The notes beneath the pieces were generated by a model that was not told the DNA's origin, ran no database searches, and was given only the letters and a program-made list of their open reading frames with translations. From NCBI GenBank assembly GCA_023374045.1, contig CM041780.1, positions 29,630,337-29,694,336 of the forward strand: 64,000 nucleotides of DNA. The letters run 5' to 3'. Shown piece by piece: positions 1 to 64,000 of the stretch. Position numbers and translations under genes: made by a program. Positions within the stretch are counted from its first letter, which is position 1. Every line of letters starts with the position of its first letter. The DNA comes from Limonium bicolor. Taxonomy: Eukaryota > Streptophyta > Magnoliopsida > Caryophyllales > Plumbaginaceae.

Positions 1-594
1 CTGGTCCGAAGACAAAGGCTCATGCATCCTCAGCTTCATGGGTGAGACTCAGTAAAAAGGAAATCCTTTTTACGAGGTCACATGAGGAATAATTCCTTTA
101 ATTGAAAATACAATCAACTCCAATTCCGTTTTATCCTAATGCCTTTATCCTTAGCGTGATTTAATTGTGACCACTTGTAGGGAGTTTTGGAAATCGTCCG
201 ACCCTGATGTGATCAGCATCAGTGTTGAACTATCCTTCCACCCCAATTTGTGTTTGGTTTCCCTTGATCCCTAGAAAATCAAGTTCCACCTCCCATGTCA
301 TTTTCAAACATCAGATAATTCACTCATTTCCAATTTTCTATCTTTTTAGTCTTTCTAGTCATAATCAATACATCTCCAAGGTGTGGACTCAGTCCATCAA
401 TCATTCTCAGTTCATCTCTTAGTAATTACCTCAGGACTCTAATTCCTACTAAGTTCTATATTAGTCTCATACCAATTCTCACCATCTTATACCTTATAGC
501 ATTACTATTTCCTACCTCACACTCATATCGAATAATATCTCATAGTGTTATCTTATTCTTATCTCACACATACTTTCATATCAACTCATATCTC
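1..594. other. Unassigned AT-rich sequence at left edge
   Basis: No recognisable coding region, LTR terminus or RNA gene is visible. The short reading frame near 222-422 has no familiar motif and low-complexity composition. Given the surroundings, this is probably the internal or flanking part of another transposable element, but I cannot assign it. Confidence 0.4.
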
Positions 595-1608
595 TGAAAT
601 ACTCCAAACCTAGATTTGGTGTTTAGATTATAAACTAAGATGTAAGAAGGCTAAATAATGCCTTAGAAACACTAAGAAACAATTTAAACCAAAGGAAACA
701 CAAGGAAACACCATAAGAGAAATTTAGGTAAAAATGTGCTCTAAGATTTGGTGTTTAGGAAACCTTGGTAGACAATTAAACCAAACAAAACACAAACAAA
801 TACCTTAAAGTCAATATGGGCAAAAATGTGCTATAAGCTTAGGATAAATTTGTATAAGACCTAAAGGTCAAATCTATACCTTAATTATATGTTAATGAAC
901 ATATAAAATCAATTACTAAAGAAAACCAAGCTTGAAAACAAGTTAAAACACAAAATGTGCTTTAAGGAGCCTTAAAGCACATTTTTGAAAAATTGTCTTG
1001 TAAATGAGTTTTGAATGGCTAAATGTCCATCATTACTCTTTAATTAACATGTGTACTACTTAGTATCACATGAGGAAGTCTAAATCAATGGGAAATCAAA
1101 AATTTCACAAATATGTGCACTAATTATGAATAGTAACCAAATAGTGCCTAGTTAGATCTTTAGTCAAGTAAGTTTAATTAATTGGTCAAACAAGACCATG
1201 ACTAGCCAAAATATAAAAGGGGGGCCGGTTTTTCCTAAGGGAATGAGTCACCACTTGAGATAGTCACATTATAAAAGAAGAGGGAAAGTACAAGGTTACT
1301 ATTTGCTTTTTAAAGAAACAAAATATCTCTTTTAGCTTCCCTCTCTCCTCTTTTCTTCATTTCTTCTTTATCTCACCGATTTTGGCTGCTCCTCTCTTCT
1401 TCCTTTACGTAAAGCTCAGCCTCCATGCTATCTCCATCTTCCTTTGACCATTACTCACTCATTTTAGCTCCAAAATCAAAACCAAGCACATATATCTCTT
1501 AGTTAGCTCAAGCTCCTTCTTTCTATCTTTCCAAAACTTCAAAAGCTTCATTTTGGTGCCAAGGGAAACCGCCATTAAAGGGGGAAAAATAAGCTTGGAG
1601 GGTGCAAT
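595..1608 (+). mobile_element. Element J: 5' part of a family-1 LTR
   Basis: The segment opens with TGAAATACTCCAAACC, like the LTR starts of D (46440) and E (48982). It then follows them through shared blocks, including the stretch around 955-1110 that also appears at 46690-46850 and 49230-49400. It is plus-oriented, and about 1.0 kb of an expected 4 kb LTR is visible. It ends abruptly at 1608, where the family-2 LTR I begins; the candidate target duplication there is GCAAT (1604-1608), whose partner is not in the window. It is diverged from the other copies and is the outermost, oldest layer of the nest. Confidence 0.8.
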
Positions 1609-2739
1609 TGTAACGCCCCTACTTAATGAAAATGCAGCAGAAAATAAAATACTAAGGCGATTACAGATCATCGGGTTCCAAACACCCGGCACCAAACCTC
1701 ACCAATTACAACCTATAAGATTATAAATGCTACAGTCTGAACTCGAGAAAACATAACATAAACCTAACGATAGAAAAATACGCCAACACTCCACATATCC
1801 TAATTCCCATCCCAATCACTCATACTCTTCGTGGCCACCTGTATAACAGTCCGTACCTGCAAGATGAAACCAAGCAGCCCACCCCGGGAGGGGTGACTCA
1901 GTTCCCTGGAATGGAACTGGTACAACTCTCTAAAACAAAAGTTTAAATACATAACTCTTAAAATGAACAATAACTTGAAGCCAAACGCTTAAAACAAAAA
2001 CAGAAGAACAAGGCACATCCAAATCACTAAGTCAAAGGTAACAAGTCAAGGATAAGGATAAATAACAAGGAAGTAAAGTTAGTCAATTAAAAGAAACCAC
2101 ATCATAAGTCAGTGAACATCCATTGCTTGTGTTAGATTCAGTTCCAATTAGGAGTAGAAAGACCCAAGAAGTCACAAGGACTAGGAATGGAAGAAGAGAT
2201 CCAAGAACCATATCTCAAGAGTGGAATAAAACCAATTGGGAGAGATGGCCCCCACCGCCGGTCAATTGTCACAAGGACGAGGTAAACAGACCTCCGCTGT
2301 CAGTTGTCCATATGGATGAGGTATAGTAGACCTCCGCTGCCACCGACCCGTTCTCAGTCATCGGTGAAAAGTGTGTGCACCACTTAATAGAAAGAATCCA
2401 TACTCAATACCAAGATTGACATTTTCCCATATTCCCACTAGATTATTAACCGCACAAGTGCAATACCAAAACACTCAGTCCTACAGAGTGCAGAGGCGTA
2501 AACCCTCAGCAGTCAATATCGAACGAGACAACCAGATAGAAGAACCAATGATCGTGTAAGTTATACATTCAAGGCTCAGTTAGTCACATCAAGTTGAGTT
2601 AGTCACACAAATAGTTTCCTTTGAAATCCATTCAAGCTCAATTAGCGTTTCTCAAAACATTCCATAATGTTCGTTAGCAAGAGTATCTGAGTACGAGAAA
2701 TCGTACCCGGTAGGAGCAGTAGCAGTAACCAACTTGAAA

Positions 2740-3320
2740 GTGCAAACTTCCACTAACAACCTATAATTAAAGCGTTCCAAGTACTGATTAGCTAATCAAC
2801 TCATAAAGCTAAACGTCTTTTATTCTTACTGGTTTATAGTTTCTAATTTACAATTACTCTCTCATAAGGATCTGAGCTAGATCTTGTTAATTAAATCTTT
2901 CATTAGGCCCATTTCATTTAAATCAGGAAAGATTTAGAGTTTATCTTGAGAGTGGCCCAAACTCTTGTTGAATTGTTTAAGTGGGCTTTGGAGTTCATGG
3001 ACTTGGGCCCAGTAGGATAGCCCAAGTCCGCGTAACGTTTTCGTTGATTGATTAAATTTCCTAAAAAAAGATTCTGCGAGGTTTCGAACGTGAACCCTCG
3101 ATTTAGTTCCAGGTTTGACTTGACCATCTACGCCATTGAATTTGTATGTCTTAAGTGTACATTTAATTTTATTTCAATTACTTACTCTTAATCATAGGTT
3201 TAGCTTAATTAAACTCTTAAGTTACAATTGACTAATTTATATTAATACTGATTGAAGTCCTAAAGTTTAATATATATACATTTCCCTCCTAACAATCCAC
3301 CTAGATGTCACATTAACATT
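2740..3320. repeat. Segment in I not shared with other family-2 LTRs
   Basis: Between the two matching parts of I lies about 0.6 kb I could not align to H, C or F. It holds GGCCCA-rich words near 2905-3025 and, near 3080-3100, a stretch around GGTTTCGAACG that loosely recalls an RNA polymerase III B box. It could be an older small insertion or simply diverged LTR. I see no gene. Confidence 0.35.
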
Positions 3321-3521
3321 TAATATTTTAATTGCTACGTATGAATTTTACTCTAATATTTTCCTCTTATTATGTTTTCTATAAGGTATGTTATTCCTTT
3401 TGTTTATTGTTAATGTATTTATATATGTATATATATGTATTAGGATTTATTCAAGACATTCTTTGTGTAGTCTTATTGTATTTAATTATCTCCATTAACT
3501 TTTACACATATCCACATCCAA

Positions 3522-3526
3522 TATAT
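3522..3526. repeat. Candidate target-site duplication of element A (tatat)
   Basis: Five bases immediately left of the TG of A's 3' LTR. The partner copy would lie beyond the right edge, so this is unconfirmed. Confidence 0.35.
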
Positions 3527-4997
3527 TGTAACACCCCTACCGTTAATCCTATGCTTACCGTCCAATCATCCCATAATTCAGAGTTACTTGCAGCGGAAAT
3601 ACTACCTACTACGGCGGGTGATACAACGCCGCTAACCGCCCATACGGCTAGCAAGGCTATTACTACTTACAGTGACGGTCTGATGAACATAGTATACCGA
3701 GCCACTACCTTAATGCATACCGAATACAAAATAACATTCTTACATTCTGGGATCACCGAGTATTTAAAGTATATTCAATTACATTCCCATTTCCAACCTA
3801 CCAAAAGAATGAGTTTAATCACATACTCATCTATACCAAAGCTCCATTCTATCCATGTCCAAAAGGGTGTACCCCATGGTACACCGGCTAACAAAACTCA
3901 CAGCCGTGTACTACTTAGTACACCATTCTCAAATTCATTGTTTACAGACAAAAAGAAATCAAGGACTAGCTACATCTCTTCATGGCCTTCATCCTTCTCG
4001 AGTACCTGCGTGTAGTAAAAATGGTGCCCCAAGGGGCTCAGCAAACGCTACGTATAAACTCCGCATATACCGCGTGCTAGCTAGGGCACGCCGACTATTT
4101 GACGTCCATTAAGCATGCGATTCATTAATTTCATACATACATGCTTCACATACAACATACATGCATTTACAATACATTATACAATTCAGGGCATCAATAC
4201 AATAGTGCATACAATACTTACCTTCATATTGTTAGCCAAATTACGCATCCGGGTTAATCGGAATGCTATTTACTCTTTTACTCATTGCACAATACTTACA
4301 CATTCCCTTTCATACCTTACTTGCTTACTTTTCCATACTCATTTCTTTGCTCTTACTTACTTACTCTTACTTACTTACTCATACTCATGTTAAGCCGGTA
4401 TGGCCTCTGTGCAGGGACTACACCGTCCCACCACCAGGCTTTGGGTGACTCACCAATCCAGGATGCTACCCATTTAAGGGGTTTGGGCCGTGGACCAGTT
4501 TAAGAGTCAAGAATCGGAACCAGCCTCTTGTGTCTCCTCATCTTCACGCGTGGCCGAAACTATATCGGACTTCTACTCATTCTAATTTATTTACCAATTT
4601 AAGTTAGATTGGTTAGCTTGTTAGGAATAAGTTAGAAGTCCAAGCACAATCAACATTCGGTCACAGTACAGTATACCATGCATACACACATTCATTATCA
4701 TCCAAACATTTCATGAATTATACAAACTGAGATTTAAGAAAATATTCACAACATACAGCACTATTATTAAACTGACTATTATTAATCTTAACTCAACTAC
4801 TTTTGTGTTTACTAATCCATACTTACTAAGTCTTTACATTCCTTACACTTATATTTCGTTTTACTTACTTTCCATTACTTGTCCATGGTTTACATACATA
4901 TATATATACATATGTATAGATGGGTATACATATATATATATACATATATATATATACTAGTTATAAGCTTACAGTTTTTTTTTTGTAAGTATTGGGC

Positions 4998-5325
4998 CGT
5001 CCGACCCAAGCCCTGGGTCGGACCATTCCAGTAGAGTTCGTCCTCTGAAATTTACCCTGTCCGACCCCGCACTATTCCGTCCGACCCATACCCTCTGGGT
5101 CGAACCGTTCCAGAAGGTTTCGGTCCCGTTTCCCTGCTCCGTCCGACCCACTGTCTGACCCAGACTCTGGGTCAGACGAAGTCAGAAACTTCGACCCTTA
5201 TAATTTTTGCCTGTCCGACCCACGTCCGATCCACGGTACTGGGTCGGACCATTCCAGAAAGATTGATTTTCGTTTCTTAAGCCCCGTCCGACCCACGTCC
5301 GACTCACCGTCTGGGTTGGACGAAG
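4998..5325. repeat. Palindromic tandem array in the A LTR (GTCCGACCCA type)
   Basis: Irregular repeats of a unit pairing CCGACCCA with TGGGTCGG, separated by short spacers such as CCATTCCAGAAA. A T-run lies just to the left (4975-4984). The array holds the same place in the LTR as the arrays in B, D and E. Confidence 0.85.
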
Positions 5326-6735
5326 TCAGAACCTTGCTACGGATTTTATTTTTCTTTCCCAATTTCACCCATTGCTTCCTCAATCTTCCTACATACATCC
5401 TAACATGTTTTAGTACAATTTAAACACTCTAAATCATGCTAATTCATTACACAATTCTATACTAACTTACACACCCAATTTTCCTAAGTTTCTACTCAAC
5501 ACTCACATTACTTTCTCCCTTAATGCAATTTGCTACAGATTTTAATACTAACACTCTCCATCTACAACTCCCTCTTCTAATGTCATTTCTAACACTCCTA
5601 ATGCATCTAGAATACATTATCTATCTCTCTCAACTTACCCTCTATCTCTCTCAAACAAAATCTGTTACAACACATATTAATCACCTAGTTTCTAATTCGC
5701 TAAGTGTTTTATTCCTACGTAAATTTTGCCATAGTCTCCCCTATATTTTTACATTCTCACCACTTATTCTAGTTCACAATTCAACACTTTTTTCACCTGT
5801 TTCAATAGACATCAATATACAAGCTTTCATACACAATTTCCAAACACTAAACACTACTAAAAATTCCTGCACATATCATTCAATTCCCAATCTGTTTGTG
5901 ACAGTTTTTAAAATGTCTTTAAAGGTTTTAAAAGCTTATTTCCTCCTACACATTACACTACTACTATACTAACATTTTACAATACCCATTTTCATTTCTA
6001 AAAATCTGTTACATAACCATTTACAAAGCTATACCAAGATGAGCTTAATTACCTTGTTTCCTTCTTCTAGACTTTCTTTTCTTCTTCTTGCTTCTTTCTC
6101 CTTCCTTCCTTCTCTCTCTCTACCAGTTATACTCTTAACAAATCTAGCATTACCACCCATACATATACACCGTTTCAATACTAAAACTAACCTTAAACAT
6201 TATTTAAACTTTAATGTAAATTTCTAGGGTTTAGGAATTTCATTACCTTGCAAAGGTGCAAATGAAGCTTGGAGTGGTTCACGAACAAGATTTCCAACTC
6301 CTTCCACAAGCCAAAATCTGCTAGGGTACAAGGAACAACAAGAGCTTAGTTTCTAAATTTCGTTTTGCCCACAAGGGCTAGAAAAAGATGGAGTTTCAAG
6401 AAGATTTTTACCTTAAAAGAACAAGGAGGAGAAGATGGTGCTAATGGTAGTCTTGAAGCTCCAAATGGGACATACCCATGAAAACGAAAATGTTGGTTTT
6501 TGAATTTTGGAAGGATGGAAATGTAGCTCTTGATGAGAGGATTCCAATGGTATACTTTTTATAATTTTTGGAAGGGATTAAAGGTGGTTACAAGAGGAGA
6601 GAAGTTGAGTTTGTGTGGGGGTTTCTCATTTCTCCATGGAAATCGCTGGAGGAGGAAGAAGAAGAGAAAAGAGAGAGTGGGGGTGAGTGTGTTCACGTGA
6701 GAGAAGAGAATGGGGTAGGAGAGAGAGAGTGAGTG

Positions 6736-6754
6736 CGGGGGGGGGGGGGGGGGT
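6736..6754. repeat. Poly-G run
   Basis: An uninterrupted G run of about 18 bases inside the A LTR. Length in such runs is unreliable in assemblies. A short CA dinucleotide repeat follows near 6842-6859. Confidence 0.9.
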
Positions 6755-7227
6755 TACTTTTATGTTTTTAATTTGTTTGTCTTTTGCAAATGAAAAGAAT
6801 TAATGGAGTGTGTGAGAGAGAGGGGGGCCATCGGCTGGAACTACACACACACACACACAACTTCACTTTTTATTTTAAAAGTGGACACATAAGTTTTGGT
6901 TATGTATGTTTCTACCCCACAACTTCCCGTTTTTGACAGTTTTTACTAATCTCTCGTTTTATTGATTGTATTGGTCCTAAAGCTTCACTACTATTTATTA
7001 ATGATTATTTAGTTGACCAAAACTGTTACGAGTCTATTTAACCCGCTTAAAGACACGTTTTCCCGGTTACCTCGAAAAACGCGCTTTAAGGTTCGTTAGT
7101 GATTTTAATCCGTTTTAAGGATCCGTTTTCTTCGGGATTTGTTCCCTCATGATTATTTATACTTAATTAAGCTTCTAAATTATTCATTAGCCTAATTAAT
7201 CACTATTTTTAATTACGGGGTATTTCA

Positions 7228-7250
7228 ATCTACCCCCCTTAAGAAACTTT
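7228..7250 (-). promoter_or_regulatory. Polypurine tract of element A
   Basis: On the minus strand this reads TTAAGGGGGGTAGAT and directly abuts the 3' LTR. It is preceded by an AACTTTGAGG-type motif common in plant Ty3 elements. It would prime plus-strand DNA synthesis. Confidence 0.85.
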
Positions 7251-7669
7251 GCCCTCAAAGTTGCTCAAGGTTAATGGTTTAGGTAATTCTACTCATTAGG
7301 CAAACCAATTGCACTAATGTGTCTTACTACACCTATGAGGTGTTTACTTCCTTTCCACATTGCAAGCATACACTTCAAGCATCATACACAATTCGCATAC
7401 ACAATCCACATTTTCCATTCATACCATTCCACCATACACATTGCAATTCACGATACACATTACACCAACATCACACATTGTACATACACATCCATACACA
7501 CACATTACACATACATACACATACGTTCCGCACTACATGTGCCATACAAAACCTATTACAATACCTACACACTATGCAATGCTTACCCCGAAGCAATGCA
7601 AAAGCAAAAGGGCTCTACCCCCCTTAAAAGGGGTACGACCCGTACCCGTATTGCTAAATACTAGACTAT
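7251..7669. other. Non-coding spacer between pol stop and polypurine tract of A
   Basis: About 0.4 kb rich in CA/TA words. A second purine tract with the same core as the polypurine tract lies at about 7611-7648. The overlapping plus-strand reading frames here are low complexity and I do not regard them as genes. Confidence 0.7.
7611..7648 (-). promoter_or_regulatory. Second polypurine-like tract, just after pol of A
   Basis: On the minus strand it contains TTTTAAGGGGGGTAGAG, nearly the same core as the true polypurine tract about 380 bases downstream. The same arrangement recurs in B (30516-30555), and a related tract is kept in C (25481-25493). It may be an internal plus-strand priming site, or the relic of a duplication. 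Confidence 0.6.
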
Positions 7670-9078
7670 CTAGTCTATGAACAGCTGTGGGTACTTAGCC
7701 TTCATGGCATCTTCCAACTCCCATGTCGCTTCTTCGACATCATGGTTTGACCATAGGACCTTCACCATTCGTATAGACTTATGGCGAGTGTCTCTGGTCT
7801 TCCTATCCAGGATTCTCACTGGGGTTTCAACATATCGCATAGTCGGCTCGATGGATAATCTTTCGGGCTCTAAGACATGCGAAGGATCAGTAATGTACTT
7901 CTTGAGTTGTGACACATGAAATACATCATGCACACGCCCCAAGTCCTCCAGTAGTGCTAACTTGTAGGCTACGGATCCAACTCTTTCGGTAATAGTGTAC
8001 GGCCCTACAAACTTTGGGCTCAGCTTGCCCTTCTGGCCAAAACGGAAGACACCCTTCATAGGTGAGACTCGCAAGAACACTTGGTCGCCCACGGTGAACT
8101 CGAGGTCGCGTCGTCTCACATCCGCATAGGATTTCTGTCTATCTTGGGCTGCCTTCATATTAGCTCGAATCTGCTGAACTTCAGCTTGCACTTGCTCAAG
8201 ATACTCCGGTCCTATAATGACCGCTTCACTTGACTCATCCCAACACAAGGGTGTACGGCAAGGTCTACCGTATAGAGCTTGGAAAGGCGACATCTTAATC
8301 GAGGCGTGATAACTATTATTGTATGAAAATTCGATAAGATGAAGCTTGTCTAACCAACTCCCCTGAAAGTCCAAGGCACATGCCCGAAGTATGTCCTCCA
8401 GTGTCTGGATGGTCCTTTCTGTCTGACCGTCGGTCTGAGGATGGAAGGCGGTACTCAACTTCAATTCTGTACCCAATGCTTCCCTTGTAGCTCTCCAGTA
8501 TCTCGAAAGAAATCTGGTGTCGCGGTCAGATACTATTGTTTTCGGGACTCCGTGATGTCTGATAATCTCCTTGTCGAACAACTCAGCTAGCCTTACTACC
8601 TTCCAGGTGTCCTTCATCGGTATGAATCTGGCAACCTTGGTAAGGCGATCGACTACACCCCAGATCATGTTGAGTCCTCCCCTGGCAGGTGAGAGTCCTA
8701 CAACAAAATCCATGGAGATATCATGAAATTTCCACTCCGGAACTGGCATCGATTGTACCATTCCGCCCGGTCTACGATGTTCAAATTTCACCTTCTGGCA
8801 TGTTAAGCATCTTAATACAAATTCGGTCACATCCGACTTCATTCCAGACCACCAGAAGTACCTCTTCATGTCTTTGTACATCTTGGAGGCTCCCGGATGG
8901 ACTGACAATGTGGAACAGTGCGACTCTCGCAGGATGCGATCCCTTAGCTCAGCATTGCTTCGGGGGACGCATAGCTTGCCATTCAACCGAATCAGACCAT
9001 CTTCATGTAGCTTGAAGTCATACTTCTTCTTCTCAAATGTACCATATGTGATCTTCTTTCTGATTTCGGTTAGGTAAG
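7670..9078 (-). CDS. pol: Integrase and chromodomain of element A (3' part of pol)
   Basis: Catalyses insertion of retrotransposon cDNA into chromatin. Counting from an internal Met at 8986, 438 residues are open to the natural stop. HHCC zinc finger: H23, H30, C60, C63. Catalytic triad: D93 (SMDFVVGL), D154 (IVSDRD) and E190 (QTDGQTER), with exactly 35 residues between the last two. A GPY-like segment (FVGPYTITERVGS) follows, then a chromodomain at about 385-435 (KVLWSNHDVEEATWELED) that in this clade directs insertion to heterochromatin. The frame stays open upstream to 9078, where solo LTR H interrupts it, and resumes at 14426. No lesion is visible within this half, but it is severed from the rest of pol. 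Confidence 0.95.
9074..9078. repeat. Target-site duplication of H, left copy (gtaag)
   Basis: GTAAG directly precedes the TG of H and is repeated at 14421-14425 after its CA. Confidence 0.95.
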
Positions 9079-12000
9079 TGAAATACCCCTAAATTAATTT
9101 AAATTAATTTAGGGGATTTCTTTTATTAAACCATAAATAATACTATTAATATTAAATTATGATATGGAATTATGAATATTAAATTATTATATGGAATTAT
9201 GAAATTTATTTAGGGGTTTTCTCCTATTTAACCCTAATTATTATACATTATTATATAGTATTATGAATTTAATAATAAGATTTATAAGTCAATAAATCTT
9301 GGGAAAATTTCTAAACACTCCAAAATATTATAAAGATTTTAGGAAGTGTTGGAACATTGTTTTGAAACATAAAAGTCAATATAAAATTCTAGAAACCTTA
9401 AAGCTTATTAAGCCTTGCTAGAGTTGACTTTTTGAGAATGGTCAAACCAGGCCATGAAACCTATACCAATAAATAGGTTATGAAAAACCATGAAGATCGA
9501 TAAAAAGAACGTTAAAAACGGAATATCCTAGCCAAAGTTATGATAGATTGAAGTTTAGAGCCAAAATTTTGAGAAATGCTGACGTGTCAGTCAGCCAGGC
9601 AGTACCACTGAACAGTCCCAGTTTTCGACAGTTTTGGCATGTCGAGGGTCGAATTTGAGACGCCTATATCTCCTGCTCTACTCCACCATTTGGTATGCCG
9701 TCTGTTTCATTCTCTTCTCCTTAATCTCACCTTTCCAACCATTACTCACACATCATCTAACTCCTTCTACAATGACCGGAAAATTGATCCAAAGTTGGCT
9801 CCTCGCGATTGCGTAACCCAGAATTCCAGTTTTTCCTGAAATCGGGTAAACTTCGTCACGCCCTAACTTCTTCATTTCTCATCCAAATTTCGTGTTCTTT
9901 AGCTTGTTTTGAAGATCTCTAATCCCTCTATAACTTTCATGTTGATGGCCAAGGCTGATTCGCACTGGTTTGGGAGATAAATCTGTCTAAAGTTGCCTAC
10001 TCGATCACGGTGGAAAATCTGCCCAGTTCATCCCGAAACCAACTAGGTAAACACCGATCTTGTGAGATCTGTAACTTTCTCCCTACTTCATCAAATTCAA
10101 TGATTCTTCCACTAACATCTAGAGTTACATGTCTAGTTTGGATTGTGATAGGTTCCAAGAATCAAATCTCTCTCAGTTGGTGCGAGTTGATTCGGGAAGG
10201 AGCATACCTGAACCGCACATAAAATATCGATTTCCAGATTTCTCGATTTGGATTCACCCCGTTAATGCAATTCCGGTGAGTTTCCGATCAAATTTCTCCG
10301 TGGTTTCCATTCGAAATCTCATCATCGATCAAACCCACATACCAATTTAGTCTATTATGCATTACAGTAGGAGAATTTGTCGAAATTGAATTCGAACTCA
10401 AACCGTGAACCCTAACTTCGAACCCAGATTCGAAACTGCTCGATTCTGCATGATAATTGGGGAAATAGGTACCATTAGAACCGGAATTTGATTACGAGTT
10501 GATAGAAACAAGAATCACTCGATTTCGTTCTGTAGATTAGGAGAAAATCGGGATTTAGTACTCGAATGGGTTATTGAGTTCGATGATGAACTAGAGACAC
10601 AGGGACCGTCCGATCGCAGTTTAAAGGAACGGACGGCCCAGATTAGATCGTGGGAATATAAGAGTATATTAAGTTTTATAAATTCCAGTAAATAGTCTTA
10701 ACTTGTTGGGTTAATTTAAATATCTTCCCGAATGTATTTTGACTTGAAATTTTGACCATAGATTCCTTATTTAATCTAGTTTATTTTGATGTAAATTAAT
10801 ATGGGTTTTGAGTTTTTAAACATAAGTTATGATTTTTGCAATTTACGAGTATTATGGAATTATTTGGATAATTTAAAAAGATATTTTTATGAAATAAAAA
10901 TTTTATAATATGTCTAAAATGTTATAGTTACTATATACTTAATTTGGGAATTTTTGGACAAGGGGAAATAGGTTTAAAAATTGTAATGCTAAGGTTTTTC
11001 ATAAGTTATCTTATAATATAAGGTTTTTAATGTAACAAAAAATTAAGGTATAGTTGATTAATGAACTTTATAGGTTGGGGAAAATATAATAAGACTAAAA
11101 TAACATTTAATACAGAATGTTAATAAATATTTTTGGGTATAAACTTTTAAGTGAAGTAAATATATATATGGATGTACGTATATATAAACGAAATAAAATA
11201 GTAACTTAGGTTAAATCAAGGAACTAAATTAATCTACCTTTATATTAATTATATAATATGGTAGTTAATATACTTAATTGAAACTAATGAAAATACTTTA
11301 TTTTATAAACCATGTATTAGATGTAGCTATGTGTAAAAGTTAGTATAAATAATTAAGTGCAATAAAACTACACAAGGAATGTCTTGAATAAATCCTAATA
11401 TAGATACACATAGAAAAACTACATAAATAAAAGAAATAAAATGCCTTATAGAAAATATAATATGAAGGAATTAATGAGATAAACTAAACCTCTACATAAT
11501 ACTAATAAAAGAATATTATATGAGGCGGTATTAAATTATGATTATTAAACTTAAGGAGTTATCTTTGAATTTCTAGGATTTATATAAACCGTATTAAAAT
11601 ACATGTATAGTATTAGTCAACGACCATAATGTAAGTCTATAATTGGGTTAAGTAATTAATAAGTTAAAACTTAGGAAAAATTGTGATTAGATTACATAAA
11701 ATGTTACACAAATAGATCTTATTCTATAATTAATGATAAATAAATGTAATACTTTTACATCTAAATGTTCTTAATATATAAACAATAATAAAGTAAATAA
11801 AACACTTTTACATATGAATGAGAGGTGGATTAGTAAGTCTAGATTTAATCATTTCTTAACATTTAAGGTATTGAAATATAACTTAATGTTTTAAGATAAA
11901 ATCATTAGAAGGATTATGATATAAAACTACATTAAACTATGATTTGGAAATTTATCTAAATAATAATCCTTAAGTTTCATGGCATTAGATAAGCCATATG

Positions 12001-14420
12001 AAATACATTTACAACATTAATTACCAATACTTAGGATGTGAGTCTACAATTAAGTGAGGTATTTAGTAGTTAGAATTTATAGAAAGGTTTATAAATAGGA
12101 ATTTGATACTTAAAACCTTTGAACCTTTTATTAGATAAAACTAAGTTACATAAAAGATTATATTGATCTACTTTACGACACTGAAAATATTAATGTGTCA
12201 TTTGAGTATAAGGTATGAGGATTTTTCAGAACATATTATCTTATTAAGTAATTGACAATTTCACTTGTGAATGAGAGTTTAATTCTTAGATAAATTCTAC
12301 CTTATGTTAAGATATAATGTTCATCCTAAAACATAATAAAGGAGATTAATTTATTAAGTTATTCCTTTGAAACCTTAGGTTTTGTAAACAATATGAAAAA
12401 TGTATTTTAAGACGTAAGTTTATTAAAATTTAGTATAAAAGGATTATACATAGTCTATAGCGGGAATGTGTGTAAAAATAAAACATTTGGGAAATTAAAT
12501 GTAAGCAAGGATAAATAAAAGGTTATCTTAAAATGCCTTATTATATAGTTAATGATAAAGTAAATAATATACCTTGGGAATACTAAATGTAAGAGTTCGA
12601 TAAATCTAAGTTAACTATAATATAGTTATTCAAGATGAGAAGCAATTTAACATCTTATGATAAGATTATTAGATGGTTGTAATAAAAGTCATCCTAAACT
12701 AAACATAAGATAAATGAGTTTAGTAACTCAATTAGGTTATCATAAAATGCATCTATAACACCATGTTTCCAATATACAGGATGTAGATCTTAATTAAGTT
12801 GAGGGGAAAACTTAATCATAATGGATTATTTGGTAATACTGATAAAATACATAATCATTACATTGTGAAATAATAGTATAATATTCTAAGATAAACCTAT
12901 CATAGGTCATAACCCGATATTTATTCTAAATTAAGAATAAAAGTATTAAGCTTAAAAATTATTATTGAGATTCTAAGATTAGATGAATAATATAATATGC
13001 ACTTATGATATAAGGGTCTCAAGAGTCTTGAATTGAGAATTAGGGTTAAGTATGAATAAAGTGGATAAGAGTGTAACAATTAACAAGTGTTAATAACATA
13101 CATTCCCTAGTCTTACAACCTTGGGTTATACAACATTCTAATATAAGTCAAAGGTTATACATAACATTTAAGTGAGGGCTTAAAAGACAATTGAGACTTA
13201 GAAATAAGAGTGAGGAATTTATTTAAGTTTAACTTAGGTTACAAGTTATTGATGTTAGACTACCTTTAATATTCCTCAGAGTATTGTTGATTATTTGCAC
13301 AAGTCGACTAGAACTGCTACAGCGATTACCAGGTACGATTTCTCGTACTCAGATGCTTTTGGTGACGAATTTTATGGAACGTTTTGAGAAACGCTAAATG
13401 AGTATGAATGTATCTTGAAAGGAAATTGTTTGTGTGACTGACTCAGCCTGTTGTGACTAACTGAGCCTTGGATGTACAACTCACATGTTCATTGGTTCCT
13501 TTTTATCTGGTTATCTCATTAGATATTGACTGTTGAGGGTTTACGCCTCTGCACTCTGTAGGACTGAGTGTTTTGGTATTGCACTTGTACAGTTAATAGT
13601 CTAGTGGGAATATGGGAAATGTCAAACTTGGTACTGGGTATGGATTATTTCTAATAAGTGGTGCACTCACTTTTCACCGACGACTGAGAACGGGTCGGTG
13701 GCAGCGGAGGTCTGCTATACCTCGTCCATATGGACAACTGACAGCAGAGGTCTGTTTACCTCGTCCTTGTGACAACTGACTGGCGGTGGGGGCCATCTCT
13801 CCCAATTGGGTTTATTCCACTCTTGAGTTAAGGTTCTTGGGTCTCTTCTTCCATTCCTAGTCCTTGTGACTTCTTGGGTCTCTCTACTCCTAATTGGAAC
13901 TGAATCTAACACGAGAAATGGTTGATCACTGACTTATGATGTGGTTTCTTTTACTTGACTAGCTTTACTTTCTTGTTATTTATCCTTATCCTTGACTTGT
14001 TACCTTTGACCTAGTGAATTGGATGTGCTTTGTTCTTCTGTTTTTGTTTTAAGCATTTGACTTCAAGTTATTGTTTATTTTAAGAGTTATGTTTTTAAAC
14101 TTTTGTTTTGGAGAGTTGTACCAGTTCCATTCCAGGGAACTGACTCACCCCTCTCGGGGTGGGCTGCTTGGTTTCATCTTGCAGGTACGAATTGTTATAC
14201 AGGTGGCCACGAAGAGTATGAGTGATTGGGATGGGAATTAGGAATTGTGGAGAGTTTTTATATCTTTCTCTTGTTATGTTTTCTCGAGTTCAGACCGTAG
14301 CATTTGTAATATCATAAGTTGTAATTGGTGAGGTTTGGTGCCGGGTGTTTGGAACCCGATGATCTGTAATCGCCTTAGTATTTTATTTCCGCTGCATTTA
14401 TGATAAGTAGGGGTGTTACA
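9079..14420 (+). mobile_element. Element H: solo LTR of family 2 (5.3 kb)
   Basis: Starts TGAAATACCCC, ends GGGGTGTTACA, is flanked by perfect GTAAG duplications and lies inside A's pol. Its length and sequence match the two LTRs of C. There is no primer site or internal region, so the element was probably reduced by LTR-LTR recombination. The middle (about 10700-13250) is very AT-rich and non-coding. Near 13690-13790 it carries two imperfect repeats with palindromic words, the counterpart of the threefold repeat in C. Confidence 0.95.
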
Positions 14421-14425
14421 GTAAG
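14421..14425. repeat. Target-site duplication of H, right copy (gtaag)
   Basis: Identical to 9074-9078. Removing H and one copy restores the pol frame. Confidence 0.95.
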
Positions 14426-16396
14426 GGTCACTCAACTGAGCGTCTCGCACCTCGTCAACCAAGCTAGAAGAAGCGAGTAGCGAATGGAACGAGTGTGCTC
14501 GACGGCTCAGGGCGTCGGCTACAATGTTTGCCTTCCCTTCCTTGTACTGCAAGTTGATGTCGTAATCTGAAAGAAATTCCATCCATCTTCTTTGTCTCAA
14601 ATTCAGTTCTTTCTGTGTGAATACATACTGTAAGCTCTTATGGTCGGAGTAGATGGTGATGCTTACCCCATAGAGATAGTGTCGTCATATCTTCAAGGCG
14701 AAGACAATGGCTCCTAACTCTAAGTCGTGAGTCGGGTAATTCTCCTCATGCTTTTTCAGCTGGCGGGAGGCATAAGCAACAACCTTGCCATGCTGCATGA
14801 GTACGCATCCCATTCCTTTGCCTGATGCGTCACAATACACCTCAAATCCCTCTGTGCCCTCTGGAAGAGTAAGGACGGGCGCTGAGGTCAATGAGTCCTT
14901 AAGGCTCTGAAATGATAACTCGCACTCGTCTGTCCATACAAACGATGCATCTTTCTTCATCAATGTAGTCATGGGCTTGGCGACTTTCGAGAAGTCCTTT
15001 ACAAATCTCTGGTAGTAACCGGCTAGACCAAGAAAGCTCCGAATGTCGGTACCAGTCTTAGGTCTAGGCCATGATCGTACGGCTTCTATCTTAGAAGGGT
15101 CAACTGAGATACCTGCGCTCGAGATGACATGACCAAGGAATGATATCTGATCTAGCCAGAACTCGCATTTGGAGAACTTCGCATACAGCTGGTTCTCGCG
15201 CAGTGTCTCAAGCACTTTCCTCAAATGAATTTCATGTTCCTCTGCTGATTTGGAGTATACAAGTATGTCGTCGATGAAGACAACCACTGAAGTGTCCAAC
15301 TGCTCACTGAATAGATGATTCATGAGGTCCATGAATTTAGCTGGTGCATTTGACAAACCGAATGGCATCACTGTGAATTCGTAGTGGCCATATCTGGTAC
15401 GAAATGTCGTTTTCTCAATGTCTTGTTCCTTGATTGCAATTTGATGATACCCAGAACGGAGGTCAATCTTGGAGAAGACTGATGCTCCTTTCAGCTGGTC
15501 GAATAGGTCGTCGATGCATGGCAATGGGTATTTATTTTTTACTGTGACCGCATTCAGCTCATGGTAGTCAATGCAAAGTCGGAGGCTACCGTCCTTCTTC
15601 TTCACAAAGAGGACCGGTGCTCCCCAGGGTGATACGCTCGGGCGTATAAACCCTTTGTCAAGTAGGTCACGTAACTGCTCTTTCAACTCTGTCATTTCAG
15701 CAGGTGCCATACGGTACGGTGCCCTAGCAATGGGACCGGTACCTGGCAAGAGGTCAATTTCAAATTCTACCGCTCTCTGAGGTGGCATGCCGGGTAGCTC
15801 CTTAGAGAATACGTCAGGAAATTCAGATACTATTGGTACTTCATCACTGAACTCTGGATCTCTCTCCAGGTCTTGTACATAACACAAATATACTTCATGG
15901 CCCTTTCTGAGCTCCCGATACATAGCCATAGCAGATATAAGTGTGGTCGAAGGCTCTCTCGGTCTCTGGTGGTAAGATACGGTAACCCTAGAAGGACTTT
16001 TGTGCAGCAATCGATGCTCGGCGCAGAGGATTCTACCCTTGTGCCGCTCCAACCAATTCATTCCGATGATTAAGTCGAATCCCAATCCATTGAATTCGAT
16101 GAAGGAAATGGGAAACGTTTCATTTTTGATTTCGATGGTGGCTGATTGATAATATTTGGTGCACTTTACTCGCTCCTTCGATCGGAGAGTAACCACAAAA
16201 TTCGGTAGCTCATCCGCATCTAGCTTCAACCTCTTCACGAAAGATGGTGATATGAAGGTGTGAGAGGCGCCGGAGTCGAATAACACATTGGCATCAATGC
16301 CGTTCACTGGGAAGGTTCCTGTTAAGATGGTGCCGCTTCTGCCGGCTTGTGCTTCGGTGAGGATACTTAGGTTACCTTCGGTACCGAGTCCACAAC
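14426..16396 (-). pseudogene. pol: Protease-RT-RNase H of element A, with premature stop
   Basis: The exon opens at a predicted acceptor (CAATAG/GTTGTGGACTCGG, AG at 16397-16398) shared with B and D. The aspartic protease active site is FDSGAS (D at about 16277). RT follows with the [29 protein letters not shown] and [11 protein letters not shown] motifs; the FIDD catalytic pair is present. RNase H follows with [13 protein letters not shown], the [10 protein letters not shown] block and VVADALSRR. The frame runs from 16396 to an in-frame TGA at 14685, where relatives have Trp in [11 protein letters not shown]. Coding sequence continues in frame after it to 14426, where H interrupts. The open frame also extends leftwards of the acceptor in intron sequence, which I exclude. 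Confidence 0.92.
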
Positions 16397-17431
16397 CTAT
16401 TGGATTCATAATTGGATAAGTATGGATGGTGGACACAAGTGGAATTAAATCAACACTGCTCTTTATTGATAAACCAACCATCATACATGCCGTGTCTCTA
16501 ATACACGTTACTAGTACATTACATGATATTATGCATTTAATACTTCCTAAAGGTAAGGTTCAGGCATCCTGGTTTCATGTGTGTGGCATTGATTATTGCC
16601 GGCGGTGCCGTATTCAACTTGATCTTGTTGATCCTGTGATACAGCATCCTAGAGTTCCCACCCATGATTAGGACATCTCCTGATCTCAATACCAGTTTCT
16701 GTGCGAGGTCCACACGCTTCTGCTCGCTATACAAAAATATGGCGTCATCACCAATGGACCAAGACACTACGGGCACTCCTTGTTCAAGAGATTCCACTGT
16801 CTCGTCCTTGTCTTGGTGTAACCCAAGTCTTCCTTCTTTCTCATAGAAGTTGACGATACAGAGGTCCGCTTCCAGTGCGGGGATCGGTTCATGTTCGCAT
16901 TGTTGTGCAAGTTCTACTGCTTGTGTGACGAGTGTCTGAAATTCTGGTGGTATTGTCGGTGGCGTCGCTGCATCTTGTGTTCGTGTCTCCTGGTATGTCT
17001 TGGTATAAGGATTCCAATCCTTTCCCAAGCACATCATTTTTAGCTTCATCTTCGCTCCACCGGGGAATTCGGGTGTATAAAATCCACCATGACCCATTCC
17101 TAGTTCGTTGCATCGCCGAATGATTGAGATTTGTGCTTCGGGTGTCAGTATCCCCTTAATAAGATCATACCTGGTCGGATGACCTGACACTATTCGTTGG
17201 TGTAGTAGTGGTTGGTGATGTCGATCTCTTCTTGATTCAGGTTTACCGGTATCGGGTAACAGATACTAAAGTTTCCTAAGGTTATAAATTTCATCTACGG
17301 TGAGTACTAGTTTCAACTACTTCACTTCATGCTTAATACACACTTCAATTTGCTTACTCATGCATTCACCCATAAAGTTACTCTAATACTTAGACATGCT
17401 ACTTCAAGGATTAAAGGTTTAGATTAATTAC
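16397..17431 (-). other. Intron 3 (long form) of element A, containing the AlkB exon
   Basis: Donor CCCAG/GTAATT (GT at 17430-17431) and acceptor ATAG/GTTG (AG at 16397-16398), about 1,035 bases. The donor leaves one base of a codon and the acceptor supplies two, so Gag joins protease in frame. An alternative acceptor for the same donor, TTAG/GAAAC (17276-17277), gives a 156-base intron opening the AlkB exon in the same phase. Unspliced, the frame meets TAA almost at once. Confidence 0.65.
16537..17275 (-). pseudogene. AlkB-like Fe(II)/2-oxoglutarate dioxygenase of element A, degraded
   Basis: AlkB enzymes oxidatively remove methyl groups from nucleic acid bases. From the Met at 17190 a 217-residue frame is open to the stop. 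It contains NFY, HxD (H125, D127 in LGLHQDKDE), H185 (MLYHRI) and R215. The first 2-oxoglutarate arginine of the R-x5-R motif is Cys (C209 in GCLNLTFR), and Gly after the distal His is Arg. Upstream of that Met the ancestral frame is broken by TAG (17190-17192) and a one-base deletion near 17148, judged against B. The first codons of the apparent frame are therefore out of the ancestral frame. The exon begins after the acceptor at 17276. It sits between zinc knuckles and protease, as in B and D. Probably inactive. Confidence 0.93.
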
Positions 17432-17776
17432 CTGGGCCGGATTTAGAACCGGACCCATCACGGTCAATCACATGAAGGACAGGCTGCCTCTGAGGTGCAC
17501 TCCGCTGAGGTCCCCGGGACCCCTGTCCCTGTGGTGCCTGCTGGGCTGGTGCATCACCAGATGCAACCTCCTTGCCTTCCCTCTGCCTGTAGCTCTAGAA
17601 GTTCCCTTTTGGTTTGGCATTTTCTGGGCAAAAATTGGCTCGGTGCCCGGGCTTCTGACAATTGTAGCACCGGATTTCTCTCCCTTGGCAATCCTTGTCG
17701 GGATGGCCTTGATTGCACCTTCGGCACATGTAGCTGCGGCTGTCAGGATAGCTCTTGGTGAGACCGGAGCCAGAAC
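17432..17776 (-). CDS. gag: Gag exon 3 of element A: two zinc knuckles (nucleocapsid)
   Basis: Nucleocapsid part of Gag, which binds element RNA. The minus strand encodes two knuckles in tandem: CRRCNQGHPDKDC (spacing CX2CX3HX4C, one residue short) and CYNCQKPGHRANFC (standard CX2CX4HX4C). The exon is flanked by predicted splice sites: acceptor CTTAG/GTTCTGG (AG at 17777-17778) and donor CCCAG/GTAATT. A polar Gly/Gln/Arg-rich tail follows the knuckles. I see no in-frame stop in the part I translated. Plus-strand reading frames over this stretch are shadows. Confidence 0.85.
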
Positions 17777-17861
17777 CTAAGGTTTAGAGGGTTAGCACAT
17801 TTGTGCGTAGATATACTAGATATGTTACTTGTACGAATACGAATTAGGGATAGAAGTTTAC
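17777..17861 (-). other. Intron 2 of element A gag
   Basis: Donor CCTAAGG/GTAAAC (GT at 17860-17861), acceptor CCTTAG/GTT (AG at 17777-17778), 85 bases, phase 1. Same position and phase as the 82-base gap in B and the gap of about 80 bases in D. Confidence 0.7.
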
Positions 17862-18107
17862 CCTTAGGTGGGTATAATCTCAGTGGCTTTGCTGCCACCG
17901 GTGCAGATGAACCGAGTTGAAGAAGTTCAACCGGTTTGCCCTGCTCAGCATGGGCACTGCTTTCACTGGGGAATTTCTTTTGGGATTGTTGAAAGAAATT
18001 TCCCTTCTTCTTTTTCCAACTTTTACCCTGGTTCTGCTCCTCGCCATTGGTGTTCTTGTTGTTAGCCTTGCGCTTCAGCGCGGTTTCTTCATCCCTTAGT
18101 TGGCAAG
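17862..18107 (-). CDS. gag: Gag exon 2 of element A, distal part
   Basis: Lys/Gln/Ser-rich linker between capsid and nucleocapsid. It begins across element C (first part at 46168-46201) and ends before intron 2 at codons for YPPK. The LRDEE word at the C junction and the KPLR..YPPK end match D; LRDEE also matches B (35390-35642). The C insertion lies between the codons for the conserved EIT and QLRDEE words. Confidence 0.8.
18103..18107. repeat. Target-site duplication of C, left copy (gcaag)
   Basis: GCAAG immediately before the TG of C's 5' LTR, repeated at 46163-46167. Confidence 0.95.
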
Positions 18108-21100
18108 TGAAATACCCCTAAATTAATTTAAATTAATTTAGGGGATTTCTTTTATTAAACCATAAATAATACTATTAATATTAAATTATGGTATGGAATT
18201 ATGAATATTAAATTATTATATGGAATTGTGAAATTTATTTAGGGGTTTTCTCCTATTTAACCCTAATTATTATACATTATTATATAGTATTATGAATTTA
18301 ATAATAAGATTTATAAGTCAATAAATCTTGGGAAAATTTCTAAACACTCCAAATATATTATAAAGATTTTAGGAAGTGTTGGAACATTGTTTTGAAACAT
18401 AAAAGTCAATATAAAATTCTAGAAACCTTAAAGCTTATTAAGCCTTGCTAGAGTTGAGTTTTTGAGAATGGTCAAACCAGGCCATGAAACCTATACCAAT
18501 AAATAGGTTATGAAAAACCAAGAAGATCGATAAAAAGAACGTTAAAAACGGATCATCCTAGCCAAAGTTATGACAAATTGAAGTTTAGAGCCAAAATTTT
18601 AGAAGTTGCTGACGTGTCAGTCAGCCAGCCAATGGCACTGGAACGCCTGAGTTTCCCATCGGTTTTGGCATGCCATAGGTCGATCTTCAGACGCTTATAT
18701 CTTTTTCTCTACTCCACCATTTGGTATGGCAGCTGTTTCATTCGATTCTCCTATCTTTCCTCTTTCCAACCATTACTCACACATCATCTAACTCCTTCTA
18801 CATCGACGGGAAAATCGATCTAAAGTTGCCTCCTTGCGAATTCGTAACCCGGAATTCCAGTTTTTTCTGAAATCGGGTAAACTTCGTCACACCATACCTT
18901 CTTCATTTCTCATCCAAATTTCCTGTTCTTTAGCTTGTTTTGAAGATCTTTAATCCCTCTATAACTTTCATGTTAAAGGCCAAGGCTGATTCGCATTGGG
19001 TCGCGAGATAAAGCTGTCTAAAGTTGCCTACTCGATCACGGTGGTATTTCTGCCCAGTTTACTCCGAAACCAACTAGGTAAACACAGATCTTGTGAGATC
19101 TGTAACTTTCTCCCTAGTTTATCAAATTCAATGATTCTTCCACTAACATCTAGAGTTACATGTCTACTTTAAAATGACGTAGGTTTCATGGATTGAATCA
19201 ATCTCAGTTAGCACGAGTTGACCCGTGAAGTAGGCTACTCGAACTGCACATAAAATATTGACCTTTCCAGAAATCGATTTCGATTTCATAACCGGCGCAT
19301 CTCCGGTGAGTTTTAGACCAAATTCCACCATCTATGCTCTTCGTTTTTGCATTCCCGTTCATAACCCTCTATCAATTTAACCAATTAAGCAATGAATTGA
19401 GGGAATTTTAGCAAATCGAAACCGAAACTAATCATAAACCCTAACTTCGATACCCAGAATCGTATTCACACTATACTGTATCATAGCTCGTATAGTTGGT
19501 ACCATTAGAAGCGCCTTGGAATTTCGAATCCAACGAGACAAAAATCATCGAATTTGGTTCTGTGAGTTGAGAGAAAACAGAGATTTAGTACTCGGCATCT
19601 GTTTGGGGTTCGCGGATGAACTCGAGGATTTTCAGCCGTCCGATCGTAGGTTTTAGAAACGGACGGCCGAGATTAAAACGTTTAAGTTTAAGTTAGTTAA
19701 GTTTTTAATATTTCCAGAATAATACCCTAACTTGTTGGATTTATTTAATTGCCTTCCCGAATGTATTTTGACTTGAAATTTTAACCATAGATTCCTTATA
19801 AAATCTAGTTTATTTTGATGTAAATTAATATGGGTTTTGAGTTTTTAAACATAAGTTATGATTTTTGCAAGTCACGAGTATTATGGAATTATTTGGATAA
19901 TTTAAAAAGATATTTTTATGAAATAAAAATTTTATAATATGTATAAAATGTTATAGTTACTATATACTTAATTTGGGAATTTTTGGACAAGGGGAAATAG
20001 GTTTAAAAATTGTAATGCTAAGGTTTTTCATAAGTTATCTTATAATATAAGGTTTTTAATGTAATCAAAAATTAAAGTATAGTTGATTAATGAACTTTAT
20101 AGGTTGGGGAAAATATAATAAGACTAATTAACATTTAATACAGTATGTTTATAAATATTTTGGGTATTAACTTTAAGTGGTAAAAATTGTTACATATATT
20201 TATAATATATTTATATGAGAGAAATAAATAGAAACTTATATTAAATCAAGGAATTTAACTAAACTACATTTTATTATTATTATAATATGGAAGCTAATAT
20301 GTTTGACGAAAACTAAGGGAAATACTTTATTTTATAAACCATATATTGGATGTAGCTATGTAAAAGTTAGTATAAATAATTAAGTGCAATAAAACTACGC
20401 AAGGAATGTCTTGAATAAATCCTAATATATATACACATAAAAAAAACTACATAAATAAAAGAAATAAAATGCCTTATAGAAAATATAATATGAAGGAATT
20501 AATGAGATAAACTAAACCTCTACATAATACTAATAAAAGAATATTATATGAGGCGGTATTAAATTAGATTATTAAACTTAAGGAGTTATCTTTGAATTTC
20601 TAAGATTTATATAAACCATATTAAAATACATGTGTAAATTATTGTCAAGACCAGAATGTAATCTATAATTGGGTTAGTAATTAATCAGTTGGGACTTAGG
20701 AATATGTGTAATTAGATTTTACACAATAGAACTTACTATATAATTAATAAATAAATGTAATACTTTTACATCTAAATGTTCTTAATATGTACAATAATAA
20801 AATAAATAAATACTTTTACATAAATGTGGGTGGATTAGTAAGTCTAGACTAATCATTTCTTAACATTTAGGTATTGAAATATAACTTAATGTTTTAAGTT
20901 AAAATCATTAAAAGGATTATGATATAAAACTACATTAAACTATGATTTGGAAATTTATCTAAATAATAATCCTTAAGTTTCTTGGCATTAGATAAGCCAT
21001 ATGAAATACATTTATAACATTAATTACCAATACTTAGGATGTGAGTCTACAATTAAGTGAGGTATTTAGTAGTTAGAATTTATAGAAAGGTTTATAAATA

Positions 21101-23464
21101 GGAATTTGATACTTAAAACCTTTGAACCTTTTATTAGATAAAACTAAGTTACATAAGAGATTATATTGATCTACTTTACGACACTAAAAATATTAATGTG
21201 TCATTTGAGTATAAGGTATGAGGATTTTTCAGAACATATTATCTTATTAAGTAATTGACAATTTCACTTGTGAATGAGAGTTTAATTCTTAGATAAATTC
21301 TACTTATGTTAAGATATAATGTTCATCCTAAAACATAATAAAGGAGATTAATTTATTAAGTTATTCCTTTGAAACCTTAGGTTTTGTAAACAATATGAAA
21401 AATGTATTTTAAGACGTAAGTTTATTAAAATTTAGTATAAAAGGATTACACATAGTCTATAGCGGGAATGTGTGTAAAAATAAAACATTTGGAAAATTAA
21501 ATGTAAGCAAGGATAAATAAAAGGTTATCTTAAAGTGCCTTATTATATAGTTAATGATAAAGTAAATGATATACCTTGGAAATACTAAATGTAAGAGTTC
21601 GATAAATCTAAGTTAACTATAATATAGTTATTCAAGATGAGAAGCAATTTAACATCTTATGATAAGATTATTAGATGGTTGTAATAAAAGTCATCCTAAA
21701 CTAAACATATGATAAATGAGTGTAGTAACTCAATTAGGTTATCATAAAATGCATCTATAACACCATGTTTCCAATTTACAGGATGTAGATCTTAATTAAG
21801 TTGAGGGGAAAACTTAATCATAATGGATTATTTGGTAATACTGATAAAATACATAATCATTACATTGTGAAATAATAGTATAATATTCTAAGATAAACCT
21901 ATCATAGGTCATAACCCGATATTTATTCTAAATTAGGAATAAAAGTATTAAGCTTAAAAATTATTATTGAGATTCTAAGATTAGATGAATAATATAATAC
22001 GCACTTATGATATAAGGGTCTCAAGAGTCTTGAATTGAGAATTAGGGTTAAGTATGAATAAAGTGGATAAGAGTGTAACAATTAACAAGTGTTAATAACA
22101 TACATTCCCTAGTCTTACAACCTTGGGTTATACAACATTCTAATATAAGTCAAAGGTTATACATAACATTTAAGTGAGGGCTTAAAAGACAATTGAGACT
22201 TAGAAATAAGAGTGGGGAATTTATTTAAGTTTAACTTAGGTTACAAGTTATTGAGGTTAGACTACCTTTAATATTCCTCAGAGTATTGTTGATTATTTGC
22301 ACAAGTCGACTAGAACGGCTACAGCGATTACCAGGTACGACTTCTCGTACTCAGATACTTTTGGTGACAAACTTTGTGGAATGTTTTGAGAAACGCTAAG
22401 TGAGCTTGAATGGATTTCAAAGGAGACTATTTGTGTGACTAACTCAGCTTGATGTGACTAACTGAGCCTTGAATGTACAACTCACATGATCATTGGTTCC
22501 TCCTATCTGGTTGTCTCATTAGATATTAACTGCTGAGGGTTTACGCCTCTGCACTCTGTAGGACTGAGTGTTTTGGTATTGCACTTGTGCAGTTATTAGT
22601 CTATTGGGAATATGGGAAATGTCAATATTGGTAAACTCTTCTTTTGACTATGGATATTGTTTCATCCATGAGCTGAGTCTTTGTTGTGATGTGCGCACAT
22701 CTTCACCGGTAAACAGCGAGGGGCTGTATATCCCCTGTCCAATCGGACGTTGTAAACAGCGAGGGGCTGTATATCCCCTGTCCTATCGGACGTAGTTAAC
22801 AGCGAGGGGCTGTATATCCCCTGTCCCAAAAGGGACGCAGTTGGCAGCAGGGCCATCTCTTCCAATTGGTTTCATTCCACTCTTGAGTTTTGGTTCTTGG
22901 ATATCTTCTTTCATTCACAGTCCTTGTGACTACTTGGGTCTTTCTAATCCTAATTGGAACTGAATCTAACTTAAGCAATGGATGTTCACTAACTTCTGGC
23001 GTGGTTTCTTTTAAGTTGACTCACTTTACTCTTGTTATTTATCTCTATCCTTGACTTGATATCTTTGACTTGGTGATTTTGATGTGCCTTGTTCTTCTGT
23101 TTTGTTTGAGCATTTGACTTCGAGTTATTGTTTGTTTAAGAGTTATGTTTTAAACTTGTTTGGAGAGTTGTACCAGTTCCATTCCAGGAACTGACTCACC
23201 CCTCCGGGGTGGGCTGCTTGGTTTCATCTTGCAGGTACGACTGTTACACAGGTGGCCACGAAGAGTATGAGTGATTGGGATGGGAATTAGGAATTGTGGA
23301 GAGTTTTTATATTTGCACTAGTTATGTTTTCTCGAGTTCAGACCGTAGCATTTTAATTATAAGTTGTAATTGGTGAGGTTTGGTGCCGGGTGCTTGGAAC
23401 CCGATGTCTGTAATCGCCTTAGTATTTTATTTCCGCTGCATTTATGTTAAATAGGGGCGTTACA
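18108..23464 (+). repeat. 5' LTR of element C (5.36 kb)
   Basis: TGAAATACCCC...GGGGCGTTACA, immediately followed by the primer-binding site. Nearly identical to the 3' LTR (40841-46162) and close to H. Many of the visible differences between the two LTRs are one- to few-base indels. The centre is strongly AT-rich and non-coding. Confidence 0.95.
22711..22837. repeat. Threefold tandem repeat with palindromic core in the C 5' LTR
   Basis: Three copies of a unit of about 43 bases, each holding CAGCGAGGGGCTGTATATCC followed by CCTGTCC. AGGGG and CCCCT pair around a TATA-containing centre. The same triplet is in the 3' LTR at 45393-45519. Confidence 0.9.
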
Positions 23465-23469
23465 GAAAG

Positions 23470-23481
23470 TGGTATCAGAGC
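23470..23481 (+). promoter_or_regulatory. Primer-binding site of element C (initiator Met-tRNA)
   Basis: TGGTATCAGAGC lies five bases after the 5' LTR. It overlaps an inverted repeat, CAGAGCGTA-GT-TACGCTCTG, that could fold the site into a hairpin. Confidence 0.93.
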
Positions 23482-25480
23482 GTAGTTACGCTCTGAGCCC
23501 GAGAAAACAAGCCGGTGAAATACTTAGAATATAGGTGCCCTTAAAACTGGGGAATTGGGGTAGAATTGGGAAGTGAGGATTCCAGTAAGGCACGACTCCT
23601 AACCCTTCTTGGATTAGTGAATGATTCTTTATACACTTTTTGTATGAATGTCTGTTAGGAATAGTGTGTTGCCATACGTTTGATCATTAAACTATAGAGA
23701 AAATAATAATAATAATAATAAGTCTGGAACATTATCAATTGGGTATAATAAGATCTTGGTTGGAATAAATCATACATTGAACTACTTTCAAAAGCATACG
23801 TATGGAAAATACATGGCTAAGAAAGCAATGCTTTAAAAGCTTGTACACATGTTCCCAGAATTTTAAAGAATACTTTTGGTTGGAAATAGTATACAAGTGG
23901 AGCTTTGAATAACTAAGTGATATATACTTCAACTCCTTTAAAGCTTGAAATAAATCTCAAGACTACTTGGTACAAATTATTACCTAAAGATAATGTTTAA
24001 GATAAATCTTAAGTCTAGAAAATTATTAATGTAACAAGAACTAGTAACTCATCAGAAAAGATCAACATCCAAAACCTGTAATCCACACTAAAACTCTATG
24101 TTAACTTCAGAAAGAAAATACATAAACCTAACACCCTACGGGAAGTGCCTGGTGCGACGAACTCCTAGGCTGAAAGTAGTGGGGGTGCACACTCACTTCT
24201 GGAAGTCTAGGGGCTAGACAAGCCTTGTCATCTAACCGTAAATAATCTTCTACGCAAGTGATGGATTGTGTTGAACTTGAGGAGGATTGGTGGTAAGACG
24301 TTACCATCATGAAATCTTGAGCTAGGCATATTTCATTACTAGCCACATAACAATTCAAAATTTGTATCTTAAGATTCAGTATTAAAATTCATACATGTAA
24401 AGGGTTTATTGAGTTAATATTTGGTGAAAATACCTATACATGGAGGAAGGGGATTTAATTTGGTTACTCCAAGGTACAACATCTACCCCTTATTAAATAT
24501 AAAAAAATATATATATTAAAGGAAGTAACTAAAGATTGCGTGAAGGAAAGTATACTAACTAAATATCATTGATTCTTAAATACTTGGAGTATGAGCATCT
24601 AAAAATGAGAGTTACTTACTTATTGGAAATTCTCATGCTTATTTGAAGTTTAACATTATACATATGCAAAATTTTAGAAGTCACAGAAGGTGTATTTTTA
24701 TAAAGGATATATACAAATTTTAATGTATGGTTGGCTAATAAAGCTTTGAATATAATTTTGAAAGACTATCTAGACTTATTATATGATCTAAATTATTATT
24801 TAAACTACTCAACATGTTTACACCTGATTATAGCTTGTTAATATATTGATATGTGAAAATAACATAAATGGCACATTTACATATTTTAAGGTTATAAATT
24901 CGGTACAAGGTTTCATGAAAGATTTAATTGCATTAAAAAAAAGAGTTTTAATATATAGTATACTATTTTAATAAGTTCATGAATTTTTAAGCCATGACAA
25001 TTAAGAAACTTTAGGTTAAAATGCTTCTAGAGAAATGTTGTAAGTAAGATGGCATTTAAATAATTACATTACATTATAATGGAATTTTTCTTTTATGAAT
25101 TAATATTTTCCAAATCACATGATTAAGATTTTGATACCTACTACACCCAATACTTAAATAAAGAAAGATGAACTAAAATGTTATTATTATCTAAGTATAA
25201 CCTATGTTCCGTTCTCAAAATTTAACCTCTATATGAATGATGAATTCTAAACTTTGTTCTTGTCAATGACCGTAAGAGAGGCAAATGAGTTAGGAAAGCA
25301 TGTTGGGAAACTAAAAGATTTAATTATAATCAAGCTAGAATAACAACGAGTGATATTGTGCATCAAAAATGAACTGCATCCTTGAAGGAGGAATCTCCAT
25401 AGGAGATGTAAATATAGGCTCCTTCAAAGTGAGTTTAAATTCCACTTCATTATTACGAGACGGATATGGGTCGTACCCTA

Positions 25481-25493
25481 TTTTAAGGGGGGG
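25481..25493 (+). promoter_or_regulatory. Purine tract 1 in C
   Basis: TTTTAAGGGGGGG within a stretch reading GGGTCGTACCC...GGTACGAC, like the post-pol tract of A and B. Confidence 0.6.
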
Positions 25494-25889
25494 TACGACA
25501 TCTTCATAAAATAAACATACAAATAAAAATGAACATTAATGGACATATCATTCGTACTGGTCATAAAATGAATAGGTAAGGATCATAAAATAAAATTTTA
25601 TAATAATCAAGAAAATACAAATACATAACAATCAGGGGGTACAAATAAATATCGATCATAGATAAATTCAACAGTTCCATAAAATTTACAACAAAGCTTG
25701 ATAATAAGGTGCTGAATTCTTTGAATGTATGTTTGATAATAGAAACAAATGTTTGGGAATTGTTATTGGATGAATACCCTTGAGTGGTTGATTGTTTGGT
25801 ATACATTTTAAAGCTTGTAGTACAACTTGATATTTAGTTTACCCACACACCGGAAGCGGGTGTGAGTAGTTGGTAGATAAATCATAAAC

Positions 25890-25921
25890 TTCGGGACGAA
25901 GTTCTCTTTTAAGGGGGGGTA
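25890..25921 (+). promoter_or_regulatory. Purine tract 2 in C (polypurine tract-like)
   Basis: ACTTCGGGACGAAGTT followed by TTTTAAGGGGGGGTAGA, the usual layout just before a Ty3 3' LTR. Here it is followed by about 0.2 kb of other sequence, then B. A second ACTTCGAGG-CGAAGTT motif occurs at about 40826-40840, directly against the shortened 3' LTR. Confidence 0.7.
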
Positions 25922-26131
25922 GAGCATAATCTTTCTTCGCTACCTCATCCAGATTATGCCCTGTTGCGTGATTAGCAGAGTAAGAGGTGTATGTGTGTAC
26001 TTGGTTTTACATTATGACACCGCATGTGACTTTTTTTTTTATCATGAAATATCTCGGTATATCTTGGTTCAGTTTGAGTTTGAGTAATCTCGGGTGGAAT
26101 GTGGAATGGGAATGGATGGAAATAAAGGATT

Positions 26132-26136
26132 GGATT
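26132..26136. repeat. Target-site duplication of B, left copy (ggatt)
   Basis: GGATT before the left TG of B, repeated at 40745-40749. Confidence 0.95.
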
Positions 26137-29100
26137 TGTAACACCCCATCCAAAGCCTTTCGTGGTTATCGCAATCTGAAGACTTAATCGAAAACGTCGC
26201 AGCGGAAATATACAACACCTGGACCTTGCCACGGTCTGATCGTTAGAATATACCGGCTTATATACTTACAATACTTATCCAAAAACACTTATCCAACTTA
26301 AACATCAACATTCGTATACCACAACCAACCGAGTGCTAGTATCTTAACATAATCCCAAACTTACATCAGTTTAATATAAACAGTCGGGAGCACAGGCGCA
26401 ACCCGAACTCAAAATAAAAGTCCCCACCTAAGTCTAACCGCTCCTACTCTCGTAGTGCGTCCTCATGGGCCTCTTACCTGCAAGTGTAAAAATAGCCCCC
26501 GAGGGGGTCAGCACGAATGCTGGTACACCCTCTCATGGCCCCCAAGCTAACGGGGCTACGACGACTAATTGTCGATAGCATGGAAATTGATTACATACAC
26601 AAGCATAATATGAAGTGCAAAAACAATAACCACAGATGAACATATATAGTTCACAAACAATGAACGACTCAAGCGTCCTCTTATCAAGTGGGTTAGTAAC
26701 CCCCTCCTTAGTCCTCATTTCCTTAATCTTAGTTCCTTACCTTACCTTAATCTTAATCTCAATCTTAATCTTAATCTCAGTATACAAACCTTTCCTGGAA
26801 GGGATTGGTTGTAGCTTAATTCGAACCTGGGATTTAGGTGATCCCACCGCACCATCTTAATGCCACCTACTCTGGACGGGAGTCCAGCGTAGCTGAGCCG
26901 GCAACCGGCCCTAGGCTACAAGTCCGAAGACAAGTCCTTAAGCGGAGGGCGGATCTGATTCAGATACCGTCCCCCTTTTTCCTTAGCATGCATGACCGGA
27001 GATCGGTCCCGGGTTTCCTCACTCAAGTTCCAGTTAGTAGACATCTTAAACCCATGTGCTAGCTAAGCCTTAACGGGCATTAACCAACAACCATCAAACT
27101 TAATCTTATTCTTAACTCAGTAAGTACTAATCTTGTTAGTAACAATCTCAAAGTCTCGCGGGTTAGTGTAAATATAACACAATCACACGAGAACAATATA
27201 ACCGGTTGCATGCTTTATCTTGTTTTAGTCATAGCAAATAAACAGATAGCACACAAGCCGAGGGACACCTCGTTAGCAAGCAGGTCACAAGAAGGATTGT
27301 ACCGTTCACCGTCGATCGTTGTTTGACTAATCTTCTTCGGGGTCCCAACTCACAAACCTAAAACATTCATTCATTTTTAGGTTATTAGTTATTTGCACCT
27401 TACTTAACTCACTTAGTCCCTAAGGACTTCCATCAATAACCTCTCAAGTCTTTATCACTTAGTCTTACAAACTTAACTTTAAACATTAAAACTTATACTT
27501 AATCTTAACTTAATTCCTTAAGTTCTTAGGGCCCAATCATTACTACCCTACTAATGGCATACCCTAATACCATTAACACCTCAGAAATTTAAAATTTCTT
27601 TTTTTTTTTTTTTTTTAGGCTCGACCGGACTTACCGACCGGACTTGCCAAGTCCGGTCCATTCCAGTACCCTTTTACCGTTGGAAAATTCACTCCGACCG
27701 GACTTACAGTCCGGTCCTATGTCCGGTCGATTCCAGAGACTTATAACCGTACAAAATTCATGCCGACCGGACTTGACAAGTCCGGTCCCATGTCCGGTCC
27801 ATTCCAGAAACATTTTCCCTCACAAACAAGCCCGACCGGACTTGTAAGTCCGGTCCCCAAGTCCGGTCGATTCCAGAAACATTTTCCGGTAGTGTAACAG
27901 AGCCCGACCGACCTTGCAAGTCCGGTCCTAAGGCCGGTCGGCTCTAGAAACTTTTTCTAAATTCTCTTTCAACTCCAAACTTCTCCTCATATATTCTAAT
28001 ATGTTATAACCTCATTTGGGCACCTCAAATACACCTTAAGCCCTCCTTAAAATACCTTAATTCACCCACCAAAATCCATCTTAGTCATTATGCATTTTCC
28101 TTGTAATAATGCTAACACTTGTAATGCTTTCCTCTAGGTTTCTAGGTGGTGGTTCATACCTAGTCCACTATGCCAAATGTTTTCTTCACCACTATAACAT
28201 CATCTCCCAAGCACTCTCACTATCTAAAACTCTTTTAAATTTTCTTAGTTCCTTAACAAGTCTAAACTTCCATCATCATCACATTATTTCCTTCCTAGTT
28301 GTGCATCAACATTTGCCTAAGTCCTAAACACTCGAATCATTCTCTTGATTCCTAAATCTTCCATGGTGATACCTAAGTCATCATAAGTCATTAAAACACC
28401 TTAACTTCACCCTTTTTCATCAAGACAACCCATAGAACATTCCTAGTACTTCCTTAGTCATTAAATTCCCTTAGGATATCTTAAACACAAAAACTCTCCT
28501 TTAAATTTTGCCATGGGTTCTCTAGTATATAGTACCTCCTAACACATGTTTTTCTCCATCAACAACCAATACCACACAAATTCTCATCACAATGGCTTAA
28601 CACCCAATTACAACAAAACACACCACACCATCATCATATAGTGCTTAAACTTAAAATGCTTGGCACTTAGCCCTTAAATGACATAATCTTAACCACTGAA
28701 TTTCCACATATATATGCCTTCAACCTGCGAATACACTCAACAAGGCTCCCATTGAAATAAAATGCTTCTTGTACTTCACCTTTATATTCTTAAACTATCT
28801 CTTTTCTCATTTGCTCCTTAGTCACAAGTTCACAAGAATAGTCATTGTTTCTCCTAGGTTTTATAGCACCTTCCCAATATAAACTCTACACTAAACTCAT
28901 CATATACCCACATCTCATTCCCTTAAAACAACAAAACACCTTAAGGTAAGTAATTTACCTTGTTTTCTCTCACAAGCTTAAAAGCTTTTCTCCTTAGGTT
29001 TTCTTTGTTCAATCTCGGTCACCAATGTGATTCTCCTTGCCAATGTTCTAACCAATATCCAATGACTCCAATGAGTACTAGATAACACATTAACCCTAAG

Positions 29101-30254
29101 GAACAAACCCTAGGTTTAAAAATATGTTTTAAGGTATTAATGTGATTGTTTTACCTTGGTTTCTCAAGACAAACTTGGATGTGAAGCAAGAAGGACTTCC
29201 TCTCTCCTTTGAAGAGTAGAAACAAGCTAGAACAAGGCATAAACATGGAGTCCCATGAGTATATATTTTCGGACATGTGAAGAAAATGGTGGAAACCTAG
29301 ATTTTCTTACACTTTCTTTACCTTAAGAGAATGGAGATGCCAATGGAGTCTCCAAACTTGAATTTCCTCCTCTAATGGTGGTTTGACTTGGCACCAAAAT
29401 GAAGCTCTTGAAGTTTTGAAAAGATAGAAAGGAGAGCTTGAGCTAACTAAGAAGAATATGTATTTTGTTTTGGATTTGGAGCTAAAATGAGCAAGATGTG
29501 GCCAAGGAATGGCTTTCATGGAGGTGAGCTCTACGTGAAATGGAGAAGAGAAAGAAGCAAGAAATCGTGTGAAACAAGGAAATGAAGAAGTGAGGAGAGA
29601 GTAAGCAAAATGTGATATTTATCTTAAAAGGTGAATAGTACTTTATGCTTTATAACTTATTTGCTTTCTAATTACTAATGATCATGAAGGTGGTGACTCA
29701 CCTCCTAAAAACCGGCCCCCTTTTAGTAATGAGGGTAGTTTAGTCTTTGTTGACCAAATGTCTCACTTATATAGACTTATGTTATAAACTAGCTTAATTA
29801 ATTCACTATTCATCAAAAACAAGGCACATTGTTTGTGAAATTTTTGATTTCCCATTGATATAGACTCCAAATGTGATACTATATAGTACACATGTTAATT
29901 AAAGAGTAATGATGGACATTTAGCCATTCAAACTCATTTACAAGACAATTTTTCAAAAACATGCTTTAAGACTCCTTAAAGCACATTTTGTGTTTTAACT
30001 AGTTTTCAAGCTTGGTTTTCTTTGGTAATTGACTTAAAATGACCATTAGGATATTACTAAGGTCTTAGAACAATATTTGGGTACTCTCCCATGTCTCTCC
30101 AAGCTTAGAGCACGTTTTTGCTTAAACTGCTCTTTTTGGTGTTTCCTTATATTTCTTTGATTAGAAATGTTTCTTAATGTTTCTAAGGCATTATTTAGCC
30201 TCCTTATATCTTAGTTTATCATTTAAACACCATATCTAAGTTTGGGGTATTTCA
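26137..30254 (-). repeat. 3' LTR of element B (4.1 kb)
   Basis: TGTAACACCCC...GGGGTATTTCA, followed by the polypurine tract. Nearly identical to the 5' LTR at 36606-40744 and to solo LTR E in reverse. It contains a (CTTAAT)-like simple repeat near 26725-26785, a T-run at about 27600-27616 and the palindromic array 27619-27945. No gene is visible. Confidence 0.95.
27619..27945. repeat. Palindromic array in the B 3' LTR (GACCGGACTT type)
   Basis: About five irregular units of about 65 bases, each pairing GACCGGACTTG with CAAGTCCGGTC and ending in ATTCCAGAAACATTTTC-like spacers. A poly-T run flanks it on the left. Confidence 0.92.
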
Positions 30255-30275
30255 ATCTACCCCCCTTAAAAGAAC
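30255..30275 (-). promoter_or_regulatory. Polypurine tract of element B
   Basis: Minus strand CTTTTAAGGGGGGTAGAT directly against the 3' LTR, preceded by an AACTTTGAGGACAAAGTT motif. Confidence 0.9.
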
Positions 30276-30565
30276 TTTGTCCTCAAAGTTCACACATGTG
30301 CTTAACCATTCACGGTACACATTTCTCTTAATCTTAATACCACATCTTATATTCACATTCGTACATCTCAAGACTCAAAGGTCAATCTAAATACAATACA
30401 TGAGTATCATACATAACTCAAACTTACACCGAAGTGTAGCAACTTACACAAATCCACATCTTAAACAACCAAACAAACGACAAACATGATCGTTTCCTAA
30501 CTCAAAAAGCGAGGAAGCTCTACCCCCCTTAAAAAGGGGTACGCCCCGTACCCTATACAGACGAT
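30276..30565. other. Non-coding spacer after pol of B
   Basis: About 0.3 kb between the pol stop and the polypurine tract. It contains a second purine tract (30516-30555; minus strand TTTTTAAGGGGGGTAGAG) matching the one in A. Confidence 0.7.
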
Positions 30566-33500
30566 CTAGTCAGTAAATAAAGAAGGGTACTTCGCCCTCA
30601 TCTTATCCTCTAATTCCCACGTGGCCTCTTCGACATCCTGGTTAGACCGAGAACCTTCACCAGTCGCACTGACTTGTGGCGAGTGTCCCTAGTCTTACTG
30701 TCCAAGATTCTCTGAGGATCTCCACGGATCTCATGTTTGGTTCTAAAGTCAACCTCTCAGGTTCTAACACATGGGAGGGGTGGTGCATGTATTTCTTCAG
30801 CTGTGAAACATGAAAAACATGCACTTTACCCAGCTCAGCAGGTAAATTCAACCTGTAAGCAACCGGGCCCACCCGCTCCGTAATCTCATAAGGACCAACA
30901 AATTTCGGGCTTAACTTGCCCTTCTCCCCTGCCCAAACCTGAATACACCCTTCATCGGTGATACTCGCAGAAATACCCGGTCGCCCACTGCGAACTCCAG
31001 GTCCCGTCGTCGAACATCAGCATACGACTTCTGCCTATCTTGAGCAGCTTTCATGTTCTCCCTGATTTGCTGAACTTCAGCCTTAACTTGTTCTAAGTAC
31101 TCTGGTCCTATAATGACCGTCTCACTCGACTCATCCCAGCAGAGCGGTGTACGACATGGTCTACCGTACAACGCTTGAAAAGGTGCCATCTTGATCGAAG
31201 CGTGATAGTGTTGTTGTATGAAAACTCGATCAGATGCAATCTATCAATCCAACTGCCCTGGAAGTCTAAGGCACATGCTCTCAGCATGTCCTCGAGTGTC
31301 TGAATAGTACGCTCAGTCTGACCATCTGTCTGAGGATGGAACGCGGTACTCAGTTTGAGTTCTGTACCCAACGCTTCTCTGGTAGCTCTCCAGTACCTCG
31401 AAAGGAATCTGGTATCTCTATCTGACACTATGGTCTTTGGTGTGCCATGATGCCTCATGATTTCTTTCTCAAATAACTCAGCTAATTTGGTCACCTTCCA
31501 AGTATCCTTCATCGGTATGAATCGGGCTACTTTGGTAAGGCGATCCACCACCACCCATATCATGTTGAGACCTCCCCTAGCAGGTGGAAGTCCAACTACG
31601 AAGTCCATGGAGATATCATGGAACTTCCACTCCGGAACTGGCATCGACTGTACCATTCCGCCCGGTCGTCTGTGCTCGAATTTCACCTTCTGGCATGTGA
31701 GACACCTCAAGACGAACTCGGTAACATCTGTCTTCATCCCTGACCACCAGAAGTATCTCTTCATGTCTTTATACATTTTGGAGGCTCCCGGATGGATGGA
31801 AACTGAAGAACAGTGTGATTCTCTAAGTATACGGTCTTTCAGATCCGTGTTACCTCGTGGTATGCATAATCGGCCCTTAAGTCTGATCAGATCATCATCA
31901 TGAAGTCTGAAGTCATATTTCTGACTCTCAAAGGTACCATCTGTCAGCTTCTGTCTGACCTCTCTCATATACTCATCAGTCCTCTGAGCCTCTCGCACCT
32001 CATCAACCAAGCTGGAGAAAGAAACTAGCGAATGGAGTGAGTGTGCTCGACGGCTCAGGGCATCTGCTACAACATTGGCCTTCCCTTCTTTGTATTGGAG
32101 GTCAATGTCATAGTCTTTCAGAAATTCTAACCATCTCCTCTGTCGAAGATTTAACTCCTTCTGAGTGAATATGTATTTCAAACTTTTATGATCGGTGTAG
32201 ATCGTGACACTAACCCCATATAAGTAGTGGCGCCATATCTTCAAAGCGAAGACTACAGCTCCCAGCTCTAAATCATGTGTGGGGTAGTTCTCCTCATGTT
32301 TCTTCAACTGGCGTGAGGCATATGCCACCACCTTGCCATGTTGCATGAGCACGCAACCCAGCCCTCTGCCGGATGCATCACAATAAACCTCAAAGCTCTG
32401 TACCGTCTGGAATGTCAGTACCGGTGCAGTGGTCAGTGAGTCCTTCAAGCGCTGAAATGATCTCTCACAGTCATCTGTCCACAGAAATGGTGCATCTTTC
32501 TTCATCAGACTGGTCATCGGCTTCGCGACCTTGCTGAAATCTCTAACAATCTCCTGTAGTAACCTGCCAGACCGAGAAAGCTCCGGATGTCGGTAACAGT
32601 CTTCGGCCTTGGCCAGGTACGTACGGCATCAATCTTTGCTGGATCCACTGCGATCCCAGCATCTGAGATGACATGACCTAGGAAAGACCTGGTCAAGCCA
32701 AAACTCACACTTGGAGAACTTAGCATATAGCTGGTTCTCCCTTAATATTTCCAACACCCCCCTCAAATGTTCCTCATGCTCAACCTTAGACTTTGAATAT
32801 ATCAGAATATCATCAATAAAAACCACAACCGACTTGTCCAGCTGCTCCCGGAACAAGCGGTTCATCAGATCCATAAACTTCGCCGGTGCGTTCGACAAAC
32901 CGAACGGCATCACTGTAAACTCATAGTGGCCGTATCGTGTCCGGAATGCCGTCTTCTCAATATCTCCCTCCTTAATGGCTATCTGATGATACCCCGATCT
33001 GAGATCAATCTTGGAAACACAGATGCTCCCTTCAACTGATCGAACAGATCGTCAATGCGGGGTAGTGGGTACTTATTCTTCACTGTCACTGCATTCAGCT
33101 CTCTGTAGTCGATGCAGAGGCAGAGACTACCATCCTTCTTCTTCACGAAGAGGACTGGCGCTCCCCATGGTGACACACTTGGTCTAATGAATCCCTTATC
33201 CAACAAATCTTTCAGTTGTTCTTTTAACTCATTCATTTCTGCCGGAGCCATACGGTATGGTGCTTTGGCTATCGGTCCGGTACAAGGTAGCAGCTCAATG
33301 GTGAACTCTACCTCCCGAGTGGGTGGCATGCCGGGCAGTTCCCGTGGAAATAAGTCGGGGAACTCTGACACTACCGGTAAGTCGGGGTCGAACTCAGGGT
33401 CTCTCTCTACGTCCTGTACATAGCAGAGGTATACTTCTTCCTTTCTCCTTAATTCTCTATGCATTGCCATGGCGGTGATGATCTTAGTCGAAGGCTCTCT

Positions 33501-33937
33501 GGGCCTCTGGCGGTATGATATTGTTACCCCAGTCGGACTCCTGAGCAGCAATCTATGCTCGGCGCAGAGGATACGTCCCTTGTGCCGCTCCAACCAGTTC
33601 ATCCCGAAGATAACATCAAATCCTAGCTTACTGAACTCAATGAAACTGACTGGGAAGTCTTCCCCCTTAATTCTGATGGTGGCTCCTCGGTAGTAACGAG
33701 TGCAACGAACCTTCTCCTTAGACGGGAGCGTAACCGTGAAGTCGGGTAGCTCCTCAGCGTCTAGCCCCAACCTGCTCGCAAATGATGCAGAGACAAAGGT
33801 ATGCGAGGCCCCTGAGTCGAAGAGAACTGATGCCTCAATCCCATTGATCGGAAAGGTGCCGGTGAGGATAGTACCGCTAGCGTCGGCCTGTGCCTCTGTG
33901 AGTATGCTTAGTGCACCTTCCGTACCGAGTCCATAAC
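30566..33937 (-). pseudogene. pol: Protease-RT-RNase H-integrase-chromodomain of element B, frameshifted
   Basis: The exon starts at acceptor AATTAG/GTTATGG (AG at 33938-33939). Protease FDSGAS lies near 33820. RT motifs are present: [28 protein letters not shown] and [11 protein letters not shown]. RNase H ([22 protein letters not shown]) and integrase ([26 protein letters not shown]) follow within one long frame (32517-31108). The chromodomain ends at the TAG at 30566-30568. Compared with A and D, the frame shifts near 33015, 32690, 32545, 31207 and 30925, and again within the chromodomain region. Nearly all are one- or two-base indels. Either pol is truly dead or the consensus sequence has indel errors, since the LTRs are otherwise very similar. 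Confidence 0.93.
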
Positions 33938-34965
33938 CTAATTGTGTTCACAAGCTTCATGAGTATTGATGGTATAACAAGAGTCGTAACAATTTATATG
34001 AACAACACTGTTATTTTATTTATGACCATCCTGTTTACAACATGTGCTTCAATCTTACATCTCATTTCTCATCTCATTCTAACATTACATGGCTAATATT
34101 GTCTAAAGGTTAGGTTTAATCTTCCTGGTCTCATATGCGTCGCATTGATTACCGCTGACGGTGCTGTATTCAGCTTGATCCTCTTAATCCCATGGTATAA
34201 CATCCTTGATTCTCCTCCCAAAATTAATACATCACCTGACTTAAGTACTATCTTATCTGCACGGTCCGCACGCTTCTGCTCGCCGTATAAAAACTCCGCA
34301 TCATCTCCAATGGACCAAGACACTACGGGTATCCCTCTTTCGAGAGACTCCGTTGTCTCGTCCTTATCCTGGTGTAGTCCCAGTTTCCCATCTTTTTCGT
34401 AGAAGTTTACAATGCAAATGTCTGGCTGGATGTCTGGAATCGGTTCAGCTTCCAACTGCTGAGCGATTTCCATGACTTGTGTAATAACTGGATGGAACTC
34501 TTCGAGTATTCCCGGTGGTGAGACTCCATCTTGCTCCCTTGTGGTTTGGTAATTTTTGGCATACGGATTCCAATCCTTGCCCAAGCTCATCATCTTTAAT
34601 TTCATCTTTGCTCCCCCTGGGTACTCTGGTGTGTAAAAACCTCCCGGTCCCATTCCTAGTTGATTGCACCTCCTGATGATGGCTATTTGCGCTTCGGGTG
34701 TCAGGTATCCCCTTAATAAAATCATACCTGGGCGGATAACCTGACATTGTTCGGTTGGAAAGTCCTTGGTTTTGATGTCGGTGTGCTCCGGGTAAGATGT
34801 AGATGGTATTGGGTAGCATATGTTGAATCTTCCTAAAGTGGTAGTAGGTTATGTCTTACTTAGGTTCTAATCTCATCTTATTCTTACTTAACTCATATAT
34901 TTCACCAAACATGCATGATAATGCGGTAAGCAGGTAGTTTTATTACTAAATGGTTATAGTGGTAC
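33938..34965 (-). other. Intron 3 (long form) of element B, containing the AlkB exon
   Basis: Donor GGCCAG/GTACCAC (GT at 34964-34965), acceptor AATTAG/GTTATGG (AG at 33938-33939), about 1,028 bases, phase 1, joining zinc-knuckle Gag to protease in frame. The same donor with acceptor CTTTAG/GAAGATTC (34833-34834) makes a 133-base intron opening AlkB in the same phase. Reading through the donor unspliced hits a stop after a few codons. Confidence 0.7.
34093..34832 (-). CDS. AlkB-like Fe(II)/2-oxoglutarate dioxygenase of element B (intact)
   Basis: Predicted demethylase of methylated bases in RNA or DNA. From the Met at 34725 there are 210 residues: NFY at 107-109, iron ligands H118, D120 (LGLHQDKDE) and H178 (MLYHGI), and 2-oxoglutarate arginines R202 and R208 (GRLNLTFR). 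All key residues are present and the frame is open. The N-terminal block (GGFYTPEY, LKMMSLGKDWNPY) matches the plant ALKBH1 type. The frame extends upstream of that Met for about 36 codons to the predicted acceptor, including FNICYPIP and VIRPGM, which are conserved in A and D. This suggests translation as a spliced Gag extension rather than from the Met. No linked host gene features are seen. Actual activity is untested. Confidence 0.95.
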
Positions 34966-35307
34966 CTGGCCTCGATGAGGGCTCAGGCTCATCGTCCCGG
35001 TCCACCATGTGTAGAGTGGGCCCCGTCTTCTGGGTCGCCCGTGGGTTCTTGTCCGCCGGCTGCTGCACTTTCCTCTGACCGTCAGATCCAGCTCCCTGAT
35101 CGGTCTTGCCCTTGCCCCTGGTGTCGGGCCTATAGGCTCTGCTAGCAGGGTTCCGGTAACACTCATAAGCTCGATGCCCGTAGATACCACAGAAGTTGCA
35201 CTCCACCTTATTCCCCTTACAGTCGAGCCCGGGGTGGTCCTTGTGACACCATCTACAGATGAAGCGTCGCTGGTAGCCACCATCGGCTCCCCTCTCAGTC
35301 TCAGATC
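34966..35307 (-). CDS. gag: Gag exon 3 of element B: two zinc knuckles
   Basis: Nucleocapsid. Knuckles CRWCHKDHPGLDC (CX2CX3HX4C) and CNFCGIYGHRAYEC (CX2CX4HX4C), then a Lys/Gln/Gly-rich tail ending PSSRPG at the donor. Acceptor CATCAG/GATCTG (AG at 35308-35309), phase 1. The residues after PSSRPG in the unspliced frame (TTITI, stop) are intronic. Confidence 0.88.
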
Positions 35308-35389
35308 CTGATGATTCATATCGTCAACTCTCATATCTCAAACGGTTACAAATTTATTTCTTAACTCATTCAATATCAATTTTTCTCAC
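35308..35389 (-). other. Intron 2 of element B gag
   Basis: Donor CCAAAGG/GTGAGA (GT at 35388-35389), acceptor CATCAG/GAT, 82 bases, phase 1. The position matches A and D. Confidence 0.72.
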
Positions 35390-35642
35390 CCTTTGGCGCC
35401 TTAGAGCGCAGTGGTGTAGCTGCAATAGCATAGGTCAGCTTCAATGGCTCTTCCGAAGCCTTCTCCTTTTCCTCTTTCCCTTTCGGGTTCTGATTCTTCT
35501 GGGCCTGAGGCTGGTACTTTTGTTTCTTGTACCCTCCTTGCCCTTGGCTCTCTGAGCTTTTACCAGCACTTTTCGTCTTAGCATTCTCCTCGTCCCTCAG
35601 CTGGACGGTAATCTCAACCTTAGCAGCGGCATGATAGCACTC
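35390..35642 (-). CDS. gag: Gag exon 2 of element B
   Basis: Starts at ECYHAAAKVEITVQLRDEE, the same junction as in A and D, and continues as a Lys/Gln-rich linker to the intron 2 donor. It is open throughout. It links the capsid domain to the zinc knuckles. Confidence 0.85.
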
Positions 35643-35728
35643 CTGCTTTTCCATAGTATTAGTCACACTTATTTCTCATAATCTAAATCTTATTCACTAC
35701 TTACTCAAATTTCAATCGTTCTTATTAC
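35643..35728 (-). other. Intron 1 of element B gag
   Basis: Donor CTTGCAG/GTAATA (GT at 35727-35728), acceptor AAGCAG/GAGTGC (AG at 35643-35644), 86 bases, phase 0. The donor context is almost the same as in D. Confidence 0.75.
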
Positions 35729-36370
35729 CTGCAAGGTAGTGTAACTCGTCGGCCCCATGCCGTAGCGGAGTCGATGGCTAAGCCCGCCATAGAAGCGGTC
35801 CACCAAGATCTGGTCAGAATACCCTAGACCCGGCCGAAGACGGAGCAAGGCAGTGAACTCTGAGTAATACTCGTCCACTGTCATCTTGTCCGACTGCTTG
35901 AGCGCATCCAACTGCAAGCGCTTCTTCGTCTGGACATGGGCGGGGTAGTACTTTGCCCGTAGCAAGGCGGTGTACTGCTCCCAGCCGAACTCTGGGTTGG
36001 CCATATGCTCGACCCTCACCAGCTTCCACCAATCGCCCGCCGCCCCCTTCAGGTAGAAAGCAGCTAAGCGCACCTTGATCCCAGCAGGGACATCAAGGGT
36101 CTCGAAGGCGGTCTCCAGCTCGGAGATGTACGCCTCAAGCTTGGCGGGATCGGTCTCCCCCTTGAAGTGCGCGGGTCGAAGATCAGCAAGACTCTTCACC
36201 CAGTTTGGTTCCCTAGGTTGTGGCGGTGGAGGTGGTGCACCCACACCAGGCTGATAGCCCATATGCCCTAAAGCGGCAGCTACGATCTCAGCGATCGTCT
36301 GCCCTCCAGGTATCCCTGGAATATCCTCACCCCGGCCGCGACCTCGGCCTCCTCTAGGGCGTCCTGCCAT
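35729..36370 (-). CDS. gag: Gag exon 1 of element B: matrix/capsid
   Basis: Structural protein forming the virus-like particle. I choose the Met at 36370 (MAGRPRGGRGRGRG) because it aligns with the D start MSGRPRGRGRG and, as in D, follows TTCAG. An upstream in-frame Met at 36382 is possible. A Pro-rich linker (GAPPPPPQPREPNWVKSLA) follows, then the retrotransposon Gag domain with VRLAAFYLKGAAGDWWKLV and KRLQLDALKQSD. It ends at YTTLQ on the intron 1 donor. Open throughout. Confidence 0.92.
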
Positions 36371-36588
36371 CTGAACAAGCATAACTTACATTAGATTCGT
36401 ACTCACCATTGTTTTGGTTAGTAAATTTATAACGTCCGTAGACGGTAAAGACAATCCACACTTATTAGTGGTCATCTGACTCTACTCACTCTAACATCTC
36501 ACACCCTTAACCCAATACTCACTTCTTAACTTATATCCTAGCTCGGTGGTTACTTATATCCGGTATTTCTTGATCAGAGCGTAACTAC
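36371..36588 (-). other. 5' leader of element B
   Basis: Non-coding leader between primer site and gag. The base run TTCAG just before the gag ATG resembles a splice acceptor and is also present in D. A leader intron is possible but I could not fix a donor. Confidence 0.55.
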
Positions 36589-36600
36589 GCTCTGATACCA
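36589..36600 (-). promoter_or_regulatory. Primer-binding site of element B (initiator Met-tRNA)
   Basis: Minus strand TGGTATCAGAGC, five bases after the 5' LTR. It overlaps a perfect inverted repeat, ATCAGAGCGTA-GT-TACGCTCTGAT. Confidence 0.95.
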
Positions 36601-36605
36601 CTTTT

Positions 36606-39600
36606 TGTAACACCCCATCCAAAGCCTTTCGTGGTTATCGCAATCTGAAGACTTAATCGAAAACGTCGCAGCGGAAATATACAACACCTGGACCTTGCCA
36701 CGGTCTGATCGTTAGAATATACCGGCTTATATACTTACAATACTTATCCAAAAACACTTATCCAACTTAAACATCAACATTCGTAATACCACAACCAACC
36801 GAGTGCTAGTATCTTAAACATAATCCCAAACTTACATCAGTTTAATATAAACAGTCGGGAGCACAGGCGCAACCCGAACTCAAAATAAAAGTCCCCACCT
36901 AAGTCTAACCGCTCCTACTCTCGTAGTGCGTCCTCATGGGCCTCTTACCTGCAAGTGTAAAAATAGCCCCCGAGGGGTCGCAACGAATGCTTGTACACCC
37001 TCTCATGGCCCCCAACCTAACGGGCTACGATGACTAATTGTCGATAGCATGGAAATTGATTACTACACAAGCATAATATGAAGTGCAAAAACAATAACCA
37101 CAGATGAACATATAGTTCACAAACAATGAACGACTCAAGCGTCCTCTTATCAAGTGGGTTAGTAACCCCCCCTTAGTCCTCATTTCCTTAATCTTAGTTC
37201 CTTACCTTACCTTAATCTTAATCTCAATCTTAATCTTAATCTCAGTATACAAACCTTTCCTGGAAGGGATTGGTTGTAGCTTAATTCGAACCTGGGATTT
37301 AGGTGATCCCCCCCCCATCTTAATGCCACCTACTCTGGACGGGAGTCCAGCGTAGCTGAGCCGGCAGCCGGCCCTAGGCTACAAGTCCGAAGACAAGTCC
37401 TTAAGCGGAGGGCGGATCTGATTCAGATACCGTCCCCCTTTTTCCTTAGCATGCATGACCGGAGATCGGTCCCGGGTTTCCTCACTCAAGTTCCAGTTAG
37501 TAGACATCTTAAACCCCGTGTGCTAGCTAAGCCTTAACGGGCATTAACCAACAACCATCAAACTTAATTCTTATTCTTAACTCAGTAAGTACTAATCTTA
37601 GTTAGTAACAATCTAAAGTCTCGCGGGTTAGTGTAAATATAACACAATCACAGCGAGAACAATATAACCGGTTGCATGCTTTATCTTGTTTTAGTCATAA
37701 TAAATAAACAGATAGCACACAAGCTGAGGGACACCTCGTTAGCAAGCAGGTCACAAGAAGGATTGTACCGTTCACCGTCGATCGTTGTTTGACTAATCTT
37801 CTTCGGGGTCCCAACTCACAAACCTAAAACATTCATTCATTTTTAGGTTATTAGTTATTTGCACCTTACTTAACTCACTTAGTCCCTAAGGACTTCCACT
37901 CAATAACCTCTCAAGTCTTTATCACTTAGTCTTACAAACTTAACTTTAAACATTAAAACTTATACTTAATCTTAACTTAATTCCTTAAGTTCTTAGGGCT
38001 CCAATCATTACTACCCTACTAATGGCATACCCTAATACCAATTAACACCCTCAGAAATTTAAAATTTCTTTTTTTTTTTTTTTTTTTAGGCTCGACCGGA
38101 CTTACCGACCGGACTTGCCAAGTCCGGTCCATTCCAGTACCCTTTTACCGTTGGAAAATTCACTCCGACCGGACTTACAAGTCCGGTCCTATGTCCGGTC
38201 GATTCCAGAGACTTATAACCGTACAAATTCATGCCGACCGGACTTGACAAGTCCGGTCCCATGTCCGGTCCATTCCAGAAACATTTTCCCTCACAAAACA
38301 CAAGCCCGACCGGACTTGTAAGTCCGGTCCCCAAGTCCGGTCGATTCCAGAAACATTTTCCGGTAGTGTAACAGAGCCCGACCGACCTTGCAAGTCCGGT
38401 CCTAAGGCCGGTCGGCTCTAGAAACTTGTTTCTAAATTCTCTTTCAACTCCAAACTTCTCCTCATATATTCTAATATGTTATAACCCCATTTGGGCACCT
38501 CAAATACACCTTAAGCCCTCCTTAAAATACCTTAATTCACCCACCAAAATCCATCTTAGTCATTATGCATTTTCCTTGTAATAATGCTAACACTTGTAAT
38601 GCTTTCCTCTAGGTTTCTAGGTGGTGGTTCATACCTAGTGTAACCACTATGCCAAATGTTTTCTTCACCACTATAACATCATCTCCCAAGCACCTCTCAC
38701 TATCTAAAACTCTTTTAAACATTTTCTTAGAGTTCCTTAACAAGTCTAAACTTCCATCATCATCACATTATTTCCTTCCTAGTTGTGCATCAACATTTGC
38801 CTAAGTCCTAAACACTCGAATGCATTCTCTTGATTCCTAAATCTTCCATGGTGATACCTAAGTCATCATAAGTCATTAAAACACCTTAACTTCACCCTTT
38901 TTCTTCAAGACAACCCATAGAACATTCCTAGTACTTCCTTAGTCATTAAATTCCCTTAGGATATCTTAAACACATAAACTCTCCTTTAAATTTTGCCATG
39001 GGTTCTCTAGTATATAGTACCTCCTAACACATGGTTTTTCTCCATCAAACAACCAATACCACACAAATTCTCATCACAATGGCTTAACACCCAATTACAC
39101 CAAAACCACACCACATCATCATATAGTGCTTAAACTTAAAATGCTTGGCACTTAGGCCCTTAAATGACAATAATCTTAACCACTGAATTTCCACATATAT
39201 ATGCCTTCAACCTGCGAATACACTCAACAAGGCTCCCATTGAAATAAAATGCTTCTTGTACTTCACCTTTATATTCTTAAACTATCTCTTTTCTCATTTG
39301 CTCCTTAGTCACAAGTTCACAAGAATAGTCATTGTTTCTCCTAGGTTTTTAAGCACCTTCCCAATAAACTCTACACTACAACCATCATATACCCACATCT
39401 CATTCCCTTAACAACAAAACACCTGGTAAGTAATTACCTTGTTTTCTCACAAGCTTAAAAGCTTTTCTCCTTAGTTTTCTTTGTTCAATCTCGGTCACCA
39501 ATGTGATTCTCCTTGCCAATGTTCTAACCAATATCCAATGACTCCAATGAGTACTAGATAACACATTAACCCTAAGGAACAAACCCTAGGTTTAAAAATA

Positions 39601-40744
39601 TGTTTTAAGGTATTAATGTGATTGTTTTACCTTGGTTTCTCAAGACAAACTTGGATGTGAAGCAAGAAGGACCTCCTCTCCCCTTTGAAGAGTAGAAACA
39701 AGCTAGAAAAAGGCATAAACATGGAGTCCCATGAGTATATATTTTCGGACATGTGAAGAAATGGTGGAAACCTAGATTTTCTTACACTTTCTTTCTTTAC
39801 CGAGAATGGAGATGCCAATGGAGTCTCCAAACTTGAATTTCCTCCTCTAATGGTGGTTTGACTTGGCACCAAAATGAAGCTCTTGAAGTTTTGAAAAGAT
39901 AGAAAGGAGGAGCTTGAGCTAACAAAGAAGAATATGTATTTTGTTTTGGATTTGGAGCTAAAATGAGCAAGATGTGGCCAAGGGAAGATGGAGCTTTCAT
40001 GGAGGTGAGCTCTACGTGAATGGAGAAGAGAAAGAGAGCAAGAAATCGTGTGAAACAAGGAAGAATGAAGAAGTGAGGAGAGAGGTAAGCAAAATGTGAT
40101 ATTTATCTTAAAAGGTGAATAGTACTTTATGCTTTATAAGACTTATTTGCTTTCTAATTACTTAATGAGTCATGAAGGTGGTGACTCACCTCCTAAGAAA
40201 CCGGCCCCCTTTTAGTAATGAGGGTAGTTTAGTCTTTGTTGACCAAATGTCTCACTTATATAGACTTATGTTATAAACTAGCTTAATTAATTCACTATTC
40301 ATCAAAAACAAGGCACATTGTTGTGAAATTTTTGATTTCCCATTGATATAGACTTCCAAATGTGATACTATATAGTACACATGTTAATTAAAGAGTAATG
40401 ATGGACATTTAGCCATTCAAAACTCATTTACAAGACAATTTTTCAAAAACGTGCTTTAAGACTCCTTAAAGCACATTTTGTGTTTTAACTAGTTTTCAAG
40501 CTTGGTTTTCTTTGGTAATTGACTTAAAATGACCATTAGGATATTACTAAGGTCTTAGAACAATATTTGGGTACTCTCCCATGTCTCTCCAAGCTTAGAG
40601 CACGTTTTTGCTTAAACTGCTCTTTTTGGTGTTTCCTTATATTTCTTTGATTAGAAATGTTTCTTAATGTTTCTAAGGCATTATTTAGCCTCCTTATATC
40701 TTAGTTTATCATTTAAACACCATATCTAAGTTTGGGGTATTTCA
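36606..40744 (-). repeat. 5' LTR of element B (4.1 kb)
   Basis: TGTAACACCCC...GGGGTATTTCA, next to the primer site. It differs from the 3' LTR mainly by single-base insertions and deletions (for example near 36785, 36817, 36970 and 37020). Array at 38091-38415, T-run at about 38070-38087. No gene is visible. Confidence 0.95.
38091..38415. repeat. Palindromic array in the B 5' LTR
   Basis: Same unit order and sequence as 27619-27945. Confidence 0.92.
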
Positions 40745-40749
40745 GGATT
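40745..40749. repeat. Target-site duplication of B, right copy (ggatt)
   Basis: Identical to 26132-26136. Confidence 0.95.
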
Positions 40750-40840
40750 GGTATGGAATTTCGTTGGAATTATTATTGTCTTAGCACACCCGAAGTGGTG
40801 TGAGTGCTTATTAGTTGATTTTTAAACTTCGAGGCGAAGT
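40750..40840 (+). other. Right end of element C internal region
   Basis: Carries CACACCCGAAGTGGTGTGAG and ACTTCGAGG-CGAAGTT, a second copy of the motif pair at about 25845-25905. The polypurine tract and the first 45 or so bases of the 3' LTR are missing at the junction. Confidence 0.75.
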
Positions 40841-43800
40841 TTTTATTAAACCATAAATAATACTATTAATATTAAATTATGGTATGGAATTATGAATATT
40901 AAATTATTATATGGAATTGTGAAATTTATTTAGGGGTTTTCTCCTATTTAACCCTAATTATTATACATTATTATAGTATTATGAATTTAATAATAAGATT
41001 TATAAGTCAATAAATCTTGGGAAAATTTCTAAACACTCCAATATATTATAAAGATTTTAGGAAGTGTTGGAACATTGTTTTGAAACATAAAAGTCAATAT
41101 AAAATTCTAGAAACCTTAAAGCTTATTAAGCCTTGCTAGAGTTGACTTTTTGAGAATGGTCAAACCAGGCCATGAAACCTATACCAATAAATAGGTTATG
41201 AAAACCATGAAGATTGATAAAAAGAACGTTAAAACGGATCATCCTAGCCAAAGTTATGACAAATTGAAGTTTATAGCCAAAATTTTAGAAGTTGCTGACG
41301 TGTCAGTCAGCCAGCCAATGGCACTGGAACGCCTGAGTTTCCCATCGGTTTTGGCATGCCATAGGTCGATCTTCAGACGCTTATATCTTTTTCTCTACTC
41401 CACCATTTGGTATGGCAGCTATTTCATTCGATTCTCCTATCTTTCCTCTTTCCAACCATTACTCACACATCATCTAACTCCTTCTACATCGACGGGAAAA
41501 TCGATCTAAAGTTGCCTCCTTGCGAATTCGTAACCCAGAATTCCAGTTTTTTCTGAAATTGGGTAAACTTCGTCACGCCATACCTTCTTCATTTCTCATC
41601 CAAATTTCCTGTTCTTTAGCTTGTTTTGAAGATCTTTAATCCCTCTATAACTTTCATGTTAATGGCCAAGGCTGATTCGCATTGGGTCGCGAGATAAAGC
41701 TGTCTAAAGTTGCCTACTCGATCACGGTGGTATTTCTGCCCAGTTTACTCCGAAACCAACTAGGTAAACACAGATCTTGTGAGATCTGTAACTTTCTCCC
41801 TAGTTTATCAAATTCAATGATTCTTCCACTAACATCTAGAGTTACATGTCTACTTTAAAATGACGTAGGTTTCATGGATTGAATCAATCTCAGTTAGCAC
41901 GAGTTGACCCGTGAAGTAGGCTACTCGAACTGCACATAAAATATTGACCTTTCCAGAAATCGATTTCGATTTCATAACCGGCGCATCTCCGGTGAGTTTC
42001 AGACCAAATTCCACCATCTATGCTCTTCGTTTTTGCATTCCCGTTCATAACCCTCTATCAATTTAACCAATTAAACAATGAATTGAGGGAATTTTAGCAA
42101 ATCGAAACTGAAACTAATCATAAACCCTAACTTCGATACCCAGAATCGTATTCACACTATACTGTATCATAGCTCGTATAGTTGGTACCATTAGAAGCGC
42201 CTTGGAATTTCGAATCCAACAAGACAAAAATCATCGAATTTGGTTCTGTGAGTTGAGAGAAAACAGAGATTTAGTACTTGACATCTGTTTGGGGTTCGCG
42301 GATGAACTCGAGGATTTTCAGCCGTCCGATCGTAGGTTTTAGAAACGGACGGCCGAGATTAAAACGTTTAAGTTTAAGTTAGTTAAGTTTTTAATATTTC
42401 CAGAATAATACCCTAACTTGTTGGATTTATTTAATTGCCTTCCCGAATGTATTTTGACTTGAAATTTTAACCATAGATTCCTTATAAAATCTAGTTTATT
42501 TTGATGTAAATTAATATGGGTTTTGAGTTTTTAAACATAAGTTATGATTTTTGCAAGTCACGAGTATTATGGAATTATTTGGATAATTTAAAAAGATATT
42601 TTTATGAAATAAAAATTTTATAATATGTATAAAATGTTATAGTTACTATATACTTAATTTGGGAATTTTTGGACAAGGGGAAATAGGTTTAAAAATTGTA
42701 ATGCTAAGGTTTTCATAAGTTATCTTATAATATAAGGTTTTTAATGTAATCAAAAATTAAAGTATAGTTGATTAATGAACTTTAGGTTGGGGAAAATATA
42801 ATAAGACTAATTAACATTTAATACAGTATGTTTATAAATATTTTGGGTATTAACTTTAAGTGAAGTAAAAATTGTTACATATATTTATGAGAGAAATAAA
42901 TAGAAACTTATATTAAATCAAGGAATTTAACTAAACTACATTTATTTATTATATATAATATGGAAGCTAATATGTTTAACGAAAACTAAGGGAAATACTT
43001 TATTTTATAAACCATATTGGATGTAGCTATATGTAAAGTTAGTATAAATAATTAAGTGCAATAAAACTACGCAAGGAATGTCTTGAATAAATCCTAATAT
43101 ATATACACATAAAAAAAACTACATAAATAAAAGAAATAAAATGCCTTATAGAAAATATAATATGAAGGAATTAATGAGATAAACTAAACCTCTACATAAT
43201 ACTAATAAAAGAATATTATATGAGGCGGTATTAAATTATGATTATTAAACTTAAGGAGTTATCTTTGAATTTCTAAGATTTATATAAACCATATTAAAAT
43301 ACATGTGTAATATTATTTGTCAAAGACCAGAATGTAAATCTATAATTTGGTTAGGTAATTAATCAGTTGGGACTTAGGAATATGTGTAATTAGATTTTAC
43401 ACAATAGAACTTACTATATAATTAATAAATAAATGTAATACTTTTACATCTAAATGTTCTTAATATATGTACAATAATAAAATAAATAAAATACTTTTAC
43501 ATCTAAATGTGGGGTCGATTAGTAAGTCTAGATCTAATCATTTCTTAACATTTATGGTATTGAAATATAACTTAATGTTTTAAGTTAAAATCATTAAAAG
43601 GATTATGATATAAAACTACATTAAACTATGATTTGGAAATTTATCTAAATAATAATCCTTAAGTTTCTTGGCATTAGATAAGCCATATGAAATACATTTA
43701 TAACATTAATTACCAATACTTAGGATGTGAGTCTACAATTAAGTGAGGTATTTAGTAGTTAGAATTTATAGAAAGGTTTATAAATAGGAATTTGATACTT

Positions 43801-46162
43801 AAAACCTTTGAACCTTTTATTAGATAAAACTAAGTTACATAAGAGATTATATTGATCTACTTTACGACACTAAAAATATTAATGTGCATTTGAGTATAAG
43901 GTATTAGGATTTTTCAGAACATATTATCTTATTAAGTAATTGACAATTTCACTTGTGAATGAGAGTTTAATTCTTAGATAAATTCTACCTTATGTTAAGA
44001 TATAATGTTCATCCTAAAACATAATAAAGGAGATTAATTTATTAAGTTATTCCTTTGAAACCTTAGGTTTTGTAAACAATATGAAAAATGTATTTTAAGA
44101 CGTAAGTTTATTAAAATTTAGTATAAAAGGATTATACATAGTCTATAGCGGGAATGTGTAAAAATAAAACATTTGGGAAATTAAATGTAAGCAAGGATAA
44201 ATAAAAGGTTATCTTAAAGTGCCTTATTATATAGTTAATGAGAAAGTAAATGATATACCTTGGAAATACTAAATGTAAGAGTTCGATAAATCTAAGTTAA
44301 CTATAATATAGTTATTCAAGATGATAAGCAATTTAACATCTTATGATAAGATTATTAGATGGTTGTAATAAAAGTCATCCTAAACTAAACATATGATAAA
44401 TGAGTGTAGTAACTCAATTATGTTATCATAAAATGCATCTATAACACCATGTTTCCAATTTACAGGATGTAGATCTTAATTAAGTTGAGGGGAAAACTAA
44501 TCATAATGGATTATTTGGTATATACTGATAAAATACATAATCATTACATTATGAAATAATATATATATTCTAAGATAAACCTATCATAGGTCATAACCCG
44601 ATATTTATTCTAAATTAGGAATAAAAGTGTTAAGCTTAAAAATTATTATTGAGATTCTAAGATTAGATGAATAATATAATACGCACTTATGATATAAGGG
44701 TCTCAAGAGACTTGAATTGAGAATTAGGGTTAAGTATGAATAATGTGGATAAGAGTGTAACAATTAACAAGTGTTAATAACATACATTCCCTAGTCTTAC
44801 AACCTTGGGTTATACAACATTCTAATATAAGTCAAAGGTTATACATAACATTTAAGTGAGGGCTTAAAAGACAATTGAGACTTAGAAATAAGAGTGAGAA
44901 ATTTATTTAAGTTTAACTTAGGTTACAAGTTATTGAGGTTAGACTACCTTTAATATTCCTCAGAGTATTGTTGATTATTTGCACAAGTCGACTAGAACGG
45001 CTACAGCGATTACCAGGTACGACTTCTCGTACTCAGATACTTTTGGTGACAAACTTTGTGGAATGTTTTGAGAAACGCTAAGTGAGCTTGAATGGATTTC
45101 AAAGGAGACTATTTGTGTGACTAACTCAACTTGATGTGACTAACTGAGCCTTGAATGTACAACTCACATGATCATTGGTTCCTCCTATCTGGTTGTCTCA
45201 TTAGATATTAACTGCTGAGGGTTTACGCCTCTGCACTCTGTAGGACTGAGTGTTTTGGTATTGCACTTGTGCAGTTATTAGTCTATTGGGAATATGGGAA
45301 ATGTCAGTCTTGGTAAACTCTTCTTTTGACTATGGATATTGTTTCATCCATGAGCTGAGTCTTTGTTGTGATGTGCGCACATCTTCACTGGTAAACAGCG
45401 AGGGGCTGTATATCCCCTGTCCAATCGGACGTTGTAAACAGCGAGGGGCTGTATATCCCCTGTCCTATCGGACGTAGTTAACAGCGAGGGGCTGTATATC
45501 CCCTGTCCCAAAAGGGACGCAGTTGGCAGCAGGGCCATCTCTTCCAATTGGTTTCATTCCACTCTTGAGTTGTTGGTTCTTGGATATCTTCTTTCATTCA
45601 CAGTCCTTGTGACTACTTGGGTCTTTCTAATCCTAATTGGAACTGAATCTAACTTAAGCAATGGATGTTCACTAACTTCTGGCGTGGTTTCTTTTAAGTT
45701 GACTCACTTTACTTCTTATTATTTATCTCTATCCTTGACTTGATATCTTTGACTTGGTGATTTTGATGTGCCTTGTTCTTCTGTTTTGTTTCAAGCATTT
45801 GACTTCGAGTTATTGTTTGTTTCAAGAGTTATGTTTTAAACTTTTGTTTTGGAGAGTTGTACCAGTTCCATTCCAGGGAACTGACTCACCCCTCCCGGGG
45901 TGGGCTGCTTGGTTTCATCTTGCAGGTACGGACTGTTACACAGGTGGCCACGAAGAGTATGAGTGATTGGGATGGGAATTAGGAATTGTGGAGAGTTTTT
46001 ATATCTTGCACTAGTTATGTTTTCTCGAGTTCAGACCGTAGCATTTATAATTTTATAAGTTGTAATTGGTGAGGTTTGGTGTCGGGTGCTTGGAACCCGA
46101 TGGTCTGTAATCGCCTTAGTATTTTATTTTCCGCTGCATTTATGTCAAATAGGGGCGTTACA
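40841..46162 (+). repeat. 3' LTR of element C, left end deleted
   Basis: Matches the 5' LTR from TTTTATTAAACCATAAATAA onward. The terminal TGAAATACCCC block is absent because of a small deletion that also took the polypurine tract. Ends GGGGCGTTACA, followed by the GCAAG duplication. Confidence 0.93.
45393..45519. repeat. Threefold palindromic repeat in the C 3' LTR
   Basis: Same as 22711-22837. Confidence 0.9.
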
Positions 46163-46167
46163 GCAAG
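46163..46167. repeat. Target-site duplication of C, right copy (gcaag)
   Basis: Identical to 18103-18107. Confidence 0.95.
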
Positions 46168-46201
46168 TGATTTCAACGCGAGAAGCCGCGTGATAACACT
46201 C
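46168..46201 (-). CDS. gag: Gag exon 2 of element A, first part
   Basis: Minus strand encodes ECYHAASRVEIT, directly after acceptor CTTCAG (46202-46204). It continues across C at 18107. It matches the starts of exon 2 in B and D. Confidence 0.85.
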
Positions 46202-46314
46202 CTGAAGTTTCAGGTATTAGCCGGGATTCTCATTTAAGGAAGAATAAGGAAAGACTCAAAGAATTCAAGGAATTTAAGGAATTGAATTGATACTAAGGGT
46301 TAACCGATATTTAC
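46202..46314 (-). other. Intron 1 of element A gag
   Basis: Donor CTTAAG/GTAAAT (GT at 46313-46314), acceptor AACTTCAG/GAGTG, 113 bases. Same position as in B and D. Confidence 0.7.
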
Positions 46315-46439
46315 CTTAAGGGAGGTAAATCGAGTGTAGCCCATACCGTACCGAAGGCGATGGCTCAGACCGCCATAGAAGCGATCGACCAACACCTGGC
46401 CGGTGTATCCTAGATCAGGGAGAAGACGGAGAATGGAAG
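46315..46439 (-). pseudogene. gag: Gag exon 1 of element A, 3' end only
   Basis: Minus strand encodes the end of the Gag domain (LPDLGYTGQVLVDRFYGGLSH, then RLRYGMG), close to B and D. It is cut at 46439 by element D; the rest lies beyond the window. Confidence 0.85.
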
Positions 46440-48981
46440 TGAAATACCCCAAACCTTATTATGTTGTTTAAACATTTAAATATGGTATATTAAGACTAAA
46501 TAGAGTCTTAGAAGCATTAGTAAACAAATCTAAACGATAGAAAACACAAAATGTGCTTTAAGGTCAATAAGAGCCAAAATGTGCTCTAAGCTTGGGATAA
46601 GCTTGGTTAAGACCTAATGAACTTATCAAGACCTTATTTATATACTAATGAACATATCAAACCAATTAGCAAAGAAAACCAAGCTTGAAAACAAGTTAAA
46701 ACACAAAATGTGCTTTAAGGAGTCTTAAAGCACATTTTTGAAAAATTGTCTTGTAAATAAGTTTTGAATGGATAAATGTCCATCATTACTCTTTAATTAA
46801 CATGTGTACTATATAGTATCACATTTGGAAGTCTATATCAATGGGAAATCAAAAATTTCACTTCTATGTGCCTTGTTTTTATGAATAGTGACTTTTATAA
46901 GCTAGTTTGTAACATATGTTATAATAAGTGAGAAAATTGACAAATAAAGACTATAATACCCCTAAGTACTATTGGGGGCCGGTTTTCTTAAGTGTGGTGA
47001 CTCACCACTCTCTTGTTAACATGTTAAGTAAATAAATATGACTAACTAAAGTACTATTTACTTTATAACTACAAATATCTTCTAAAAGCAAGTTTATCTT
47101 CATTTCTCCCTTCTTCCTTGCATTCTCACGGTTCCAACTCCATCTTCTTCCTCTCTTTCACGGTAATACCACACCACCACCATTAAACTCCATCTTTGAT
47201 CTCTTGTAACTTCTAGCTCACTTAACCAAATCAAAAACAAACACCACCATTCTCTTAGTCTCATCAAGCTCTTCATTCCTATCTTCTCAAAACTTCAGGA
47301 CCACCATTTCAGTGCCATGGAGTTCCACCATTGAAGGAGCTTGAGCTTGTATTTCTACATATTATTGCTCTCCTTTGCTTCTAGGTAAGGAATCTTAAAT
47401 AAACACTTCATTTCCTCCATGTTTTGTTGTTGACCGAAAATGCCCATTGAAGGTGCTCTTTATATGGCTTTGTTTTAGCTTCATTCCAACCTTTCATGGA
47501 CTAGGTGGAGTCCTCTCTTGATAGATATTCAAACTCTCTTCAAAGACCAAGGTAAAACAACTACATTAATGTTTTTGAAATAATGTAAACCTAGGGTTTA
47601 CAATGAGATGAAGCATAAGACTTGTATACTCATTACATCGTTTGTATAATGTTTAGAAGTTGACAAACAATCTAAAGCCTTGCCGATTTTAAACAAGGAA
47701 ACAAGAAAGAAGTTTGTGAGGAAAAGAGGTAAATATGCTAACCTAATGTGGTTTAAAGTCTTAGGAGAAATGAGCTTGTATTGCTTATGAAAATGATCTA
47801 AGGAGCCAATGGGAAGTGACTTAGAAGAATGCTCTTAAGGGTTTAGTAAAAGGCATATGAGTTGTTGAGTGTATTTGCAGGTCAAAGGCAATTATATTGT
47901 GGAAATTCAGTGTTTATGATTATGCATTTTAAGGGCCTAAGAGCCATGTTATTTAAGGGCCTAAGAGCCATGCTATTTAAATTATGCACTATATTGTGAT
48001 GAAGTGCTATATGTGTGAAGTTTGTGTATAAGAAAGTGTTTGATGGATTTTTAGTGTTCTTGGTTGTTTGATGGTGAAAACAATGTGTTTTGGTTAGTAA
48101 TGTTCTAGGAGAACCTATGTCAAAATTTAGGTAACAAACAAGAAGTTCTAAGGTTAAATTGAGTTTGATAAGTTAAGAAATGTTTAGAATGGTTAAGTGC
48201 TTTCCTTGTGAAAGAAACATGCATTAAGGTGTTTAATGATGTAAAAAGGGCTTAGGTAATGTTCTAGAGGATTTAGAATGCAAAAGAATGCTTTGGGACA
48301 GTTCAAGATTCTTGATGAGGTTGTATTTAGGACTTGTGTATTGTTGGTGAAAAAGGGATGAGGTGGATTGTTATATGAGAAGCTATAAACTTGTGAAGAT
48401 GTTTAAGAAATTGTTTAGGAAGAAAAGATGTTTGGGAGATGATGTAGTAGTGGTGAGGAAACATTATTGGCATAGTGGTTATCATAGGTATGAAACACCA
48501 CTTACAGAACCAAGAAGGAAATAACATAAGTGTTAGAAATTTCGGTATGGAAGGAGTATGTGTTAAGGAGATAGATAATGAATTTATGGATGTTGTATGA
48601 GGGTTTGAGGGTACTAAATGATGTTAGGAAACATTAGGAGGCTTTAGGAGAAGTTTGGTGAAGATTTGACAAAGTTTGGGCAAGTTTTGATGGCATCCGA
48701 CCCAGGGGTCCGACCCAAGTTTGGGTCGGACAGCCTCTGTTAGACGTCAGTAAATGGTTCTGGAACGGTCCGACCCAGAGGACTTGGGTCGGACATGGGT
48801 CGGACGGTCATGTTTTGGTGGACGGTAAATGTTCTGGAATGGTCCGACCCAGTCGAGTGAGTCGGACATGGGTCGGACATGGTTGTTTTGTAAGGCGGTA
48901 GATGTTCTGTAATGGTCCGACCCAGTCGAGTGAGTCGGACATGGGTCGGACATGGTTGTTTTGTAAGGCGGTAGATGTTAT
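46440..48981 (+). repeat. 5' LTR of D, left part
   Basis: Starts TGAAATACCCCAAACC and shares blocks with E and B's LTRs. Its array begins at about 48696. E interrupts it within the array. Excluding E, the whole LTR is about 4.09 kb. Reading frames in it are not gene-like. Confidence 0.9.
48696..48981. repeat. Palindromic array in the D LTR, left part (GTCCGACCCA type)
   Basis: Units of about 70 bases pairing GGTCCGACCCA with TGGGTCGGAC, with a GTAAATGGTTCTGGAA-like spacer. The array continues at 53106-53294 after E. Confidence 0.9.
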
Positions 48982-51900
48982 TGAAATACCCCAAACTTAG
49001 ATATGGTGTTTAAATGATAAACCAAGATATAAGAAGGCTAAATAATGCCTTAGAAACATTAAGAAACATTTCTAATCAAAGAAAATATAAGGAAACACCA
49101 AAAAGAGCAGTTTAAGCAAAAACGTGCTCTAAGCTTGGAGAGACATGGGAGAGTACCCAAATATTGTTCTAAGACCTTAGTAATATCCTAATGGTCATTT
49201 TAAGCCAATTACCAAAGAAAACCAAGCTTGAAAACAAGTTAAAATACAAAATGTGCTTTAAGGAGTCTTAAAGCACGTTTTTGAAAAATTGTCTTGTAAA
49301 TGAGTTTTGAATGGCTAAATGTCCATCATTACTCCTTAATTAATATGTGTACTATATAGTATCACATTTAGAGGTCTATATCAATGGGAAATCAAAAATT
49401 TCACAACAATGTGCCTTGTTTTTTATGAATAGTGAATTTATTAAGCTAGTTTATAACATAAGTCTATATAAGTGAGACATTTGGTCAACAAAGACTAAAC
49501 TACCCTCATTCACAAAAGGGGGCCGGTTTCTTTAAGTGTGACTCGCCACACTTATCTAACTAAGTAAAGAGAAAGCAAGATAAGTAAGTTATAAAGCATA
49601 AAACACTATTCACCTTTTAAGATAAATATCACATTTGCTTACCTCTCTCCTCACTTTTTCATTTTCCCTTGTTGCCCACGATTTCTTGCTCTCTTTCTCT
49701 TCTCCATTCACGTAGAGCTCACCTCCATGAAAGCTCCACCTTCTCTTGCACACCACTTGCTCATTTAAGCTCCAAATCCAAAACAAAATACATATTCCTC
49801 TTAGTTAGCTCAAGCTCCTTCTTCCTATCTTTTCAAAACTTCAAGAGCTTCATTTTGGTGCCAAGTCAAACCACCATTAGAGGAGGAAATTCAAGTTTGG
49901 AGACTCCATTGGCATCTCCATTCTCTTAAGGTAAAGAAAGTGTAAGAAAATCTAGGTTTCCACCATTTTCTTCACTTGACCGAAAATATATACTCATGGG
50001 ACTCCATGTTTATGCCTTGTTCTAGCTTGTTTCTACTCTTCAAAGGAGAGAGGAGGTCCTTCTTGCTTCACATCCAAGTTGTCTTGAGAAACCAAGGTAA
50101 AATAATCACATTAATACCTTAAAACATATTTTTTAAACCTAGGGTTTGTTCCTTAGGGTTAATGTGTTATCTAGTACTCATTGGAGTCATTGGATATTGG
50201 TTAGAACATTGGCAAGGAGAATCACATTGGTGACCGAGATTGAACAAAGAAAACCTAAGGAGAAAAGCTTTTAAGCTTGTGAGAAAACAAGGTAAATTAC
50301 TTACCTTAAGGTGTCTTGTTGTTTAAGGGAATGAGATGTGGATATATGATGAGTTTAGTGTAGAGTTTATATTAGGAAGGTGCTATAAAACCTAGGAGAA
50401 ACAATGACTATTCTTGTGAACTTGTGACTAAGGAGCAAATGAGAAAAGAGATAGTTTAAGAATATAAAGGTGAAGTACAAGAAGCATTTTATTTCAATGG
50501 GAGCCTTGTTGAGTGTATTCGCAGGTTGAAGGCAAATATATGTGGAAATTCAGTGGTTAAGATTATTGTCATTTAAGGGCCTAAGTGCCAAGCATTTTAA
50601 GTTTAAGCATTATATGATGATGTGGTGAAGTTTTAGTGTAAATTGGGTGTTAAGGTGTCGTGATGAGAATTTGAGTGGTATTGGTTGTTTGATGGAGAAA
50701 AACCATTTGTTAGGAGGTACTATATACTAGAGAACCCATGGCAAAATTTAAAGGAGTGTTTAAGTGTTTAAGATATCCTAAGGGAATTTAATGACTAAGA
50801 AAGTACTAGGAGTGTTCTATGGGTTGTCTTGATGAAAAAGGGTGAAGTTAAGGTGTTTTAATGACTTATGATGACTTAGGTATCACCATGGAAGATTTAG
50901 GAATCAAGAGAACGTATTCGAGTGTTTAGGACTTAGGCAAATGTTGATGCACAACTAGGAAGGAAATAATGTGATGATGATGGAAGTTTAGACTTGTTAA
51001 GGAACCCTAAGTAAATGTTTAAAAGAGTTTTAGATAGAGAGAGATGCTTGGGAGATGATGTTATAGTGGTGAAGGAAACATTTGGCATAGTGGTTACACT
51101 AGGTATGAACCACCACCTAGAAACCTAGAGGAAAACATTACAAGTGTTAGCATTATTACAAGGAAAATGCATAATGACTAAGGTGGATCTTGGTGGATGA
51201 TTTAAGGTATTTTAAGGAGGGCTTAAGGTGTATTTGAGGTGCCCAAATGAGGTTATAACATATGAGGATATATGAGGAGAAGTTTGGAGTTGAAAAGGAA
51301 TTTAGAAACAAGTTTTGGAGCCGACCGGCCTTAGGACCGGACTTGCAAGGTCGGTCGGGCTCTGTTACACTACCGGGAAATGTTTCTGGAATCGACCGGA
51401 CTTGGGGGACCGGACTTACAAGTCCGGTCGGGTTGTTTGTGAGGGGAAAATGTTTCTGGAATGGACCGGACATGGGACCGGACTTGTCAAGTCCGGTCGG
51501 CATGAATTTAGTACGGATAAGTCTCTGGAACGACCGGACATAGGACCGGACATGTAAGTCCGGTCGGAGTGAATTTTCCAACGGTAAAAGGTACTGAATG
51601 GACCGGACTGGCAAGTCCGGTCGGTAAGTCCGGTCGAGCTAAAAAAAAAAAAAAGAATCCAATTTCTAAAATGGTAATGGGTAATGAGGTATGCCCTTGG
51701 TAGGGTAGTAATGATGGGACCCTAAAACTGAGGAATTAAGTAAGATTAAGTATAAGTGGTAATGTTAAAGTTAAAGTTTGTAAGATTAAGTGATAAAGAC
51801 TTGAGAGGTTATTGAATGGAAGTCCTTAGGGACTAAGGAGTTAAGAGGTGCAAAAACTAATAACCTAAAATGAATGATGTTTAGGTTTGTGAATTGGGAC

Positions 51901-53105
51901 CCCAAAGAAGGTTAAACAAACAACGATCGACGGTGAACGGTACAATCCTTCTTGTGACCGCTTGCTAACGAGGTGTCCCTCGGCTTGTGTGCTATCTGTT
52001 TATTTGCTATGACTAAAACAAGATAAAGTGCAACCGGTTATATTGTTCTCGTTGTGATTGTGTTATATTTACCAACCCGCGAGATTTGAGATTGTTACTA
52101 ACCAAGTTTAGTACTTACTGAGTTAAGATAAGAGTTAAGTTGATGGCTGTTGGTTAATGCCCGTTAAGGCTTAGCTAGCACATGGTGTTTAAGATGTCTA
52201 CTAACTGGAACTTGAGTGAGGAAACCCGGGACCGATCTCCGGTCATGCATGCTAAGTGAAAGGGGGACGGTATCTGAATCAGATCCGCCCCCCGCTTAAG
52301 GACTTGTCTTCGGACTTGTAGCCTAGGGCCGGTTGCCGGCTCAGCTACGCTGGACTCCGTCCAGAGTAGGTGGCATTAAGATGGTGCGGTGGGTCACCTA
52401 ACATCCCAGGTTCGAATTAAGCTACAACCAATCCCTCCAGGAAAGGTTTGTATACTGAGATTAAGATTAAGATTGAGATTAAGATTGAGATTAAGATTAA
52501 GGTAAGGTAAGGAACTGAGATTAAGGAAATGAGGACTAAGGAGGGGGTTACTAATCCACTTGTTAAGGGAACGCTTGAGTCGTTCATTGTTGTGAACCAT
52601 GTGTTCATCTGTGGGTATTGTTATTGCACTTCATATTAGTTTGTGTATGTAATAATTTCCATGCTATCGACAATTAGTCGTCGTAGCCCCGTTAGCTTGG
52701 GGGCCATGAGAGGGTGTACCAGCATTCGTGCTGACCCCCTCGGGGGCTATTTTTACACTTGCAGGTAAGAGGCCCATGAGGTGACGCACTACGAGAGTAG
52801 GAGCGGTTAGATTTAGGTGGGGACATTTATTTTGAATTCGGGTTGCGCCTGTGCACCCAACTGTTTATATTAAACTGTTGTAAGTTTAAGATTACGTTTG
52901 AGATACTAGTACTCGGTTGGTTTGGGATTGTGGATGTTGATGTTTTGAGTTGGATAAGTATTTTGGTTAAGTATTGTAATGTTAATCGGTATAATCTAAC
53001 GATCAGACCGTGGCAAGGTCCAGGTGTTGTTTATTTCCGCTGCGACGTATTCGATTAAGTGCTAAGATTGCGATAACCACGATAGGCTTTGGATGGGGTG
53101 TTACA
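48982..53105 (+). mobile_element. Element E: solo LTR of family 1 (4.1 kb)
   Basis: TGAAATACCCC...GGGGTGTTACA, near-identical in reverse to B's LTRs, with its own array (51320-51640) and (TTAAGA)-like simple repeat (52458-52510). It has no primer site or coding region. Unlike B, C and H it lacks a matching five-base duplication: GTTAT on the left, TCTGT on the right. It sits inside the tandem array of D's LTR. Confidence 0.9.
51320..51640. repeat. Palindromic array in E (GACCGGACTT type)
   Basis: Same unit type as in B, reverse orientation, bordered by an A-run at about 51641-51654. Confidence 0.9.
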
Positions 53106-54654
53106 TCTGTAATGGTCCGACCCAGTCAAGTGAGTCGGACATGGGTCGGACGTGTATGTTCAAAGGACGAAGAAATCTCTGGAATGGTCCGACCCAGATG
53201 GTTGGTCAGACATGGGTCGGACAAGTAAAGTTTTTCAAATCCAAAAATCACTGGAAGGGTCCGACCCAGTTGTGGGCCGGACAGTGGGTCGGACAGACCA
53301 AAATTTGTCAAAAAAAAAAAAACAGTAAAGAATGTGGCAAATGTAATTAGCACCCTAGGGTATAATGAAGGTAATGAAGGATTAGTTGGGCATTAAAAAC
53401 ATGTCATACAATCATGTTAAACATTTAGTAAGTTTGAAGTTAAATAATTAATTAACCGGCGTTATTAATCATGTATAGGAGTGACCTACGGGGAAATCAA
53501 TCGAAGCAAGGACCAAGGTATGATTTTCTTGCAGTCTGTTGCCTACCGGTTTACAGGCTTGTGTGTTGTTTTCTGTATGCTTATGACGTTATAAGACTTA
53601 AACATGCAATGAGTTTACAGTTGTTCATATTATCGTGATGTTATGATGTGACTCATTTCCTTGTATGTGTCTAACGTGACTTACCACCTGTTGTGTATTG
53701 GTTGTTAAGTTCCACGTGAACTTCTAACAAGTGCTAACTGGGAAGTGAGGATCCGGTTGTCCGGTCATGCATGTAAGTTAAGAGTAGATATCTGAATCAG
53801 ATTCTTTGTTGTTAAGATTGTTCTCCTTAATTTGGCGTTCGATCTCCCGCTAGCTTCCTCCAAAGCTTACCTATTTTGACTTATGATCGGTTTAGTGGGA
53901 ACATGTGTTTGTGTGGTGTGTTCGGGTCACTATATCCGCACCATCTGTGACTTAAGTTACACGTTCGAATAACAGAACGGTAATGAGTGTGTGTAATGAG
54001 CTTAACATGAGGGTGAATCATTCTCTAGGCTCTTATGTTGTTTAACCTTCTTGGTTTGTTATTGTGGAAAGAGTATCCACTGTGTATGTGATGTTGTGCT
54101 ATGCACTATTGATGCTATGCCACATGTAATGTTATGTTACGTTATGTTATGTTAAAAATGAATGTCATGTTATCATGACAATTAGTTGCGCGTATCCCGG
54201 TAGCCGATGGGCTACGCGTTAACAATACCAGCCAAGGGTTGCTGACCCCCTCGGGGGCTCCATATTTTTACTGCAGGATGAGGATCGAGGAAGTAGAGTG
54301 GCTGTAGGATCTAGGCTGCAGTTGTATTTTGGTTTATTTTGGATGTTGAGCCCAGGATGCGCCTGTGCTCCCGTGGCATTGTATTTTGATTCCGTTGAAA
54401 CTACTATGGCGGTATAATGATAGTTTACAGTGAAAGGATGTAATTAAATGCTCGGTATTGTATATGATGTATTAATGGTTTTAGTTCTATGCTCAGGAGT
54501 CTGATCATCAGACCGGTACACTTGTATTTATTCTGCCTTGTTAACCACGTGGGTGGTTGACGGCGTTGTAGCACCGAAGCGTTTAGTTATTGTTTAGTCG
54601 TTTATTTCCGCTACGATTTCAGTTAGTTGTGAAGTAAGATGTAGGGGTGTTACA
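53106..54654 (+). repeat. 5' LTR of D, right part
   Basis: Resumes the array (to about 53294, then an A-run) and ends GGGGTGTTACA just before the primer site. No gene is visible in the 1.5 kb. Confidence 0.9.
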
Positions 54655-54659
54655 AAAAG

Positions 54660-54671
54660 TGGTATCAGAGC
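54660..54671 (+). promoter_or_regulatory. Primer-binding site of element D (initiator Met-tRNA)
   Basis: TGGTATCAGAGC five bases after the LTR. It overlaps a perfect inverted repeat, ATCAGAGCGA-TACT-TCGCTCTGAT, whose changed arm bases still pair. Confidence 0.95.
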
Positions 54672-54872
54672 GATACTTCGCTCTGATGACTAGAATACCG
54701 AGCTTAGGAAAATACCGAGTTAGGAAACCTAACTATAGTTACCTAAGTGATCAGTTATGGAAAGGTTAACCACTAACCAAGTGTGGAGATACCTTGTTGT
54801 CGGGAAAACGTCTCAACCGTTGGAACTGATAAGTGTGTAAGCATAATGCTAATGATGTTCGTGTGAATTCAG
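54672..54872 (+). other. 5' leader of element D
   Basis: Non-coding leader of about 0.2 kb. It ends in AATTCAG directly before the gag ATG, like B. Confidence 0.6.
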
Positions 54873-55547
54873 ATGTCAGGTAGACCGAGAGGTAGAGGCC
54901 GCGGAAGCGGTACTGGAGATACGGATGACCAGGGCGAAAATACTACGGCTGAAGTTATGGCCGAAGCTGTAGCGGCCGCCGTAGCCCAAATGGTCCTACA
55001 ACTTGTAGCTTCAATTCAGCAGGGGCAACAGCCCGAAGTTCAACCACCACCTCCACCGCCACGAGAGACCAACTGGGTCAAGGCATTGGCAGATCTTAGA
55101 CCCCCTTCATTTCTTGAGGAGACCGACCCACGTAAGCTGGAGGCGTACATCTCCGAGTTGGAGACCGCCTACGAGACCTTGGATGTGCCTGTTGGGGCCA
55201 AGGTCCGTCTTGCCGCTTACTACCTGAAGGGTTTGGCACGGAGTTGGTGGAAGCTTGTGAGAGAGGACCGGATGGCGGATCCTCAGTTCGGATGGAGGGA
55301 GTACACGGCTCTTCTGCGAGCTAAATACTACCCTGCGCATGTTCAAGAGGCCAAGCGCTTGGAGCTGGATAGTCTGAGGCAGGGGGACAAGGTGTCGGTT
55401 GATGAGTACTACACTGCATTCACCGGCCTTATCCACCTGTTGCCGGACCTGGGATACTCGAACCGGGTGCTGGTAAACCGTTTCTACAACGGTCTCAGCC
55501 ACCGTCTTCGCTATGGGATGGGGCCAGCTGAGTATACTACCTTGCAG
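54873..55547 (+). CDS. gag: Gag exon 1 of element D: matrix/capsid
   Basis: Particle-forming Gag. The Met at 54873 opens an Arg/Gly-rich head (MSGRPRGRGRGSGTG), like B. An acidic and Ala-rich stretch, a run of prolines (QPPPPPPRETNWVKALA) and the Gag domain follow (VRLAAYYLKGLARSWWKLV, about residues 108-126; FYNGLSHRLRYGMG near the end). It is open to the intron 1 donor after YTTLQ. Without splicing the frame ends two codons later. Confidence 0.93.
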
Positions 55548-55651
55548 GTAATTTAAATGAAGTGTGATATGAATAAGTGTAATCCATAAGTGAGTATTAA
55601 TGTGAGTTTGTGAGTCTGTATTGCGGGGCATGACTGACATCCTAAATTCAG
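55548..55651 (+). other. Intron 1 of element D gag
   Basis: CTTGCAG/GTAATT to AAATTCAG/GAGTGC, 104 bases, phase 0. An in-frame TAA lies just after the donor, so the knuckles can be reached only by splicing. Confidence 0.75.
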
Positions 55652-55913
55652 GAGTGCTATCATGCCGCTGCTAAGGTTGAGATTACCGTCCGTCTAAGGG
55701 ACGAGGAGAATGCGCACAAGCGCAAGGCCACGAGCGAGGGCCAGAGTCCGCAGGGGTACGGGGGAGGAAAGAAGAAGAAGAAACCTTATCCCCAGCCCCA
55801 GAAGAGTCAGCACCAGGGTGACAAGGGCCAAGCCCAAACCACCACAGCTGAGGAGCCACTGAAGCTCACATATGCTTACGCGGCGAAACCCCTACGCTCT
55901 TACCCACCTAAGG
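55652..55913 (+). CDS. gag: Gag exon 2 of element D
   Basis: Begins ECYHAAAKVEITVRLRDEE, then a Lys/Gln-rich linker (GGGKKKKKPYPQPQKSQ-like) and ends KPLRSYPPK at the donor. Open, with strong similarity to exon 2 of A and B. Confidence 0.87.
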
Positions 55914-55993
55914 GTAATTATTTAATCATGTGTGACAAGTTGAAGTGTATGATGTTAAGTTGTGAAATAAGTATTGATTGTGTATTGTGATAG
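55914..55993 (+). other. Intron 2 of element D gag
   Basis: CCTAAGG/GTAATT to GTGATAG/CAG, 80 bases, phase 1. An acceptor three bases later (55996) would also keep the frame. Confidence 0.7.
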
Positions 55994-56338
55994 CAGCTAG
56001 CACGGGTTCTGGACTGGAGCACCACTATTACTGTAAGTGGTGTAACGGAGACCACCCCGGCAAGGACTGCAAAGGAAACGACGTACAGTGTCGTTACTGT
56101 GAGAAGTGGGGTCACCGTGACTACGAGTGTTACCGGAACCCCAACAGCAGAGTCAACAAGCCCAAAGGGCAGTGGAAGGGTAAGGCCACAGCAGCTATTG
56201 ATGGCCCGAAGACGGCTAACCAGCCACCCACAGATCAGAGGCACACTGATTCCCAGAAGGGGAAGGGGTCGGGGTCCGGCAAGGCCGCCCTGAATGTGGT
56301 GGACCGGTCTGAGGTGCCAGGGCCCTCTTCTAGACCAG
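55994..56338 (+). CDS. gag: Gag exon 3 of element D: two zinc knuckles
   Basis: Nucleocapsid with CKWCNGDHPGKDC (CX2CX3HX4C) and CRYCEKWGHRDYEC (CX2CX4HX4C), a basic tail, and the conserved end PSSRPG on the donor CCAG/GTACC. Open. Unspliced, it ends after two more codons. Confidence 0.88.
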
Positions 56339-56485
56339 GTACCGCCTAAACTGTTGAATGGAATAAGTAATTGCATACCACATTTCATGCATGTGTGTAT
56401 TAGTTAGTCCAAGTGTATTATCATGTGAGTAAAGAGTTAAAGTATAGTGTGAAAGTCACCTAATTAGATAATTCTAAACTTAAAG

Positions 56486-57218
56486 GAACCTTCAATATAT
56501 GTTATCCAATCCCACCCACACCAAACCCTGAAGAAACCACCATCAACATCACTGACTTTCCAATGGAGCAATGTCAGGTTATCCAGCCAGGTATGATACT
56601 CTTAAATGGATACCTGACACCGGAACCACAAGTCCATATCATCAGACGATGCAATGAACTTGGAGCAACACCTGGAGGTTCTACACACCTGAATACCTGA
56701 GCGGATCAAGAATGAGATTGAAGATGATGTGCATGGGTAAGGACTGGAATCCTTACACCAAGACATATCAAGAAGTGCGAGCGGAAGACGGAGCGAATGT
56801 ACCAATGATACCTGAGGAGTTCCTTGCGGTCGTGAACCACGCCGTGGGAATTGCTCAGCAAGTTGAAACGGATTCAATTCCAAGTGTTAAAGCAGATTTG
56901 TGTATTGTGAACTTCTACCAGAAGGGTGGACGATTAGGTTTACACCAAGATAAGGACGAGTCACCCGAGTCTCTAAGTAAGAGAGTACCCGTGGTGTCTT
57001 GGTCCATTGGTGATACCGCAATATTTATATATGGCAAGCAGAAGTGTGCTGATCTCGCAAAGAAGTTAGTACTAAAGTCAGGAGATGTGCTAATCATGGG
57101 TGGGCAGTCAAGGATGCTATATCATGGCATCAGAAAGATCAAACTGAATACCGCACCGTCGGCAGTGATCAATGCCACACACATGAAATCCGGACGTTTG
57201 AATTTGACCTTCAGATAG
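56486..57218 (+). pseudogene. AlkB-like Fe(II)/2-oxoglutarate dioxygenase of element D, one frameshift
   Basis: Predicted base demethylase. The exon begins after the acceptor at 56485 with FNICYPIP and VIQPGM, as in B. A one-base loss in the T-run near 56679-56680, inside the GGFYTPEY block, shifts the frame. The catalytic part is open from 56712 for 168 residues with NFY, H78 and D80 (LGLHQDKDE), H138 (MLYHGI), R162 and R168 (GRLNLTFR). The stop TAG comes two codons earlier than in A and B. All catalytic residues are kept, so the lesion is recent or an assembly error. Confidence 0.94.
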
Positions 57219-57408
57219 TTTTAAAGCCTTGTATAATTATGTAAGGTGTTAAGCCAGTATATGTTAAGGAAGTTATGTATGTGTTAGTCATGTTAGCAGT
57301 GTAAACCAACGTATGATGTAAAAAGAGTGAGTTAATGAATAAAGTGAAGCTGTTGAAGTATATCAACCGTGTTGTTACCCAATACTTATTAGTTTGCCAA
57401 TGACTTAG
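57219..57408 (+). other. Spacer between AlkB stop and protease acceptor of D
   Basis: About 190 bases of AT-rich non-coding sequence with several stops in each frame. The corresponding spacer is about 140-155 bases in A and B. Confidence 0.7.
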
Positions 57409-60218
57409 GCTGTGCTCTCGGAACGGGAGGTATACTGAGTGTCTGCAATGAGGCAGAAGCCGGCAAGAGCGGCACAATCCTCACCGGTACCTTTCCAGTC
57501 AATGGCGTGGACGCTTCGATCTTGTTCGACTCCGGAGCCTCTCATCATTTATTTCGCTATCCTTTGCGAAGAGACTGGGGTTAGACGGTGATGAGATGCC
57601 AGACTTCCTAGTCACTCTCCCGTCGAAAGAGCGGATCAGGTGTACCCACTACCACCGAGATGTTGTTGTACGAATCAGAGGTGAAGAGTTTCCGATCGAC
57701 TTGATAGAGTTCGACGGACTTGGTTTTGATGTGATTGTCGGGATGAACTGGTTGGAGCGGTACAAGGGCAGAATCCTATGTGTCGAGCATCGACTGCTTC
57801 TTCGGAGTCCATCTGGGGTTACTATATCTTACCGCCAGAGGCCCAGGGAGCCTTCGACTCAGATCATCACCGCCATGGCTATGTGTCGTGAACTACGACG
57901 AGGGAGTGATGTATACCTCTGCTATGTCCAGGACATAGAGAGAGATCCAGAGTTTAGCCCAGATGTGCCGGTTGTGTCAGAGTTTCCTGATGTATTTCCT
58001 AAGGAACTGCCGGGCATGCCGCTAGCACGGGAAGTGGAGTTTGAGATTGATTTGGTTCCGGGTACCGGACCAATTGCGAAGGCGCCCTATCGTATGGCTC
58101 CAGTAGAGATGACAGAGCTCAAGGAGCAGCTGAGAGACCTACTCGACAAGGGGTTTATCCGCCCTAGCGTTTCACCATGGGGAGCGACGTTCCTCTTCGT
58201 GAAGAAGGACGGTAGTCTCCGCCTGTGTATTGACTATCGAGAACTGAATGCAGTTACGGTGAAGAACCGTTACCCTTTACCACGCATCGACGATTTATTT
58301 GACCAGTTGAGGGGAGCATCAGTATTCTCCAAGATAGATTTACGATCCGGATACCATCAGATTGCCATCCGTGACAGTGACATTGAGAAGACAGCATTCA
58401 GAACTAGGTATGGACATTATGAGTTTACGGTTATGCCGTTTGGGTTATCCAATGCACCAGCGAAGTTCATGGATTTAATGAACCGCTTGTTCCAAGATCA
58501 GTTGGACAAGTCAGTGGTAGTCTTCATCGACGATATTCTTGTGTACTCGAAATCGAGAGGTGAGCACGAAAGCCACCTGAGAAATGTAATACAAACATTG
58601 AGGAGGAATCAGTTGTATGCTAAATTTTCGAAATGTGAGTTTTGGTTGAACCAAGTATGCTTTCTTGGTCATGTGATTTCTGAGGCCGGGATCGCTGTTG
58701 ATCCGGCAAAGATTGATGCAGTGCGCACCTGGCCTAGGCCGAAGACAGTTACCGATATCAGGAGCTTCCTCGGCCTGGCAGGTTATTATAGGAGGTTTGT
58801 GAAGGACTTCTCCAGTGTCTCGAAGCCGATGACTTCCTTGATGAAAAAGGATGCACCATTCGAGTGGACAGTCGACTGTGAGAGTTCTTCCCAGAGTCTC
58901 AAGGATGCTCTGACATCTGCACCAGTCCTGACTATACCAGACGGTCCAGATGGTTTTGAGGTCTATTGCGACGCATCAGGTAGAGGTATGGGTTGTGTGT
59001 TGATGCAACACGGGAAGGTCATAGCTTACGCCTCCCGACAGCTGAAAAAGCATGAGGAGAACTACCCTACCCACGATCTAGAACTGGGTGCCATTGTCTT
59101 CGCATTGAAGATATGGCGACATTATTTGTATGGGGTAAGTGTGACAATCTATTCTGACCACAAAAGTTTAAAGTACTTGTTCACTCATAAGGAGTTGAAC
59201 ATGAGACAAAGAAGGTGGGTTGAATTTTTAAATGACTACGACATTAATCTGCAATATAAAGAGGGTAAGGAAAATGTGGTAGCTGACGCATTGAGTCGCC
59301 GAGCACACTCTCTCCATTCGCTAGTCTCTCATACTGGCTTGGTTGAAGAGGTGCGGAGTGCTCAGATGACGGATCAGTATATGTTGGAGATCAGCCAGAA
59401 GCTTATTGATGGCACATTCGAGGGTCAGAAGTACGACTTCAGACTCCACGATGATGACCTGATTAGGCTTAATGGCCGACTGTGTATACCGAGGAGTAGC
59501 GCTGAGTTGAAGGAGCGCATATTGAGTGAATCACATTGTTCTACTACTTCGATTCACCCCGGAGCTTCAAAGATGTATAAGAGTATGAAAAGATATTTTT
59601 GGTGGACTGGAATGAAAAAGGATGTTACTGACTATGTATTGAGGTGTCTCACTTGCCAGAAGGTCAAGTTTGAGCACCGACGGCCTGGTGGTATGGTACA
59701 GCCAATGCCAGTGCCTGAGTGGAAGTTCTATGGCATTTCTATGGACTTCGTAGTAGGGCTTCCGCCTACAAGGGGAGGTCTGAATATGATTTGGGTCCAC
59801 CCGCAGACAGATGGTCAGAGTGAGCGTACCATCTAGACACTTGAGGATATGTTACGTGCTTATGCACTTTACTTTCAGACCAGCTGGATTGACAAGTTAC
59901 ATCTGATCGAGTTTAGCTACAACAACAGTTACCATGCTTCGATCAAGATGTCTCCCTTCCAGGCTTTGTACGGTAGACCATGCCGCACGCCATTATGCTG
60001 GGATGAGTCGAGTGAGATGGTCATTATAGGACCAGAGTATCTTGAACAAGTTCAGGCAGAAGTTCGCCAGATCCGGGCTAACATGAAGGCAGCTCAGGAT
60101 AGACAGAAGTCGTACGCAGATGTGCGCAGACGTGACCTGGAGTTCGCCGTGGGCGATCAGGTATTTTTGAGAGTATCCCCCATGAAGGGAGTATTTCGTT
60201 TTGGCCAGAAAGGCAAGT
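57409..60218 (+). pseudogene. pol: Protease-RT-RNase H-integrase of element D, broken and truncated
   Basis: Opens after the acceptor at 57408. Protease FDSGAS (near 57528) is followed by a frameshift near 57547. From 57596 a 746-residue frame holds RT ([35 protein letters not shown]), RNase H ([23 protein letters not shown]) and the start of integrase ([13 protein letters not shown]). At about 59796 an in-frame deletion of some 70 residues, relative to A, removes the segment with the second catalytic Asp (VSDRD). A CAG-to-TAG stop follows at 59835. Integrase resumes from 59838 (CALDFQ-like block, [15 protein letters not shown]) to FGQKGK, where F interrupts. The chromodomain is outside the window. 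Integrase is certainly inactive. Confidence 0.93.
60214..60218. repeat. Candidate target-site duplication of F (caagt)
   Basis: Five bases before the TG of F. The partner is beyond the window. Confidence 0.4.
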
Positions 60219-61074
60219 TGTAACACCCCTATAATAATAAAACAACAGCGGAAAATAAACTAAAGTGCTACAGACCATCGGGCTCCAAACACCCGGTACC
60301 AACCTCACCAATTACAACCTTTACAATTAACTAAGTTACGGTCTGCAACTTCGAGACAACTTAACATAAACCTAACACCAATAAACACATTCGCTCTCCA
60401 AAGACCTAAACCCTCCCATCACTCATTCTCGTTCGTGGCCACCTTAAGTCAATTTGTACCTGTGCAAGATAAACCAAGCAGCCCACCCCGAGAAGGGGTG
60501 AGTTAGTTCCTAGAATGAACTGGTACAATTCTCCAAATAAACTTATAAACATAACTCTTCAAATAACAGTAACATGAAAACAAACTCTTAAAGTAAAACA
60601 AGATAAAGCACTTCAAAACAATCAAGTTAAAGAGAAAGAAACAGACAAAGATAGAGATAAAGAACTTCCAAACAAGTCATCCACTTAAGTAGTCACATCA
60701 CATAGTTAGTAAGCATCCATTGTTGATGTTAGAACCAATTCTGGTTAAGAAAAGAAAGACTTAAGTAGTCACAAAGGACTAGGAGTGACATTAATATCCA
60801 TAACCCGTGGTAGACAGTTTATGTCTCCACCATTCAGAAGATGATCCCATAGACAAAATATACTCAAGAGTGGAATAAACCAATTGGAGAGATGGCCCTC
60901 ACCGCCAGTCAGTTGTCACAAGGACGAGGAAAACAGACCTCCGCTGTCAGTTGTCCAGATGGACGAGGTATAGCAGACCTCCGCTACCACCGACCCGTTC
61001 TCGGTCATCGTGTGAAAAGTGTGTGCACCACTTAATATAAATAATCCATACCCAGTACCAAGATTAACATTTCC

Positions 61075-61375
61075 CATATTCCCATTAGATTATTAACTGC
61101 ACAAGAGCAATACCAAAACACTCAGTCCTACAGAGTGGAAGGCGTAAACCCTCAACAATTAATACCCAATAGAAAGAATCCATTCCCAATTAGGCTGATC
61201 AAACTCGACTCATGGATGAAACAATACCCATAGTCCAAAGGAAGAATTTACCAATACCAGATATTTTCCTATATTCCCAGTTACCCCACTAGATCATTAA
61301 CTGCACCAGAGCAATACCAAAACCTCATCCTACTGAGTGCAGAAGCGTAAACCCTAGGCAGTTAATATCTAGTGA
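61075..61375. repeat. Duplicated segment in F
   Basis: The stretch from ATTAACTGCAC through CAATACCAAAAC to AACCCT occurs twice (about 61093-61165 and 61297-61365). It is single in H and C. Confidence 0.7.
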
Positions 61376-61493
61376 ACAACTAGATAGGAGGAACCAATAA
61401 CCAAGGAAGTTTCACATATAGGCTTAGTTAGTCACATCAAGCTCAGTTAGTCACACAACAGTTTCATTTTGAAATCCATTCAAGATCAGTTGG

Positions 61494-61660
61494 TGTTTCC
61501 AAACATTCCATAAAGTCCATCAGCAAAAGTATCGAGTACGAGAAATCGTACAAAACATTCCATAGAGTCCAAAACCAACAAGCTGAGTACGAGAAATGTA
61601 CAGAACATTCCATAAAGTCCAAACCACCACAAGCTGAGTACAAGAAATCGTACCTGGGTA
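61494..61660. repeat. Threefold tandem repeat in F
   Basis: Three copies of about 55-60 bases, each running from AACATTCCATA through a GAGTACGAGAAATCGTAC-like word. It is single in H and C. Confidence 0.8.
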
Positions 61661-64000
61661 ACGCTGTAGCAGTTCTAGTCAACTTGCGCAAACAATCAAC
61701 ATACTCTGAAGATTAAGGTAGTCTATCATCAATATCTCATACCCTAAGTTAAACTTAAATAGATTCCCCACTCTTATTTCTAACCTCGATCATCTTGTAA
61801 GCCATTCGCTTAAATGTTAAGTATAGCCTTTGGCTTGTTTTAAATGTTGTATAGCCAAGGTTGTAAGGTCAAGGGATGTATTCTGCTAACACTTGTTAAT
61901 TGTTCCACTCTTATTCACTTCACTAATACTTAACTGCAATTCTCACATTAAGACCTTTATATCATAAGTGTATTTATATTACTCAATCAATCTTAGAATC
62001 TCAATAATAACTCTTAAACTCAATACCTTTATTCTTACTTTAGGACAGACATCGTATTATAACCTATGATGGATTTGTCTTAGAGTACTATACTATTACT
62101 CCCTAAGGTAATGATTATGTATTTTTATCAATATCTACTAGATAATCCATTATGATTAAGTTTTCCCCTTAACTTAAGTAAGATCTACATCTTGTATATC
62201 GAATCATAGTGTTGTAGATGCATTTTATTAACTTAATTGAGTTACTAACTCATTTATCTTATCTTTAGTCCGGAAAGACTTTTATTTCATCCAGCTAATA
62301 ATCTGACATAAGATGTTAAATTACTTTTCATCTTGAAACAACTATATTATAGTTAACTTAGACTTATCGAACTCTTACATTTAGTATTCACAAGGTACAT
62401 TATTTGCTTAATCATTACCTATATAATAAGGTGTTTAAATATAACCTTTTATGTATCCTTACTTACCTTTAATCTCCTAAATTTTTATTTTTGCACCCAT
62501 TCACTCTATAGACTATGTATAATCCTTTTGTACTAAACTTCAATAACTTAAGCCTTAAATACGTTTTAAATTGTTTCACAAACCTAGGTTTCAAAGAATA
62601 ACTTAATAAATTAATTTCCTTTATTGTATTTAGGATGGACAACTATCTACACAGAGTATATTTATCAAAGAATTAAATTCTGGTTCGCAAGTGAAATTGC
62701 TAATTATTTAATAAGATAAACCATTATGAAAATTCTCATATTTTATATTCAAAACACATATCATTATTTCCCATTACCGTAAAGTATATCAATATAATAT
62801 CTTATGTAACTTAGTTTTATCTAATAAAAAGGTTCAAAGGTTTTAAGTATCAAATTCCTATCTATAAACCCTCCTATAAATTCTCACCACCAAATACCTC
62901 ACTTAACTGTAAACTCACATCCTAAGTATTGGTAATAAATGTATTTTATATGGCTTATCTAATTCTAAGAAACTTAAGGATAATTATTTAGATAAATTCC
63001 CAAATCATCGTTTAATATAGATTATATCACAATCCTTTTTAATGATCCTATCTTAAAACATTAAGTTATATTTCACCACCATAAATGTTAGAAATGATTA
63101 AATCTAGACTTACTAATCCACCTCACATTTAGATGTAAAAGTATTTTACTTATTTTATTATGGTTTATATATTAAGAATATATAGATGTATTATACTACA
63201 TTTGTTTATCATTAATTATATAATAAGATCTATTTATGCAACATTTTATGTAATCTCATCACAATTTTCCTAAGTTTTAACTTATTAATTACTTAATCCC
63301 AATTTTAGATTTACATCCTGGTTATTGACAAACAATACTATACATGCATCTTAATATGGTTATATATAACCTTAGAAACTCAAAGGAAATTCTTAAGCCT
63401 AACACTTAACTATAATCTAATACCACCTCATATAATATTCTGCCATTAGTATTATGTAGAGGTTTAGTTTAACTTACTAATTCCTTCGTATTATATTTCC
63501 TATAAGGTAACTAATTTTATTTATATATATATTTACATATACTAGGATTGTTCAAAACATTATTTATGTAATTTTATTGCATTTAATTATTTATATTAAC
63601 TTTTACACATATCTACATCCAATATGGCTTATAAATTAAAGTATTTCCTTAGCTTCAATTAAGAATATTAACTACCATATTATATAATTAATATAAATGT
63701 AGATTAATTTAGTTCCTTGATTTAACCTAAGTTACTATTTTATTCCTTTTATATATATATGTATAGAAATATATATATATATATATATATACATTTTCCT
63801 TAGTTTAAATAAAAAATATTAACTCCCATATAATATAATAAAAAAACGTAAAAATAATTAAATTCCTTGTTTTAACATAAGTTCCTATTTTTAAATCTAC
63901 TACATATAAGTATATATATACATATATGTAAATAATTTCACTTCTCATAAAAAATAATACCCAAACATTTATAAACTTACTGTTATAAAATGTTAATTTA

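Follow-up and report, generated by a model that had tools for sequence, protein, structure and literature searches.

The nearest described relative of the elements reported here is Gypsy_Pa_2799 of Phalaenopsis (Alvarado-Marchena et al. 2022, PMC9289625). It is presented there as an element of the Tat/Ogre lineage, 25.5 kb long with 6.4-kb LTRs and a tRNA-Arg primer site, in which gag-pol forms one ORF and an ALKBH5-like AlkB, able to demethylate m6A in single-stranded RNA in vitro, occupies a separate ORF2. The same paper discusses AlkB domains of plant RNA viruses (Alpha- and Betaflexiviridae, Closteroviridae), for which an action on RNA is proposed. Among host enzymes, rice OsALKBH1 (PDB 5xeg/5xoi) is described in PMC10469495 as a 6mA demethylase acting on ssDNA. 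Introns in plant LTR elements are already known as well (Ogre, EVADE, BARE; PMC3735527, PMC12786077, PMC6317226). Ogre carries a coding-region intron that is spliced in only part of its transcripts (Neumann 2003 and Steinbauerova 2008, via PMC6317226 and PMC12786077), and in the Ty1/copia elements BARE1 and EVADE spliced RNA makes a short Gag (PMC3735527, PMC12786077).

We examined a 64,000-nucleotide stretch of Limonium bicolor DNA, hereafter the window, which holds three elements, A (-), B (-) and D (+). In all three, an AlkB dioxygenase domain (PF13532) follows the Gag zinc knuckle and precedes the protease, with E values of 1.8e-41 in A (16537-17190, -), 2.2e-45 in B (34093-34725, -) and 1e-39 in D (56712-57218, +). 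Gag lies upstream and protease/RT downstream in each case, which bears out the position that the preliminary description had assigned to the domain; the outer bounds given there (17275, 34832 and 56486) turn out to be exactly the three predicted 3' splice sites. The AlkB frame of B is open. That of A is damaged by an in-frame stop within the N-terminal extension and by an R-to-C change in RxxxxxR, and that of D is frameshifted near 56680. Element B is laid out as follows.

26137..30254, minus strand: 3' LTR, 97.4% identical to the 5' LTR
30575..33937, minus strand: protease-RT-RNaseH-integrase, frameshifted in this copy
33938..34092, minus strand: AlkB stop to 3' splice site 2, containing AATAAA
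33938..34965, minus strand: alternative intron of 1028 nt from gag to protease, with AlkB within (the corresponding joint is seen in D-subfamily retrocopies)
34093..34832, minus strand: AlkB coding segment, opened by 3' splice site 1 and closed by the stop codon, comprising the N-terminal extension (FNICYPIP...) and the AlkB domain (PF13532, splice coordinates, AlphaFold)
34833..34965, minus strand: intron 1 of 133 nt (GT...AG) between the gag end and AlkB (splice model; T and GC content)
34966..35323, minus strand: zinc-knuckle stretch of Gag, up to the 5' splice site (open frame; zf-CCHC match weak, below cut-off)
35708..36385, minus strand: Gag capsid part (Retrotrans_gag, E 2.4e-16)
36589..36600, minus strand: primer binding site TGGTATCAGAGC, 5 nt after the LTR
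36606..40744, minus strand: 5' LTR, TGAAATACCC...GTTACA

The corresponding parts of A and D are these.

7673..9070, minus strand: A integrase with candidate C-terminal chromodomain (Chromo 21.6 bits against a cut-off of 25.1, E 2.1e-4)
14428..16396, minus strand: A protease-RT part of Pol, which resumes at 7679-9076
16397..16536, minus strand: A AlkB stop to 3' splice site 2
16537..17275, minus strand: A AlkB coding segment, damaged
17276..17431, minus strand: A intron 1, 156 nt
46440..54654, plus strand: D 5' LTR, split by a B-family LTR at 48982-53105
54660-54671, plus strand: D primer binding site
55548..55651, plus strand: D GT-AG intron within gag, 104 nt (absent from 3/8 gag-protease retrocopies)
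55914..55996, plus strand: D GT-AG intron within gag, 83 nt (absent from 3/8 gag-protease and 5/8 gag-AlkB retrocopies)
56339..56485, plus strand: D intron 1, 147 nt (absent from gag-AlkB retrocopies)
56339..57408, plus strand: D alternative intron, 1070 nt (absent from gag-protease retrocopies)
56486..57218, plus strand: D AlkB coding segment, frameshifted
57409..60220, plus strand: D protease-RT-RNaseH-integrase, broken

The window contains further related insertions. The B-family LTR at 48982-53105 is 93% identical to the LTRs of B and has no visible target duplication, and a gag fragment at 46312-46443 (-), 73% identical to B gag, is probably the gag of A continued beyond element C. Element C itself (18108-46162, +) has 5.36-kb LTRs that are 98% alike and a 5-bp duplication, GCAAG; it hosts the nested B and interrupts the gag of A. 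Its LTR ends and its primer site (23470) are the same as those of the AlkB family, and its internal sequence, about 2.7 kb when B is excluded, has no stop-free stretch above 90 codons, making C a candidate non-autonomous partner of that family. C-type LTR copies also lie at 9079-14420, inside the pol of A and with GTAAG repeats on either side, and at 60219-64000, running into the integrase of D.

The AlkB family is a high-copy, chromovirus-like Ty3/gypsy family. Its integrase follows RT-RNaseH, the order found in plant chromoviruses, and the Chromo matches of A and of P0223 (E 2.1e-4 and 0.0031) are both below the curated cut-off. B has LTRs of 4.1 kb, is bounded on both sides by the 5-bp target duplication GGATT, and has a polypurine tract, AAGGGGGG, 5 nt before the 3' LTR. 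The primer site TGGTATCAGAGC, equally near the 5' LTR, we take to be of the initiator tRNA-Met type. As set out in PMC3605345, chromoviruses show a 5-bp duplication, a tRNA-Met primer site no more than 3 nt from the LTR and a tract directly at the 3' LTR; compared with this, the primer site and the tract of B, at 5 nt each, are slightly off. The long LTRs resemble those of the Tekay elements in that paper, and the Tekay label is plausible for the family.

We then asked what kind of AlkB the elements carry. The best PDB sequence match is rice ALKBH1 (5xeg, E 1.8e-71), followed by E. coli AlkB and then ALKBH1, while no chain named ALKBH5 occurs among the 21 matched PDB sequences. The AlphaFold model of the B AlkB has a mean pLDDT of 92.2, and its top Foldseek hits are OsALKBH1 5xoi and 5xeg (5xoi with TM 0.85/0.91). 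By both sequence and structure matches, the element AlkB is of the ALKBH1 type and not of the ALKBH5 type. It shares 51-52% identity, the fold and the catalytic residues with OsALKBH1, and its N-terminal extension FNICYPIP...RPGM matches the FDIC...RPGM of host plant proteins (motif F[DN]IC...RPGM). N142, Y144, H153, D155 and H213 are invariant across 44 rows including E. coli AlkB, and both arginines are nearly so.

Despite this likeness to the host gene, the element AlkBs group apart from it. In an unrooted 49-row tree, whose bootstrap was not fully settled, seven element-type AlkBs (A, B, D and the four database proteins P0001-P0004) are separated from 42 host proteins with a branch support of 100/100. 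The element group is left unrooted because E. coli AlkB, on which a first tree was rooted, forms a long branch with which support for the group was 45; that tree was dropped and E. coli AlkB left out. P0223 is an open Pol of 1095 aa, 72% identical to that of D, and P0002 and P0223, each on an ENA contig of 26,561 bases, are, from this equal length, probably neighbours in another source. No relatives of the B AlkB, the AlkB alignment or the D Pol were found in viral contigs, and none in prokaryote genome contigs or in phages; none of the 50 plasmid records matched reaches 60% identity, and the five listed ones come from bacteria. A search of annotated proteins of 392-1247 aa returned 386 matches, of which the top two are long Smallanthus proteins and most of the named ones host AlkB proteins. 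Among the 120 of these listed we recognised no Gag-AlkB fusion, and gag and RT Pfam domains are absent from every one of them.

Careful examination of the borders of the AlkB segment revealed how it could be joined to gag. The end of gag reads CCAG|GTA in A, B and D, a shared 5' splice site, and two 3' sites follow, AG|GA before AlkB and AG|G[TC]T before the protease. Without splicing, the gag frame of all three elements stops 2-6 codons beyond the 5' site. When spliced in silico, both joints are in frame in A, B and D, the AlkB arm of A running into its in-frame stop. AlkB ends at a stop codon of its own, after which 140-190 nt of AT-rich sequence lead to 3' splice site 2. Intron 1 measures 156 nt in A, 133 nt in B and 147 nt in D, and splice sites and phases agree nonetheless; the phase is therefore independent of intron length. 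Columns identical in all three elements make up 50% of the gag end, 23% of intron 1, 60% of the AlkB exon, 28% of the sequence after AlkB and 58% of the protease start, and the introns are 29-35% T and 32-34% GC, compared with 9-17% T and 63-64% GC in the gag end. The 35-codon N-terminal extension precedes the first in-frame ATG and has the look of translated sequence, since the differences between B and D concentrate at the third codon position (5, 6 and 15 at positions 1, 2 and 3). Across 35 rows (32 further loci plus A, B and D), GT is present at the 5' site in 34, AG at site 1 in 35 and AG at site 2 in 34. These counts alone prove little: a single subfamily supplies the majority of rows, and elsewhere in the introns columns score as high as 33-34 of 35; column conservation was accordingly dropped as proof of splicing, neighbouring columns being nearly as conserved.

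We next surveyed the host assembly of 2.92 Gb, in which a first look gave 38,325 PF13532 candidates; 150 of them were scored and 32 of these were fetched. The rows listed among the 150 all clear the cut-off over positions 1-194, with an internal stop in a single one. The order gag-AlkB-protease recurs in 32/32 of the fetched loci, so that, within the plant's own genome, the flanking of AlkB by gag and protease extends beyond the window, a point that the preliminary description had asked to be checked. At two places on C1 (497439466-497470353 and 18345765-18386475) there are runs of four AlkB domains and of five gag-border sites, spaced about 10 kb apart, which suggests tandem arrays of the element.

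Both spliced joints, predicted from A, B and D, were then searched in the same 2.92-Gb genome as 30-letter patterns with 3 mismatches allowed. The gag-protease joint was found at 13 places and the gag-AlkB joint at 12, whereas the reversed-pattern controls gave 0 and 0; the unspliced border of gag and intron, searched for one subfamily (26 letters, 2 mismatches allowed), occurs at 6,712 places. We read eight of the 13 gag-protease and eight of the 12 gag-AlkB retrocopies. In all eight of the former (3 kb fetched each) AlkB is absent. Three of them also lack the two further GT-AG gag introns of 104 and 83 nt, and one of these three has an open frame over the 330 codons that lead up to the joint. 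L039 and L040 of this set lie 9 kb apart and may be a single event. In a tree of the protease stretch, in which many branches are weak, the AlkB-less copies are scattered among AlkB-bearing ones inside the D subfamily. All eight gag-AlkB copies lack the 147-nt intron 1, five of them lack the 83-nt gag intron, and six keep protease sequence downstream; the sequence after the joint is disrupted in L045 and L047, and L042 and L043, 10 kb apart, may again go back to one event.

Since both joints are present as genomic retrocopies, both splices have occurred in the plant lineage; the retrocopies record that occurrence and not its rates. On the simplest reading, both 3' sites have been in use in the plant, and the introns of the element number at least three. 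Because AlkB-less copies exist, reverse transcription of a single copy does not require that it carry AlkB itself; helpers may have supplied what was needed. With two further short introns in the gag of D, removed together in some retrocopies, this is an unusually intron-rich LTR retrotransposon.

To examine whether AlkB has been maintained, we compared substitution rates. Among the AlkBs of A, B and D (208, 175 and 175 codons compared) dN is 0.18-0.21 and dS, near saturation, is 1.7-2.8, giving dN/dS of 0.07-0.11. The trimmed core of the 32 loci plus A, B and D yielded 595 pairs, 556 with finite dS and 555 with dS above 0, and dN is below dS in all 555. The median dN/dS is 0.14-0.15 in the 356 pairs at dS 0.05-0.4 and 0.29 in the 30 closest pairs, in a sample that leans to intact copies because the 32 loci were drawn from a score-ranked list (150 scored of 38,325). 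N-Y, HxD, H and RxxxxxR are kept in 32/32 of these score-ranked loci. AlkB evolves faster than protease/Pol, for which dN among A, B and D is 0.12-0.16, with infinite dS for some pairs in the three-row protease comparison. AlkB is thus under strong purifying selection, and the earlier proposal that the elements inherited it from their common ancestor and retained it agrees with the ratios both in the window and among the own-genome copies. The measurement of dN/dS that had been called for gives values well under 1, and in the score-ranked sample intact copies exist outside the window.

Taken together, we consider it probable that a chromovirus-like family captured a plant ALKBH1-type AlkB in an intron between gag and protease, and that alternative 3' sites turn it into a Gag-carried eraser of element RNA or cDNA. 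The single 5' splice site that closes Gag joins either of the two 3' sites. Use of site 1 gives Gag-AlkB, in frame up to the AlkB stop, use of site 2 removes AlkB and gives Gag-protease-Pol in frame, and unspliced RNA yields Gag alone. The choice of splice site might set the ratio of Gag to Gag-AlkB to Gag-Pol. Through its Gag part, AlkB may enter virus-like particles or reach element RNA, where the enzyme could strip N-methyl marks or damage (6mA/m6A, m1A, m3C) from single-stranded element RNA or cDNA and thereby aid the stability, translation or reverse transcription of the element. Its most likely target would be element RNA or cDNA inside particles, to which Gag brings it. RNA and cDNA are both possible substrates, given that 6mA in ssDNA is a target of rice ALKBH1 (PMC10469495) and m6A in ssRNA one of the orchid element enzyme (PMC9289625).

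Other arrangements of the same parts have to be weighed against this one. The layout in the preliminary description implied that AlkB is part of a continuous polyprotein, and the position it takes in A, B, D and all 32 fetched loci, with Gag before it and protease after it, would fit a single Gag-AlkB-Pol product, made by readthrough or frameshift, from which the protease frees AlkB. We give this hardly any credence. The gag frame closes within 2-6 codons of the splice site, AlkB has its own stop with 140-190 nt of AT-rich sequence behind it, and retrocopies have the intervening segments removed at the predicted sites; AlkB is instead an intron-borne alternative segment, both of whose spliced joints were found. 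Could the joints themselves be uninformative about splicing, the AlkB-less copies representing an older intronless state into which the AlkB intron was later gained at the same point? All 13 gag-protease joints do share one base of the protease exon in which they depart from D, but that base is common among AlkB-bearing copies too. Moreover, the AlkB-less rows are scattered inside the D subfamily in a tree with many weak branches, the more distant A and B have the intron, some copies lack one intron and others three, and the second product, gag-AlkB, exists as well, which together make an intronless ancestor a most improbable explanation. A possible, though on balance rather unlikely, variant is that AlkB serves as an alternative last exon, splicing to site 1 being coupled to polyadenylation at AATAAA to give a short Gag-AlkB mRNA. 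AATAAA occupies matching positions in A, B and D, a coincidence that all three segments reproduce in 4 of 2000 shuffles, and is present in 20/25 rows. The five rows without it (L002, L009, L018, L019 and L020) form one subfamily, however, TGTA is not enriched (164 of 1000 shuffles are as high), and the protease sequence downstream in six of the eight gag-AlkB retrocopies means that those RNAs ran past AATAAA. The signal, initially taken as a sign of a short mRNA, was demoted to this alternative on the strength of the missing subfamily and the six copies that run on; a short form is still conceivable, since retrocopies report full-length RNA only.

As to what AlkB does for the element, a passenger captured once and spread along without benefit would account for the damage to A and D in the window and for the existence of AlkB-less copies. 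We hold this to be very improbable in view of dN/dS values of 0.07-0.15, the active-site residues kept throughout the score-ranked loci, and the deep divergence within an element-only AlkB clade with a support of 100/100. The enzyme might alternatively be aimed at host RNA or DNA, such as m6A-marked defence transcripts or chromatin 6mA, rather than at element nucleic acid. Rice ALKBH1 is described as acting on 6mA in ssDNA and R-loops (PMC10469495), and an action of the orchid-element enzyme on host RNA is proposed in PMC9289625; the fusion to Gag, on the other hand, would argue for action near element RNA, and we regard a host target as unlikely, if worth keeping in view. The Gag-carried eraser of element RNA or cDNA thus stays our preferred reading.

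How does this family compare with the systems described before? The preliminary description had stated that no plant LTR retrotransposon family with an AlkB was known. That broad claim of novelty falls, because Phalaenopsis AlkB Ty3/gypsy elements were published in 2022 (PMC9289625), but not for the present lineage, AlkB type and architecture. Like Gypsy_Pa_2799, as reported there, ours is a plant Ty3/gypsy LTR element that has captured an AlkB and preserved the cofactor-binding residues of that enzyme. In contrast to it, the present family has an integrase of probable chromodomain type, 4.1-kb LTRs, the TGGTATCAGAGC primer site, and an ALKBH1-like AlkB inside an alternatively spliced gag/protease intron. 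It thus falls outside the Phalaenopsis AlkB-Ogre group in the features compared, namely primer site, AlkB type and the intron-borne position. With Ogre, as that element is described in the sources above, it shares a partially spliced intron in the coding region. Yet the Ogre intron lies between gag-protease and RT, whereas ours lies between gag and protease, offers two 3' sites, has AlkB inside and is accompanied by two more introns in gag. Splicing sets the Gag:Pol ratio in BARE1 and EVADE also, but there, in Ty1/copia elements, the product is a short Gag rather than a Gag-enzyme fusion. As in the plant RNA viruses, an AlkB resides in a mobile or viral genome; identity to the named virus matches listed in the structure search is, however, 13-19%, and viral AlkBs are mostly within replicase or polyprotein records, whereas here AlkB is joined to the capsid protein. 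In the open-licence PMC literature we found a single AlkB-bearing LTR family, that of PMC9289625, none with an ALKBH1-type or intron-borne AlkB, and no intron-borne, alternatively spliced accessory enzyme in an LTR element.

What would be new is therefore a three-way splice switch between capsid, capsid-demethylase and capsid-polymerase, a particle-borne eraser, and a second, independent AlkB capture involving a different AlkB type, a combination that we put forward tentatively, with confidence a little short of an even balance. The family numbers thousands of copies in a single plant genome, and its spliced retrocopies are an internal record of RNA processing. The Gag fusion by alternative splicing offers a direct, testable guess at the place where the enzyme acts. 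If true, the capture of two different AlkB types by two different Ty3/gypsy lineages would point, by convergence, to methylation of element nucleic acid as a constraint on plant retrotransposons.
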